DNA of 64,000 nt from Branchiostoma floridae (Eukaryota > Chordata > Leptocardii > Amphioxiformes > Branchiostomatidae): NCBI RefSeq assembly GCF_000003815.2, contig NC_049991.1, positions 2,843,513-2,907,512 of the forward strand, read 5' to 3'. The notes beneath the pieces were generated by a model. That model saw nothing but the letters and a program-made list of their open reading frames with translations, was not told where the DNA came from and did not search any database. Within the stretch, counting starts at the first letter, position 1; each line of letters begins with the position of its first letter. Positions 1-64,000 of the stretch are shown here, one piece after another. The translations under genes were made by a program, and so were the position numbers.

Positions 1-126
1 GTTTTGAGTAAAAACATGTTTCTCTCCGATGACCTATAAGGGGACTGAGTTGGGACCGAATACACCATAAGTGGACCAGAGGTACGAAGGATTCTTTTTA
101 ATGGTAAGATTTTCCCATTTTCGCCC

Positions 127-151
127 CAGCAAGGATCTGCTTGGAGATTAC
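127..151 (-). repeat. Solo end of hAT-like MITE (CTCCAAGCAGAT family)
   Basis: The sequence GGATCTGCTTGGAGATTA matches the right terminus of the MITEs at 23900-24067 and 50177-50350. No matching left terminus is seen upstream inside the window, so this is either a truncated copy or one whose other end was replaced by the minisatellite. Confidence 0.5.
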
Positions 152-156
152 AATAC

Positions 157-555
157 ACCAGCGTCTGCACTGCTCGCAAACTGTTTACACCAGCATGTAC
201 ACTGCTCGCGCACAACACACAACAGCGTGTGCACTGATCGCGCACTGCTTACAACAGCATATGCACTGATCGCGCACAAAACACACCAGCGCGTACACTG
301 TTCGCTCACTGCGTACACCAGCTTATGCACTGCTAGCTCACCGCTCACGACCAGCGTGTGCACTGCTCGCGCACTGCTCACACCAGCGTTTGCACTCCTC
401 GCGCACCACATACACCAGCGTGTGCAATGCTCACGCACTGCATACATTAGCGTGTGCAATGCTCTCTGGCTGCTTACACCAGCGTGTGCACTACTCGCTC
501 ACTGCTTACACCGGGGTGTGCATTGCTCACACACCGGGTACACACGCGTCGCTCT
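157..555. repeat. 32-bp minisatellite, about 12 units
   Basis: About twelve head-to-tail units of 32 bp, each close to ACCAGCGTGTGCACTGCTCG followed by a CACTGCTTAC-like tail. One unit carries an extra base. Because 32 is not a multiple of 3, every frame stays partly open, which produces spurious overlapping ORFs on both strands. No gene is supported here. Confidence 0.85.
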
Positions 556-597
556 GGTCTTTCGTATTAGAGGTACATAAACCGGCATTGGTCGTTG

Positions 598-1555
598 TCA
601 CACAGTAGTTAACTATGACCCGATCTGCTTGAAAAAGAACGTGACGTCACAGTAGCTTTTCTTTACCTCTTTACATTTTAGATATCAGTCGCATCCCCCC
701 TACCCCCCCCCCCCCCCCACACACACACACACAGAAACGTGAAAATATCGGCTTGAGTTCCCTATGCATAAGTTGAGGGTGGATATTTTGGTGAGTTCTT
801 TTGCCATTTTTAAATGTCCCCTGGTATATGACCTTGGTACTGCAGCAGATATTCCTTTTTTTTGGTATCTTTTAACCTGGATGTGCTATGGTCTTGATTT
901 TTGGGTGGCAGATAGCTTGTGACGTAAGGAATAGGTGGTGTATGTTTGGGTCGCCTAGCAGGTTGCTCTGGAACTGAAGGGGCGTTTTTCTCAAAATCTT
1001 CTAAGGAGGATAACTAGACAAGGCAACAACAAATTTAGATGATATTTGGTATGTAGGTAGCTTTGACAGAGATATACATAATCATGCAAGTGCAAATTAT
1101 GCAAACTGTCACTTAATTTGCATAATCAATGAGGGAAATCTATATTTGTAGTGTTCACCATTGTGGGACCCAAATACCTGTCATATATGTAGCCTGTGGC
1201 AGGTGGAACATAATCAGATATCGATTATGCAAATATGTCCCTAATTTGCATACATAATGTAAAAGTGCTATAATTCTTCTAAATGGTAAATGATTGCACA
1301 ATCAACATTTTGACCAGTGTAAGGTATCTAAATGTGGACATAACCAAGCATAGATTATGTAAATGTAGAAATCAGAGGAGATACCTCATTTTATGGAGAT
1401 ATGAGGTCTCCGAACTCTTCTTTTTCAAATGTCTTTCTTTACATTACTTCACCCGACAAGCTTAGATGTTCGCCGGATGAAACCCCAGAAAGACGTCGGA
1501 TAATTTAGGGTAGAAATTTTGGCTAAAACTTAAACAACATTTCATGGGCTTCTTT
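598..1555. repeat. Non-coding, dispersed repeat sequence
   Basis: No gene is seen. There is a poly-C run followed by (CA)n near 700-735. Segment 770-1300 belongs to a dispersed AT-rich family. Its hallmarks are 'ggtactgcagcaga', 'tttgcataat' and 'cttgtgacgtaagg'. Other copies lie near 3280-3560, 10240-10560, 10960-11230, 13480-15300, 33800-34560 and 46380-46640. Confidence 0.55.
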
Positions 1556-1850
1556 TGTCATTTTGTTTGCCACGCAAGCACAAGCCAAAGACATAGTCAT
1601 CTAAAATCGTTTTACATTTTACAGACATATGATCGATAGTGAAACTCGAAGCTTGAAGAAAACTAATCTGAAACGTCTCTATAATATCAAACTGCCGATG
1701 ATGGTTTAGTTGATTTAGTTGTTGATCGATCACAAAGAAACCAATCATCGTGAATGGGTCTCATTATTCAATTCTTCTCTAGACAACTTACTTGAAATTG
1801 TTGTTTACGCATTTAGTTATGAAATGAGTTTTACTGATATGCAAATTTTA

Positions 1851-2131
1851 AGTTAGTTAAGTCCTTCCCGCGCCTAATGGCGCATAGGGCGGCGCCCATC
1901 TCCGTTTCATTAGCCCTTGGGCCACACATCGCAATCACTACAGCAGGGGGCTAGTCCACTGGTAGTGGTGTGTGTTCAACTTCCATACTCTTTCCCGAAT
2001 GCTGAGTGCTAAGCAGAGAAAGCAGCATGTACCATTTTTAAAGTCTTTGGTATGACTCGGCCGGGGATCGAACTCACGACCTACCGAATGCAAGGCGAAC
2101 ACTCTACCCACTAGACCATTGCACCGGTTAT
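1851..2131 (-). mobile_element. tRNA-derived SINE
   Basis: Read on the minus strand, the element starts with a tRNA-like head. It has an A-box region GTCTAGTGGGTAGAG and a B box GTTCGATCC. A unique body follows with 'agactttaaaaatggtacatgctgc'-type sequence, ending near 'ggaaggacttaac'. It is flanked by a perfect 12-bp target duplication, ATGCAAATTTTA, at 1839-1850 and 2132-2143. The equivalent site in the right arm (near 11830) is uninterrupted, so the insertion followed the arm duplication. A second, more diverged copy lies at 36388-36652. Confidence 0.85.
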
Positions 2132-2429
2132 ATGCAAATTTTACCAATTCTTTATTCAAAAGAATTCCCCGAATGCAATTGGCTTTTGTTCTTCGCAAGG
2201 CATTTTTGATACGTTCTGTTACAGTGTAAATATCAGATGGCTGCAAATTACGAGAAGAAGGCTCATCAAAAACAACTGTGTATACATGCGCAGTACATGT
2301 ACATAGGAGGAGTCTACAATAGATAGATCCAGTTGTATGACATTGAATAGTATTCATGCACTAAACTGATATGGAAATTGGAATTCACAGAAAAGGCAAT
2401 GTCCATTTACATTGTATTGTACACACAAT

Positions 2430-2433
2430 CAAT

Positions 2434-2464
<31 letters not shown>

Positions 2465-2472
2465 ACACACAA
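2430..2472. repeat. (CA)n microsatellite
   Basis: Run of CA dinucleotides in the left arm. Its right-arm counterpart is the (TG)n tract around 11415-11540. ORFs rich in Thr-His or Cys-Val across these tracts are artefacts. Confidence 0.85.
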
Positions 2473-2599
2473 TGTTCAATGATGTCTGTGGGCAAGCAGA
2501 TAACTAGCAAACACAATAATCCAGATGGGATAACACTAGTGCCCGTGTCACTGCCTTTAGCGGTCCATCAAAAAGCAGATCTCTCGACAGTTTGATGTC

Positions 2600-2935
2600 C
2601 ATCTAATATGCACTTGGACCCATTGTTGCAAGTGATGATCAGATTAACATCAAAATGTTGGGTCAATCTTTAGTTACCTCATTTTCATGTGTTGTTATCT
2701 TTAGTTTAATTGATCCCTTTTACTGTTGCTTCTTTTGGATATTATTTTGTATTTGCTGTTTTTTGTTAGAATATCCTTATGTTATGTACTTAGCTTTTCT
2801 TTGCCTATTTTCGATAGTTTGTAGTTAGTTTTTAACTGTTGGTGAAGGTGTGGGCCTTGTAAAGGACGTATAAATCATGTTGCCCACACCTCGCAGAACA
2901 TGTTCTCTGAAACCTAATAAATAAATAAATAGACA
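2600..2935 (+). mobile_element. Probable LINE 3' terminus with (AATA)n tail
   Basis: An AT-rich segment that ends in repeated AATAAATAAATA. Just before the tail it has a short hairpin-forming pair around GGTGTGGGC and GCCCACACC. It is absent from the right arm. A simple-repeat tail after a polyadenylation-like motif is typical of CR1/L2-type non-LTR elements. No reading frame is recognised. Confidence 0.35.
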
Positions 2936-3067
2936 GCTTAATAATTGCTAGTGCACCAGCCATCTTATTCAGGACTTTGTCTGCTTGCTATGTCCATGTC
3001 AAGTGCTGATCTATAATGAAACCAAGTAGTTTTGCTTGAGTTACCTGTTCTATCATTTTACCATTCA
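2936..3067 (-). pseudogene. LINE reverse-transcriptase remnant
   Basis: Minus-strand translation gives NGKMIEQVTQAKLLGF, then IDQHLTW, then KVLNKMAGALAI. This matches the conserved post-palm region of non-LTR reverse transcriptases (pattern K-x-LG-x2-ID-x2-L-x-W). One stop codon interrupts it. It is a short dead fragment with no counterpart in the right arm. Confidence 0.5.
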
Positions 3068-3800
3068 AAGAAAGTCATAGTGCATAATCATATTCATACT
3101 GAATACGTGCGAAACTCACGACAAAGAATGTGCCTAATGAGGACAACAATATAAAAAAATCTGATGATAAAAAATAATGCCTAAAGACCTAATCTTCAAA
3201 CGTCCGAATGAAATAAGATTCTTAAAAGTTTTCGTTTAATCATTGGATATAACATGCCAATCTCATCATAGAAAGTATCTTTATGTGACCTTGGTACCTC
3301 AGCAGAAATTCCGTTTTTTTTGTATCTCTTAACTTGGATGTGCTATGGTCTTTTGGGTTGCAGATAGCCTGTAACATAAGGAACGCACGGTATATGTTTG
3401 GACCTCCTAGCAGGTTGCTCTAAAACTGCAGGGGCGTTTTGGTCATCATCTTTTAAGATGATAACATAACAAGTGAACGACAAATGATGCAAACTGGTAC
3501 TTGATTTGCATGTTTAATCAGGAAAATCTACTTTTGTAGTGTTTACCATTATAGGACGCAAATATCTGTAAAAAAGATTTCGAGTCCATAGTATTTAGAT
3601 CCTGTAGGGCGCAAGTGAATAACGTCCAAATAGTATATGCCATGAAAAGTCCCTTCATTGAAATTCACAGGAAATGCAATGTTTTCCAACTTATTAACAT
3701 ATTTGTTTATTACAGTAATACTTTTCATACGTCACCTCCACCCCAGCACCCCCCCCCCCACACACACACACACAAAATGGTTCAGAACACCAAATTTTAC

Positions 3801-4167
3801 CTCTATCGTCTTGTTGTAACACACCCGGCGCGTGCATCGGGTTCTCGAACAAGTCGGCAGCGTTACAGTCCACCCTGTTTGTATTTTCTGCTGGTGGTTG
3901 TCCACCCTGTTGACTTTGGGGGCTAGCCTGCCGTGGGTTGTCCATTCTATTGACATCAGTGAACTGATACACGTTGGTGTCGGCGATCGTCACTGCACTC
4001 ATCGGAGGAATAGGTACATCCTGTTGTTTGGACGNNNNNNNNNNNNNNNNNNNNNNNNNNNNNNNNNNNNNNNNNNNNNNNNNNNNNNNNNNNNNNNNNN
4101 NNNNNNNNNNNNNNNNNNNNNNNNNNNNNNNNNNGCGTTCATGGTCGTCATAGACGTCGTTTCTCAT
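3801..4167 (-). pseudogene. Broken left-arm copy of lectin-receptor cytoplasmic exons
   Basis: The minus strand encodes DTNVYQFTDVNRMDN, then DLFENPMHAPG, then LQQDDRG, with a splice donor (AGAG|GTAAAA) at 3800. It is the reverse-complement paralogue of the right-arm exons at 9530-9616 and 9799-10002. Relative to those, the larger exon has one extra base before DTNVY. The smaller exon is one base short and reads into a TGA right after its acceptor. The NPMY tyrosine has become histidine. An N gap (4035-4134) lies between the two exons. I infer a decayed copy; an alternative start downstream cannot be excluded. Confidence 0.6.
4035..4134. other. Assembly gap (100 N)
   Basis: Exactly 100 N, a conventional placeholder size. 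The flanks align with right-arm positions 9564 and 9785, so the missing sequence is probably about 220 bp rather than 100. Confidence 0.95.
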
Positions 4168-5447
4168 TCTGTTTTAAAAGATGATTCATGGAAATACAAG
4201 TTATTTGAATTTTCATCATGTTTCGTCATTTGTTAATAATTTGACCAATGCTTCATAGGGATAAAGGTTAGAAATAATAACCTGGTAAGATCGATGGCCA
4301 TCAAAGACTTGACAAACTTGCTATAGGGCGTATAGCATTAAGCGAGCAAGAATTTGAAGGGTCTTTCAAGGCTCGCTCACGGTGCGCTCAATGATCACTA
4401 GGGTCTTTCAATAATCTCATGATGATCTTTCAATGGTCATGGTGCCATGGTCACCATAAAAGTTGCTTCAAAGCAGTAGGTACAATTTCAACAACGTCAT
4501 TGGCCATCTGTGATGTGGCAAATGTTTTACCACTCGACTCGCATCATCCTGTGGATTGGCTAGGGAGATGGTCTTTTGCTGCTGTCGCTAGTAAAAAAGC
4601 ATTGAGCTGTTACCTACCTGAATCCATATCCTGGCGTGAAGGTGATGTCAGCTCGGAAGTCGGTAAGGCAGGGAGGGGCCTTCCTCTAATGCGTGTTTTC
4701 CTCATCGTCTTTCAAGCAATGGAGCTCACCTAGTACTAGAATGGGCGATGCTCCGAGAATTCGAAATGTTGATACAATAAAAAATGGTGTTTCAAAAAGA
4801 CCGGGAATGTTTGAACAAAGAAAAAAGCCACATATGCTAAGATATGCAATGCGCGTATTGACTTGAAGCACTTTGAAGTAAATGCAGGCACGTAGACTAA
4901 TGAGGCAAGACATCATGAATTATCTATTATTTTCCTTATACCATTATTATAGTTAAACCAACAGCATTCTTTTGTGACATTCAAAGTTCTTTATTTCGAT
5001 TCAACTGTTACAACTAACCGCCACACGTCATGTCTTTATCTTCTGGATGAAAGAATAGAATGTCTACACTGTCAGTCCGGCATCTGCTTTGAGTATCACC
5101 GAGGTTGATCATTAGTTTGTATCTGGAGAAAAAAACAGCTTATCGTGGAATTAATCTGCCTCACATGTAGAAACGTCGTCATTGGTAAAATAGTCACGGT
5201 ACGGTATCGACGATACCTTCTTCACATACAAACTAATGGTCAAACTCGGTTTGAACAAAAGACGATCAAAACGAACAGCTCAAAATTGAATTTTTCCATC
5301 GCTTGTGTGGATCAAGATATCCTTGTGACTCGTATGATTACTTATTTGACGAAAGATAATAACTACAAAAGTTGGGTCGTAAAAGTGATTTTACAATAGT
5401 ACGGAGCCCTCATACCTACCTCCATAAAGTATTTAGAGCTTTTGTAC

Positions 5448-5497
5448 AAGATGGTGTCTATTAGTGAAATAATGTGATAGCACCCCTCTAGTTCTCA
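5448..5497 (+). repeat. Single unit of the 71-bp minisatellite
   Basis: The segment matches one unit (GGTGTCTATTAGTG followed by ATGTGATAGCACCCC) of the array at 26455-26990. Here it abuts the truncated C-type lectin exon. Confidence 0.7.
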
Positions 5498-5502
5498 AGA
5501 CA

Positions 5503-5565
5503 TACTATTGATCCTATGTGGGACGACGTCATATGCACTGACGCTGCTGACCGTGACAAAGTCGT
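5503..5565 (+). pseudogene. Relic of the last C-type lectin exon
   Basis: The bases GACATACTATTGATCCTATG and the following GTGGGACGACG align with 22500-22535 of the intact lectin gene, where they encode GHTSGPMWDDAD. The frame is lost immediately afterwards. The downstream sequence keeps aligning with the 3' flank of the intact gene, which shows a duplicated and decayed 3' end rather than chance similarity. Confidence 0.65.
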
Positions 5566-6717
5566 CCCGCTTAGATCGAAAGTCGAAAATTGTGACAGAA
5601 ATTGCTCTCATCTTTTTGGTCAACACATCAGTCACTTACGTACATGTACACGTTCAGAGTCATTGATTGACATTTCTCCTTAAAAGCTGTTAGTGATTGT
5701 AACTTAAAGGGTACAAAACTTTATATTTTTGCCATTATTTAAGACTTATTTCTATTTTAAGGGCGATTTACTCTGTTTTCCTGAACAGAAAAATTGAAAA
5801 AAAAATCTGGTGTAGTTGCACAAGAAAGAAAGAAAATTCAGTGTCTCTTGATGATCAATGTATTTTCGCCACATAAAGGTACATTTGTGGATATAGACTT
5901 ATAGCATTGTCAAAACTAACAAACCAACTGCGCCGAAATCATGTTAATCGCCTCTTGTCATGTGGTCATGTAAGTTCACCTGTGACAACATAGTACAGGA
6001 GTTTGTTCCAATACGCAGTTTACTGTGGATTTCGTCTGGAAAATCTGGTTTATCTAGCATGATGTTATATCGTATAAGAGTGTCTTCTTCTTCTAATGTA
6101 TATTTCTACACACTAAGTGTGACCATTTTGGACCCAGTAGTGTAAAATACATGTACATTCCTTCACGCGGTCAGCGAGAATGAGTGGCCACTATTATTTC
6201 ACTCATGATGAAAAATATTTATACACTTGTAAGGTCATCTATACACTTGATTGACACAATACAATAGAAATATTCATTTACTGACTGCTTAATCCAGTTA
6301 TTAAAATACCTTAACGTACTTACAGTTTTAGTACAACGTTTGATTCATATAGATTTCTAATATCTTGCCAGGATAAAACACTAGAGAATCTTTATCCGCG
6401 TGGTAACCCAAAATCGATATGTATAAGTCGACGGACGGTGGATTGAAACTGTAATATCATATTGCCAAATTTTCAATATTTACAGGTTGAAACCGCCGTT
6501 CATCGACTTCATATCCCTAAATACTGTTTTTAAAATCAATGGATATGGCTTACCCCGCTGATTACAGTGGATTAGCGTTAAATAACGAAAGTATATAATG
6601 TAGTTAGGTGTACCCTTGTTTTTATTTTTCATGATTATAATTATGGGCGTAATGTAAAAATATTCAACCCAGCTGCCCTTTTTGCTTTAGTTTGTGACAT
6701 AAAAGAGCAAAATGACA

Positions 6718-7426
6718 TAGAGTCCATTCCAAGACACCATGCGGATGTTTGTTGCTATTGTTTAGAATTGATTTCAAAGTTTTGTAATTATATGTCTACG
6801 ACATTTGATACTTCAGAAATATTTTCAACACTGTTTCAACTTTGCAAATATTTCCCGGGTCCTGTAAAACTTTGGAAATACTCATGGTGTGGAATTGGAT
6901 ACTTCTAATGGTTTCTAAATAATGATAACAGCATTCTACCATTATTTACCATTTTCTACCATTTCTACCATTTTTGGTAAATGGTTCAGTGGGCTGGGAA
7001 GATAGCAATTCACACATCCTTGCAAAGTATAGTTGGGTGCCATGCAACAATGGCCCACCACAAAGGATCCACCAGTGCCCAGAAGTGAAATCTAAAAATA
7101 TACAGATGCAACAATAGGGCTTACTTTTATGGGGGCAATAAACTAATTTTACCATTTGGCAAAGTTTAGAAATATTTATAAATATTTGTAAATGTGAAAT
7201 AATCACACAGAGGTTTCACAATTATTCTAAATAAAGATATTTTTGTACAGTTACCTTCAAAATGTTTCTAAAATATTCAATGGAATTCAAATAGATGAGT
7301 ATTTTCTTAGTGAATTTTTTTTAAAGAATTTAATTATTGTGGCTCAGATATTCTTTTATTCAAAATAATTCAGACTTATTATAAATATCGCCTAAAAACC
7401 CTCATGGTGTCTTGGAATGGACTCTA
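6718..7426. mobile_element. 709-bp MITE with 24-bp perfect inverted termini
   Basis: The left end begins TAGAGTCCATTCCAAGACAC and the right end is its exact reverse complement over 24 bp. The interior is AT-rich with many ATATTT motifs and no credible ORF. The paralogous site near 24725 lacks the element. The terminal TA may be a Tc1/mariner-type target duplication; this is inferred. Confidence 0.8.
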
Positions 7427-7887
7427 TTTTATTGGTACTAAATGTATTTCTATTTTCTAATCTGCCAAGAATGACTATTGGGTATAATGCAAAATTAAAA
7501 TGGCGATCAATTGCAACGTTTACTCATCATCATATCTATAGTCATTGGCTTAATTTTGCTAGATGTTATATTTACATCTAAGTTTGTAAAACATCTAGTT
7601 TGCATTATTTTCTACAGATAACTGCTAAAGACAACTTAAGATAACGCAGAAGTAATTGGTAATGTGCAGCTTGGTATCTATGAAAAGTAAGGAAAAGTAC
7701 AAATATGTAACATTGACAGATGTAATGTTTTTATCTGTTGCTAATCATCGTCCCAACTTTTGTTATTTTTCGCCTAAGAAGGAATCACACGAGGACATCC
7801 TAATCCACACAAGCGATTGAAAAATTACATTTTGAGCTGTTCGCTTTGATTTTCTTTTGTTCAAACCGAGTTTCATCATTATAGTTT

Positions 7888-8092
7888 GTAGACGTCTTAT
7901 TTTGGTCCCCCGACACTAGGAGAAGAGTTGGCCGCCCAAGCACAACTCTTAAGAAACTCATTGAGGTCGAAACAGGGCTGGAAGGGCAAGGGCTACTCTC
8001 TGCGATGAAGGACAAGCAGTTCTGGAGGACTAACTTCGTCTGCTCCACCTCACACGAGGAAGAATGATGATGATGATGATGATGATGATACT
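7888..8092 (+). mobile_element. LINE 3' end with (GAT)n tail
   Basis: An open stretch translating as GLEGQGLLSAMKDKQFWRTN and then FVCSTSHEEE ends at a stop. It runs straight into (GAT)n at 8066-8092. The block is missing from the left arm. A coding end followed at once by a simple-repeat tail fits the 3' end of a non-LTR retrotransposon; the family is not identified. Confidence 0.45.
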
Positions 8093-9033
8093 TGAAATTA
8101 CTATTTTACCAATGACGACTTTTCTGCGTATGTAAGGCAGACTAATTCCTCGATAAGCTGTTTTTTCTCCAGATACAAACTAATGATCAAACTCGGTGGT
8201 ACTCAAAGCAAATGCCGGTCTGGCAGTGTAGACATTCTATTCTCTGATCTAGAAGATGAAGACATGACGCGTGGAGGTTAGTTGTAACAGTTGAATCGAA
8301 ATAAAGAACTTTGAATGTCACAAAAGAATGCTGTTTTTTTAATCATGATAACGGTAGGAAAATAATAGATAATTCATGATGTCTTGCCTCATTAGTCTAC
8401 GTGCGTCGTCAATCCCGTGTCTGCATTTACTTCAAAGTACTTCAAATCAAGACGCGCACTGCATATTTTAGCATATGTGGCTATGTTTCTTTGTTCAAAC
8501 GTTCCCAGTCGTTTTGAAGCACCATTTTTTACATGTTCGAATTCTCTGAGCATCGCCCATTCTAGGACTAGGCGAGCTCCATTACTTGAAAGACGATGAG
8601 GAAAATAAGCATTAGAGGAAGGCCCCTCCCTGCCTTACCTACTTCCGAGCTGACATCACCTTCACGCCAGGATATGGATTCAGGTAGGTAACAGCTCAAT
8701 GCTTTTTTTAATAGCGACAGCAGCAAAAGACCCTCTATCTCCCTAGCCAATCCACAGGATGATGAGAGTCGAGTGGTAAAACATTTGCCACATGACAGAT
8801 GGCCAATGACGTTGTTGAAATTGTACCTACTGCTTTGAAGCAACTTTTATGGTGACCATGGCACCATGACCATTGAAAGATCATCATGAGATTATTGAAA
8901 GACCCTGGTGATCATTGAAAGCACCGTGAGAGAGCCTTGAAAGACCCGTCAAATTCTTGCTCGCTTAATGCTATACGCCCTATAGCAAGTTTGTCAAGTC
9001 TTTGATGGCCATCGATCTTACCAGGTTATTATT

Positions 9034-9422
9034 ACCAGAGATTACCAGTGTGTGAAAGGATTTGTAAATATTGTACATCTAAAGCAGTGGGAGACGAAAC
9101 ACATTTCATTTCCAAATGTTCATTCAACGAAACCGAAAGAATCACCCTGTTTAGAGAAGTCACAAAGACTTATCCCAACTTCCCCACATTGACAGACAAA
9201 CAGAAGGCCACTTTTCTCTTGAAATCGCAGAACCCACAAATTTTAGAAAATGTGGGGCTTTTCGTCTCCCTCTGCTTCTTAAAAAGAAGTCAAACCCAAC
9301 CTGCTTAGAAATAGCCAACACTAGTATTAGATTAGAACATTGTTTATGACTGTCCATTGTCACTATGTGTATACCATGTACTTGCAATAAGCCCTCGGGC
9401 ACGAACTTGCAAATAAACTTCT
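9034..9422 (+). mobile_element. 5'-truncated LINE insertion
   Basis: The open frame gives ICKYCTSKAVGDETHFISKC and continues to a stop at 9308. This C-x2-C-x8-H-x4-C cluster is typical of the C-terminus of many animal LINE ORFs. The 3' end carries AATAAA. The element is bracketed by TTATTATTA copies at 9026-9034 and 9423-9431, while the left arm has a single uninterrupted copy near 4283. It is therefore a clean insertion made after the arms duplicated. Confidence 0.7.
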
Positions 9423-9529
9423 TTATTATTATTTCTTACCTTTATCCCTATGAAGCATTGGTCAAATTATTAACAAATGACGATGAAAATTCAAATACTT
9501 GTATTTCCATGAATCATATTTTAAAACAG

Positions 9530-11423
9530 AAAGAGAAACCGAGGTCTATGACGACCATGAACGCAGCAATACCGGAGAGTATAGTAGTCAACTCCCTGTG
9601 ACTGAAGGCTTCATTGGTAACCAGAAGTATGGGACTGGTGCTGTGCACAGGCGGAAATGAAAGGTATCGATGCACCGTAGTAGCCTTCGCAAACGATGCT
9701 ATAGTTTCAGGTTCGCTTGTGTTTTTTCATTCCAATGAAAGGACCTTTACATATCGGTTTACCTTACGAAAGTTATTTGCAATGCGTCCAAACAACAGGA
9801 TGTACCTATTGCTCCGATGAGTGCCGTGACGATCCCGACACCAACGTGTATCAGTTCACTGATGTCAATAGAATGGACAACCCACGGCAGGCTAGCCCCC
9901 AAAGTCAACAGGGTGGACAACCACCAGCAGAAGATGCAGACAGGGTGGACTGTAACGCTGCCGACTTGTTCGAGAACCCGATGTACGCGCCGGACGATAG
10001 AGGTACGTTTTGGTGTTCTCAACCATTTTGTGTCTGTGTGTGTGTGTGGGGGGGGGGGGGGGGGGGTTCTGGGATCGACGTGAGGTATGAAAAGTATTAC
10101 TTTAATCAAAAAATATGTTAATAAGTTGGAAAAACATTGCATTTCCTGTGAATTTCAATGAAGGGACTTTTCATGGCATATACTATTTGGACGTTATTCA
10201 GTTGCGCATTACATGATCTAAATACTGTGGACTCGGACTCTTTTTTACAGATATTTGCGTCCTATGATGGAAAACACTACAAAAGTAGATTTTTCCTAAT
10301 TAAACATGCAAATTAAGTACCAGTTTGCATCATTTGTCGTTCCCTTGTTATGTCATCATCTTTGAAGACGTTGACAAAATCGCTCCTGCAGTTTCAGAGC
10401 AACCTGCTAGGAGGTCCAAACATATACCGTCCATTTCTTATGTTACAGGCTATCTGCATCCCAAAAATTGAGACCATAGCTCATCCGAGTTAAGAGATAC
10501 AAAAAAAACGGAATTTCTGCTGAGGTACCAAGGTCACATAAAGATACTTTCTATGATGAGATTGGCTTAAGATGATTGGCATGTTTTAACCAATGATTAA
10601 ACGATTACTTTTAAGAATCTCATTCTATTCGGACGTTTGAAGATTAGGTTTCCAGGCATTATTTTTTCTCATCAGATTCTTTTATATTGTTGTCGTCATA
10701 GGGCACATTCTTTGTCGTGAGTTTAGCACGGATTCAGTATGAATATGATTATGTACTATGACTTTCTTTGAATGGTATGTTGACTCATGTTATTTGATTG
10801 CTTTTGGACTCCATGAAGAATAGATTTTGTGATTGTAAAGTCTAATGGGGATCGAAATAAACAAATCAATACTATCATCTGCAACAAAATATCTTAAATG
10901 GAAGCCATATTGATGGAAACATCAATGTGGTGTTTCCAAATGAATCATCCAGTTATTATCTCCATGAAAAATGGAGATATAGTTTTGGGTGTGTCTGTGT
11001 GTCTGTCTGTGTGTCCGGATGTTTGTAGTGAGCATAACTCAAGAACCTCTGGATAGATTACGATGATATTTGGTTTGTGGGTAGGTGTTGAAAAGACAAA
11101 GGTCAGAGTCAATTTTGTGCCACCTAGTATGTGACCTTGGTACTGCAGCAGAAATTCATTTTTTTAATCATTTGAGCTAGATGTGCCATAGTCTTGATTT
11201 TTGGATAGCAGATATCTTGTGACATAAGGGATATGTGGTGTATATTTTTGTTGATTTGTTTACAGCAGAAGACACAGACAGGGTGGACTGTAAGCCTGCA
11301 TGCTCGTTCGAGAACCCGATGTACGCGGCGGGTACGTTACGACAAGACGACAGAGGTACGTTTTGTGGTTTGCATTCTTTTAACTTTTATCATTTCTACC
11401 ACAATGGAATGTTTGTGTGTGTG

Positions 11424-11459
<36 letters not shown>

Positions 11460-14400
11460 TTTGTTGTACATGTGTTTGTGTATGTATGTATGTATGCATG
11501 TGTATGTGTGTGTGTGTGTCTGTATGTCGGTGTGTGTGACTGATTGTGTGTACAATACACTGTAAATGGACATTTCCTTTTCTATGAATTCCAATGAAAT
11601 GACCTTTCTATATCAGTTTAGTGCATGAATACTATTCAATGTCATACAACTGGATCTATCTATTGTAGACGCCTCCTATGTACATGTACTGCGCATGTAT
11701 ACACAGTTGTTTTTAATAAGCCTTTTCTTAATTTGCAGCCATCTGATATTTACAGAACGTATCAAAAATGCCTTGCAAAGAACAAAAGCAAATCGCATTC
11801 GGGGAATTCTTTTGAATACAGAATTGGTAAAATTTGCATAAGATCAGTAAAAGTCATTTCATAACTAAATGCGTAAACAACAATTTTAAGTAATTTGTCT
11901 AGAGAAGAATTGAATAATGAGACCCGTTCACGATGATTAGTTTCTTTGTGATCAATCAACAACTAAATCAGTTTTCTTCAAGCTTCTGGTTTCACCATCG
12001 ATCATATGTCTGTAAAATGTAAAACTATTTTAGATGGCTATATCTTTGGCTTGTGCTTGCGTGGCAAAAAAAAAAGGTTAAAGTGCTAAAGTTTATGTTT
12101 GAGTTCGCATTTCTCATTATTTACTGCGAAATGGCATTAAATGCTAACATGGATGAAAAGCGTAGAAAATGGTGTGTTTTGGGTGCAAATTGTGTTTCGG
12201 CCCGACTTTTTTTCCGGATATCCATACGCCTTCAATGTAAACAGGCCCGTGACCTAGATTGACCTCTGAAGCAACCCGCGGAGAAGGCCAAACGCGCTCC
12301 AGTGCAAAACTCCCTTCCGTGACTAACTCCTCTCCCGGCAATGTAGAGGGGTAATTTTTACGCCCTCACGGCGCCACCAAATCAGGTACATTCTAAAGCT
12401 CCCTTTCTCGCCAGAAATCTCCTTCCCATGGTAATATCCCTTCCCCCAGCATGCTTTGCGCGGAAAGACGTTCTCTTCCCCAGGGCACAAAAGCTTCCCC
12501 AATGCGCCCCGCTATGACCATGGATACCACCACGGAACCCGGGCGTGGATTAATCAGAGGGCGCTGTGTAGGAGCGTGGTTGGGGACCGTGCGAAGGAGG
12601 ATGCTGTAAAAGTACCATTGGTCAAATTATGCAAATAACCTTCCAATGTCAAGTGATGTAACACTCCAAAAATAGATATTTCATGAATATCATCGGAAGA
12701 ACACACACCAAGGAGATTTAGCAGCTGCATTAGCTATAGGTCAGTACGTTGAAATAGGAAGATAGCGAAAAGGTAACAAAAGATAGCAAAAAGTCCTCTC
12801 AACAACTTCAAGGTACTGTGGTTGGTTATATACTTATGAAATCCAAAATAAGTAATGTTCATCCATGTCCAAACTTACGAATTTGGAAAATGGAATTTCA
12901 GATTTTAGCATGTTGCACAACCAACACGGTAAAAAGCTCACTTTTCCAACCACCACAGGCGAAAATGAAAAAAAAAATACACAATAGATCTACAGACACC
13001 CAATACATTACATGCAGGTCTGAGGTCTACGAACTCTTGTTATAACTGTATGCAGTTTAAAGACTGGGATAATGTTAGATTCATAGGAATCAATTGATTA
13101 ATTCAAAAGTCCAGTCAGAACTGCTTTTTACGCTAGAAGCAAGCATTTCAGATTTCAGCCTCTCATGGGACTGTAGCCTTAGTTGATTGGAGGCGGGTCT
13201 CTTTGAGATAATCAAGCTCACCGGTCTTTAGATAACTACTGAAAATGATACTACGGGTACTGTGGAGATAACAGTGTACAAAAAGTCCAGTCAGAATGCA
13301 TTTTTATGTTTAAGAGCAAGCATTTTAAATTTCAGCCTCTCATGGCACTGTGGCTTGATTTGATTGGGGGCGTGGCTCTTTGAGATAATTAAGGACGTCG
13401 AAAATGATATCATAGATACTATAGAGGTGACCAACAACTTAATTCAGAAATGATCTTTTTTTCTGCAAACACACAAAAAAGATTATGTTCTGTTTTTCCC
13501 TCCGTGAAACGGAGAGTTTGTTTTCACCGCTGTTTGTATATCAGAGGAAAGTTTGTCAGCATGATAACTAGGGAACGCATGAATGGATTATTTCGATAAT
13601 TGATATGTGGGTAGGTGTGCACATGCCAAAGCAATGGTAGTAATTGTGGTACGGCAGGGCGCTCTAGCGGTGTGTAAGGGTTCTGCAGCAGAACTTCCGG
13701 TTTTTATATTTTTGGTTCGGGACTTGCTTGGGTGATGATTTTTCAGTGGTAGGTAGCTGTGTAAAAGCATAGTAAGGTGTGTGAGTTTTGGCCCCCTAGT
13801 GGTTTCCCAGGGGCAGTGAAATTAATTTTTGTGTTAGGTTTTGAGAAGAAATAATGAAAGCAGGGGTTGACGGATCGTAATGACTGTAGATATGCAGATA
13901 GCTTACGTAGTGATGTACATAATTGTATGTTTGTTGTACAAATTAGGAGGTAATTTTCATAATGCAATAGGTATGTGTAGAAACCTTCTACAGTGAATGT
14001 CTGTTAGCAAGATAACCGGTGAATGCCTGGATGGACTGATCTGATATATGGTATGTGAGGAGGTCTTTTGAAGGGGAAGAAACGTACGTAGCGTTTTTTT
14101 TTTTTTTTTTTGTCTAGTGGCTTCTGACGGTTTTGCAGGGGATGTTTTTAGTTGGAAAATTGGGTGTAGCGTGGCTGTTGCGTAATGGTGCATATATCTG
14201 GGTGGTTACGTCATACCCATGTGATAGTGGAAAGATTGACAAGAAGTGACCCCAAAGGCCATAGTTGCGGCAATAGAGGTCAACACGGCTATATACCAGA
14301 CTTTAGTGTCTAAGATTACAATACAATTGCTTATAGGGACAGTATATCATACATGATGGGGTGTACATGTTCCCCATAAGATTTAATAATCTATAAACAT

Positions 14401-17400
14401 TTCTTTTTTTCAGTTAGAAATGTAATACGTTTGACTGTCCTGTTATGAAATGCTGCGGATTAACTAATTGTGCAAACTAGCCCCTAGTTTGCATTAATAG
14501 TCCTTTATTACCTTCCCCAAGAAGGTTATGTTTTGGTAAGCGTTTGCATGTATGTATCTATGTTTGTAGAAGACCAGCATAATAGAGAACGCCTGGATGG
14601 ATTGTATTGATATTCGGTATTTTGGTAGGTCTTGATAAAGTCTGGAAACAATTAGATTTTGGGCCCCCTAGCGACCTATAACGGTACTGCAGTGAAAGTT
14701 CTGGGTTTGATATTTCGAGTTCTGGATATGTTGCGGCTATCTATGAGTTTTGAGTGGTAGACAGCTCTTGATGCCGAGAGTAAGTGGTATAGGTTTGCCC
14801 CCCCCCCAGCGGCTTGTTTTGGTACTGCAGGGCAGATTTTGTGTCAGACTTTGAAAGGGAATAACTCAAGAAGGGGTTAACGGATTGTCATGATTTTTGT
14901 TATGTACATAGCTTAAGTGATGCCTCATTTAATAACATATTACATATGAAAATTGGAATCTTATTTGCATAATCAATTAGGAAATTGTCTAAACACGCTC
15001 AGTTCAATTATAGGACCGCTGCAACATGTGACGTTTGTAAATGAGGAAGAGAACAATATTGATAGATATATATATTATGCAAAAATAAGACCTAATTTGC
15101 ATAATTAATGAGAAAATGTTATTATGTCATTGTTGTAAATGACGGGAACTTCTTACTTGTAGCATTTGGAAGTTATATACAGGTGAATAAGGTCCTTATT
15201 TGCATCAGTTATCATAAAATGCGATAATAGCCTTCTTTTTTTAATATAGATTGCGCATGTCTATTTGGTGGAGGAAATGATCATCTTATATAATTTATGC
15301 AAATGAGAACATTATTTGCATAAATAATGACAAACGATTGATACAGCAATTGCAAAAGATCATTTGGCGAAGGTATGGGTTCGTGGAACTCTAGTTATAG
15401 AAGGCATCTCCCAAGTTATCTAGAGATCACAAATCATGACGATCCGTCAACCCTTCCCGTGTTATTACCCTCCAAAGGGCTGATGCAGGCGCGGAAGATT
15501 TCCTGTAAATTCCGGGAATTTTTACCAATCGGACATACTAGTACACTACTCAGTTAGGCTAATATTTCTCTCTTTGTTAGTTACATCTGTCTTATCTTTG
15601 AGTATTTGCTATTATGAAATAAAGTATTCGTATAAACTGTCCTCATTATTTATGCAAATTAGTCTCTGATTTGTATTATAAAAATTGATCATGTAAAGCA
15701 TCTCCAAAGCTATCTCACTCCCTCGCTCGCTCACAGCCCATTACATTGAAAGCTATCTGCATCCCAAATACCATGACAATCTGTGAACCCAAATCATTCC
15801 ACTCCAAAGGGATGATGCAACTACGTGGGCGCCGAAAAGTTCCTGAAGAATTCCGGGAATTTTTTTTCCAATCGGACGTATCATATACTGTAAGGCTAGT
15901 TCCTGAGATGTCTATAAAAAACACCCTCCAACCACCACAGCCTCACCCATTTCACGGAGGTTGATTTTTACGAACGCTTGTTTGATATGCACTCTTGATG
16001 AATTTGCGTCATCGGAGGTTGCCAAAAAAATGGGTATCCGCCAACCTCCGGAATCGTAAAAGAAACTCCGGTCCGAGACCACAACGAATAAAATCGTTTT
16101 ACATTACGGGGGGTTCGAAATATTGTTTCCATCACATTCTTTGCTTTTTCATGAGTTAAGGAAGTATGATTCTGTACTCCTGTAAAAATAAGTATAGATT
16201 TAATTTATCATGAAAGATTCACATGCATGCCATATTTTTAGAAACCATTTACTGGGTATTTTCACATCTATTACATCCAGTCATTGTTTATCTGCAAATG
16301 TTTTCTGACTCACGACCGTCAGCATGTTCCTTCAAAGGCGAAGAAACCAACGGAAAAAATTCTAACACCAGTGAGATCCATGACGATCCCGGGAACGACG
16401 TGTACCACTGCATCAACGACGATGAAATCAACGACCCAGAACAGGCTGCTCACCAAAGTCCACACGGGGGACAGCAAGCAGCAGAAGGTTTTGTTGTTTG
16501 TTACCATTTCTACCACAAATGCATTAGAAGATCAATTTTATAGTATTTCAGGTCACTTGTTAGAATATTTCCATTTTTAGTATATCTGTTGATGTATTGG
16601 TCAACAGATGAACGTAACACGTTTAGCTATTGAGATTCTCCATATGACAATGAACAGGTGTCAGAAGACGCCTTTTCAAAGCCGCCATACTGAACCTTCC
16701 ATACACGTCACCTTAAAGTTATGGTTTTATGACATCGATGTTGGTTATTTTACAGCTAATTGTACTCTTTCATGTCAACCATCAACAATCAGCCAGTATG
16801 AAGAAAAAAATTGGCGGTTATGTAAAGCTCTTTGACGAATGCAAAATGATGGCAGCAAGTAAAGAATGATATGAAGTATTGTCTGCTCACAGGTACTAAC
16901 GATGCCTCGGACAGCTGTGAGTTCCCCAGAGGACTCTACGGGACATTTATTCGTCCCAATCTGCTCCTCCATGTTGCAATCGTCATCATAATAGCAGCCG
17001 TCATTGCTGTAGTAGCTGGACTCGTCGCATTCCTCACGACCATAGATGAGGCTCATCCTCTCTCACCCAACAGTCCTCTGGAGCGGAGTGTCACGTCAAG
17101 CCGACCAGTGTCACCATTCCCCGCCACCTCTGCCGGTTCCACACTGGAAAACAACAGTTTAACTCTCTCGGTTGGTTTCCTATCTTGCATTCGACGTGTA
17201 GTCTCGATTTTGGATCACTAGAATTGGGTTTCTGGGCAACTGATTCAAAGTCCTATCTAAAATTATGAAATTTTTTTATTAATTTATTATGAATATTTTT
17301 TTTAAATATTTAGAAAATATATGTAAGAAACAAGCTGTCAAAAGCCACCTACCTAAGGTTTAGTCCATGGAAATCTCACATTTGCAGCGTAGTCTGACTC

Positions 17401-19769
17401 GTAAAGTATCCATCTAGTGATTTTGTGCCGAAACCCTTTTCACACCACCTGCTGACCTTTAAACTCTATAAACAAGACCTGATTGCGAGCACGCTGCACT
17501 TACTCGACAGTTTAACAGACATTCCAAATATGGTCAACAAAATATGACAGCCACAACCCTAATAACCTGTAATATTCAGCTCCAAATTGCCAAAAATTGG
17601 CAACAAAATGGCTTTTGCCTTCATTTGTTTTAAATAGACTGGCTCTTCTTGGACCTTCTGTGTCTGCTTCAAATAAGTGACCATTTGCCCTGTTCTTTAT
17701 GCCAAAGAAGAGGCAGCTGGTAATAGAATAATAAGCATATACATTCTTATGAACACGCGAAGCTTCCAGGTTATAAAATGATAGCATTAGCCATTACGCC
17801 TTACAAAGCAATGAAATCTGTTACATTCTGATATATACATCTTAAACAGCCCGTAACGATTGTAACGGAAGAGCCAACCACTGCAACAGATTTGCCCCCA
17901 TGGAAGATAGCTGATGGTGTCACGGCGCCGAATGTGTCCTCTACCGACCTGTATCTGGAAACAACGAGCGTGTTTCCGCAAACCGGAACAGCAAATGCAA
18001 TCACCCCGACAAGTACAACTAAGGTAAGAAAATGTCCTATTTCAACGTGATGAATCGCAGTTTACATGTACGGTAGTACATTTGTATTCCTTTTATCACA
18101 AAATCTTCCAGGTTGTAAAATAAAAAAAATGACAATTTAAGCCCGGTTAAAAAGCACAAGGTAACAGATACTCAAGCAACTGGATAAAATTGTGAAGTTA
18201 TAAAAGTTTATCCAGTTGCTTGTGAGTTCCTGTAACCTTGCTTCCCTCTATTTGATCCAGTTGCTTGAAGAACTGTAATTCTGCCTAGATCTATTTGACT
18301 GTGAAGGAAGACCCAACCAACTCAACAATCTTGCCCATATGGACGACAGCTGACGTGGAGACGAGTGTGTCTCCGACCGATTCCCATCTGGAAACGAGTA
18401 CGTCTCCACAAGCTGGAACAACAAAGACGGTCACACCGGCAACTACAGCCAAGGTAATAAGAAACGATTCAAGATCTTTGAAATGACCCAGCCTATCATG
18501 TATCGCAAATGATGTGTATTTTAATTTACAGTGATACGAACATGATTGTATATTCATTTGTCTCCAGGTGTTGACACATAATGTCGAAAGGACAAGATTT
18601 GACCAGCTTCAGAAGACTACAAAGCAACACCCTTCAATCACTCACAAAGGTACCACAATCGGCCTTCATTTGTCCTTCACTGACGTGACCTGCTAACTTG
18701 CCTCAAACTCCGACGACTGTTGTGTCCCTATGACTGTCGTCATGAAAAACGACTCTCTTGTGTTCTCTGTTCATTATTTGATGGGAGATAACAGGAAATA
18801 CCCATCGATCCGCCACATTCTTCAATAATGCCCTCCCTTTCCCCCCACATAGGAGAGTGCTACCAAAGTCTGGGTTGCTGGGAGGATCGTTTCGACCGCG
18901 CCATTCCAATACTCGAGGGGACAGATCCACGTCTGGATGGCATCTATGGAGCTCGAAACAACCCCGTCGAGAAGTGTTACCAGGTAGCGAATTCTCGTGG
19001 GTTTATCGTGTTTGCTGTACAGGATGGCGGGCAGTGTTTCGGGTCTGCTGATGGCCACAACACTTTCTTCAAGTACGGACGTTCCTCCGCCTGTGGAGTG
19101 GACGGCAAAGGCGGGAGCTGGACAAATGAAGTCTACCTGATTGGTATGTAGCACTCGATGACTGTCTTTTGCGTCTAGAAAATGCTCCATGGGTACACGC
19201 AAATGTACGTTTACGATACTGCAATCAATTGCACTATTAACAGTTTAGGTACGTGACAGGATTCTTGTGTAGTGTGATCACATGTTCTCTTGTACTACGA
19301 TAAATGTCCAAGTCAAAATATTGCAATAAAATGTGCGCTCTAACCAAGGATAAATATTCATATGATCCTATGATAAGGATGTTTATAACATGGCAACGAT
19401 ACCCTGCGATATCGTACATCATAGAAACAGTAAATCATCAAATACATATTGTAGAGACCAGAGTCATTCATATAAATATGACAATGCTGATGACAGTCCT
19501 CTCGTCTGCACCAGGAGTCAATGTTGCCCTGGGAAAGCCAGCGTTTCAAACAAGCCTTATCCATCATACCAGCGGGATTGCCAGTCTTGCCGTAGACGGG
19601 AACACCGATACCAACTACGATCATGGTTCCTGTACACACACTATAGACATTGGGGAGACTAACCCGAGCTGGTGGGTGGATCTTGGGCAATCGTATGTGA
19701 TTGACAGGTATTTGTACAGATTTTACATGTATATTAATATATCACTCATTACATTGGATATGTATTAAA

Positions 19770-19801
<32 letters not shown>

Positions 19802-22581
19802 TGAACATAATTTCAAAATTTAATATCTATAGTTGACATGAATGTTTTTCAAACTAAATCTATAATTTGCTTCTGCTTCTAGCGAATGTCAGTCAATGCT
19901 TGCCAAAAGAAAAAGTCTATGAAAAGATCAGAGTGAAAAGTATGATATGTTAACATTCCTTTGTTCATGTAAGACTATGCATGCTGAATATTTACTATAT
20001 TGTGCCCATACTTTTAATGTTCACTTCAAAGGCAAAGCACCTGATGATCCCCGTATCCAAGTTACAAGTTCCAATACAATACGGGATCTATTAATAGTGT
20101 GAAGAGGAAAGATAATCCAAATAGTCACAAAACTGAGTACCATTGCCATTGTCAACATCTACAGAGTACTCATCTTCAACCGCCAGGACTGTTGTTCGGA
20201 AAGAATCAACCCCTTCAACATCCACATCGGGGATTCTGACCAGGTCAGCACGAACCCCAAGTGTGGAGGTGATCATCAAATGAACTGGAACCAGCCGTCC
20301 ATTTCCGTCTCCTGTAAGGGGATGAAGGGTCGCTATGTGGGCGTCCGTCTTCCCGGATCCTCCCGAATACTGACCCTGTGTGAAGTCCAAGTATTTTTGG
20401 GTAGGCCTTCACTACGTTTACTTCACATGGCTATGGCGTATTCATAGGACGTTGTCATGAAAGTTATGTGACTTATTGGCGACAGATAATTGAGGCGACG
20501 TTACCATTTGTGCGAATTTCGCCTAGCGGCCACACATTTTGGCGACGAATGACCATCAATTCGAGGCCAATATTAGAGTCTACAAGGCTGAGTCAAAATG
20601 TGATGCAAGTGATTCTAAAACTCACATCGGCCAATTTTTAATCGTAGCCTTATTGTGAAATTAGAATATTCAATTATCGTCCTTTATCACTAAGGACGAT
20701 AACATCTATGCAAATTTCAATGTAATTAAAGTTAACGCGCGTTCTTCATCTCATCAGGTCGTTGTGCCCCAATGTTCCTCGACAATTCCGCACCGAAACC
20801 CAACAAAATATCGTTCGGTAAGAGTACAAAGGACATTTGTTTCCTTTAATAACTAACAAGACAGTTTCATTTCGTTTCAATAAAGTAAAAAAAAAAACAG
20901 GCTGTCATGCATTCCTGTCAAAATGTCACAAAATTGTATCAGTATCTATCAAGTCAGAGAAGTAGCAAGCGTCCTGGATGCAAAAATTGATTTCACCAAA
21001 AAGTTTACGTTTTAGGGTACCTGCGGGTTTACAGATCATGATAATGTTAATGTAAATAGACTAAGTGACCATTTACGTAACCATAAATACGTAATGCAAA
21101 CAAGGAGCTGAGTTACATCTACGTGGTGGTAGTTGCTATGAGTACGACGACACATGCACAACTGTCACTTTTGATACTAAATCAACGTTTTGCCGTTATC
21201 TAGATAGACACTTGATAGTATGTTAATGTTAAGTGTCACATGTAGGTATGCTATGCTGTGTTTTGAAGATGCATGCGTGATACTTAAGTTCCTTATCTAT
21301 TTCATCTATCAGAACAGGTATGTCGGATGGGAGATGGAGCATCCTACCGAGGAACAGTCTCTAAGACTGAAACAGGTAAGACCTGTCAGCGCTGGGACAG
21401 TCAGACACCTCATAAACACTATTACTCAACTGCAAAATTTCCTTCGTCCGGGCTGGAGGAGAACTACTGCCGGAAGACTGAAGACTGGACCGAAGTTTGG
21501 TGCTTCACCACGGATCCCAGCACGAGATATGAGATTTGTGACGTGCCAGTATGTGGTAAGGTCCGATGCTGTCACTTCTATGACTATGTTAGTGCTTTTA
21601 TTTTATCCTTATTTGCTACAACATCTACTCCATAATCTAACGCCATCTGATCAATCATAAAGTTTGCAGACTAATCAATTATATCTAAACAAAACAAGAA
21701 AATACTGCTAGCTTTGCGACCATTCCATAGGTAAGAAAGCAACACTCTCTAGTAGCGATAATAATTTTGCGGTCACCAATGGTTATAGCTTTGGCGTACC
21801 TGTTTCAGTTGTCGGACACAAGCGGCAAGGGTGCAAGGGAGGCTACATACGACTCGGGCTACACTGTATCCGTCTGGTTCCCATCCAAAAGTCTTTTGTG
21901 GACGCACAGCAGGCCTGTAAGGCGGATGGGGCGACTCTGGCTATGCCTAAAACAACAGAACTGGACCTCGCTCTGAGACGCCTGGTCAAAACATCCGGAG
22001 GCAACGACGAACACTGGATTGGCATGACGCAGGCTGGCGGCCTCGACTGGACATGGGTGGACGGGACACCTCTGGGACACTACCGGGTATGTGTTCTGTT
22101 GACAAGAATAATAGTTGCTAGATCTCGTACATTCCATTCTTATCTTCAACATTGGGGTCAGTACTTATGCCATTGCCAAGTCTTGTTTAATATTTGGTGC
22201 AGTCATCATTTTTCTCATCACCTCCTTTTCTAATTCCTGATTAGTCTGTTGCGAATTATTGTCTGTCTGGCTACACTCGTACTCCATTAATCCACAATGC
22301 AGATACATGAGGGAATGGTACACTGCATCACGTACATTACAGAAGATGGACAAATAAAGGATCACGAAAGTTTATACACTACTTTTAGTAATCTCGAAGA
22401 AATTAACATTAAAGCTGGTTTTCTTTTTCCCCAGGCATGGAACCCCGGTGAGCCAAGGGGTGACAAAGGGGTTGTACTGTGCGTTCAGTACTGGTTTTCA
22501 GGACATACTAGTGGTCCTATGTGGGACGACGCTGATTGCTCTGAGGAAAAGTGGTTCATCTGCCAAATTCTTCCTGCTTGA
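9530..22581 (+). CDS. Type II transmembrane lectin receptor: NPxY tail, stalk, fucolectin, kringle, C-type lectin (5' partial)
   Basis: Exons read: 9530-9616, 9799-10002, 11266-11355, 16338-16487, 16893-17170, 17850-18023, 18289-18453, 18568-18649, 18853-19143, 19515-19707, 20165-20400, 20758-20817, 21313-21555, 21809-22086, 22435-22581. All phases agree and the sum is 893 codons including the stop. The first exon with the ATG was not found. Order: cytoplasmic cassettes with two NPMY (NPxY-type) motifs; one membrane span (LLLHVAIVIIIAAVIAVVAG) followed by a Ser/Thr/Pro stalk built from two related exons; a Cys module (GECYQSLGCW to GGSWTNEVYL); a fucolectin-type F5/8C domain (NVALGKPAFQTS, RQDCCSER); a kringle (YRGTVSKTETGKTCQRW, NYCRK, WCFTTDP, CDVPVC); and a C-type lectin fold (WIGMTQ, WVDGTP, WNPGEP, MWDDADC). 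No signal peptide is seen, consistent with type II topology. Likely a cell-surface glycan receptor with endocytic or PTB-binding signals; function is inferred. Confidence 0.8.
10028..10071. repeat. (TG)n plus poly-G tract in intron
   Basis: Simple repeat directly after the splice donor of the 9799-10002 exon. The left arm has the equivalent poly-C/(CA)n at 3750-3775. Confidence 0.85.
12069..16337. other. Large intron of the lectin gene, repeat-filled
   Basis: No exon is recognised between 11355 and 16338. It holds two imperfect tandem blocks (about 13108-13215 and 13270-13395). From 13480 to 15300 there are several degenerate copies of the 'pGCATAACTC..GGATGGATT' dispersed family. Two related blocks lie at 15390-15550 and 15700-15900 (shared CCTCCAAAGGG and TTCCGGGAATTTTT). 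There is also a poly-T run near 14094-14113. Confidence 0.5.
18155..18242. repeat. Small fold-back repeat in intron
   Basis: ACAAGGTAACAGATACTCAA and CAACTGGATAAA on the left pair with TTTATCCAGTTG and TTCCTGTAACCTT on the right. It is a short hairpin between the two stalk exons. A related CCAGTTGCTTG motif recurs at 18258 and 39760, so it is probably MITE-derived. Confidence 0.55.
19769..19801. repeat. (CA)n microsatellite
   Basis: Simple repeat inside the intron that splits the fucolectin domain. Confidence 0.85.
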
Positions 22582-25120
22582 CTAGGAAATTGGTAGTCTC
22601 TGTTTGATTACCCCATCTTATCAGTCAATGACATTGTACATGTTCATGATCAGTGACTAACTGTTCCACTTGTTTAAAAGTGTAAGTTAATGGGTGCAAT
22701 GGGTGCATACTTTGTGCTTTCATCATACAATTAAGTCTGGTCACTCTCTTTCCATGCATTGAAAAAATAAGACAGAAAAGACTAAAACGAAGCAAGGAAG
22801 AAATGTTGGCCTCTCTTATCAACCACTCCACACAGATGTGTTTCTGTGGATAAAATCCCATAAAAACAGCATAATTAAGAAACCAGCTGCGCCAAAACCA
22901 TGCGATTTGCCTCTATGACACGCTGTCATGTAAGTTTGCACAAAATTTTCATTTCCTACTGCAATCCTCAGAAGAATTTAATAAGTGAAAAATCACCAAG
23001 CTCTAGTGATTAAGCCAATTTGTGTATGGATCATGGATGTCATGTGAAAAATCTACTTTGTAGGGCATAATTCTACATCATATATGAGTAATAACGTGGT
23101 GGTGGGTGTATCGCCGCTGTATTGGTTCACTCTACTTTGACATTTTATTTTAATTTTATTTTAGATTCCGACAGTGTGTGCTTTTTAACTCAGCACTGTA
23201 AAGTACACGTACATTCCTGCACTATCAGTCTATCAGTATCATGCCGTCAGTGAGAACAATGGGTCACTTCTACTGTTTCACTGATTATGTGATTAAAATA
23301 CCTTAGATCTACATTTTGAATACAATGATTGACATAAATAGTTTAATTCAATATTTGATATTGGTGATGTGCAGCAATTCGTCAGGTTGTTATACATTTA
23401 TGCTATCAACATACGATGCACCTGATAAGTATACATCGTCGAAAGTGAGACGGCCAGGCAACAAGATATGCCAAACAACAAGTACTCAAGCAACTACATA
23501 TGATTTTGGAAACGGCCAGGCAGAATCAAGTACCTTTCGTCAAAGACACTAAAGAGATCTCCTTGGAAAAAAGATTTATACATCCTAACTCTGAATGAGA
23601 GAAGTAAGCTAGACTTTTGCTTAGGGTGTACCTATTCCATATACAAAGAACAGTTAGTTCTTCAAACAACTGCACGGTTGTGCCATGGGATATCACCAGT
23701 GTCACCCATTGTCGTAAAAACGTTAGCTCCTGCAATACAAACAACAAGAGCTAAATAAGTCGTCTTTACCTGTCTTACCCGTGTTTCCTTCGGACTGCTT
23801 TTCCTCTTGTTTTCCTCTCCTTTGCCTATTAATTCATAATAGAATAGAAAAAAAAATGTTCTCCAACTATCGTGAGGATATATAAACCTGCTTTGCAGGT
23901 AATCTCCAAGCAGATTCCTCCGTGGCAAGACAGTAACATAAGCTGGGGAAGGACTTAAGCCGGCAGAGGAGTAAAATTGCCCACACGGAGTTTTACTCCT
24001 CTGCCGGCTAAAGTCCTTCCCCTGCTTATGTTACTGTCTTGCCACGGAAGAATCTGCTTGGAGATTACTTTGCAAGATATCTTTAGTGTCACTGACAAAT
24101 TGTAGTGGATTCTCTCTGACACGTTTTGACTGTGATAATTGTTATTTGGCGTACTTTATAACTATATTCTTAGTATGACTACATATTTGACAAAAATATT
24201 TTTTGTATTTGCCAGGATGTAAATACACAAGAAATGTAACGTACTTGGCGTGAAACCTAGTTTTTAGTCTATTGCGTTTATAACGCCACTTTGGCGTAAT
24301 TTTATGGGTGGCATCCTCCGGAGATGCCAAATCTAATGCGCGAGGGCGAAAAAAGAAAAATCCAAGAAAATAACGCTGTTAAATCACAGAACTAACAGTC
24401 CATTGTTTCTCAGACTCGGTTTGTCGTATGTTCACATCAAGAAACAATCATCGCCATTTCAAAAATGTTTTATTTTGCCATTCTTGTTTAAAGAGGGGAA
24501 TAAGGGCGCTGTGGTCCCATGCCCTGACCATGTACCCCCATACCCTGGAGACCAGATCCTCTGTCAAGCATAAAAATTGACCAGCGATGCTATTGGTTGG
24601 CCAGTTTTGTTTTAGAACAGGCGAAAATCAATGCGCGCAGATATCATCCGTAAAATTAAGCCAGTGGGGCCTAAGCTGTAGTATTTGCTTCAGTTTGTAA
24701 CATAAATAACCGAAATATCAAACTTGTTGGTAGTATTTCATGATCAATTTTCTGTTTTTGTTGTTGAAAATGTCAGATTGGCGATCAATTGCAACTTTTC
24801 CTGATCGTAGTCATTGGCTGTATAAAGTTTATGAAATATTTTGTTTGTATTATTCTATGGAAACAATTGTATGGCATCACTTCATAATTGAAAACTATAC
24901 TATTGGTTATGCACAACTTGGCATCAATCAGAAGGAAATGTACAGACGTGTAAGGTTGACTGCTGTAATGCGCTAACCATAAAGAAGCCTCAAAGCTCAC
25001 ATCTTACAAATGATACAGACATAACAATAAGTATAAAACACTTCATCCAATTGATGGTTACCCCATTTTCTTATCTTCACTAGATGTCGTGGAAGAGATT
25101 CATCAGTCACGTATGTTTAC
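22582..25120. other. 3' flank of the lectin gene, paralogous to 5.5-7.7 kb
   Basis: No gene is recognised. The sequence aligns in direct orientation with the spacer of the inverted duplication (for example, GATCAATTGCAACTTTTCC at 24783 against 7504). A hAT-like MITE sits at 23900-24067. A canonical AATAAA just after the lectin stop was not found; AATAAG at 22766 is the nearest match. Confidence 0.5.
23900..24067. mobile_element. hAT-like MITE with about 65-bp inverted termini
   Basis: The termini TAATCTCCAAGCAGATTCCT and GAATCTGCTTGGAGATTA extend into a long inverted repeat (GGCAAGACAGTAACATAAGC on the left, its complement on the right). A near-palindromic centre, GGCAGAGGAGTAAAA, is also present. 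The flanks CTTTGCAGG and CTTTGCAAG form an 8-9 bp target duplication with one mismatch, which suggests the hAT superfamily. Non-coding. Confidence 0.8.
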
Positions 25121-25583
25121 AGCTACTATCAATTTTTCTTCAAACAGTGACTATTTATTAAAGGTAGAGAACGTACCTCCAAATTTTCTATGTCTATCAG
25201 ACAGTACATCTTGGACGCGGAGAATGGTCTAGTCTCGATCTCGTGAGAGAATACGAGACTAGACCAGGCTTGCGTAGATCATCTGAAATCATTGACCTTG
25301 AGGCATGCAAGGCCCACAGAAAGATTACGGAGGTTATCCACATCCAGCTGGAGGGAGCAAAGCTTAACCACAACGAGGGTTGGGAGCTTCCCAAGTCCTA
25401 CCTACCCCTTCTCCGCAAGGAGGCAGGTGACCTACGTAAGCCTGGTCTAGTCTCGTATTCTCTCACGAGATCGAGACTAGACCATTCTCCGCGTCCAAGA
25501 TGTACTGATAGACATCGAAAATTTGGAGGTACGTTCTCTACCTTTGATAAATAGTCACTGTTTGAAGAAAATTGATAGCATCT
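25121..25583. mobile_element. Fold-back element enclosing a Penelope-like endonuclease fragment
   Basis: Arms at 25121-25285 and 25428-25583 are near-perfect reverse complements. Each arm contains a 40-bp inner palindrome (25226-25265 and 25444-25483) with ends GGTCTAGTCTCG and CGAGACTAGACC. The spacer of about 140 bp translates as AHRKITEVIHIQLEGAKLN and then HNEGWELPKSYLPLL. This resembles the C-terminal end of the GIY-YIG endonuclease of Penelope-like elements (R-x-I-x-EA-x-HI ... LN-x2-G-x-EL). The homology is recognised by pattern only. Confidence 0.65.
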
Positions 25584-26119
25584 TCACTAGTTGGTTATAA
25601 ACAGTGGAGCCTGAAATCCAAAATTGTTTATCCTATTTTTCATTTATTTTCCAGGTTAGCAGTACTAAAGATTTTGATTTATCAAATTGTAATCAACATA
25701 AAAAAATTGAAACGACAGCGATAATTTCATGACAATTGCTACCTTAGAAGGAATGTTTCTATCAGCAATAAACGTGTACGTTGTGTGTTTTACTGGTAGT
25801 AACAATGTACATTGTGTGCAATGCAACGTTACAATAAACTTTTCCTTAACATTGAACGACCTTATATAATCATGTTGAATGTTACGAGAAAAGGCGATGG
25901 AATAGATGCCATCAGAGGCTGATTGATGACGTATTTGTAACAACAGAACAGGCGCACTAGATACCTGAAATGATATGTGGCATCGGTAAGGTGTTTTGTC
26001 CAAACCCTGGTGGTTCAGGGTTCAAAACCGCTGGTGTGCCCCGATGTTGTGACATTGGAAAATGCACTCTAAATAAAATTCCTCACTTCACTCAGGTGTA
26101 AATAAGTGCCTAGCTTAGG

Positions 26120-26260
26120 GCTGTCCATTGAATATGACGCGGGGATCAGTATAGCAGCAGGTATCTGTCCCGGCTCGCTCCCCTCTCCCGGAACAAATCC
26201 CTTTAACTACTGACCCCCGCGCCCCAACCTCTGCTTGAGGAAAACGCTCGCTGACAGGCC
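26120..26260. repeat. Degenerate MITE piece related to 51873-51966
   Basis: Shares CGGCTCGCTCCCCTC and GCGCCCCAACCTCTGCTTG with the intact short MITE at 51873-51966. The outer termini are mutated (TGAGGA for TGGAGA). Confidence 0.55.
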
Positions 26261-26454
26261 TTTGGTTACATTCGTGAAAACTCGCCAACAGAACGCTCGA
26301 CACCCGCTCGGGTGAACCTTGGCCTACCGCCTATAGGAGGGAGGGACAGAGAGAGAAGAAGGAGATACGAAGTACTAGTAACAGTTAGATCCCAGGAACT
26401 GCCTGGCGATGTGGATTTAGTACTGCCCCGCCCACCTGAGGAGTTTGAGGCATC

Positions 26455-26990
26455 ATTTAATCCATTATTTTACATAATAATGTGATATCTCCACATTATC
26501 CCAGTATTTTACTAGTAAGAGGTATAAGAGGGTGTCTATTAGTGAAAGAATGTGATATCCCCACTTTATCTCATTATTTTACTAGTAAGAGATATAAGAA
26601 GGTGTCTATTACTATATTAGTAAAATGTGATAGCACCCCACTACCCCATTAGTTTACAAGTAAGAGACATAAGATGGTGTCTACTAGTAAAATAATGTGA
26701 TAGCACCCCTCTATGCCATTATTTTACTAGAAAGAAAAGTTAAGAGAGTATCTATTAGTGAAAGAATGTGATAGCACCCCACTACCCCATTATTTTACTG
26801 GAAAGAAAAGTTAAGAGAGTATCTATTAGTAAAAGAATGTGATAGCACCGCTCTATCCCATTATTTTACTAGAAAGAAAAGTTAAGAGAGTATCTTTTAG
26901 TGAAAGAATGCGATAGCACCCCTCTATCCCATTATTTTACTAGTAAGCAAGTTGAGTATAAAGATTGTCTACTGGTAAAATAATGTGATA
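26455..26990. repeat. About 71-bp minisatellite, 7-8 units
   Basis: The motif ATGTGATAGCACCCC recurs at 26479, 26549, 26624, 26694, 26765, 26836, 26907 and 26982, giving spacings of 70-75 bp. Each unit also has TTATTTTACTAG and GTCTATTAGTGAAA. Later units carry an AAGAAAAGTTAAGAGAG variant, so at least two subfamilies are arrayed in order. Confidence 0.85.
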
Positions 26991-27200
26991 CTGTAAATGC
27001 AGAAATGTTCGCGGTGGATTAATATTCGCGGTTTTCGTGGCGACCACTTCACCGCGAACTTAAATCCACCGCGAACATTTTTCTATCAAGGTATTAGACT
27101 GCGGTCGATGGTGTTACCGCGAACTTAAATCCACCGCGAAAAGTCATTTTTCCCGCTACCGCGAAATTAAATCCACGCGAACTTAAATGCATTTACAGTA
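26989..27200. mobile_element. 212-bp MITE with TA-flanked palindromic termini
   Basis: The ends TACTGTAAATGCA and TGCATTTACAGTA are exact reverse complements. The interior repeats short CCGCGAA / TTCGCGG and AACTTAAATCCACCGCGAA blocks in both orientations. The outermost TA is probably the target duplication. The element interrupts the end of the 71-bp minisatellite. Non-coding. Confidence 0.8.
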
Positions 27201-27424
27201 TTATTGTGCCAACCATTATCACCCGTGAAAGTAGTTAACACTGTTTTCGACAGAAACACTTTTTGGACTAAAATAATGTGATAACTAGAAAGGCAACATT
27301 TTTGAAAAAAATGCAGGATGTGGGCGAAGGGAAAAGAAAGCAAAAATCGCAAGAAAAGAAGCAACAAGAAAGGCAACATTTTCGCGAAAATGCAGCAAAA
27401 AGAAAAAAAATTAAAAAACCATAT

Positions 27425-27500
27425 CTGTCCACGGATTCGATCCCGGAGCGTTGGTTTACCACGCGACTAACACCACTGAGCCAGTGCTACAACATGTTAC
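27425..27500 (-). pseudogene. tRNA-like sequence
   Basis: Minus strand reads AGCACTGGCTCAGTGG (A-box-like) and, 40-odd bases on, GGGATCGAATCC (B-box-like). The acceptor stem does not pair, so this is a tRNA-derived relic or SINE head, not a working tRNA. Confidence 0.4.
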
Positions 27501-27639
27501 AAGCGCACGTTTTAACAGGTATACAAATGTATTGCGTTGCTTGAACACGTCCATTCACCGTTGAATTTGCAAGATTCCAAGGTCCAATTTTCTGAAGATA
27601 AGGTTTTTGTGTGAAAATTTATCAATCTCGTTCATTCCA

Positions 27640-28000
27640 TGGCGGGCAACTTCTTCCTTGAGCGCCTGTTTGGTCGTCTCAGCTGCTATATTATTGTCAA
27701 ACTGCATGCCGAATGCCATTTTGTGACCTGTGCGTTGGTTGGTTCAGTTCTGCGTACACCCGAGACAGTCCGCGACTTTGTCCCAATCAAAAAGCTGGAA
27801 ACGCGGCGTATATGTTGACAGCTTTCATTTTTTCTGAGTTCTGATTGGCTATTATCAAAGTCGATGCCGATTGTGTTCTGTGCGTTGATAGGTTCACCTC
27901 TGACGTAAAACCGAGAAAGTGCGACTATAAGCCAATCAAAAAGCTTGAAACGTGGAGTGCATTTTTACAGCTTCCATTTTTTCTGATTTCCGGTTGGAAT
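27640..28000. repeat. Imperfect tandem duplication, about 165 bp per unit
   Basis: Two adjacent blocks share ATGCCGA, TGTGCGTTG, CCAATCAAAAAGCT and CATTTTTTCTGA in the same order. No coding potential was recognised. Confidence 0.5.
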
Positions 28001-29234
28001 ATGCAAATATCTGAGGAAAAACTAAATGTTGGGCTTCGCCCACATAAATATACAGTGCTCGTTGTTATGCAAATTGAACAATGGTCAAGACAAGGACTGT
28101 TTACATTTTGTGGTCTTTAGCTTTATTTATTACCTATAGATATCCTGTCGCCGCACATGGGTCATGACTTTTGTAAAAGGGCTAATAAAGCTCGCTATAT
28201 CTCAACCATGAGGCCGTCCTGTTAGAAAGGTGGGTCACAAATATATTGCCTTTAGAACAGGCTGGATATTTCTTTTTAAGAGACTTGGCTTCATCTACAT
28301 ACCATTTTCAGTCCTGCTTGGCAAACCTTTTTTCGTGTCTTCCACATACATAGAAAGAGCCATCCTTCTGTTTGCTTCGTCTCCCGGGTCTTCTCGTATT
28401 CCTGCTAACCTATAGCTAGTGCTAAGGTTACTACATCGACTGTTCTCTCTCGTTGCGGGTTCCGTATTCTTCATATATGTTGTCAACTTCGCTCAGTAGT
28501 TGCTGGCTTTGCCTCTCGTATCTCGGGCAGAATCCTAGAACGACGAAAAAGATGGCGAAAACGAACAACTCAACCCAAATCTTTGACAAGCACCTGTTGG
28601 AATTGACAATGCGTCTTCCTGCACGTGCAGTTTGATAATTTGATTATAAAACTGCAGCCAATCATCGAAGTGGAGCGCACAATAGTTTTACTATTCTGAA
28701 TATTAACGATGTCTTCCATTGGTCACCTATCAAGGTCGTATCCTCTGTTTAATAATAGCCAATTAGATAGCGCGTTTCAAATTTGCCATCTGTATCCCAA
28801 TTAAATCAAAGCTGATTGGTTTTAAAAAGTTGCGTGATATTGTGTGATAATGAAGCGCACCGGATTAAATCGCACCTGCACGCCTAGCTTGCTATCCATT
28901 TTGTGCGTTTGTCTTGGCGAACCTGTACTACTGACAACAATGAGTTAATTCGTCAGATAGCAGATAATTACCTTTTTCTGACAGTATACTGTCTACTTAA
29001 TATTGTCCGGAATACAATATAAGGAATACAATTGATTACTTTACTCGTATCAAAGATAGTTCCCAATGCCTGAAATGTTTAAATCGTCTGGGCAATGTCT
29101 GAAAAGAAAAAAAAACACTGATAATCGCCTGAAGGATGTGCCACCTACCATCACCGAATCTGGGTAGCAACATTTCGAGGCCATTGTGGGTGAATCCCGA
29201 AGGCAGCAAGAACAGGTAATGAGGTATGTCCTGA
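28001..29234. other. Intergenic, no recognised gene
   Basis: A 27-codon frame starts at 28552 with a good Kozak context (AAGATGGCG) and reads MAKTNNSTQIFDKHL, but it ends soon after with no obvious splice donor. The adjoining sequence is GC-richer than its surroundings. No domain is recognised. Confidence 0.4.
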
Positions 29235-32200
29235 TCACCTTGATAGTACGTTAAAGGTGTAGCTGGATTTGACTTCATGATCAGCGTTCCTACCAAAGCT
29301 GCGAGGCATCCTGTTCAAAAGCGAGGTCTGATAAATTCAAATATCAGCTCTTTGTCGAGAAGGGGCTGTACGAGCAACGTCCATGGAGGAGCTCCACAGA
29401 GGTCCTCTATGGAGGTTGTTCGCGAAGCCCTTCTCCCTGACTGACCTGCATGTGCCTAGTCGTGCACGCTCGCCCATTGGTCAGCCCATGATGAGATTAG
29501 GAAGGGAAGGTCCCGGGGCCGCGTGCCGGCATGAGTTGCTTTGTTTTCGCACAAGCTGGCCTGATGACCCACGTTGTGGGAGCCAAGCAAGTCGCCTGAT
29601 TATCTACATAGTAGCAGCATATCCGGGATCGGTGTTTACCTTCTGCAGGCTGCTTTCTCCTTTTCTTTCCGCTATATGATTACAACGCTGAACATTGTCA
29701 TGGACAAAGTAATGTGAAATAGACATAGGGTGAAAATACTTGGAAAGTCGAAAACGCAACTTAACATTCGTCGTAGGACGTCGTGCGATTTTAATGCAAT
29801 GTTTTCTGTGACAGAACTGGTGACAGAATCAACTGATGAACAGGCAGCATTTTCCTTAACAAAAAAAACATGAGCAGGACAATCTTAAGTAAGACGATAT
29901 CCAAGATTCTGCCTGATATTGATACGGCGACGTGTGTATGATAGGAAAATGCATAAATGAAAACATTTACATCTTTAATTCCAATATAATGTTTACAATA
30001 TTTTGCAGCATTTACATGAACGCAAAAAAATACAATATATATATTTGTAAGAATATACATGAAGAAAACTTCAACATGGTCAAGCTAAAAATAAAATTTT
30101 AGAACAATTTCTTGAACTGTGTCATACTTTAAAAATCACATTTTCAAGTTAAATAAAAGTAGAAATGATCAAGTTATCGTTTTATAGACCATCAAAACTT
30201 CATTCTTTCATTCACTACAAACTGATCGTTTATCAAGGCCATGTATTCTTTATGAATGGTTCAAATGGCTAACTAGTGTGATTTGATGATAAAGGAGCTC
30301 TAAACTCCATAAGGGGGGGGGGGGTATTGTTTTCTAATAGATAATAGATTTTTAGAATGTAAAAAATCTGGGCTCGAAACACTAAAATTTTTTCAGCATA
30401 CATGCACTGGTGCAGGTAACATTGAAAATTGCATGCACCAGACAAACTGTACCTGCACCACTAGGAATTTAGGAAGTGTGGATTGTACTAAAACTGTTTA
30501 GGAACCATTCCAATTTTTTTCTTTTATACTGTATAGGTGGCAACAGTCAATGCAGCTTATAACAATCCATATACACCTACATCATAAGACATTTACGTTT
30601 AAAAAAAAGTACATGGACCAGTGCAGGTTTGGTGGAGGTAGACACCAGAAATACCTGCATAGCTCCAATTTTACCTGCTCTAACTTGCATATTCAGGTGG
30701 TATTTTGAGCCCTGAAAATGCATACCACTTCAGAGAATACGATTAAGCAAGGCATTTTTTCAATCTCCTTGGATTAAGTACCTACTAGTACCACATGCAT
30801 CAAAGAGCATTCAGTAATCTACTGAACTGCCCAAGTACCTGTATCAAAATTAAGTAATTTGCCTGACAAGGCTAGGTAGAGGCAATAAATAAAGCTCATC
30901 TTTGCTGGTATTTGCTCCTTGATATCTTATCAACGATTGGCCTTCTTGGTGTGCTAATTGCCCCACATTTATGCCGTAAAAATTCATGCTAAATGAAGTA
31001 CCTATATGAATAGGTATTACATGAGTAGGGTCTAGTGAGTATCATATTGTTTTACAGAACATGTTTCATAATTCACAAGTGGAATTGTGCAAGACGTTGG
31101 AGGACTTATGTGTCTACTGATACAGAACGTTTTGGAATAAAACACCCCCTTTTGGAGTTAAGTTCTCCTTTAAGATTTGATGTTCCATCATATAGTTGTT
31201 TGTGCAAGATGGACACCTTGCTGCCTTTATACTCCTGTGCATTTGCATTATTTTCATACTTACAGGTAATGGCAAGAACATGACTATTTGGGGGTATACA
31301 GTGTATATTATAACATACTGAGATGCAACAGTTTAAGTAGTCAATGTTATCTATAATGTCTTGGGTATTCTTAGCTGATCTGCTATTTTGACTTATATAG
31401 TATAATGCTTTTGCAACAGTCTTCACAGTCCTTATATTCAGGCCCCACGTTAACTACTCGCTTGTTGATGGCAACTGTTGTCTATCAGGTGGCACAAATC
31501 TGGGGGGAAAAAAGGTGAGGTATTGTTATTATGGCAATGAAAGAAGATTCACCTTTTTGTATTATGACACCTAGGGGTGGGTACAGGTACAGAAAATTGA
31601 GGTACAGGAGCAGTTCAGGTTCAGAGGAACCTAAACCTGCACTTAATTGTTTGTGAATGGGCAATATCCAAAACAATGGTCCATTTTGCTACAAAGAAAT
31701 CTGTTTGGTGGAGTATCCATTTAGACCAAGTTTGACTGTAGAAACTTGATAAAAATGACAATCTACGTCGCTCTTGCTATTTTCTTGGACCAATAAGCTT
31801 CAAAACATGTGAACGCCTGCCGCCGTAGTGCTGGTATAATCTCTTCATTTTCGAATCGGTCCAACATCCGGTCCACTGAATTTTTTTCAGGTCTGGTTTT
31901 CCTAGACCAATCCCACAAGAAAAAATGGTTGCGCCCTTAATTACACCTCGGGCACCTCAAATCTGGGACCATCATTTTACGTCCCTTTCGAAAGAGGAAT
32001 GCAATTCCAACACTGAAACCCTTCTCCAGATTCAAACCAGGGTTTGCCAGTTACCAACTAATTCCAACAAGGTGCTTAACTGTGAAGCTGCTTCCAATTG
32101 AGCTACAGGGACATCCTTTTCTCTTTGTCCTCCATGAAAAACTAAAATGTATTCATTATTGCATTGCCCCTATTTTGTTATCTAACAACCCAAAATGTCT

Positions 32201-35200
32201 GTCGTAATCACTTTCTACTAAAACAGAAGGCAAGAAATTTTGGTATAAGTACCTGACTCTGGCATCCTGGGAGTTGAGTCTGTCTGGTGAGTAGTAGTAT
32301 AGAGGGAGCTGTCGGTCCATGAGATGTGGGTTCTGAGCCAGGAACTCTTCAAACGTCAAATCTGGACAGTCCGTCTGTGAATATAGGATTAATCAACAGA
32401 TGATATCAAGACTACAATATTCTCCTATGTCCTTGTATATAAAAATAGCATCATAAAAAACAGAATGATACATTCAAAACAGCATAATGATACTGCCAAA
32501 CATGTAGCAGTGACCACCTCCACATAAGGACCACCTTCCCAAATTGACCACATTTTGGTGGCCACTTAGATAATTTTTCCTATTGACACAAGTATCAAGA
32601 ATCCTGCCTATAGCGACCACCTGTCCACAAAGACCAGATTCTATTGCTACCCTTATTAGTGGAAAACTTCTTCATCAATTTTGTCCTTAAACATGAACCA
32701 CATACGGACGAATACCAATCTCTCTACGGCCTACAAGATACAAGGTTTACCTTTGCCATACAACTTTAATTATTATTTGCAAATTTAAGTCACAACATCA
32801 TGATTCAGTGCAGAATAGCAGGGACTAGTTGTAGCTCTGTTCCATAATTTACTTGAACATGGAAATGGTAAAGGCTAATTATGTATGTTTTACCTTTTGA
32901 ATGGCCTCTGACACTGCATGGATGTAAAACAGGGTGACTGTTTCGTGGTATCCTCTTTCTACCTACAAAGGTAATACATTAAAGAAAAGGAAACGTGTAA
33001 AAACGAAATATCAGTTTTAGAGTTTTAGTCTAGGAAAGACACAGATGTTGGTCTAACCATACCATGATAACCATATCAATTATCAAATCTGGGTAGATGA
33101 AAAACATCGCCTCCTACCTTGTCTCTGTTTTGCTCGTTGAATTTCTTTATTCCCCTTCTACAAAGAAAAAATTCAGATATTGGTAAAAAAATCAGTCATG
33201 ATGTAAGAAAAGAGCAAAAGAAACAAGATAATTACATTGTATATCAACAATGTAGAATCAAGTGAAGATTTATCATTGCTAATGGTTAACAAAAGTTTAG
33301 ACAACAACATTTTCAAATATCAAGTTCAACCTACTGTATCTTTGGGACTGCATTCTCTCTCCCATATAGTCTTATATAGTTCCAGGCCATTCTTAGATGA
33401 GCCTGATAACAGACAAGGGAAAACTGATGTACATGTGTAAGGGTCATCAAATATCTTCTTAATTCTTCTTGATAAGTGTAACTTTCTCAACATGTGTATG
33501 GTTTGTTATATGTTTATCAATATCAATTTGTTTACGGATTGTTCTGTGCTCAAAATAGTAAAGAAAGAAAAAGAGAAAGAAAGAGGAAGAAAAACAGAAG
33601 GAAGGGAAGAAGGAAAGAAAGAAAGGAAGGCATAAAGTATGGTTTTGAATAAGACTTGACCATTCGAAAAACCACGAACCTCATGTGTCCAATCTTCAAA
33701 CAGCAGAGTGGCATCTTCAAATGCATTCATAAAGGCCTCGTCACCAATTGATCTGTAGGATCTAGAAATGGAGAGAAACAAAATACAGTGTGAAATAGAG
33801 TTCGGAGACCTCATACCTCCATGAAATATTCTGACAATGCAAATGACTTGCATATCAGCATAATTAATGGTTGGTTATAACTTATAATACACCTTTGCAT
33901 AACTTACACAGGTCACAATGTTGACAATTCAATCATTTACTACATTTACTACATGAATTAGGACACATTCACATTAATTATGCAAATTAGGGACTCATTT
34001 GCATAATTGATATTTGCTAATATTCCACCTGTCACAAGTAACATATGTCACATGTATTTGAGTCCTGTAATGGAAATACTAGAAATATAGATTTTTTTCT
34101 CATTAAAGATGCAAATTTTGCATAATTTACACTTCATTATGTACATCACTGCCAAACATACCTACATGCTAAATATCAACGAAACTCATCGTTCCTATGT
34201 TCCGTTATGCTCCTTGGAAGATTTTGACAAAATTGCCCCTGCAGTTCCAGAGCAAGCCACTAGGGGGCCCAAACCTATATACCCTTTTCCTTATGTCACA
34301 AGCTATATGCCACTAATAAATCAAGACCATAGCATGTTCAGGTCAAAAGATACAAAAAATCGAAGTTCTGCTGCAGTACCACGGTCACACACTAGGTGGC
34401 CCAAAATCGACCTTGACCTTTGTCTTCCAAACACCTACCCACATACCAAATATCATTACAATCCATTCAGAGGTTCTAAGGTTATGCTGACCACAAATAT
34501 GCGGACACACACACAGACGAACACACAAAGACACACCAAAAACTATACCTCCATTAATGTTGCCAATCAGGAAAAAAAAGGGAAACAACTTAAATTAATA
34601 CCAAATATAATGATGAATGAGAAAAAAAAGTTACTGATAACTTGTAATCTCTATCTTTGTATTTTTTCTGTAATTTCTGAATTTTGAAGAACTTACCTGG
34701 CAAAGTACAGCAAAGGCTCTTTCAGTGTTTCCTCTGTGCTGGTCTCTAAGACCTGGAGAAAACATGATAAACCAAATGAATATGAAAGAAAGAGAAATGC
34801 GAGTATAAAGAGGGATGAGTGATAAGCAGGAAATGTTACGGGCTACCATATACATCGAAAGACATTAATATAATGTTGTGTTGTCAAATGTGAAATGAAA
34901 CAAAATATGATTTAATTCAGAGGAGCTATCTGAACACCATCAACAAGTCTGGTGTGTTTTGTCATGAGGTAGTTTATTGGGTATGCAATTCAAAAACATT
35001 TGTATTGTGTGAGACCCCTTTAGACTACAAGATTACATGTACATTTATGTATATCAAGCTTGACTGACCTCTCCATACCACACATGATGATCCCCGATGT
35101 CGTGAACTTGGTGCGCTCGACACTGTAGGACGGCTGCTGCACCTGTGATGAGGGGTACACCCTGCGTACAGGTGAAGTCAGGGTTACACTATTGTATATA

Positions 35201-37496
35201 AGTTTTCAAAAATTTGCTGGTCTATAGGACAAGACTACTACAAAAAATTTCTAAACTCTACTGGCCCGAAACCAAGTTCTCACTAGACTGGTATTTAATT
35301 GATGTTCTGTTTCTATACATTTCTATTTGCAACAAGGAAATTATTCTATTAAGAACATTTTAAACATGTAATAATGTTTTAACTACAAGGCTAAGGTGTT
35401 AGATTGCTTTCTGCTTGCTAAATTTATAATGTGTAACTGCAACTAAATGAAGCCTGATCTTTTTCCATCTCTTGCTTTTCTTGCAAATCTGACACGCTTC
35501 TAGGGCTGGTCAGTTTTGTGATCCCCTAGGTGCAAAATTCATTCAGCTTAGTGGATCAACATCTACCCACATCTAGCCATGGAAAAATGGCACCCATAGA
35601 AAAATCACACTAGCCCGATCGGGCAAGTGCATTTGGAGAAGCACTTGCCTGATTGGCATTTTGCTTGCTTTATCTTATTGGGCTAATGGACTTGTCTAAG
35701 TCTGGAAATGAGGTTGCAGTGTCACACAGTGAGCAAGAGATGAAGAATATAACAACATGTAAGATGAACGAAACAGTTGAACTTAGGACAGAGCCAATGT
35801 AACAGAATCCGTGTCACCTTGTATCCTAGAGTATGAGAGACGGACTGGAACTGGTCTTGTCCATCTGCTACTGGCGTGGCAAAGTGAACACTATAGTGAA
35901 TCTGGAATGTGACACAAAAACAGAGACATTGGTCATCTGAGTAGGTATTCATGAGTCTGTACAGGCTTGACTCAGGTTCAAGTCTTGAAATGAACATTTC
36001 AAAGCTTCAAAAATAAACTTTGAAAATGATATTACTCTAATGATGGGTAAGGATTGGTGTTTTGAATTTTTTTTTCATGGGCATAAACTTTGTAGCCATG
36101 AAAGGATAGAAAGGAATACAAACATCATCAAATGTGATACTTGCCTGGTCCTTTGACAGTATGTGGACAGCGCAATGCTGGGTTTCCATCAGTAAACTGT
36201 GCATACGGCTATACAAAAACATTGCAAGTAATATATCAAAGTGTGTTACATTTGTATACGTATACACTAAAAAAATTGTCAATTGATTTGGCATTGCAAC
36301 ATGAAAAAAGTTATCAACAAAATAAAGACACATCTATTTGACTTTATACAATTCAGCATATTGTTAATAAAAAGTTCAGTCATTCCTGCACCAGACGGTA
36401 CAAAGGGCAGCACCCATCTCCATTTCAGTAGCCCTTGGGCCACACAAGTTTGTGCAATCACTACAGCAGGGGGCTAGTCCACTGGTAGTGGTCTGTGTGT
36501 TTAGCTCCCATACCCTTTCTAAATACTGGTACTGAATTCTTTAAGCAGAAAAAGCAGCATGTACCATTTTATAAAAGTCTTTGGTGTGACTCGGCAAGAG
36601 ATCAAGCTCATGACCTAAAAAATGTAACAATCTACTCACTTGGCCATTGCACTAAATACTGACTAATCTATTATAAAGATCTCACCTCGGCTTGTTCATA
36701 CAGAAAGAAACAATGGGAGGCTGTAGCGACACACTGGTGAACGAACTACAGGTCACTCCCCTCAGGTAGCCATCGTCTGATGAGGGAGTGGATGTGTACT
36801 TGGCTGTTGTCACCACCACAACTGGAAAATAAAGTTTCAAACACCTTAAAATATGCGTGCCTGCGAAGCTAGTGTCTAACCTTCACCAACTATCTTCAGA
36901 GAGAATCAGACCTGAGACAGATTGACTTGTATCTTGGATACATGTTCCTTAATGCTAGAATCATAATTGTAATATGATGTATGAAAAGGCTAAGACATTG
37001 CTGTCACACTATATGATTAACAAGAACATAATTTGTTTTTCCTACGTGGCCACATAATGATTATGATATCTTGCTTCTTGTATTTTTGCAAATCAGTTTA
37101 TGTGTCCATCATCAGTTCGTTAACTGCTTACCTGGAAACGGTACGGACCTCAGTAACCGTCTGACGTCACGGGAAAGTTTAGTCTGGTCCATGTCTTCAC
37201 CACTTGGTTCTGTGATTGTCTTTGATGCTGAAATAACAGGAACACGAACTACGTTACGTAATAGTACATGTGAGTTCGTCGTTTCCCTTGTATGTCGGGC
37301 GATGCCCCCCTCCCCACATTTTCTTTTATCATTATCACCAGAATTTACAACTCTTCCGTACAGGAAAGTTTTCCCAAGCAGTAAGAATCTATCGTGTCGT
37401 ACCTCTGCTACTCGATGAACATGTTCTGAAGGCGTGATAGACCACAGGAAGGCGAAAAGTGGACACGAATCGAAAAACACTACAGGAGGCGGCCAT
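29235..37496 (-). CDS. Flavin-reductase-like (FMN-binding) protein, mitochondrial N-terminus, 335 aa
   Basis: Twelve coding exons, in order on the minus strand: 37403-37496, 37132-37227, 36686-36821, 36145-36208, 35818-35901, 35069-35161, 34697-34752, 33680-33761, 33118-33157, 32894-32958, 32253-32374, 29235-29310. They sum to 1008 nt (335 aa plus TGA) with all phases matching. The ATG has an excellent context (AAGATGGCC). The first 35 residues lack acids and are rich in Arg/Ser/Phe (MAASCSVFRFVSTFRLPVVY), like a mitochondrial presequence. Residues about 64-190 show the flavin-reductase-like fold: VVVVTTA, LRGVTCSSFTSVSLQPPIVS, CAVHILSKDQ, GVPLITGAAAVLQC and DIGDHHVWYGE. A charged C-terminal extension (about 190-335) is unrecognised. 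The family binds FMN and reduces flavins with NAD(P)H; its exact activity here is unknown. Intron 4 has a GC donor. The last intron is 2.9 kb and MITE-filled. Confidence 0.85.
30368..30722. mobile_element. MITE of the CTCGAAA terminus group (intron)
   Basis: The ends CTGGGCTCGAAACACT and TATTTTGAGCCCTG are near inverted repeats. The interior is packed with TGCAGGTA / TACCTGCA words, as in the copy at 55309-55641 in the opposite orientation. It lies in the last intron of the flavin-reductase-like gene. Confidence 0.65.
31568..31935 (+). mobile_element. MITE-like repeat, GGGGTGGGTACC family (degenerate)
   Basis: Starts CTAGGGGTGGGTACAGGTAC and follows the same order of words as 38991-39674: 'tggtccattttgctacaaag', 'ctgtttggtggagtatcc' and 'gaacgcctg'. 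Its far end is decayed. Confidence 0.6.
33595..33635. repeat. Purine-rich (GAAA/GGAA)n tract
   Basis: A run of GAA/GGAA repeats in an intron. ORFs across it are low complexity. Confidence 0.6.
33800..34560. repeat. Copy of the dispersed 'tttgcataat' family in an intron
   Basis: Begins GTTCGGAGACCTCATACCTCC and ends in an (AC)n-rich stretch and ACTATACCTCC. It matches pieces at 46380-46640, 10960-11230 and 1000-1300. The open frames inside it are not conserved among copies. Confidence 0.6.
36388..36652 (-). mobile_element. Second, diverged copy of the tRNA-derived SINE
   Basis: Shares GTAGCCCTTGGGCCACAC, ACTACAGCAGGGGGCTAGTC, AAAGTCTTTGG and GTGACTCGGC with 1851-2131. The tRNA-like head is eroded. 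It is in an intron of the flavin-reductase-like gene. Target duplication not resolved. Confidence 0.75.
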
Positions 37497-38022
37497 CTTG
37501 TCCTCTCTTTGACCTCTGAACTGGAATAGTGTATTAAAGGAAGAGGGTAGCTCTGCACCTTTCTATTTTACAAACGCTAGCTTTAGGACATAAGGTCTGG
37601 CATTTTTTAATAAAAAAATTCATTATTTTAATTTTTGTTTTATGCTAAATAAAGTTGGATTCTTTTAGTGATGATTTATTGTTTTGAGTTATTATATAGC
37701 ATACTACCCCTTAAGGCAATAGTGCACTATTCCGGAAGTAGAAGAAGCAGACGACACAAACTGCATGCACGGAAGCAGGCAAGCTACAAACCTTTCGGAT
37801 TTTTCCAACTTTGGAGCTTTACACTGGACTATCTATGGCGTTCAGTACAAGAAGATACAGTGAGAACATGTCTAGAAGTGCCAAATAACCCCTGTGTCTT
37901 ATTTGATAACGACAAGGGACTTTCTTTCATGTTTTCAACCTTGCATGGTCATGATTTCAAAGTTGACAATATTGAGAATTAATCTATTCAGATACTGTGA
38001 GTTGTGAGAACTCTAAAACATC
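37497..38022. promoter_or_regulatory. Divergent promoter region between the flavin-reductase-like gene and MRM2
   Basis: The two start codons lie 527 bp apart and face away from each other, so both core promoters must be here unless transcription begins in neighbours. No TATA box is evident. A 104-codon plus-strand frame at 37668-37982 ends before the MRM2 start and would be an upstream ORF if transcribed; it has no recognised domain. Confidence 0.5.
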
Positions 38023-40728
<2,706 letters not shown>

Positions 40729-40886
40729 TTGGTGCAGATGTGAAGTGATGTCAGAGGCTATAAGAAGATAAGACAAGACAGTTGATTGGTGCACATGTGA
40801 AGTGATGTCAGAGGCTGTAAGAAGATAAAACAGGCCTGTTGATTGGTGCAGATGCTGAGTGATGTAGGCATCTGAATGAAGGAATG

Positions 40887-40896
40887 AATAAATAAA
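40887..40896 (+). terminator. MRM2 polyadenylation signal
   Basis: Overlapping AATAAATAAA about 160 bases after the MRM2 stop codon. Confidence 0.65.
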
Positions 40897-40959
40897 TGGT
40901 GTATTAAACTTAAAGCTGAATTATGTACACTGTAGAATAGCTTAGGCCAAAGCAAGTAA

Positions 40960-41740
40960 ATTTTATGGATGACATCCTGCAGAAATAATGAGATAGGGCA
41001 AAAAAGACGGGTAGCTCTTCAGATGCCCAACTTTCTTGTAACACAAACGACATTCTAAATCACTGATCAAATCACATTCAAGCATCAAAATAAACGCACG
41101 TTGCTTTAATGCAGACAACACTGAAAAAGTAACTTTCCATATCCCCGACATTCGGGGTGAGACCCATTGTTTTAAAGCCTTGTGGAAAAGTAACCAAGTA
41201 GTTTTTGCCAGTCAAAACGCTTGTTACGTTCTGTCGAGGGGTTGTAGTATGAATTTCAAGTGATAAAAGTAACGCACACTTTCTCATCTTGACGCCATGA
41301 CGTATGAAAGAACGTCTAAATCCAGACCGAACACTGAAAAAGTAGCTCTTCATATCCCCGCGGTTTGCGTGTTTAGGTACCATGGGACCTTTCAAAGGAT
41401 ACCAAGTCCAACCCGCCGAAAGACCGTTTTAGATTGCGGAATCTCCAGGCTATGTACGCGCGTAAGGGTACGTTAGCGGTAAGCTAGGCTATAGGGTCGA
41501 CCTATATCCGAGAATATCTCGGCAACAAAGCATGATCTTCTTTTTTGCGGTTTGCGGGTTTCAATTGTGTACCAGCCCGACCACCGGTTGGATCCGACCC
41601 GCGGAGCCGGGATGGTCTGGTATTCCAATTTTCTGTAGTGGCGCAGACGAATTGCATTCGAAATATTGGACGGAACCTTGAATCCTTAAACCTTTGTATG
41701 GCACAAGCAGAAGAAGCTCGTATGATAACACAAAAATATC
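40960..41740. other. Intergenic, weak internal repeats
   Basis: Three related phrases (CTTCATATCCCCG at about 41350, TTCCATATCCCCG near 41136 and GCTCTTCAGATGCCC near 41013) suggest an old tandem repeat. Minus-strand ORFs here repeat GDMKSYFFSV-like words and are judged non-genic. Confidence 0.4.
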
Positions 41741-41744
41741 AACT

Positions 41745-41895
41745 TGAATAACAAAAGCGTGACGACAGACAGACTATGCATACTCTATTGTTGTCTTGAG
41801 GTTCGGGAGTCTATGCATAACAATGGCGGTGCTTCAAAGCTACCTGCGCTAGACCACATACAGTGTTTTAACACGAGGCTTGTTCACACCTTAGG
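41745..41895 (+). pseudogene. Broken inverted copy of the first exon at 42733-42895
   Basis: From GCGTGACGACAGACAGAC to TTGTTCACACCTT, it is the reverse complement of 42733-42895. Its ATG (41824) reads MAVLQSYLR and then stops at TAG, where the other copy has TGG. It therefore looks like a dead duplicate. Confidence 0.6.
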
Positions 41896-42722
41896 GATCA
41901 AAGTCATAGCGTATTTGAATGTTTGATTATTTGCAAGCATTTCTTTCGCACCTCAATCGAGTCATACCTTTGAGAGATATGCAAAATTGTGCGAACTTTC
42001 CCTTGCGGTCACGCCATGGACATTATCACACCATGTTGAACTTACGTCATTGGTTGATTCGATTACATGTATATGCATGCCATCCGGCTGCGCATGAATT
42101 GTGCCCCCCAAAAAAAGTAGTTTTCATATGTAAATCGACAAAGCACCTGCAAAATTACCACATATGCCGTAGGTTGCCAAAATGGGATGCGATACTAATA
42201 ATAATTTCAAAGTCAAAAAGAGAAGAACAAAAATGAAGAATCTACTACTCTGTGTGTTAAGTCATTTGTCCAGCCTTTCTGCCCATTCATATTTGATAAC
42301 GAATACAACTTTTTATAGCCATTTTTTCTTTTGCACACTAGGATAAGTTTTTGGGTTTCCATAGGATGTAATCGATATAATCGAAATCGAATCAACATAG
42401 GCCACATTTCCGAATGAAACCCAGATGAGAAAATAGCAGTGTTGCAAACTGTACAATTAAACGTGCATCAATGCAATGCAATACTAAGAGGATAATAATA
42501 ATAATAAAAACTTACAGTCACCGCGCTCTCAGCACTGGAAAAGCCGGCGTCAGCGCTGAAGAGTAGAGGAGAAACAATTATCAGGATACGCAAGGATAGA
42601 TAATTGAGGAAAGTAATTTCGCACAATATAAACAATGAATAAATAGGATATACATGTATCCAAAATGTCGACTGAGGTGTGATAATATAGCTTGAATATA
42701 GCCAGGTATCTACATTCGGCAC

Positions 42723-42804
42723 CTTTCATCCACCAAGGTGTGAACAAGTCTTGTGTTACAACACTGTATGAGGTCCAGCGCAGGTAGCTTTGAAGCGCCG
42801 CCAT
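42723..42804 (-). CDS. Candidate first exon of an unidentified gene
   Basis: ATG in a strong context (ACAATGGCGGCG) opens MAALQSYLRWTSYSVVTQ, then DLFTPWWMK. A plausible donor (GAAAG|GTGCCG) follows the WWMK codons. The short, basic, aromatic N-terminus is unrecognised. No downstream exon could be joined on the minus strand before MRM2, so this may be an orphan exon or itself a pseudogene. Its dead inverted twin is at 41745-41895. Confidence 0.35.
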
Positions 42805-42895
42805 TGTTATGCATAGACTCCCTTACCCCAGACAACAATAGAGCATGCATTGTCTGTCTGTCGTCACGCTATTGTTATTCAAATGAACCTCACAA

Positions 42896-44043
42896 GCATA
42901 AACCTGGACGCTTTCAGTCAAACCGCCATTCTCAGTCCTGTCGTCTGACTGTACGTGTGTTCTCAGTTTGAAGACTTGCGAAGAAAAATGATCATGGGAG
43001 ATACGGACGGCTTGGATGGTACAAACAGGCCTATCCGGAGGTATGTTATATTGTGTCTTTAGTTCCACTATTTCAGTAGCCTCCTTCGCGGACTTCGAGA
43101 CTCCCTTTTCACGGTGAACATCCATGCACAACCCTGGCAAGTTTGAACGAAGTCTGCGAACGAGACTTCTATTTAAACTTGGTATAGCCCCTGCCCTCCC
43201 CCAATCTGATTTGAGAGTGGGCTCAATAGGTACTGGTTTTTAGTACTAAATCCATCAAACCTAGCCTCCTTCGTAATTTTGCGGTTTTGATCGAAGTTAG
43301 CTTAGCAAGATCAGATTGTACCTGCACATTTTTTACTGGTAACCTCTCTCGCATTGACAAAAGCCACAGTCATGTTCAGGAAGGCGCCAAGAAAACCCGA
43401 CGCCAAAGCTAAAGATGCGCAAGCAGTGCGTTCATTTTGAATTACTTACATTATTCTTTTCGGAATGTACCAAATGAAAATGTCTGTATTGTATTTGAAA
43501 TCCAGTCGATTGAGCTCTCATCTGTCGTATCTTATTACCTGGATTATTAACATTCATATAGATATTGACGTTGTGTCTGTAAACGTCGCACAGAGAATCA
43601 TAGATACATATCAGTTTGTTCGGTGTTTCTTATACACTCAGAATAGGACAATACATGCGGGAAAAAGTAAAGAAGATTCGTTAGAATTACAACCAGACAA
43701 TGTCGAGCCAGGCATTTGTTAATGATGTGTGAAATACAACAGGTAGACATCGCCGTCTTTGATATGTAGCTAAAGGAACGCCAGCGTGCATATGTCTATA
43801 AATATGTAAATCACATGCAAATGAACACTCGATCTTGCTTTTCCCGGCAGCGCTGGTTTTAGATGTCGTCATGCCTAAACACTTTGGACACTTGGTTCTT
43901 GTGCATAACTTTGATTAAACCGATTCATTTGAATATAAAAATCGTAACGTTACATCTTACATCTCCATCTTCATTAATGTGCATGTATGTACCTAGTACT
44001 AGCTAGTAGTCCCTGACTTCAACTTTTGCTCTTTTATTTTCAG
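42896..44043. other. Upstream region or intron of the zinc-finger gene
   Basis: Earlier exon(s) of the zinc-finger gene must lie here or further upstream. One candidate start is at 43372 (MFRKAPRKPDAKAKD), but no donor in the required phase was found. No other gene is recognised. Confidence 0.35.
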
Positions 44044-45043
44044 AAGTCGACCCAGTAGCCAGACCCCAGGTACGAAAGTAGCGGGCTACTGCTGCCCATT
44101 TTGCACCTTCGTGACGTGGAGTGGCCCCTCCGTGCTCTCGTATCACCTGCGGTCCCACCTCGGCACCCAGCACTGTCCTATCTGTGGTGTCTCTGCAGCC
44201 AGCAAACCTGCACTTCACCAACACATCGCCAGGCGGCACATCCGTCCAGATGCAGCCTACGGCGGTAACGAGGACTATCTGAGTGAAGCGCCGGACAAAT
44301 GTCTTAGTTCCTGCGAACCCTGTCAAATGGTGGCCCGCTACGGCAGGCCTTTTTTCGGCCACTATTGTTTCCTGTGTGATTATTCCGATTCCAACTCTCT
44401 ACGCTTGACCCGTCACGTGATGGCAGGACACGTACAAATCGCCAAAACTCAAATCGAGCTCAACAAATCGGGACTTGTGCAACAACCACCTGTACACCTT
44501 TCAGTGGTATCATCAGACAAAGACGTTGGTCAGAATTGTTCAGCTCGTCAGAAACCAGAGGGAGAAGCCGAGAGAGAGGGCCCGGGTGAAGAGCTGCGCA
44601 CACCACCACAGGAACGACAGCGACACGGCAAGCGCAAGTCACTGGAAACATCGCCACCGACTATGGAACCCACGCACACTAGTCCTTCAGCCTTGTCGTT
44701 TGTAAATGACGTCACCGTTCCTATGAAGAAGCGACGGAAGGTTTCCATGGAAACTACCAACAACGAACAGTCCACAGCGACTGAAAAAGACAACTCGTCA
44801 ACGAGACTTTCGCCTAGTTCCCGACAACAAATGCGGGTACAGAATGCTGAGGCTGTCACGAGCAGAGTGACATACAACGTGGGGTTCTGTGCGACATGGA
44901 TGCCGCTGTGGCCATCTTCGCCACCTGTGTTGGAACAAGAGGTGCCGTTGGACTTGTCCGTGCGTAAAGCGCCACCTGCCGACCTGACTGAGAGTGCCAT
45001 GCCCGTGATCACTTCCGTGTTTTCATGGAAAGACTACCTCTGA
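44044..45043 (+). CDS. C2H2 zinc-finger transcriptional regulator with CtBP motif (3' exon)
   Basis: A 332-codon exon follows a good acceptor (TTTTATTTTCAG) in phase 2; upstream exon(s) are missing. Residues in this exon form three C2H2 fingers: CPFC-x13-H-x3-H, CPIC-x12-H-x4-H and, after a linker of about 50 residues, CFLC-x12-H-x4-H. A long polar, Ser/Thr/Glu-rich segment follows. It contains PMKKRRKVSM, a monopartite nuclear localisation signal. Near the C-terminus, VPLDLSVRK contains the PxDLS motif that recruits the CtBP co-repressor. The protein is most likely a DNA-binding repressor. Widely spaced fingers without TGEKP linkers argue against a KRAB/SCAN-type tandem array. No orthologue is named. 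Confidence 0.75.
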
Positions 45044-45149
45044 CGTAAAAAAAAATCCGTATTGCAGTGAAAGATGTTGACTTACAAAGTAGCTTGTACT
45101 TTTGTTTTATGTAGACTACTCTACTTTGAATAGGTTAATTCTATTCAAC

Positions 45150-46130
45150 AAGTGTATTGTCTTCGCATTTTCCTTCTTTAAGTTATATTGATGATTTTCA
45201 GTACACTACGATACCTGTTTCAGATGTATCAAAAACATGTGGTTAACGATGATATCGAGCTTTTAGGGAATAAAGAAATATCAAAGTAAGTTCTATAGTC
45301 TAGCTATCTTGTTTCTGAGTTGATTCACTCCAGTTATGTGAGGTTACAAATTCAAGATACTCTAGTCACGAAACTGGGCTGGTATAAGTCAATAAGAAGA
45401 TCTACACATGAAATCCGCAGGACATACATCGCGAAGTAACAGTTATCGTCCAATCTGGGTCAGGTATACATGTGGAGGTGTATAATGGAATAGATACTTC
45501 TTACGGCGAATGAATTAAAGAACAACATGTACAACAAGTATGATCCAAACGCCTGGCTCTCCCTTGGTAAAAACAACAATGAAATAGGTTCGCATTCATC
45601 GGTACAACAACAGAATACTAAAGTAAACTCCTGAAGTCGTAACAAGTTGCTAGATTTGAAGTGTCATTCATAACGCATTTCATACGTAATTTGACACAGG
45701 TTTGTAGTATTTCACCGGTTTGTTTCTAACACGTATGATTGCTGCTGGTATACTGAGAACGTAGGTAAGGTACCCGTCTTTGATATGGAAAGTATCTGGT
45801 GCTTCCAGGTTTGAAACGCCTTTGAACGAATTACTGCAGTTCTAGCAAGGATGGCGTTTTTAGACTAATACAATGTTGATTCATTGACATCAGTTATTGT
45901 GAGGATTGCCATTACCAAAGGGTGCCTTATGAGTCATGGTTTGTGAGTTTCTTGTATTTTGAATTTTAAGATTTAGCAACAGTCACATGACCTCACATGT
46001 TCATACATAGGTAAGCGAACTGTCCTTGGTGCTGAACTGAACTCAAACTAACACACACACAAACATGTATCAGTCACTTCATCCATTAACTCTACACTAA
46101 ACACCTCTCCGGTCGGACACGCAAACACGT
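45150..46130 (+). repeat. Segmental duplication, copy 1 (3' flank of zinc-finger gene)
   Basis: Aligns in direct orientation with 49600-50870. Shared phrases are GGGAATAAAGAAAT, AGTAAGTTCTA, ACTCCTGAAGTCGTAAC and CTGTCCTTGGTGCTGAACT. No gene in it is recognised. Confidence 0.75.
45269..45274 (+). terminator. Polyadenylation signal of the zinc-finger gene
   Basis: AATAAA 226 bases after the stop codon, in GGGAATAAAGAAAT. The same sentence recurs after the TRIM gene at 49680. Confidence 0.65.
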
Positions 46131-47208
46131 CTATTCATGTTAGTCTCTACCAAACTGACTACACTGGCTGTTATAGGGAGAATATAGTTTGCCATGGGAA
46201 ATTCTCTACCAGATGAGTTGGTCGGCCGGAGGGGAAACATGAACCTTAGTGTGGACTGACTCCCCTGGCCAATTTCCAGATTTTTTCTGCCAAATTCTAC
46301 GATCCCCGCACCTCCGTAGAAAGGCCTGGTGGAGGCTATATTGAAGCTGATCATATGAAATACACCAAACGTAACCAGAGTTCGGAGACCTTATACCTTA
46401 TCATGTCCTCATGTAATTTAGCATACTAGTAAAAGTTATTAAGATGATAGCATTCTTCAACAGACATCGACTCCAAAAATGCTATAATACCACCACATGA
46501 TAGAAATACAAGAATTTCAAGTGATCTAAAGACGTGTACAGACTTGAAATGAAATTAGATTCATTTGCATAATGGGTATTTGTCTATATTCCAATTGCCA
46601 CAAATTACATATGTTACATGTATCTGATTCCTGTGCTGGAAAAGACTGCAAATATAGATTTGTTACTTTTTCCACTTTGGCAGACAAGACAGACGTAGTG
46701 GTGGCACACCGTCAAGTAAACTTCTTATATTATTTTAGTGTCATCAATATCAGAAACCTGAACCAGAAATCTGAACATTTTCGGAAAGTGTTAATAAGTT
46801 AACTGGGTGTCCTATAAGCCGGGAAAGTCTGCCGAGGAGTAATAATCTTCGTAAGGGGGTGGTGTGTATCATTGTAAGGTCTATTTCTATGTTGATTTAA
46901 GCTGTGTTCTTCATTCTAAACTGCTAAGGAACATGGTGTAAACCATCTCACAAAGGTTCAGAGTTCAGCCGCACAACCTGATGGGTCAAAGTAAGTCAAC
47001 GTCGCTCAAAAGAATGTCGTCATCGGTACCACCTATCAACGTGTTTTCTGTAGTCACGTGATATTTTTCACCCGACCGAAACTGAATTCTAGGAAATAGC
47101 GGTGACTAGAAACTCAACGCTCTCGCTATTAAAGAGCTAGACGTACCGACAATATACTGTACATGTGGTCACTGTGAAGGTCTAGAAGTCAAGGTCTAAC
47201 ATCACAAA
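46131..47208. other. Intergenic and TRIM promoter region
   Basis: Contains a copy of the dispersed 'tttgcataat' family (about 46380-46640). A minus-strand frame at 46097-46354 is unrecognised and judged chance. The last 250 bases before the TRIM start should include its promoter; no TATA box is evident. Confidence 0.4.
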
Positions 47209-49383
47209 ATGGCAAGCAAAATGGCAAGCGACTTTGACGACCAGTTCCTGACGTGCCCGGTCTGTATGTTGCACTTCCGGGATCCCAGAATCCTGCCATG
47301 TTTGCACACATTTTGTAGGGAGTGTCTGCAAGAATGGGCGACCAAACAACAGCCGCTGGAGTGTCCAACCTGCCGCACACAGGTCAGTCTACCAGACCAA
47401 GGTGTGGACGGACTCAGGACCAACTTCTACGTCAACAATCTGCTGGACTTCGCGGCGGCCAAGAAAGGAGCGGAGCCAGGTGTGCCATGTCAAGTGTGTA
47501 AGGGGAATGTGGAGGGGTCAAAATCTTGGTGTGCGGACTGCGCAATTTTAATGTGTGAGTCATGTACACTGTTGCACCGCAATTTTCCGTGTTCGAAAGA
47601 TCACGAAGTTACCCCTGAAGAAACCCTGAAGGCCGAGGAAGCTATCAGCAAATTCCATCGCAAACGACACTGCGACAAACACAAGAACCAAGAACTGGTC
47701 TTCTACTGTGAGAGCTGTAACGCTTTAGTTTGTACGGCATGTACCGTGGTCGACCATCGGCCAGGCAAAGATCACAATCCGGTGGAAATCCCCTCCGTCG
47801 CTCAGAAGAAAAAAGAGACGCTACGAGGACTTCTACAAGGCATAGACCCACGTCTGAATGAAATTCAGGCATCTATCAAAGAAATTGATAGAAAGATTTC
47901 AAACTTAGCCCCTTCGAAAGAAGTAGCTACTGACCAAGTCAAGGCATATTTCGGCCAACTTATTGACCTTCTCCAAAAGCGTGAAAAGGAGATTTTGAGT
48001 CAAATTGACGATCAATGCCGAGCCGATGGCAAGGTTCTACAGACAAAGAAGGAAGCGATAGAGTTTGAGTTGGCGGGACTGACGAGCGCACGGACGTTCT
48101 GTCAACAAGCTGTAGAACACGGAAGTGACGTGCACATTCTGGAGGTGGGAAACCAAGTCCAAACAAGGATAGAAACTCTGCTGGCAAAACAACTGGACTT
48201 GGAGTCCGACTGGAGCGAGTTTCGGTTCGTCGAGAACACGACTGTCGTGGACTTTAAGAAAAATATTCAAGCCTTGGGTGGTGTCAAAACAGATGTCGAT
48301 ATTTCGAAGTGCAAAGTTGTTATAAAGCCGGCAGTTGAGGGATTTGAGTGTATCACTGAGTTGACGACAATGAACAAAGAAGGTCGTCCTTGTGTTACAA
48401 GCAACAAAGCCGTCACAATCAACATGAAGGCCCCGTCTGGGAAGAACGTGCCACCGCATGGACAGCCACAGTTGAAGAGCGGGGGTGTGTGGGAAATCTC
48501 CTACTTACCCAAGGTCGCAGGAATTTACAGGTTACAGGTCAAGGTCAACTTGCAACAAGTGCCAGGAAGTCCGTTTGATGTTGAAGTGAAAGGAAATCCC
48601 GTGTTGACTATAGGACAGAAGGTAGCGGGGGTGGGGGAACTGGGCGGGCCGGCAGGTGTCGCGGTTGACAAAGACGGCGCCATTGCAGTAGTGGAGCGAC
48701 AGAACAAACGTGTTCAGATATTCAATGCAGACACAGGCCAGTCTTTGCGTAACTTCCCTGTTGAAGGTGAGAAGCCATTCGGTATTGATGTGGACTCTAG
48801 TGGAGCGTTCTTTGTGACGTCGTGGGGTGAAGATTTCGGCTTGAGACATTACTCGAAGGAAGGCAGACTTTTAGACACATACAAGCCTGACTGTATGCGT
48901 TGCCCGCATGGCCTGACAGTACTGAAGGATGGCCGCATGGTGGTGGCGGAACCTACACAGAACACTTGTCTCCTCCTGCAGCCTGACGGGAGCCTCATCC
49001 GGGAGATCGGCAAGGGGAAGTTGCACAGCCCAGTGTTCGTATCTGCAGACGAGAAACGCGATGTGTTGTTCGTCACAGACTTCAGCGCACACAAAGTATT
49101 CGCTTTTGACCTAGACGGAAATTTCATATTCGACTTTGGCAGGCAAGGTGACAGTGATGGCGAGTTTCAAACTCCATATGGCGTAACAACAGACCCGGCA
49201 GGTAACATCATTGTCTTGAACGATGATGACGGCCGTGTGCAGGTGTTTGGGCCTGATGGGAAATTTATTCGGACTGCGGTGACTGTCAAGGGTTCAGGCA
49301 CAGGAATCGTGCTGACTCCTGATGGTTACATAGCGGTAACATGTTTCAAAGGACATTGCATAGAAATGTGCAGGTACAAGTAG
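47209..49383 (+). CDS. TRIM-NHL E3 ubiquitin ligase, intronless, 724 aa
   Basis: Single open exon. Order: RING (residues about 15-57, CPVC-x12-C-x-H-x2-C-x2-C with CPTC closing it), B-box 1 (about 92-137, CQVC...CADC...CESC), B-box 2 (about 152-195, CDKH...CESCNALVCTAC), coiled coil (about 197-300), filamin/ABP280 Ig-like repeat (about 360-466, ending GSPFDVEV) and six NHL blades (about 470-724, for example LGGPAGVAVDKDGAIAVVE and GEFQTPYGVTTDPAGNIIVL). This is the TRIM2/3/71 architecture. RING-TRIMs transfer ubiquitin, and NHL propellers bind protein or RNA. Two in-frame ATGs (47209, 47221) sit in a duplicated ATGGCAAGC, and either could start it. Lack of introns suggests origin by retroposition, as for many amphioxus TRIM-NHL genes. 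Not assigned to a specific vertebrate orthologue. Confidence 0.92.
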   Translation: MASKMASDFDDQFLTCPVCMLHFRDPRILPCLHTFCRECLQEWATKQQPLECPTCRTQVSLPDQGVDGLRTNFYVNNLLDFAAAKKGAEPGVPCQVCKGNVEGSKSWCADCAILMCESCTLLHRNFPCSKDHEVTPEETLKAEEAISKFHRKRHCDKHKNQELVFYCESCNALVCTACTVVDHRPGKDHNPVEIPSVAQKKKETLRGLLQGIDPRLNEIQASIKEIDRKISNLAPSKEVATDQVKAYFGQLIDLLQKREKEILSQIDDQCRADGKVLQTKKEAIEFELAGLTSARTFCQQAVEHGSDVHILEVGNQVQTRIETLLAKQLDLESDWSEFRFVENTTVVDFKKNIQALGGVKTDVDISKCKVVIKPAVEGFECITELTTMNKEGRPCVTSNKAVTINMKAPSGKNVPPHGQPQLKSGGVWEISYLPKVAGIYRLQVKVNLQQVPGSPFDVEVKGNPVLTIGQKVAGVGELGGPAGVAVDKDGAIAVVERQNKRVQIFNADTGQSLRNFPVEGEKPFGIDVDSSGAFFVTSWGEDFGLRHYSKEGRLLDTYKPDCMRCPHGLTVLKDGRMVVAEPTQNTCLLLQPDGSLIREIGKGKLHSPVFVSADEKRDVLFVTDFSAHKVFAFDLDGNFIFDFGRQGDSDGEFQTPYGVTTDPAGNIIVLNDDDGRVQVFGPDGKFIRTAVTVKGSGTGIVLTPDGYIAVTCFKGHCIEMCRYK

Positions 49384-49679
49384 TGATCTAACACCCACTG
49401 GATCGGGTAGAAAGTATTATGACCGTAGCTCGCATGACGTACTGTTTTGAAATCTACTCTGATATTTTTGTCATGCCCTGCAGAAATAGGGGGCACATGA
49501 TCAGGGCATGTGACCACAGCGCTCTTGCTCTCCTCTTTAATAATGAATGGTGATAAAAATATTATTGAAATGGCGACGATTGTCTCTTACAGTCTTGTTA
49601 GATACAAGTGTATTCAATTCTTTATTCTTTAGATTACGTTGATGACAAGATATAAGCTTCAGACGTATCAATAACAGGG

Positions 49680-49685
49680 AATAAA
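49680..49685 (+). terminator. TRIM gene polyadenylation signal
   Basis: AATAAA about 300 bases after the stop, in the same context as the zinc-finger gene signal at 45269. Confidence 0.6.
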
Positions 49686-50176
49686 GAAATGTTAAAGTAA
49701 GTTCTAAAGTTTGTATAGATATCTTATTACTGAATTACTTTGCACTAGGTTTCAAATTAAGACTTAAATTAGACATAGAAATATGCAGATTGGTTCCGAA
49801 ATTCAATCACAGAGCTTGTAGGGAAATTTTGAATGTTTCTCAGTTAAATCACATCAGGAATTCGAGGTTACGAATGATAAAACTTGAAAAATAGAACATG
49901 CAGATTTGAAATTGAAATTGAATCACTGCGTCAAAATAAGTAGGATAGTGCTAACGATTGTCGTGCACTCACAGTTATCACCCATTTTGGGTCGGGTACA
50001 TATTTTGAGGCGTATTGAGCCCGTTCTTATGGCGCATAGATGATGACGTAAACATGACCGTAACGCGTGATTTTCCCTTATGAAAAACAATGAAATAGGT
50101 TCGCATATTCATTAGCACAACAACAGAATAAACTCCTGAAGTCGTAACGAGATGCTAGCTTACAATTTTCATTCAT

Positions 50177-50350
50177 AATAATCTCCAAGCAGATCCTACA
50201 ATGGCATAAGATAGTACCAAACTGGCCAAGGAGTGCAGTCAGCCAAGAGGTGTCCATTTGCCCGCGCCAGCGAAACACACTCCTAAGCCGGCTTCACTCC
50301 TCTGTCAGCTTTTTATACTATATTAAGCTACCGTAGGATCTGCTTGGGGA
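50177..50350. mobile_element. hAT-like MITE, same family as 23900-24067
   Basis: The ends TAATCTCCAAGCAGATCCTA and TAGGATCTGCTTGGGGATTA bracket the element. The flanks ATTCATAA and ATTCATAT are an 8-bp target duplication with one mismatch. The duplicated flank at 45667 (CATTCATAACGCATTTC) shows the site without the element. Confidence 0.85.
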
Positions 50351-51059
50351 TTAATTCATATAAGGCATTTCATAAGTAATTTGACACAGTGACAGGGTAC
50401 TAGTATTTCATCAGTTTATTTGTGCTGGTATGTTTTGAAAGTATGTAAGGTTAATCCCGTCTTTAATATGCAAAGTATCTTGGGCTTCCACGTTTGAAAC
50501 GCCTTTCCATGGTTTATTGCAGTTCTAGTAAGGATTGTCAGGCGGCGTTTATGACTATTAGACTGTTGATTCCTTGACGTTAAGGAAAATAAAATAAAAG
50601 CAGCGGTTGTAAGGATTACGATTACCAAGGCAATGGCTCAAAAGCATCCCTTTTGAGCCATGGTTTGTGGTTTTCTTCCGTTTGAATTTAAGATTAGCCA
50701 GTAACAACCACACGCGTCCATTTGGGCCAGTGGTTTATACACGAATACGACCTGTCCTTGGTGCTGAACTCTCTCTCCCTTAAATTGTGGCATAACGCTC
50801 TCTCCCACACACAAGCACTTCATACCTTGCGTTGATACCGAACATTACTCCTGTCAGACACGCAAGCACACATGTTAATGGCGCTGAAGTTGACAATTTG
50901 TGTTTTCCAATATTTGTGACCGACTTTCTTATACCTCCATGGCCATGCAATATATCTCGTCTCATTCTACGTACGGTGCATACAATTGGCGTCTATCATC
51001 GGGACCACAATAACTACAGACACGCTAAAATTCAAACGACCATCCGAACGTCGACCATA

Positions 51060-51334
51060 TATATGCATAGGACAGTAACATGGGAAGTCTCCACCGAACT
51101 GGGATGGCAGCACAAGCCTTTAACAAGCAGAGAAACATCTGGTAAGCATCGACCCTGAAGCAAAAGACCAAACTGAGGATATACAGATCAAACGTCTGTT
51201 CAGTCCTTTTATATACAGCAGAAACTTGGAGACCAAGCAAGAAGATCGAACAGCGCCTTAGGGTTTTTGAAAATAGATGTCTCAGGAGAATTCCAAAGAT
51301 ACGATGGGAGCAGAGAGTCTCCAACAAATACGTT
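51060..51334 (+). pseudogene. LINE reverse-transcriptase remnant, part 1
   Basis: Frames read KTKLRIYRSNVCSVLLYSAE, TWRPSKKIEQRLRVFENRCL and RRIPKIRWEQRVSNKYV. This is the thumb/post-RT region of a non-LTR element (pattern LLY-x-ETW ... CLRRI-x2-I-x-W). Frameshifts show it is dead. It continues at 51581 after an inserted MITE. Confidence 0.75.
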
Positions 51335-51580
51335 AAGGTGGTATCTCACTGCACTTGGAGCACCTGTGTGGCACTGCTGGGTTCGTTCACTGCGTCACTG
51401 TTGTGTTATTTTCGCTGATTTTTTTATAATTAGATATTGCGTAATACGTAAAAGTATAACTTAGAAGACAGCAAAATACACAATTGTAAACGTAAGAAAA
51501 TTGGTTCTTTGTCTCTGAAATTCATTAAGTAATCTTTCAAACCGTGCACGTGCCGCACCGGTGCAGAGGGATACCACCTT
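51335..51580. mobile_element. 246-bp MITE inserted in the LINE remnant
   Basis: The ends AAGGTGGTATCTCACTGCAC and GTGCAGAGGGATACCACCTT are inverted repeats with two or three mismatches. Removing it rejoins LINE coding sequence ...SNKYV and VERTGIPNI.... Non-coding. Confidence 0.8.
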
Positions 51581-51845
51581 TGTAGAGCGCACAGGTATTC
51601 CAAATATTGTAGATGTGATAAAACGCAGACGCTGGAAATAGTTTGGACACATTCTGCGTATGCACGAAAACAGAAACACTTATGTCACGCTCAAATTGAC
51701 TCCTCAAGGGAAGCGAAACAGAAGCAGGTCTCTAGGGACCTGGAGAAGGACCGTAGAAGGGGAGATGAGGGCAGTACGAAAGAAAGTTAGATGGATGGCC
51801 TAAGATAGGAGGGACAAGAGGAAGTTCTTCACTACCTTATGCTCC
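51581..51845 (+). pseudogene. LINE reverse-transcriptase remnant, part 2
   Basis: Reads VERTGIPNIVDVIKRRRWK, stop, FGHILRMHENRN, then LTPQGKRNRSRSLGTWRRTV. This is the typical ORF2 end (RRW-x-GH-x-LRM ... G-x-R-x-R-x3-TWRRT). Internal stops are present. Confidence 0.75.
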
Positions 51846-51872
51846 ACCGAAGGGAGCGAAGAGGATTACGTT

Positions 51873-51966
51873 ATTCTCCAAGCAGAGGTTAGGTCGCTCC
51901 CCTCGGCTCGCTCCCCTCAAATCCCGACCACTACTTTTGCCGCGCCCCAACCTCTGCTTGGAGAAT
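51873..51966. mobile_element. 94-bp MITE, CTCCAAGCAGAGG termini
   Basis: Ends ATTCTCCAAGCAGAGGTT and AACCTCTGCTTGGAGAAT are exact inverted repeats around about 58 bp containing TCGCTCCCCTCGGCTCGCTC. The outer CTCCAAGCAGA matches the larger hAT-like family. GATTAC on each side may be a partial target duplication. Confidence 0.75.
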
Positions 51967-52064
51967 AGATTACTAGTAGGTAGGTTAGGATCCGAAGGCC
52001 CAAGAGTTACAGCCGCGAACACACAGGATCAGACAGATCCAGGCTACGGGGGCAATCCTCCTTT

Positions 52065-52397
52065 AAAAGCTAAGGGCACAACCCACGCCGACGTACAAAG
52101 ACGTGTTGTCTATGTGCCAAACGTGGACAATCTTTGGGGATCCGTAAGTGGTAAGTGCCGCCTCCGTACGAACTCGTAGGGAATCTGATGGATTTTGGAG
52201 CACGCAGACACGCCGTAGAACTTTACGTGCAGGCAAAACTTTGTGTGCCATTGGACTGCGGATTCCCCGTACGTATCAGTACGGGCGACGCGCCTGCCCT
52301 GTATAGCCTGAACGTTTTCAGAAATACGTGGCGGACGTGGCCTCCCCAAAAACGTACGGACAAATTGCACGTACGGCGGGTTGTGCCCTTAGCTTTA
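52065..52397. mobile_element. 333-bp MITE with AAAGCTAAGGGCACAACCC termini
   Basis: The left end AAAGCTAAGGGCACAACCC and right end GGGTTGTGCCCTTAGCTTT are perfect over 19 bp. The inversion then continues imperfectly through CGCCGACGT / ACGTACGGCG. GC-rich, with repeated ACGTAC words. The ORFs across it are by-products of the inverted repeat. Confidence 0.8.
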
Positions 52398-53575
52398 CGG
52401 AGATATGAGGGTTTGTAAGGGGTTCCCACAGCGCATCACGCTTAATTCAGAAGAACCCCATATAGCTAAGCATTACGCTAATACTGCGGCAAGCAAGCAA
52501 ATAAAGTTGCAAATACATACATTTGCCAGTGCAAACAAGTTTTCTGACGTTGCATACAACATTAACGTTACATTTGAGGCCTTGTTACATACAAACAGTA
52601 ACAAAGGATGACGTCGTAGTTTTTGGTTTCACTTTTAAAAGGTCGACAACATATCATCGGTATATGAAATATGACAAAAAAGAATACCACACAGTGTTGT
52701 CATGCGTATATTTTTACAGTTATGATATCCCCTATGACGTCATGTCTGAGATATGCCAGGCTATACGGGTTAGGCCATATTGATTTATTTATATGGATGA
52801 CATCCTCTGGGCATCAAAAAATTGATGCGAGTGTGCGAAAAATAAGTTGGACCACTGAAAAAAAGGAAGAAAAAAAAAAAACGGTTGCCGCGGCTTAAGT
52901 GTGAAATCTAAGTGGTCGACGTTGGGAGTTAAACAAATGACTGTACACACCGAGCGTTTTAAAGCGTTACTTAACAATAGATCATTTATTTTGTTTCTTC
53001 ATATCTTCTTCTATCTTTGACTCTGGAATTCAAGTTGGAACACCGCAAGGAGTTTTTTGTTTGGGTTAAAACGCTATACGAAATATTATTCCATAATTTA
53101 ACATATTTGATTGATGTTCTTTCAAGTACACTTCTTTGACTTTGGAAGTATTTCACATTTGTGTCCGGACCGATTTCCGATATCATTTTTTTTTTCAAAG
53201 TAATAGTGATATTTGCTTATTTTGTAACGTTCATTTCTATGGTACGATTTACAGAATGGCCGCAAACTTGTCTTTAAACGGATATATTGAATAGCTTGGG
53301 GATGTCATCCATGTAATGGACTCAACGTGGCCTTTAATAGCCGAATATTCCCCGGACTTTACTAATAATACCCCCGGCCCAGTTTCACTCCCAGATCTTC
53401 TGACATGTTGTTGATAAATCAGTGGTGAGGGAATTTCCCAGCAGGCTTAGCGCGCTAAGATGGCGCCGTGCAGTTCGCAAATCGATCTTCCTCTTCTTCT
53501 CCACCGATTTTCCTGATCATCCCTCCTTAAAACGGCTCCTTGTGCAAGGCTGAGAGACATGAGCGAGGCTAGGGT
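52398..53575. other. Intergenic and 5' region of the Arg-rich gene
   Basis: No gene is recognised to about 53440. From 53440 to 53960 the sequence becomes CpG-rich, as expected of a promoter and first exon. Confidence 0.45.
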
Positions 53576-56500
53576 ATGATTCAGAGACCCTCCGGTAGCC
53601 GACCCAGGCGACAACGCAAAGATAAAGTCGTCAAAGACGCCACGGTCGACGGGGACTCCGAGACAGGGAGGGAGTCGAGTTCCCAGTCGGGCCACCATGC
53701 CCGTGATCGTGGCGACCGACCGCGCAGGAGGCGGTCGCGGGATCGGGACCACCGCAGGCCGGCGGGGAAGACTCTCGGAGACTCCTCGAGAAACGACAAC
53801 AAGGAGAAATGGAAGAAGGGAGAGGATGGTAAACACGACTCCCCGCTGGCTGCGAATGGAACTGTACACCCAAAACAACACGGAGGTGCCCTGATCTTAC
53901 CGGACGGGGGGAAAAGCTATTCCCGCGATGTGTCCAACAGAGAGGCACGACAACATCACGGTACGTTAAACCCTCCCCCTTTTGTTTACAAACATCCTAG
54001 AATAAACCCAATCACATGTTTAGATACACCTGAACACAAACATCCCACTAACGTGTTTTCGAAATTCGATTTAGAAACGAAAACACGCACATTTTCTAAA
54101 GATAACAACAGCACACTCATACGAACTTGATAACTACTAGTATTCCGTATAATCTTCGTCTTCGTCTTGTGTACCCTCTAAAAACCCCTGCTGGGGCGTC
54201 GCTGAGGGGGGGATTAGCAAATCTTAAGTTGCTTTTGCGATTATAGATTTTAGATTTTGAGATTTCATCTTTTGGTTGTCCTCGCAGAAGCCAGATTGGA
54301 CAGGAATCGTCTTTTGACACGAGTTTTTTTGTTGAACGAAAAGCATAATTTCTAAAGATAACAACAACAACAACACTTCATAATACGAACTTGATAATTA
54401 TTCCTATTGGTTATACATAATCTTTTGCGATGTTTTTATCGTTTGGTTGTCCCCGCAGAGGTCAGATTTGACAGGAATCATATCCGGACACGTGTGTTTT
54501 GATTAGCCTAATTAATCTATAACAGCAGTTGTCACATACATGTGAATGGGCCGATGAACCCAGTTGGACTTTGACCACTCGGACACCCCGAAAACTTTCC
54601 GCAGTTTCTGATCAACTTTGTAAACACTTTGAAATGATTAACATCCCTTTACAACAAGTCCTAGCACGTAGTCACATTTTTGTAAACGATTGATTTTTGA
54701 TTCTGAAGGATTTTGGAGATGTTAAAGTATTTTTTAGAGAGCTAGGAGATACATTTTGATGTGTGGGAAAATTTGCTAAGGGGGAGGGGGGAGGCTTGAA
54801 CATATGGTGGAGGAAAACAGTATGCGGGGAAGAAAGGAAAACCGGACAGCGTGGTCAAACTGTGGGTATTGGTGGGCAGGTAAGACATACATGTTGTATT
54901 GTTTGATTCTTCATCTGAATCATTTAAGAAGGGTGTTAACGTTAACTGTTGTGTTTAGATTTATTTGTATTCAGCTTATGGCCAAGAGCTATAACAAATT
55001 ATGAAATTTATTACATAATGTAATGATGACCAACTGAAGCTAAATTCATAAAGTTAGATACCTAGAGTATAATATGAAAACCATGCTATATTCATATGCT
55101 ATGCTACTTTATCTATGATACATGCATCTTTAATATACAGTTGTATATGCATATGTATCACTTATATGAAAATTGAAACAAAAAGGTAAACAGCCTTTGA
55201 TGAAGGTTAGACATCCATGTAATATTATATAATTCATAGGTTAGTAAATTATTGGTACAAAAATTTTAAAAAGGATTGTCATAATTTTGAATTCATAATA
55301 CTGTGTCAGGGCTCGAAATACCACCTGCATATGCAGGTTAGTGCAGGTAAAATTGGAGCTGTGCAGGTATTTCTGTTGTCTACCTGCACCAAACCTGCAC
55401 TGGTCCATGTACTGGGTTTTATACAAAATGTCCTATGATGTACATGTAGGTGTATGTGGATTGTTATTAGCTGCATCAACTGTGTACCAAAAGAACAAAA
55501 TAGCAGTGGTTCCTCAATAAATTTAGTATTCTGTATACATAGATTCAGAGTGGTGCAGGTAAAATTTGTCTGGTGCAGGTAATTTTCAATGTTACCTGCA
55601 CCAGTGCAGGTATGCAGGCAGAAAAAAGCATTTCGAGCCCTGTGTGTAGTGAATGGGTTCCCTACAAATCGCTTTCTTAATTTTAACCGACAAATCATGA
55701 TTCGTATCCTTGAAGCAGATGTGAAAACCCGGATGAAATATTGTGATATCCCTCCACATTTTTATTCTATTACAATCAGACTCTTTGTAATTGTATACTA
55801 TACACTGTCAGCCTGGGTACCATCCGGATAGTAGTTCGCTCCTATGTTCGCTTCTGCTATCCATCTGGAGACGTGCGCATTCAAACCGTTTGGTGGTGAC
55901 GCCTGTTGATGAGCGAATCAAGGAATGGGTTCTAGAGCACCCGTTCGATGACAACAGGCCGGCGCCCACATGCGCTAGGGGACGTGTGGCTTTTCCGGTG
56001 TTCGAACGATCACATGAACCCATTCCATAATTCGCTCATGTGGGGACCAATCAGCGCGTGCTTCCACTTTTTGTACGATTCCAGACGTTTAGATGGTCCG
56101 CGTTCCCAGACGGAAACACAGAGAAGCGACTGTATATAGTGTATAATGAATGTCAGAGCTAGAAGCGACTGTATATAGTATATAATGAACGTCGGAGCGA
56201 ACTACTTTCCGGATGGTACCCAGGCTAATACACTGTCACGTCATCATTGTTCTTGTATGACTCAGAAACAAACTCATCAATGTAACATTTGACATCTGAT
56301 ACCTCCATATACGTATACATATCATACATATGTGCTTTCTACGTGATATTCTTCACTGTCGTACATGAAAGGAAAAGGGAGAGGGGGTCTGTGGAAGCCT
56401 ACATGTGGTTTTTACTCCCCTGTAAGGTTGTGTTACTGTAGTACAGTAATGTGTTAAACATGCTGCAAGGTGGTCCTGTTACCATGAGTAGGGTCTGAAA

Positions 56501-59500
56501 AATGTGACAGCATTGAAAAAGTATGTGAAGAAGTATCAGGGCTCGAAATTCATTTTGGGGATTAGGTGCACTGGTGCACCCAGCTTAAAAGATTGGGTGC
56601 ACCAAAAAATTTTTTGGTGCACCACTTAAATTTAATTAATAACCTAATAATAAAACTTAGTTACAAGTTATCAAATTCTTAAACAAGTACCATGACAGAC
56701 ATTTATATTATCTTTCTAACACTTAGATGTCAAGAATATGATGTATACTAGTATACTTTGACATCTTTACATACATAAACGTAAGAAGATTTTTGGGTGC
56801 GCACCCTGTGCACCCACAGAAAGTACTTGGGTGCACATGCAGCTCCAATTTTGGGTGCACCTGGGTTTACCTGCACCCAGTATTTCGAGCCCTGAGTATG
56901 TACGGTAATATGGTCAGTACTAGTGATGTGCGGTGGTACTGTACATGTCTAACGGTCCAAAATGTTTTTTCTTGTTGGACTGCTCCGGAAAAAACAGACC
57001 TGAAAGAAATCAGCGGATTGGATTTTGGGCCGATTTGAAAATAAACAAATTTTTACCGGCAGGCGTTCTATCACATGTTTGGGTGCTTACTGGTCCAAGA
57101 AAATAACAACAGTGAAGTAGAGGAGAGTTGATCTTAATTTCTACCAAATTTCTACCGTAAAACTTGGTCCAATCTAACACAAGTAGTTGGTGTTGGATTT
57201 TACAACACTAGTGGAAGTCATATACTCCATCAAACAAATTCCTTTATACTTACTGTAGCAAAATGAACCATTGTTTATTTCCAATTCACAAGTTTCCACA
57301 GACAGTGAATCAGTTCAAGGTTCAGGTCCAGACTTGTACCTGATCCTCTGGACCTGAACTGGACCTGTACCTGAAATTTCTGTACCAGTGCCTACCCCTA
57401 TAGTCAGTAGTACAAAATCATTTAGGTTCAGGTCCTAGATACTTGGAATAGCAATGTACTACCGGTATTGTATATCAATTTACTTATAGTATACTCAATC
57501 ACAATATATAATTTGTTGACTTTTTTTCACTAATATAGCATGTTATTCCTAACATAAACATGAAATTTAGCTGGGGAAAAAGTTTGTAAGGGCATCAATT
57601 TCAAAATATTAATTTCAGAATAGGGTTGTTAGCAGCCTCATTAATTCAAGATAATGATCCATTACAAACTAAAGGGCTAGTAGCTAATGCATTTGCACTG
57701 AATTACAGCAATGACTTCTAACTCAGGTTGAAATTCTTGTTTGTTAGTAAAAGTTTAATATCTATTATGATATTATAAATGTTTTGTGTTAGGTGTGCAG
57801 GTATAGGATCAATATGAATTATCATAGTATTTATGGTGTAATTATCGCATATAGTCAGCTGTTGGCACTATTGTTGCAGACAAATGTAACCCAAGCGACT
57901 GCCTATATAGATTTTCCGTCAGGTTTTAGAATATATTATAGCAATTCCAGGTAATTTATTGCATATTTTCACAATACAAAAGCCTGCTATGCGGCTGTGA
58001 ATTTCAGAGCATCACCGGTAGTACTGTTTTGCAAGTTTTCTTTTTCTTTGGATAATTGAACATGTATGGATGAGTGTTTGCTAGTTTTGTTTTTGTTTGT
58101 CGTTTACAGATCATTCGCATTTGTTTGCGGACGACCCGAGGATGGCGAGTCTGATGCGTAGGATCTATCGTGATGACGACCGCGAGCGGCGCTCCAACAC
58201 CTTCAGCCAGCTGCGAGAACACCTACAGCACCCAGAAAACAAACAGGTGAGGCTGGTTTCATTTTCTTCAAGGAACAAATCATTATCTAAATATTTTTGG
58301 GGGGGAATTATCCCTCAGGTTTTGCTTGTGGCAGTCTGAAAGAAAAAAAAAATAGTGTTAATTGCCCTAATTTGGAGAACAGGAGAAAAAATCTATTTCC
58401 TAAATTATGTTCAAAAACAGATTGCATTACTACTTGTACTTATTCTACATGTACTTGAAAAAGCATAATGCTTAGTGGTGGGTACCGGTACAGAAAATTC
58501 AGGTATGGTCGGGGTCCAGAGGATCTTCAAGTGAAAACTTGTGCATGGGCAATACTCAAAACAATGGTCCAATTCACTACAAGTACAAAGGATTCTGTTT
58601 GATGGAATATCAGACTTCAATTGACTAACTGCCTCTGTTAACTTGGACCAAGTTTGACTATCAATACATAACTTATTAACTATAAAAATGACCGTCAGCT
58701 CTCCTCTATTTCACTCTTGTTACCTGTGGACAGATAAGCCCCAATTGGTCCAAAATCCGGTCCACTGATTTTTTCAGGTACATTTTTATACTGGTTCAAC
58801 AAGCTAAGAAAAAACGGAAAAACCTACCTCTAAATCTTGATCATGCTTCATCTTATTTAGGATACCAGTAACTGCTTTATGTGATTGTGAACTCCCATAT
58901 AACTTGTTCTCTAAGTATACATTTTTAGTATCACAATGGCATATGTAGTAGAAAATGACAAAACGGCACAAAAATTGGCTGAAATTGTGGCAAGCATGCT
59001 GTTTTACAAACAGGAGGGTCTAACTAGGGAGGTCAACAGGTTACAGTTGGCCTAGAGCAGATTGTTTGTACCGTAGGCTAATCCTTTGCGTTGCAAACGT
59101 GAAAAATGACTCAAAAGTTTCAAAAACTGTCAAAAAGTGGTAGTAAATCTGAGATTTCTTAGTTCTAGAATATTTCAAATTTGAGCGCAAAAAACTCCGT
59201 AGCATAGCTTTAATGTAGGAAGAGGTCAGGTGAAGTTGAAAAGGTGGTGGCCTGGTTAAATACCGCGGGGATTAGTACGTGACAGTTGTAACGCACTGGT
59301 GGATTACGGGCTATTTAAGACCACCTCCCCATACTTGTACATAGATGTCAACACAACGCATTAGTTGCATTCTAGCATATTGGCAAAACTTTCTTCAAAA
59401 TCTACCAAGAACTCATTGTAGCTACTTGTTCCTGTTTTCAGATTGTACTGTAAAGGAGAATATATTTGCTGAGATTTAAATATTCCAGATTTCACCGTAA

Positions 59501-62500
59501 AAGAGGAAAATATGCTGGGATTTAATTTAAATTCACGGTAGGAGGAAAAATGGTGTGTTGAGTTTTGGTTGAAACAAGGAGGTATATAATATTCATGTAG
59601 AAAACAGAACAGTTTTATGTAGCTGTAAGTTTATGATGTGGTCAGTGAAAATGTCTAACATAAAACCACCACAAACATTTTCCTTTTTATAGTAGCTCTT
59701 TTATCTGTCCATAATGATAATTATAGAAGATGAACGTTATTTTGTATTTTGTTAGACATACTATACAGGGCTCGAAATTCATTTGGGGGATTAGGTGCAC
59801 TGGTGCACCCAGCTTAAAAATTGGGTGCACCAAAACAATTTTGGGTGCACCACTTAAACTTAAGTAATAACCTAGTAATAAAACTTAGTTACAAGCTATC
59901 AAATTGTTAAACAAGTACCATGACAGACATTTTTGTTATCTTTCTAACACTTAGATGTCAAGAATATGATGTATACTAGTACACTTTGATATCTTTGCAT
60001 ACATAAACCTAAGAAAATATTTGGGTGCACATGCACCCAGTATTTCGAGCCCTGATGTAGTTATCAGATCATAGTGCAGCAACTATGACTGTCTTGAATC
60101 ATACGTTATTGGCTGTAATGTACATTTTATTTAGGACCTATTACGTGGCCAATACAATATGTCCCACTGTTGTTGACAAGAAATAACATACAACAGTGCT
60201 CTGATAGGGTCAGCCGAAGTTCACGGGACGTCTGACCCTGACCCAAATTCCCCAGCTGTTTTGAAAGATTCGATTAGGTGTAAGAGGGTCTATGGCAAAG
60301 AGTAGATGTTACATTTGTATTTCTGTTACAATTTCTTCTTGTAATTAAAAGAAACTTGCACAATAACCTATCCTTTGCTGTGTTGCTTTCTAAAGAGATT
60401 CAATGCAAAGATTTGAATTGTATGCACTACTATGCAGTACGTTTTTGTCTTGATGTACATTTTTGTATATAATAATCATTATGTTTATGGCATTGATTCA
60501 ATTTTGATGATACATATCATCTTTATCAGTACATTACATGTATGTATTGTCATAATTCACATCTTAGAAACGACAAAAATGCAGGAAAGTGTTGATACAA
60601 TTTCTAGAGCAACCTTCAAATGTAAATATAAATTGCAGGTTGTTCATAATATGTTCTAGTCATTGCTCTGGTATATATACACCATGGCTATAACATACGT
60701 CATAACTATGTCCTGACGCACTAGATAATGGTATGCAGAAAATTAGTTTACGTTGCGTAGGTAATTGACAGCGTAATGGTATAATGGCGGCACGGTCCAT
60801 TAAACCGCCAGTGTCACAATACTTTAATGGTCCATTAGTCGAATCAGGCGCCTGTTTTAGTGTTGATCTTGGGTTCGGTTCAGTGGGAGTTGTTCTAGCA
60901 CCGCATTCTTTTACTAGCTTTAGATGGCTGAGAGGTACATAAATTCTCGGACGCTCTCTCGACAGTTTGGGCGCAGTTTATTTTGGTTGACATAACTCGG
61001 AGCGCCGTAGGGTCGTAAATTGGACAGCGATAACAAAATAGTTGTGGTGTCGTGACCTACTACATGTGAAAACATGAGAGAGGTCAAAGGGCATCAGAAA
61101 AGTATCTCCTGAAGTTCATGACCATTTGACGAAAAGCCAAGACTAATTATCTGTAGTTATAGGAAATGGCGCTTTTTATTAGATGAAAACAATGATCTTC
61201 TGATAACTATAGATCATTAGAAGATATCCGGTTGTGCAACCGTGAGTTTGTAGCTTTCATCATTATGCACATGAAAAACATAGCATCATTGCAGTGATAC
61301 ATGTATGTATCAAAGTGCTGTATTTCCTCATAGAAAAAAATGATATTAGGGGCAATAAAACCTGATGACGTCATCCATATGACCCCCAAAAATTATATTT
61401 AGAAATTCTTTCATGACCATCTATCAATATTCGTTACAACTTCATTCATTAACGAGAAAACAATGGAAAATCAAAATGTCAAATAGCCGCTTTATACTTA
61501 TAGGACAGCCATACCTCAAACATGTCAAAGAAACGACCACGCTTATTGAAAAGAGTAGGGGTACTTCCCGGTGTGAGTGGTTCAAAACGTATATTCCTTT
61601 GGCTGCACTTGGGGCAATTACTGTCATATTGAGGCCACCTGAGTTAGCGTCGAATGGCAGCTCGCTCCAGACCCTTGCAATTAAGGCACGATCTACACAC
61701 AGTTTTTCCTGATATCGGCGAGCCTACAACCTCTCGCCGACAGCTTTTTTTCATCGTCTAGATGGAACTACTATATCGCCATTACGATATCGGGAAAATT
61801 TCTCCCGAAAAGTCCAGACCATTCGTACGAATACTACGATACCTTACCGATAGCTTAGCAGGAGTCCCCGTCAGCTTCGCGCGCGTGTAGACACTTCCCG
61901 ACTTCTGGAAGGCTCATTAGCATATAACGCCATGTGGAAAATTGCGCTATACGTTTATGACTGCAAGCGCCATGGGTGTCTGGCCCCCTACGTTCTAGAT
62001 CCCTCCCGACATCTCCACAGATATCGGTAAAAACTGTGTGTAGATTGGGCCTAAGCCTTGTCTATTGTAAGCTGCTCATAATCAGCCCCTGGCCGTGAAA
62101 AGAGAGTATTCAGCCCACCCAATAAGAATACTAACCTAAAGGTTGGTATTTGTGTAGTACTGTACGTTAACTTGTTTTTTCTCCCTTTCAGAGTGTGACG
62201 AAGCTGGCAGACAGTATCTTAATTGCCCTACAGGACTTGTTCTATGACAGGTAAGCTTAAACACCTATATTATTACTACTATCTCAAAGATACATAGACA
62301 TCTGAGATGATTTCTTCTCTAGAAAGTGTTGGCAAAAGCAGGGTTCGAAATAGACATACTTAGCTTGCAATTTGCACATAATCTTTGAGATTTGCATGTA
62401 AAAATTTTCTGAACTTGCAATCTTGCATGTTGAAAATACATGGCCTATGGCCACGATGCCTTTGTTTGTCTGACGGGGATCATCACCGGTTGTCAGTAGG

Positions 62501-64000
62501 TGTTATAAACAATCAAATTCGACTTTGCTGCAAACTAACATGCTGATAATGTGGATATCTTTTCAAAATTTGCAGTTCTGTCTATATTTTCATGTGCCAA
62601 TTTCAGTCCATCAACAGTGACAGAATGGGCAAAATTCTTATCCATCCAGAGCAGCAACATTCCACCAAAGTACAGAATGATGGATGGTGGCTAGAACATT
62701 GCAGTATAGACAAGTTGTATTTTGCATGTAAATATTTTAATTTAAATTGCACGTAATATTTTTGCCAACTTGCAATTTTGCATGTAGCAATAAAAAAGTA
62801 TTTCGATCCCTGGCAAAAGTACCATGAATATTGAAACTTTTGCAGTGGTTTTATTGTCATTGTGATGTCTCTACTGCAAATTGTTCATGCAGTGAATATA
62901 CAATTTTAGTATTGTATTACAGAATTGTTTCAACTGTCAATTTTAGAATATCGCAAAACCTCTTTTCCACCCTACCACCAACAAAAACACTGCAAAAGTT
63001 GATGGATTTACTACTATATGGTACAAGCTTGGTGCACATGATGATTTGATAACTATTAACATTGGTTTTGGGTATCAAGGTAGCAGAACACAATATTTAT
63101 GCGCGACCCCCGGGTCCATGACGCGGGTACATAAAGTAGTACGGATAAACTTGTTGAAGGAGAGGTTACCGTAACAACAAAGCTTCTGAAAAAAGTAGGC
63201 CGGTGCGTATTTTGGAAAAAGCCACACAAAATCACATAAAGAAAGAGTTTTTAAACATCAAATTACTGAGTTGGTCCGTCTCCTATTAAAAAAAAAACAT
63301 TACACGAGATTTGTCTGACAAAGAAAAAAAATTGTAACAGGTGGGGTTTGAACCCACGATCCACGGCTGCAGAAGCAAATTGCTATCTGCACCCAGAGCT
63401 TTGACCGCTCGGCCACGCTGACTCGATTACGTAATCAGGCGTATAGAAGGGCTATTACAAGGGTTTGGTTAAATTGACCGATCCATGCATCCGTGCACCC
63501 ATCCATGCATCCAAACGAACGGTTGAACAAACTGCTTCTGTTGATTCAAAGCCGGTGCTATGCACTGGCAAAAAGCCTTATTTGAGAGACAGTCAGATAT
63601 ATAACCTGTGCTACGTGGTTAGGGAAGCTGTTGACTCTGAGACTGTATGACGTGAAAGTTTTCTATTTCGTGTATAAATGCGCCCCATTACGCAACTACC
63701 CTTCTAGTGTGAGCCGGCTACAGTTATGTGGCCTCCACAGAGCAACGTTTCAAAGTGGGCTTGAGAAGGCATGATGCCGACAGGATTTTTTTTCTTCATA
63801 TTTTGTGACTTGTACCCTAAAAAGCTAGAAATTTGGGTCTTTCTAAAGTGGACCCTACTATATTTTCTTTTCCATGTCGAAGTCAGTCACCTTAACTATA
63901 GAAATCCCCATAGGCCAAAAACTCTGTTTTGCTACCTCAAGCAGTTTTTTGTTCCTGTTTGTCTCCAGAAATGATCAATGGACCGACGTAGTGACTTTGC
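53576..64000 (+). CDS. Unidentified gene with Arg/Ser-rich charged N-terminus (3' partial)
   Basis: Exons 53576-53960, 58110-58246, 62192-62250 and 63969 onward join in phase (1, 0, 2) and run off the window. The first 128 residues are highly charged and low complexity (RPRRQRKDKVVKD, DRPRRRRSRDRDHRRP), likely disordered. The next exons encode a conserved-looking helical stretch: HSHLFADDPRMASLMRRIY, RDDDRERRSNTFSQLREHL, QHPENKQSVTKLADSILIAL and QDLFYDRNDQW. It could be the start of a HEAT/ARM-like helical domain, but I do not recognise the family. The ATG at 53576 is the first in frame after the CpG-rich leader; an earlier start is not excluded. Introns of 4.1, 3.9 and 1.7 kb are MITE-rich. 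Confidence 0.7.
55309..55641. mobile_element. MITE, CAGGGCTCGAAAT termini, TGCAGGTA-type interior
   Basis: Begins CAGGGCTCGAAATACCACC and ends ATTTCGAGCCCTG. The interior is dominated by ACCTGCA / TGCAGGT words on both strands. The 30368-30722 element is its sibling. Confidence 0.8.
55808..56227 (-). mobile_element. MITE with AGCCTGGGTACC termini (second copy)
   Basis: Full-length inverse-orientation copy of 39775-40200. It shares the GGGTACCATCC ends and GATGACAACAGGCC, GAACCCATTCC and CGTTCCCAGACGG. It holds a short tandem duplication, GACTGTATATAGTGTATAAT, near its right end. Confidence 0.85.
56538..56896. mobile_element. MITE, CAGGGCTCGAAAT termini, GGTGCACC-type interior (copy 1)
   Basis: Ends CAGGGCTCGAAATTCATT and GTATTTCGAGCCCTG. 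The interior repeats GGTGCACC / TTGGGTGCAC. Flanking AGTAT on both sides may be part of a target duplication. Copy 2 is at 59766-60054. Confidence 0.8.
57060..57405 (-). mobile_element. MITE-like repeat, GGGGTGGGTACC family (minus)
   Basis: Reverse-orientation relative of 38991-39674. It shares CTTGGTCC, AACAAATTCCTTTATACTTA-like text, CCATTG and CTGGACCTG words, and ends CTGTACCAGTGCCTACCCC. Confidence 0.6.
58475..58832 (+). mobile_element. MITE-like repeat, GGGGTGGGTACC family (plus)
   Basis: Begins GTGGTGGGTACCGGTACAG and follows the family order (CAATGGTCCA, CTGTTTGATGGAATATC, GTCCACTGATTTTTTCAGGT). The far end is decayed. Confidence 0.6.
59766..60054. mobile_element. MITE, CAGGGCTCGAAAT termini, GGTGCACC-type interior (copy 2)
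   Basis: Nearly identical to 56538-56896 over most of its length (for example ACTTAGTTACAAG, AACAAGTACCATGACAGAC and CTTAGATGTCAAGAATATG). The interior is shortened near the right end. Confidence 0.85.
61684..62060. mobile_element. MITE with GATCTACACACAG termini
   Basis: Left end AAGGCACGATCTACACACAG and right end CTGTGTGTAGATTGGGCCT are inverted repeats with a few mismatches, followed by TTTTTCCTGATATCGG / ATATCGGTAAAAA. Non-coding. Lies 130 bp upstream of the 62192 exon. Confidence 0.75.
62339..62812. mobile_element. MITE, CAGGGTTCGAAAT termini, TTGCAATTTTGCA-type interior
   Basis: Ends CAGGGTTCGAAATAG and TATTTCGATCCCT with an exact 8-bp target duplication GGCAAAAG on both sides. This is the clearest hAT signature of the group. 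The interior repeats CTTGCAATTTTGCATGT-like words. Confidence 0.85.
63340..63426 (-). pseudogene. tRNA-Leu/Ser-like sequence, probably a pseudogene
   Basis: Minus strand reads GTCAGCGTGGCCGAGCGGTC (D-arm like), then GTGGGTTCAAACCCCAC (an intact T arm). The acceptor stem pairs at only about 4 of 7 positions. The anticodon region is replaced by a hairpin TGCAGATAGCA/TGCTTCTGCA. It therefore resembles a class II tRNA but is unlikely to be charged. Confidence 0.5.

Follow-up and report, generated by a model that had tools for sequence, protein, structure and literature searches.

A predicted FxNPxY-tailed type II membrane protein with WSC-like, F-type lectin, kringle and C-type lectin-like modules, and its relatives in Branchiostoma floridae

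The window, a stretch of 64,000 nucleotides of the Branchiostoma floridae genome, contains a predicted gene of 15 exons between positions 9530 and 22581 of the forward strand, together with the 5' end of an inverted paralogue (Table 1). The exons join into a single open frame that ends with the stop codon at 22579-22581. When the model was re-derived from the sequence, AG/GT was found at every internal exon boundary, which bears out the sequence-only reading of one gene without phase conflict; the joined frame comprises 922 residues, not the 893 codons given there. From 5' to 3', the intron phases are 1,1,1,1,0,0,0,1,1,2,1,1,1,0. Because E9, E10-11, E12 and E13 are each bounded by phase 1 introns, the WSC-like module, the F-type lectin domain (FTLD), the 20-aa linker and the kringle each form a class 1-1 cassette. 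Rfam (gathering scores) and ARAGORN gave no matches over the window.

The model appears to be incomplete at its 5' end. No in-frame ATG was found in E1 in the frame from 9530. E1-like stretches with the same phase open occur upstream of paralogues B (E 0.004) and C (E 0.001) and also contain no ATG, so a further 5' exon is missing from the model.

Table 1. Positions of the exons of the predicted gene and of the neighbouring paralogue in the window.
Feature	Position	Strand	Evidence or remark
Inverted paralogue, 5' end	3059..4280	-	E1/E2 copies about 3796-4160; E4-E13 left of window
E1, earliest tail exon detected, internal	9530..9616	+	in-frame open, ag/gt; weak relatives at B, C
E2, tail exon, FENPMY at 9969-9986	9799..10002	+	identity 70-85% in 6/6 copies read
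E3, duplicated tail exon, second FENPMY at 11307-11324	11266..11355	+	E2/E3 DNA 87% over 69 nt
E4, tail exon related to E2, YHCI (YxxPhi-type)	16323..16487	+	E2/E4 DNA 71% over 116 nt
E5, predicted membrane span (16961-17044) and stalk start	16893..17170	+	hydropathy 3.26; R inside / D,E outside; 27 genome matches including window
E6, S/T-rich stalk, class 0-0 exon	17850..18023	+	frame, phases
E7, E6 duplicate	18289..18453	+	51% to E6 over 55 columns
E8, stalk end	18568..18649	+	present in 6/6 copies
E9, WSC-like cysteine module, class 1-1	18853..19143	+	Pfam WSC 8.9e-4 alone
E10, FTLD part one (AVDGN, His553)	19515..19707	+	Pfam, PDB phmmer
E11, FTLD part two (RQDCCSER)	20165..20400	+	Pfam, PDB phmmer
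E12, linker exon of 20 aa, class 1-1	20758..20817	+	present in 6/6 copies
E13, kringle, class 1-1	21313..21555	+	Pfam 9.2e-23; top PDB match plasminogen
E14, C-type lectin domain part one	21731..22086	+	Pfam, PDB
E15, C-type lectin domain part two (EPR, WDD) and stop	22435..22581	+	frame, Pfam, PDB

The tail, membrane anchor and stalk are encoded by E1 to E8. By hydropathy, a single span covers residues 205-232 with a peak of 3.26, and since the next segment reaches only 1.09, there is no sign of a second anchor or of a signal peptide. The one span and its flanking charges fit a type II topology, as had been proposed together with an NPxY tail. The motif has the FxNPxY form and lies at residues 86 and 111 of the predicted cytoplasmic portion, whose side is deduced from the same charges. 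When the 204-residue tail was shuffled 200,000 times, 568 of the shuffled sequences contained at least one [FY]xNPxY and none contained two, although the two motifs are not independent because both derive from one exon duplication. No ITIM or ITAM motifs were seen by eye in the tail. The stalk of 182 residues is 33% serine plus threonine, and E6 and E7 are duplicates, in keeping with its earlier description as duplicated and mucin-like.

The cysteine module that follows had been noticed earlier, while its likely identity as a divergent WSC-like domain had been missed. Pfam WSC matched E9 alone with 19.9 bits, below the gathering cut-off of 27.8, and matched none of nine shuffles. All ten copies of the module gave matches with E values no higher than 0.05, the lowest being 6.9e-7, and the copy at locus L034 reached 26.5 bits. 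Some relative may therefore pass the cut-off, and the module is named WSC-like here. A PDB search with a profile of the ten copies gave nothing better than E 0.24, so the assignment derives from Pfam. An AlphaFold2 model of exon 9 made with no alignment had a mean pLDDT of 43.0, which is insufficient for searching by fold.

The FTLD is assigned by Pfam F5_F8_type_C_2 (4.8e-19, above cut-off) and by phmmer matches in the PDB to FBP32 (4.7e-54, two domains) and eel lectin (3.4e-23). It has the h2DGx calcium motif of F-type lectins as AVDGN at 537, and the residues of the fucose motif, His553, R582, D584 and R589, are present. The His-to-Arg spacing is 28 residues, as first read, and 26 in all six reference FTLDs counted, the spacing given earlier for the eel lectin; the window FTLD differs from these six in loop length. 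The motif is printed as HX24RXDX4(R/K) (PMC5712786), but a spacing of 24 fits neither the window FTLD nor the references, given these counts. Across seven copies, both arginines are invariant and the histidine is kept in six, being lost in the inverted copy. Pairwise differences among the seven amount to 0.366 in the pocket loops and 0.091 elsewhere, a contrast reached by 2 of 151 circular shifts, with loop ranges that were chosen after the alignments had been inspected. Judged from these alignments, FTLD variation is concentrated around the predicted sugar pocket, while the framework is conserved.

The two C-terminal modules, expected to appear in a profile search, were both found. Pfam identified the kringle at 9.2e-23, above cut-off, and its six cysteines are Cys 678, 699, 727, 738, 750 and 755. 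Lysine-binding kringles possess a paired acidic centre, D55/D57. Here PDADKGPW of plasminogen kringle 4 aligns to TEDWTEVW, in which Trp replaces one acid, and this Trp is found in all six copies read. The C-type lectin-like domain (CTLD) matched Pfam Lectin_C at 1.5e-15, also above cut-off, with the CTLDs of langerin, DC-SIGN and CD69 among its PDB matches. Sugar-binding CTLDs carry the calcium-site motifs EPN or QPD and WND; the window CTLD has WDD and, as had been pointed out, EPR. Four of the six CTLD-bearing copies read have EPR (the window gene, A, C and D), with EPQ in B and EPT in E, so the CTLD is unlikely to be a classical sugar binder.

The window's own genome was searched for relatives (513,431,437 bases in 431 contigs). 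First-look candidates numbered 527 and 510 for the kringle and 983 for the CTLD, and 150 were scored per search. Among these, the nine best kringle exon matches had identities of 87-100% and the tenth 71%; among the matches listed, the nine best WSC-like exons had 80-100% and the next 76%. The two sets are the same nine loci, including that of the window, and seven of them have CTLD matches of at least 74% among the 150 scored of the 983 candidates. The tail/TM exon E5 has 27 largely clustered matches, window included, of which one is interrupted by a stop and two are incomplete; they are the subset covering the span region among 70 tail matches, all 110 candidates having been scored. The gene is thus not a one-off chimera. 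Some tail/TM matches adjoin other ectodomain exons, namely PAN, F5/8C and chitin-binding-like, and ten of the 27 have no CTLD, WSC-like module or FTLD among the matches listed nearby. Near the contigs with TM exons, the roughly 150 matches listed for each module include 12 CTLD, 16 WSC-like and 19 FTLD entries. The splice sites of the modules at L032-L034 were judged by eye.

Six copies besides that of the window were read exon by exon: A to E and the inverted neighbour. Out of 15 exons, distinct collinear matches numbered 14 in A and E, 13 in C, 12 in B, and 11 in D and the inverted copy. The raw counts were 14 exons in A-E and 12 in the inverted copy, with five of the seven copies, the window's included, collinear. 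The distinct counts omit E3 matches lying inside E2 (inverted copy, B, C, D), E4 matches on E2 (B, D) and an E6 match on E7 (D). Separate E3-like exons also exist in B, C and D, with four in D. No match to E4 was seen in B or D, no separate E6 match in D, and no separate E3 match for the inverted copy; in this reading E1 was matched in the window copy only, the E1-like stretches upstream of B and C being weaker matches. The tail motif recurs as [FY]ENP[MV]Y in E2/E3-type exons of all five C7 genes read, and as ENPMY in all five other tail-family loci read, where the motif Phe is present in two and absent in three.

These copies bear on whether gene prediction has falsely joined at least two adjacent genes, for instance one for the tail and TM and another for a secreted lectin, into this frame. 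Falsely fused lancelet gene models have been described in the available text of two reports, among them a Lectin_C-fn2 chimera that ESTs disproved (PMC4967905, PMC6071037), and the window gene has an E3-E4 intron of 4,967 bp and splice donors at E1, E4, E5 and E11 that match the consensus at only five of nine positions. In that published artefact, however, a stop lay upstream and a signal peptide downstream (PMC4967905), whereas the window gene reads open as far as its terminal stop in E15 and shows a single hydrophobic segment. The introns from E5 to E15 measure only 114-679 bp, and the same exon order recurs at other loci with different intron lengths. A fusion is very improbable.

A member of a drifting gene family could also be decaying, with no current function. 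Relative to the window copy, overall dN/dS is 0.56-0.79 in all six copies (with E1, E3 and E4 left out, and the E4 matches in B and D and the E6 match in D discarded), and segments above 1 occur in the TM exon (1.89, 1.62, 1.15), E2 (1.44, 1.36) and E4 (1.22); in the inverted copy, E2 has a dS of 0 and hence no ratio. Since dN/dS is not low and single segments exceed 1, relaxed constraint is allowed. Decay would also agree with the missing start exon, with stops inside the E14 match of C and D and the E4 match of C, and with the broken appearance of the inverted neighbour, which has an N run within E1 and intron 1, a 1-nt length change in E2 and NPMH for NPMY; a search as far as C13:2822001, through sequence interrupted by N gaps, revealed no CTLD for it. 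The window copy is nevertheless open over 15 exons with intact splice dinucleotides, the kringle and WSC-like dN/dS values lie within 0.21-0.77, and the FTLD framework is conserved, all of which makes decay of this copy distinctly improbable.

The reading we favour, with a probability of roughly 0.6, is a cell-surface capture receptor with shuffled ectodomains on a constant FxNPxY uptake tail; its expression, binding, uptake and immune or feeding role we infer from sequence. The F-type lectin pocket would bind glycosylated particles, aided by contacts of the WSC-like module, kringle and CTLD, and the tail would recruit ARH/Dab2-type PTB adaptors that mediate uptake through clathrin, with phosphotyrosine signalling as a possible addition. 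Class 1-1 module shuffling, together with rapid divergence of the pocket loops, could vary the captured targets while the uptake machinery stays constant. Alternatively, the protein may serve adhesion or act as a decoy, its modules attaching cells to matrix or to fucosylated partners, with its NPxY serving as an integrin/PTB-like anchor. NPxY motifs do occur in integrin tails, and many clotting and matrix proteins contain kringle and F5/8C modules; the window motif, however, is of the FxNPxY, LDL-receptor type, NPxY copy number varies by exon duplication, and the variation lies in the sugar pocket loops. We consider an adhesion or decoy role unlikely relative to capture, though compatible with these points.

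A wider proposal, to which we give slightly less than even odds, is that the capture receptor belongs to a combinatorial innate family, in which a constant chassis of NPxY tail, TM and stalk carries class 1-1 shuffled WSC-like, FTLD, kringle, CTLD, PAN, F5/8C and chitin-binding-like heads, with diversifying fucose-pocket loops and a number of NPxY exons that varies by gene. If true, this would be a germline system of constant tail and variable head for capture in a basal chordate, and would show by what route a chordate lacking antibodies might diversify its surface receptors, with exons shuffled onto a fixed uptake tail. A lancelet bias towards class 1-1 exon shuffling has been reported (PMC4284660), and it is disputed whether the novel domain combinations for which lancelets are known reflect genuine genes or faulty annotation (PMC4284660 versus PMC4967905 and PMC6071037). 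Recurring exon order, an intracellular motif and pocket-focused variation would offer that dispute a clean, testable case.

The literature searched gave no description of an NPxY tail/TM/stalk chassis with shuffled ectodomains; membrane proteins with FTLD and CTLD, and lancelet exon shuffling, are already known. The pairing of two glycan-binding folds in a single membrane protein has a precedent in Drosophila furrowed/CG9095, described with FTLD, CTLD, CCP repeats and a predicted TM, the CTLD of CG9095 likewise being without canonical sugar residues (PMC5712786). These proteins differ in having CCP repeats where the window protein has its WSC-like module and kringle. We know of no FxNPxY tail for furrowed/CG9095, and their membrane orientation is different. 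Lancelet APEC proteins are a further precedent, with a fucolectin, two CTLDs and a CUB in one chain, but they have APEC and CUB domains and are described as secretory receptors, with no tail/TM chassis mentioned in the available text (PMC12373286). As the genome is that of a lancelet, vertebrate receptors were dropped as the frame of comparison. Like the window protein, langerin, DC-SIGN, CD69 and Dectin-1 are stalked type II membrane proteins with a CTLD at the end; vertebrate type II C-type lectin receptors differ in having one CTLD, no FTLD, WSC or kringle, and other tail motifs. Kremen similarly combines a kringle and WSC, and also CUB, in one protein (PMC3927612). This membrane co-receptor differs by its CUB and its absence of lectin domains, and did not appear when the window WSC-like module was searched against PDB sequences. 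Kremen is type I, as are the receptors best known for FxNPxY. The LDL receptor family has the same uptake motif, with the opposite topology and ectodomain repeats that are absent from the window protein.

The receptor gene of the window forms one open frame of 15 exons (E1-E15) with AG/GT boundaries. The sequence-only reading had proposed this frame, which was re-derived, but its length of 893 codons was not reproduced and 922 residues were obtained here. When the whole protein was searched against Pfam, kringle (9.2e-23), F5_F8_type_C_2 (4.8e-19), Lectin_C (1.5e-15) and F5_F8_type_C (1.3e-8) all scored above cut-off, in agreement with the fucolectin, kringle and C-type lectin domain (CTLD) read earlier. 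PDB matches to FBP32 (4.7e-54) and eel lectin (3.4e-23) identify the F5/8C unit as an F-type lectin domain (FTLD). In PDB searches the kringle was likened to plasminogen, and the CTLD matched the yolk-sac IgY receptor, phospholipase A2 receptor, mannose receptor, langerin and DC-SIGN. The cysteine module of E9, scanned alone, matched WSC at 8.9e-4, and none of nine shuffled versions had any Pfam match; inside the whole protein it reached just 13.9 bits (E 0.066). WSC was matched at 0.05 or better in all ten family copies (best 6.9e-7). Because the bit scores (19.9 in the window copy, 26.5 in the L034 copy from another locus) lie under the Pfam cut-off of 27.8, and a PDB profile search with the module gave nothing better than E 0.24, it is called WSC-like.

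The gene had been taken for a lone chimera, a view that a search of the 513 Mb genome (window at C13:2843513-2907512) with its exons overturned. The best nine kringle matches, the window's included, were at least 87% and the tenth 71%; the best nine WSC-like matches were at least 80% and the next 76%, and they share the same nine loci. Among the matches listed, CTLD matches of at least 74% occur in seven of these nine. Exon-by-exon reading of six copies besides the window gene gave distinct matches, following the exon order of the window, for 14 of 15 exons in paralogues A and E, 13 in C, 12 in B, and 11 in D and in a neighbouring inverted copy; B, C and D additionally have separate E3-like exons. 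A prediction artefact is one rival explanation, and false gene fusion is a serious concern in lancelet gene models (PMC4967905, PMC6071037). Intron lengths are unequal among the ordered copies, however, a strong argument against neighbouring genes having been fused by accident. The intron phases (1,1,1,1,0,0,0,1,1,2,1,1,1,0) make class 1-1 cassettes of the WSC-like module, the F-type lectin, the linker and the kringle; exon shuffling in lancelets shows a bias toward this class (PMC4284660). E1 lacks an in-frame ATG, and the E1-like stretches 5' of genes B (E 0.004) and C (E 0.001), which keep the same phase open, lack one too; E1 is therefore probably internal rather than the first exon of the gene.

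The inverted copy has an ATG at the E1 position, an altered E2 length and NPMH. The large inverted repeat arose when the 5' part of the gene was duplicated head to head, its left arm being the inverted paralogue's, and the E15 relic is what remains of another copy. The distant CTLD pair in gene C may be an extra module or belong to another gene. Near the C2 locus, the genome-wide tail and membrane search found no tail or membrane exon, and this head may be secreted or carried by a different anchor. The foldback is perhaps a miniature transposon.

Features of the window and of related loci
Feature	Location	Strand	Description
Receptor gene	window 9530-22581	+	E1-E15; stop ends at 22581
Inverted copy, 5' end	window 3059-4280	minus	neighbouring paralogue; E4 to E13 left of window
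Imperfect inverted repeat	window 1561-5327 and 7788-12073		arms 81-98% complementary
E15 relic	window 5488-5528	+	41 nt, 88%; just beyond inverted repeat
Foldback	window 23899-24068		170 nt, self-complementary, 91%; just 3' of receptor gene
Tandem array	window 154-528		32 bp, 11.7 copies, 75% matches; overlaps long open frame 71-577 (no Pfam match)
FtsJ-type RNA methyltransferase	window 38017-40725		strong 40258-40725 (5.7e-33); weak 38017-38337 (0.0077, below cut-off)
346-codon open stretch	window 44003-45040		C2H2 zinc-finger matches close to cut-off
TRIM-like gene	window 47209-49380		one open stretch; RING, B-box, filamin, NHL
Distant CTLD exon pair	C7:12144422-12144796 (L019)		28-34% identity; in gene C, flanked by FTLD and linker
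Gene D	C7:12199688-12208653 (L024, L025)		four E3-like exons, each YENP[VM]Y, plus FENPMY in E2
C2 locus	C2:9571925-9581264	minus	WSC-like, FTLD, kringle, CTLD, in that order
Two open stretches	L032 3531-3941 and 5128-5556		in a tail-family gene, after the stalk and before the FTLD; no Pfam match

The single membrane span proposed earlier is borne out by hydropathy, with one hydrophobic segment (peak 3.26 vs 1.09 for the runner-up). Arg flanks it N-terminally and Asp/Glu C-terminally, consistent with an N-in type II topology. The 204-residue tail, previously described as NPxY-bearing, carries FENPMY in E2 and again in its duplicate E3, as well as YHCI in E4. At least one such motif appeared in 568 of 200,000 tail shuffles and two in none, but the two copies are of common origin and hence not independent. 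The motif [FY]ENP[MV]Y recurs in all five C7 genes read; at five tail-family loci beyond these, ENPMY is present in every case and preceded by Phe in two. The E3-like exons of gene D indicate that NPxY repeat number differs among paralogues. The stalk comprises 182 residues, 33% of them Ser+Thr.

Tail exons of this kind also lie near other ectodomain exons. A search with the tail and membrane region yielded 70 matching exons. Of these, 27 correspond to the membrane exon, two of them being partial and one containing a stop; at least 12 of the 27 have a WSC-like module nearby, at least 16 an F-type lectin and at least 9 a CTLD of this type. Five tail-family loci outside the nine were read as genomic sequence for the modules that their genes may combine: WSC-like and F-type lectin in two, within the sequence covered, F5/8C, F-type lectin and CTLD in one, WSC-like and PAN in one, and in one the two open stretches of L032, a chitin-binding-like module, F-type lectin, PAN and CTLD. 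Chitin_bind_1 (19.6 bits) and the L032 PAN (20.7) fall below Pfam cut-offs, and the L034 PAN lies above. By eye the L032 stretches look alike (ARMTSYT...GHPVYY and SRMTTYT...GRPVYV) and are possibly an undescribed extracellular module.

The calcium site of sugar-binding CTLDs has EPN or QPD and WND, where the window gene has EPR and WDD. EPR does replace EPN, as first read, and with these two motifs the CTLD is unlikely to bind sugar through calcium in the classical way. In an alignment with plasminogen kringle 4, Trp replaces one acid of the acidic centre, making strong lysine binding doubtful. The F-type lectin retains the AVDGN calcium motif, His553, Arg582, Asp584 and Arg589. A recount upheld its His-Arg gap of 28 residues against 26, the latter found in all six reference domains counted; an F-type lectin review prints 24 (PMC5712786). 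Because the spacing is 28 or 29 in seven family copies (both Arg in seven, His in six), the longer loop is a trait of this family, whose F-type lectin is a putative fucose binder. Vicinal cysteines, which contact fucose in eel lectin (PMC5712786), are present in the window gene and inverted copy and do not occur as a pair in genes A-E.

Overall dN/dS against the window copy was 0.56-0.79 in all six copies, with 0.21-0.77 for the kringle, 0.36-0.64 for the WSC-like module and 0.59-0.90 for the F-type lectin; some stretches of the membrane and tail part give values above 1. Around the fucose pocket, whose segments follow residues named in PMC5712786 but were picked with the alignments already viewed, mean pairwise FTLD difference was 0.366 vs 0.091 elsewhere in seven copies and 0.462 vs 0.159 in 11; two of 151 circular shifts of this mask reached the observed contrast.

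The best-supported mechanism is that of a surface capture receptor, whose anatomy is established and whose expression, binding and uptake we infer. The outer modules would bind glycosylated particles, and the FxNPxY tail would recruit PTB-type clathrin adaptors. Besides the prediction artefact, the rivals are that the protein acts in adhesion or that the gene is in decay. Among the titles and abstract openings listed by literature searches, with thin coverage of subscription papers, none describes a type II family that joins an NPxY tail to these heads. Lancelet adhesion GPCRs are described with kringle, C-type lectin and discoidin domains (PMC2246102). In amphioxus, numerous genes of innate immunity combine domains in novel ways (PMC2575513), and more than 70 FTLD sequence clusters are cited for it (PMC5712786). 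The pairing of lectin folds is already known from a Drosophila protein with FTLD, CTLD and a predicted membrane span (PMC5712786), and from lancelet APEC proteins that join a fucolectin with two CTLDs (PMC12373286).
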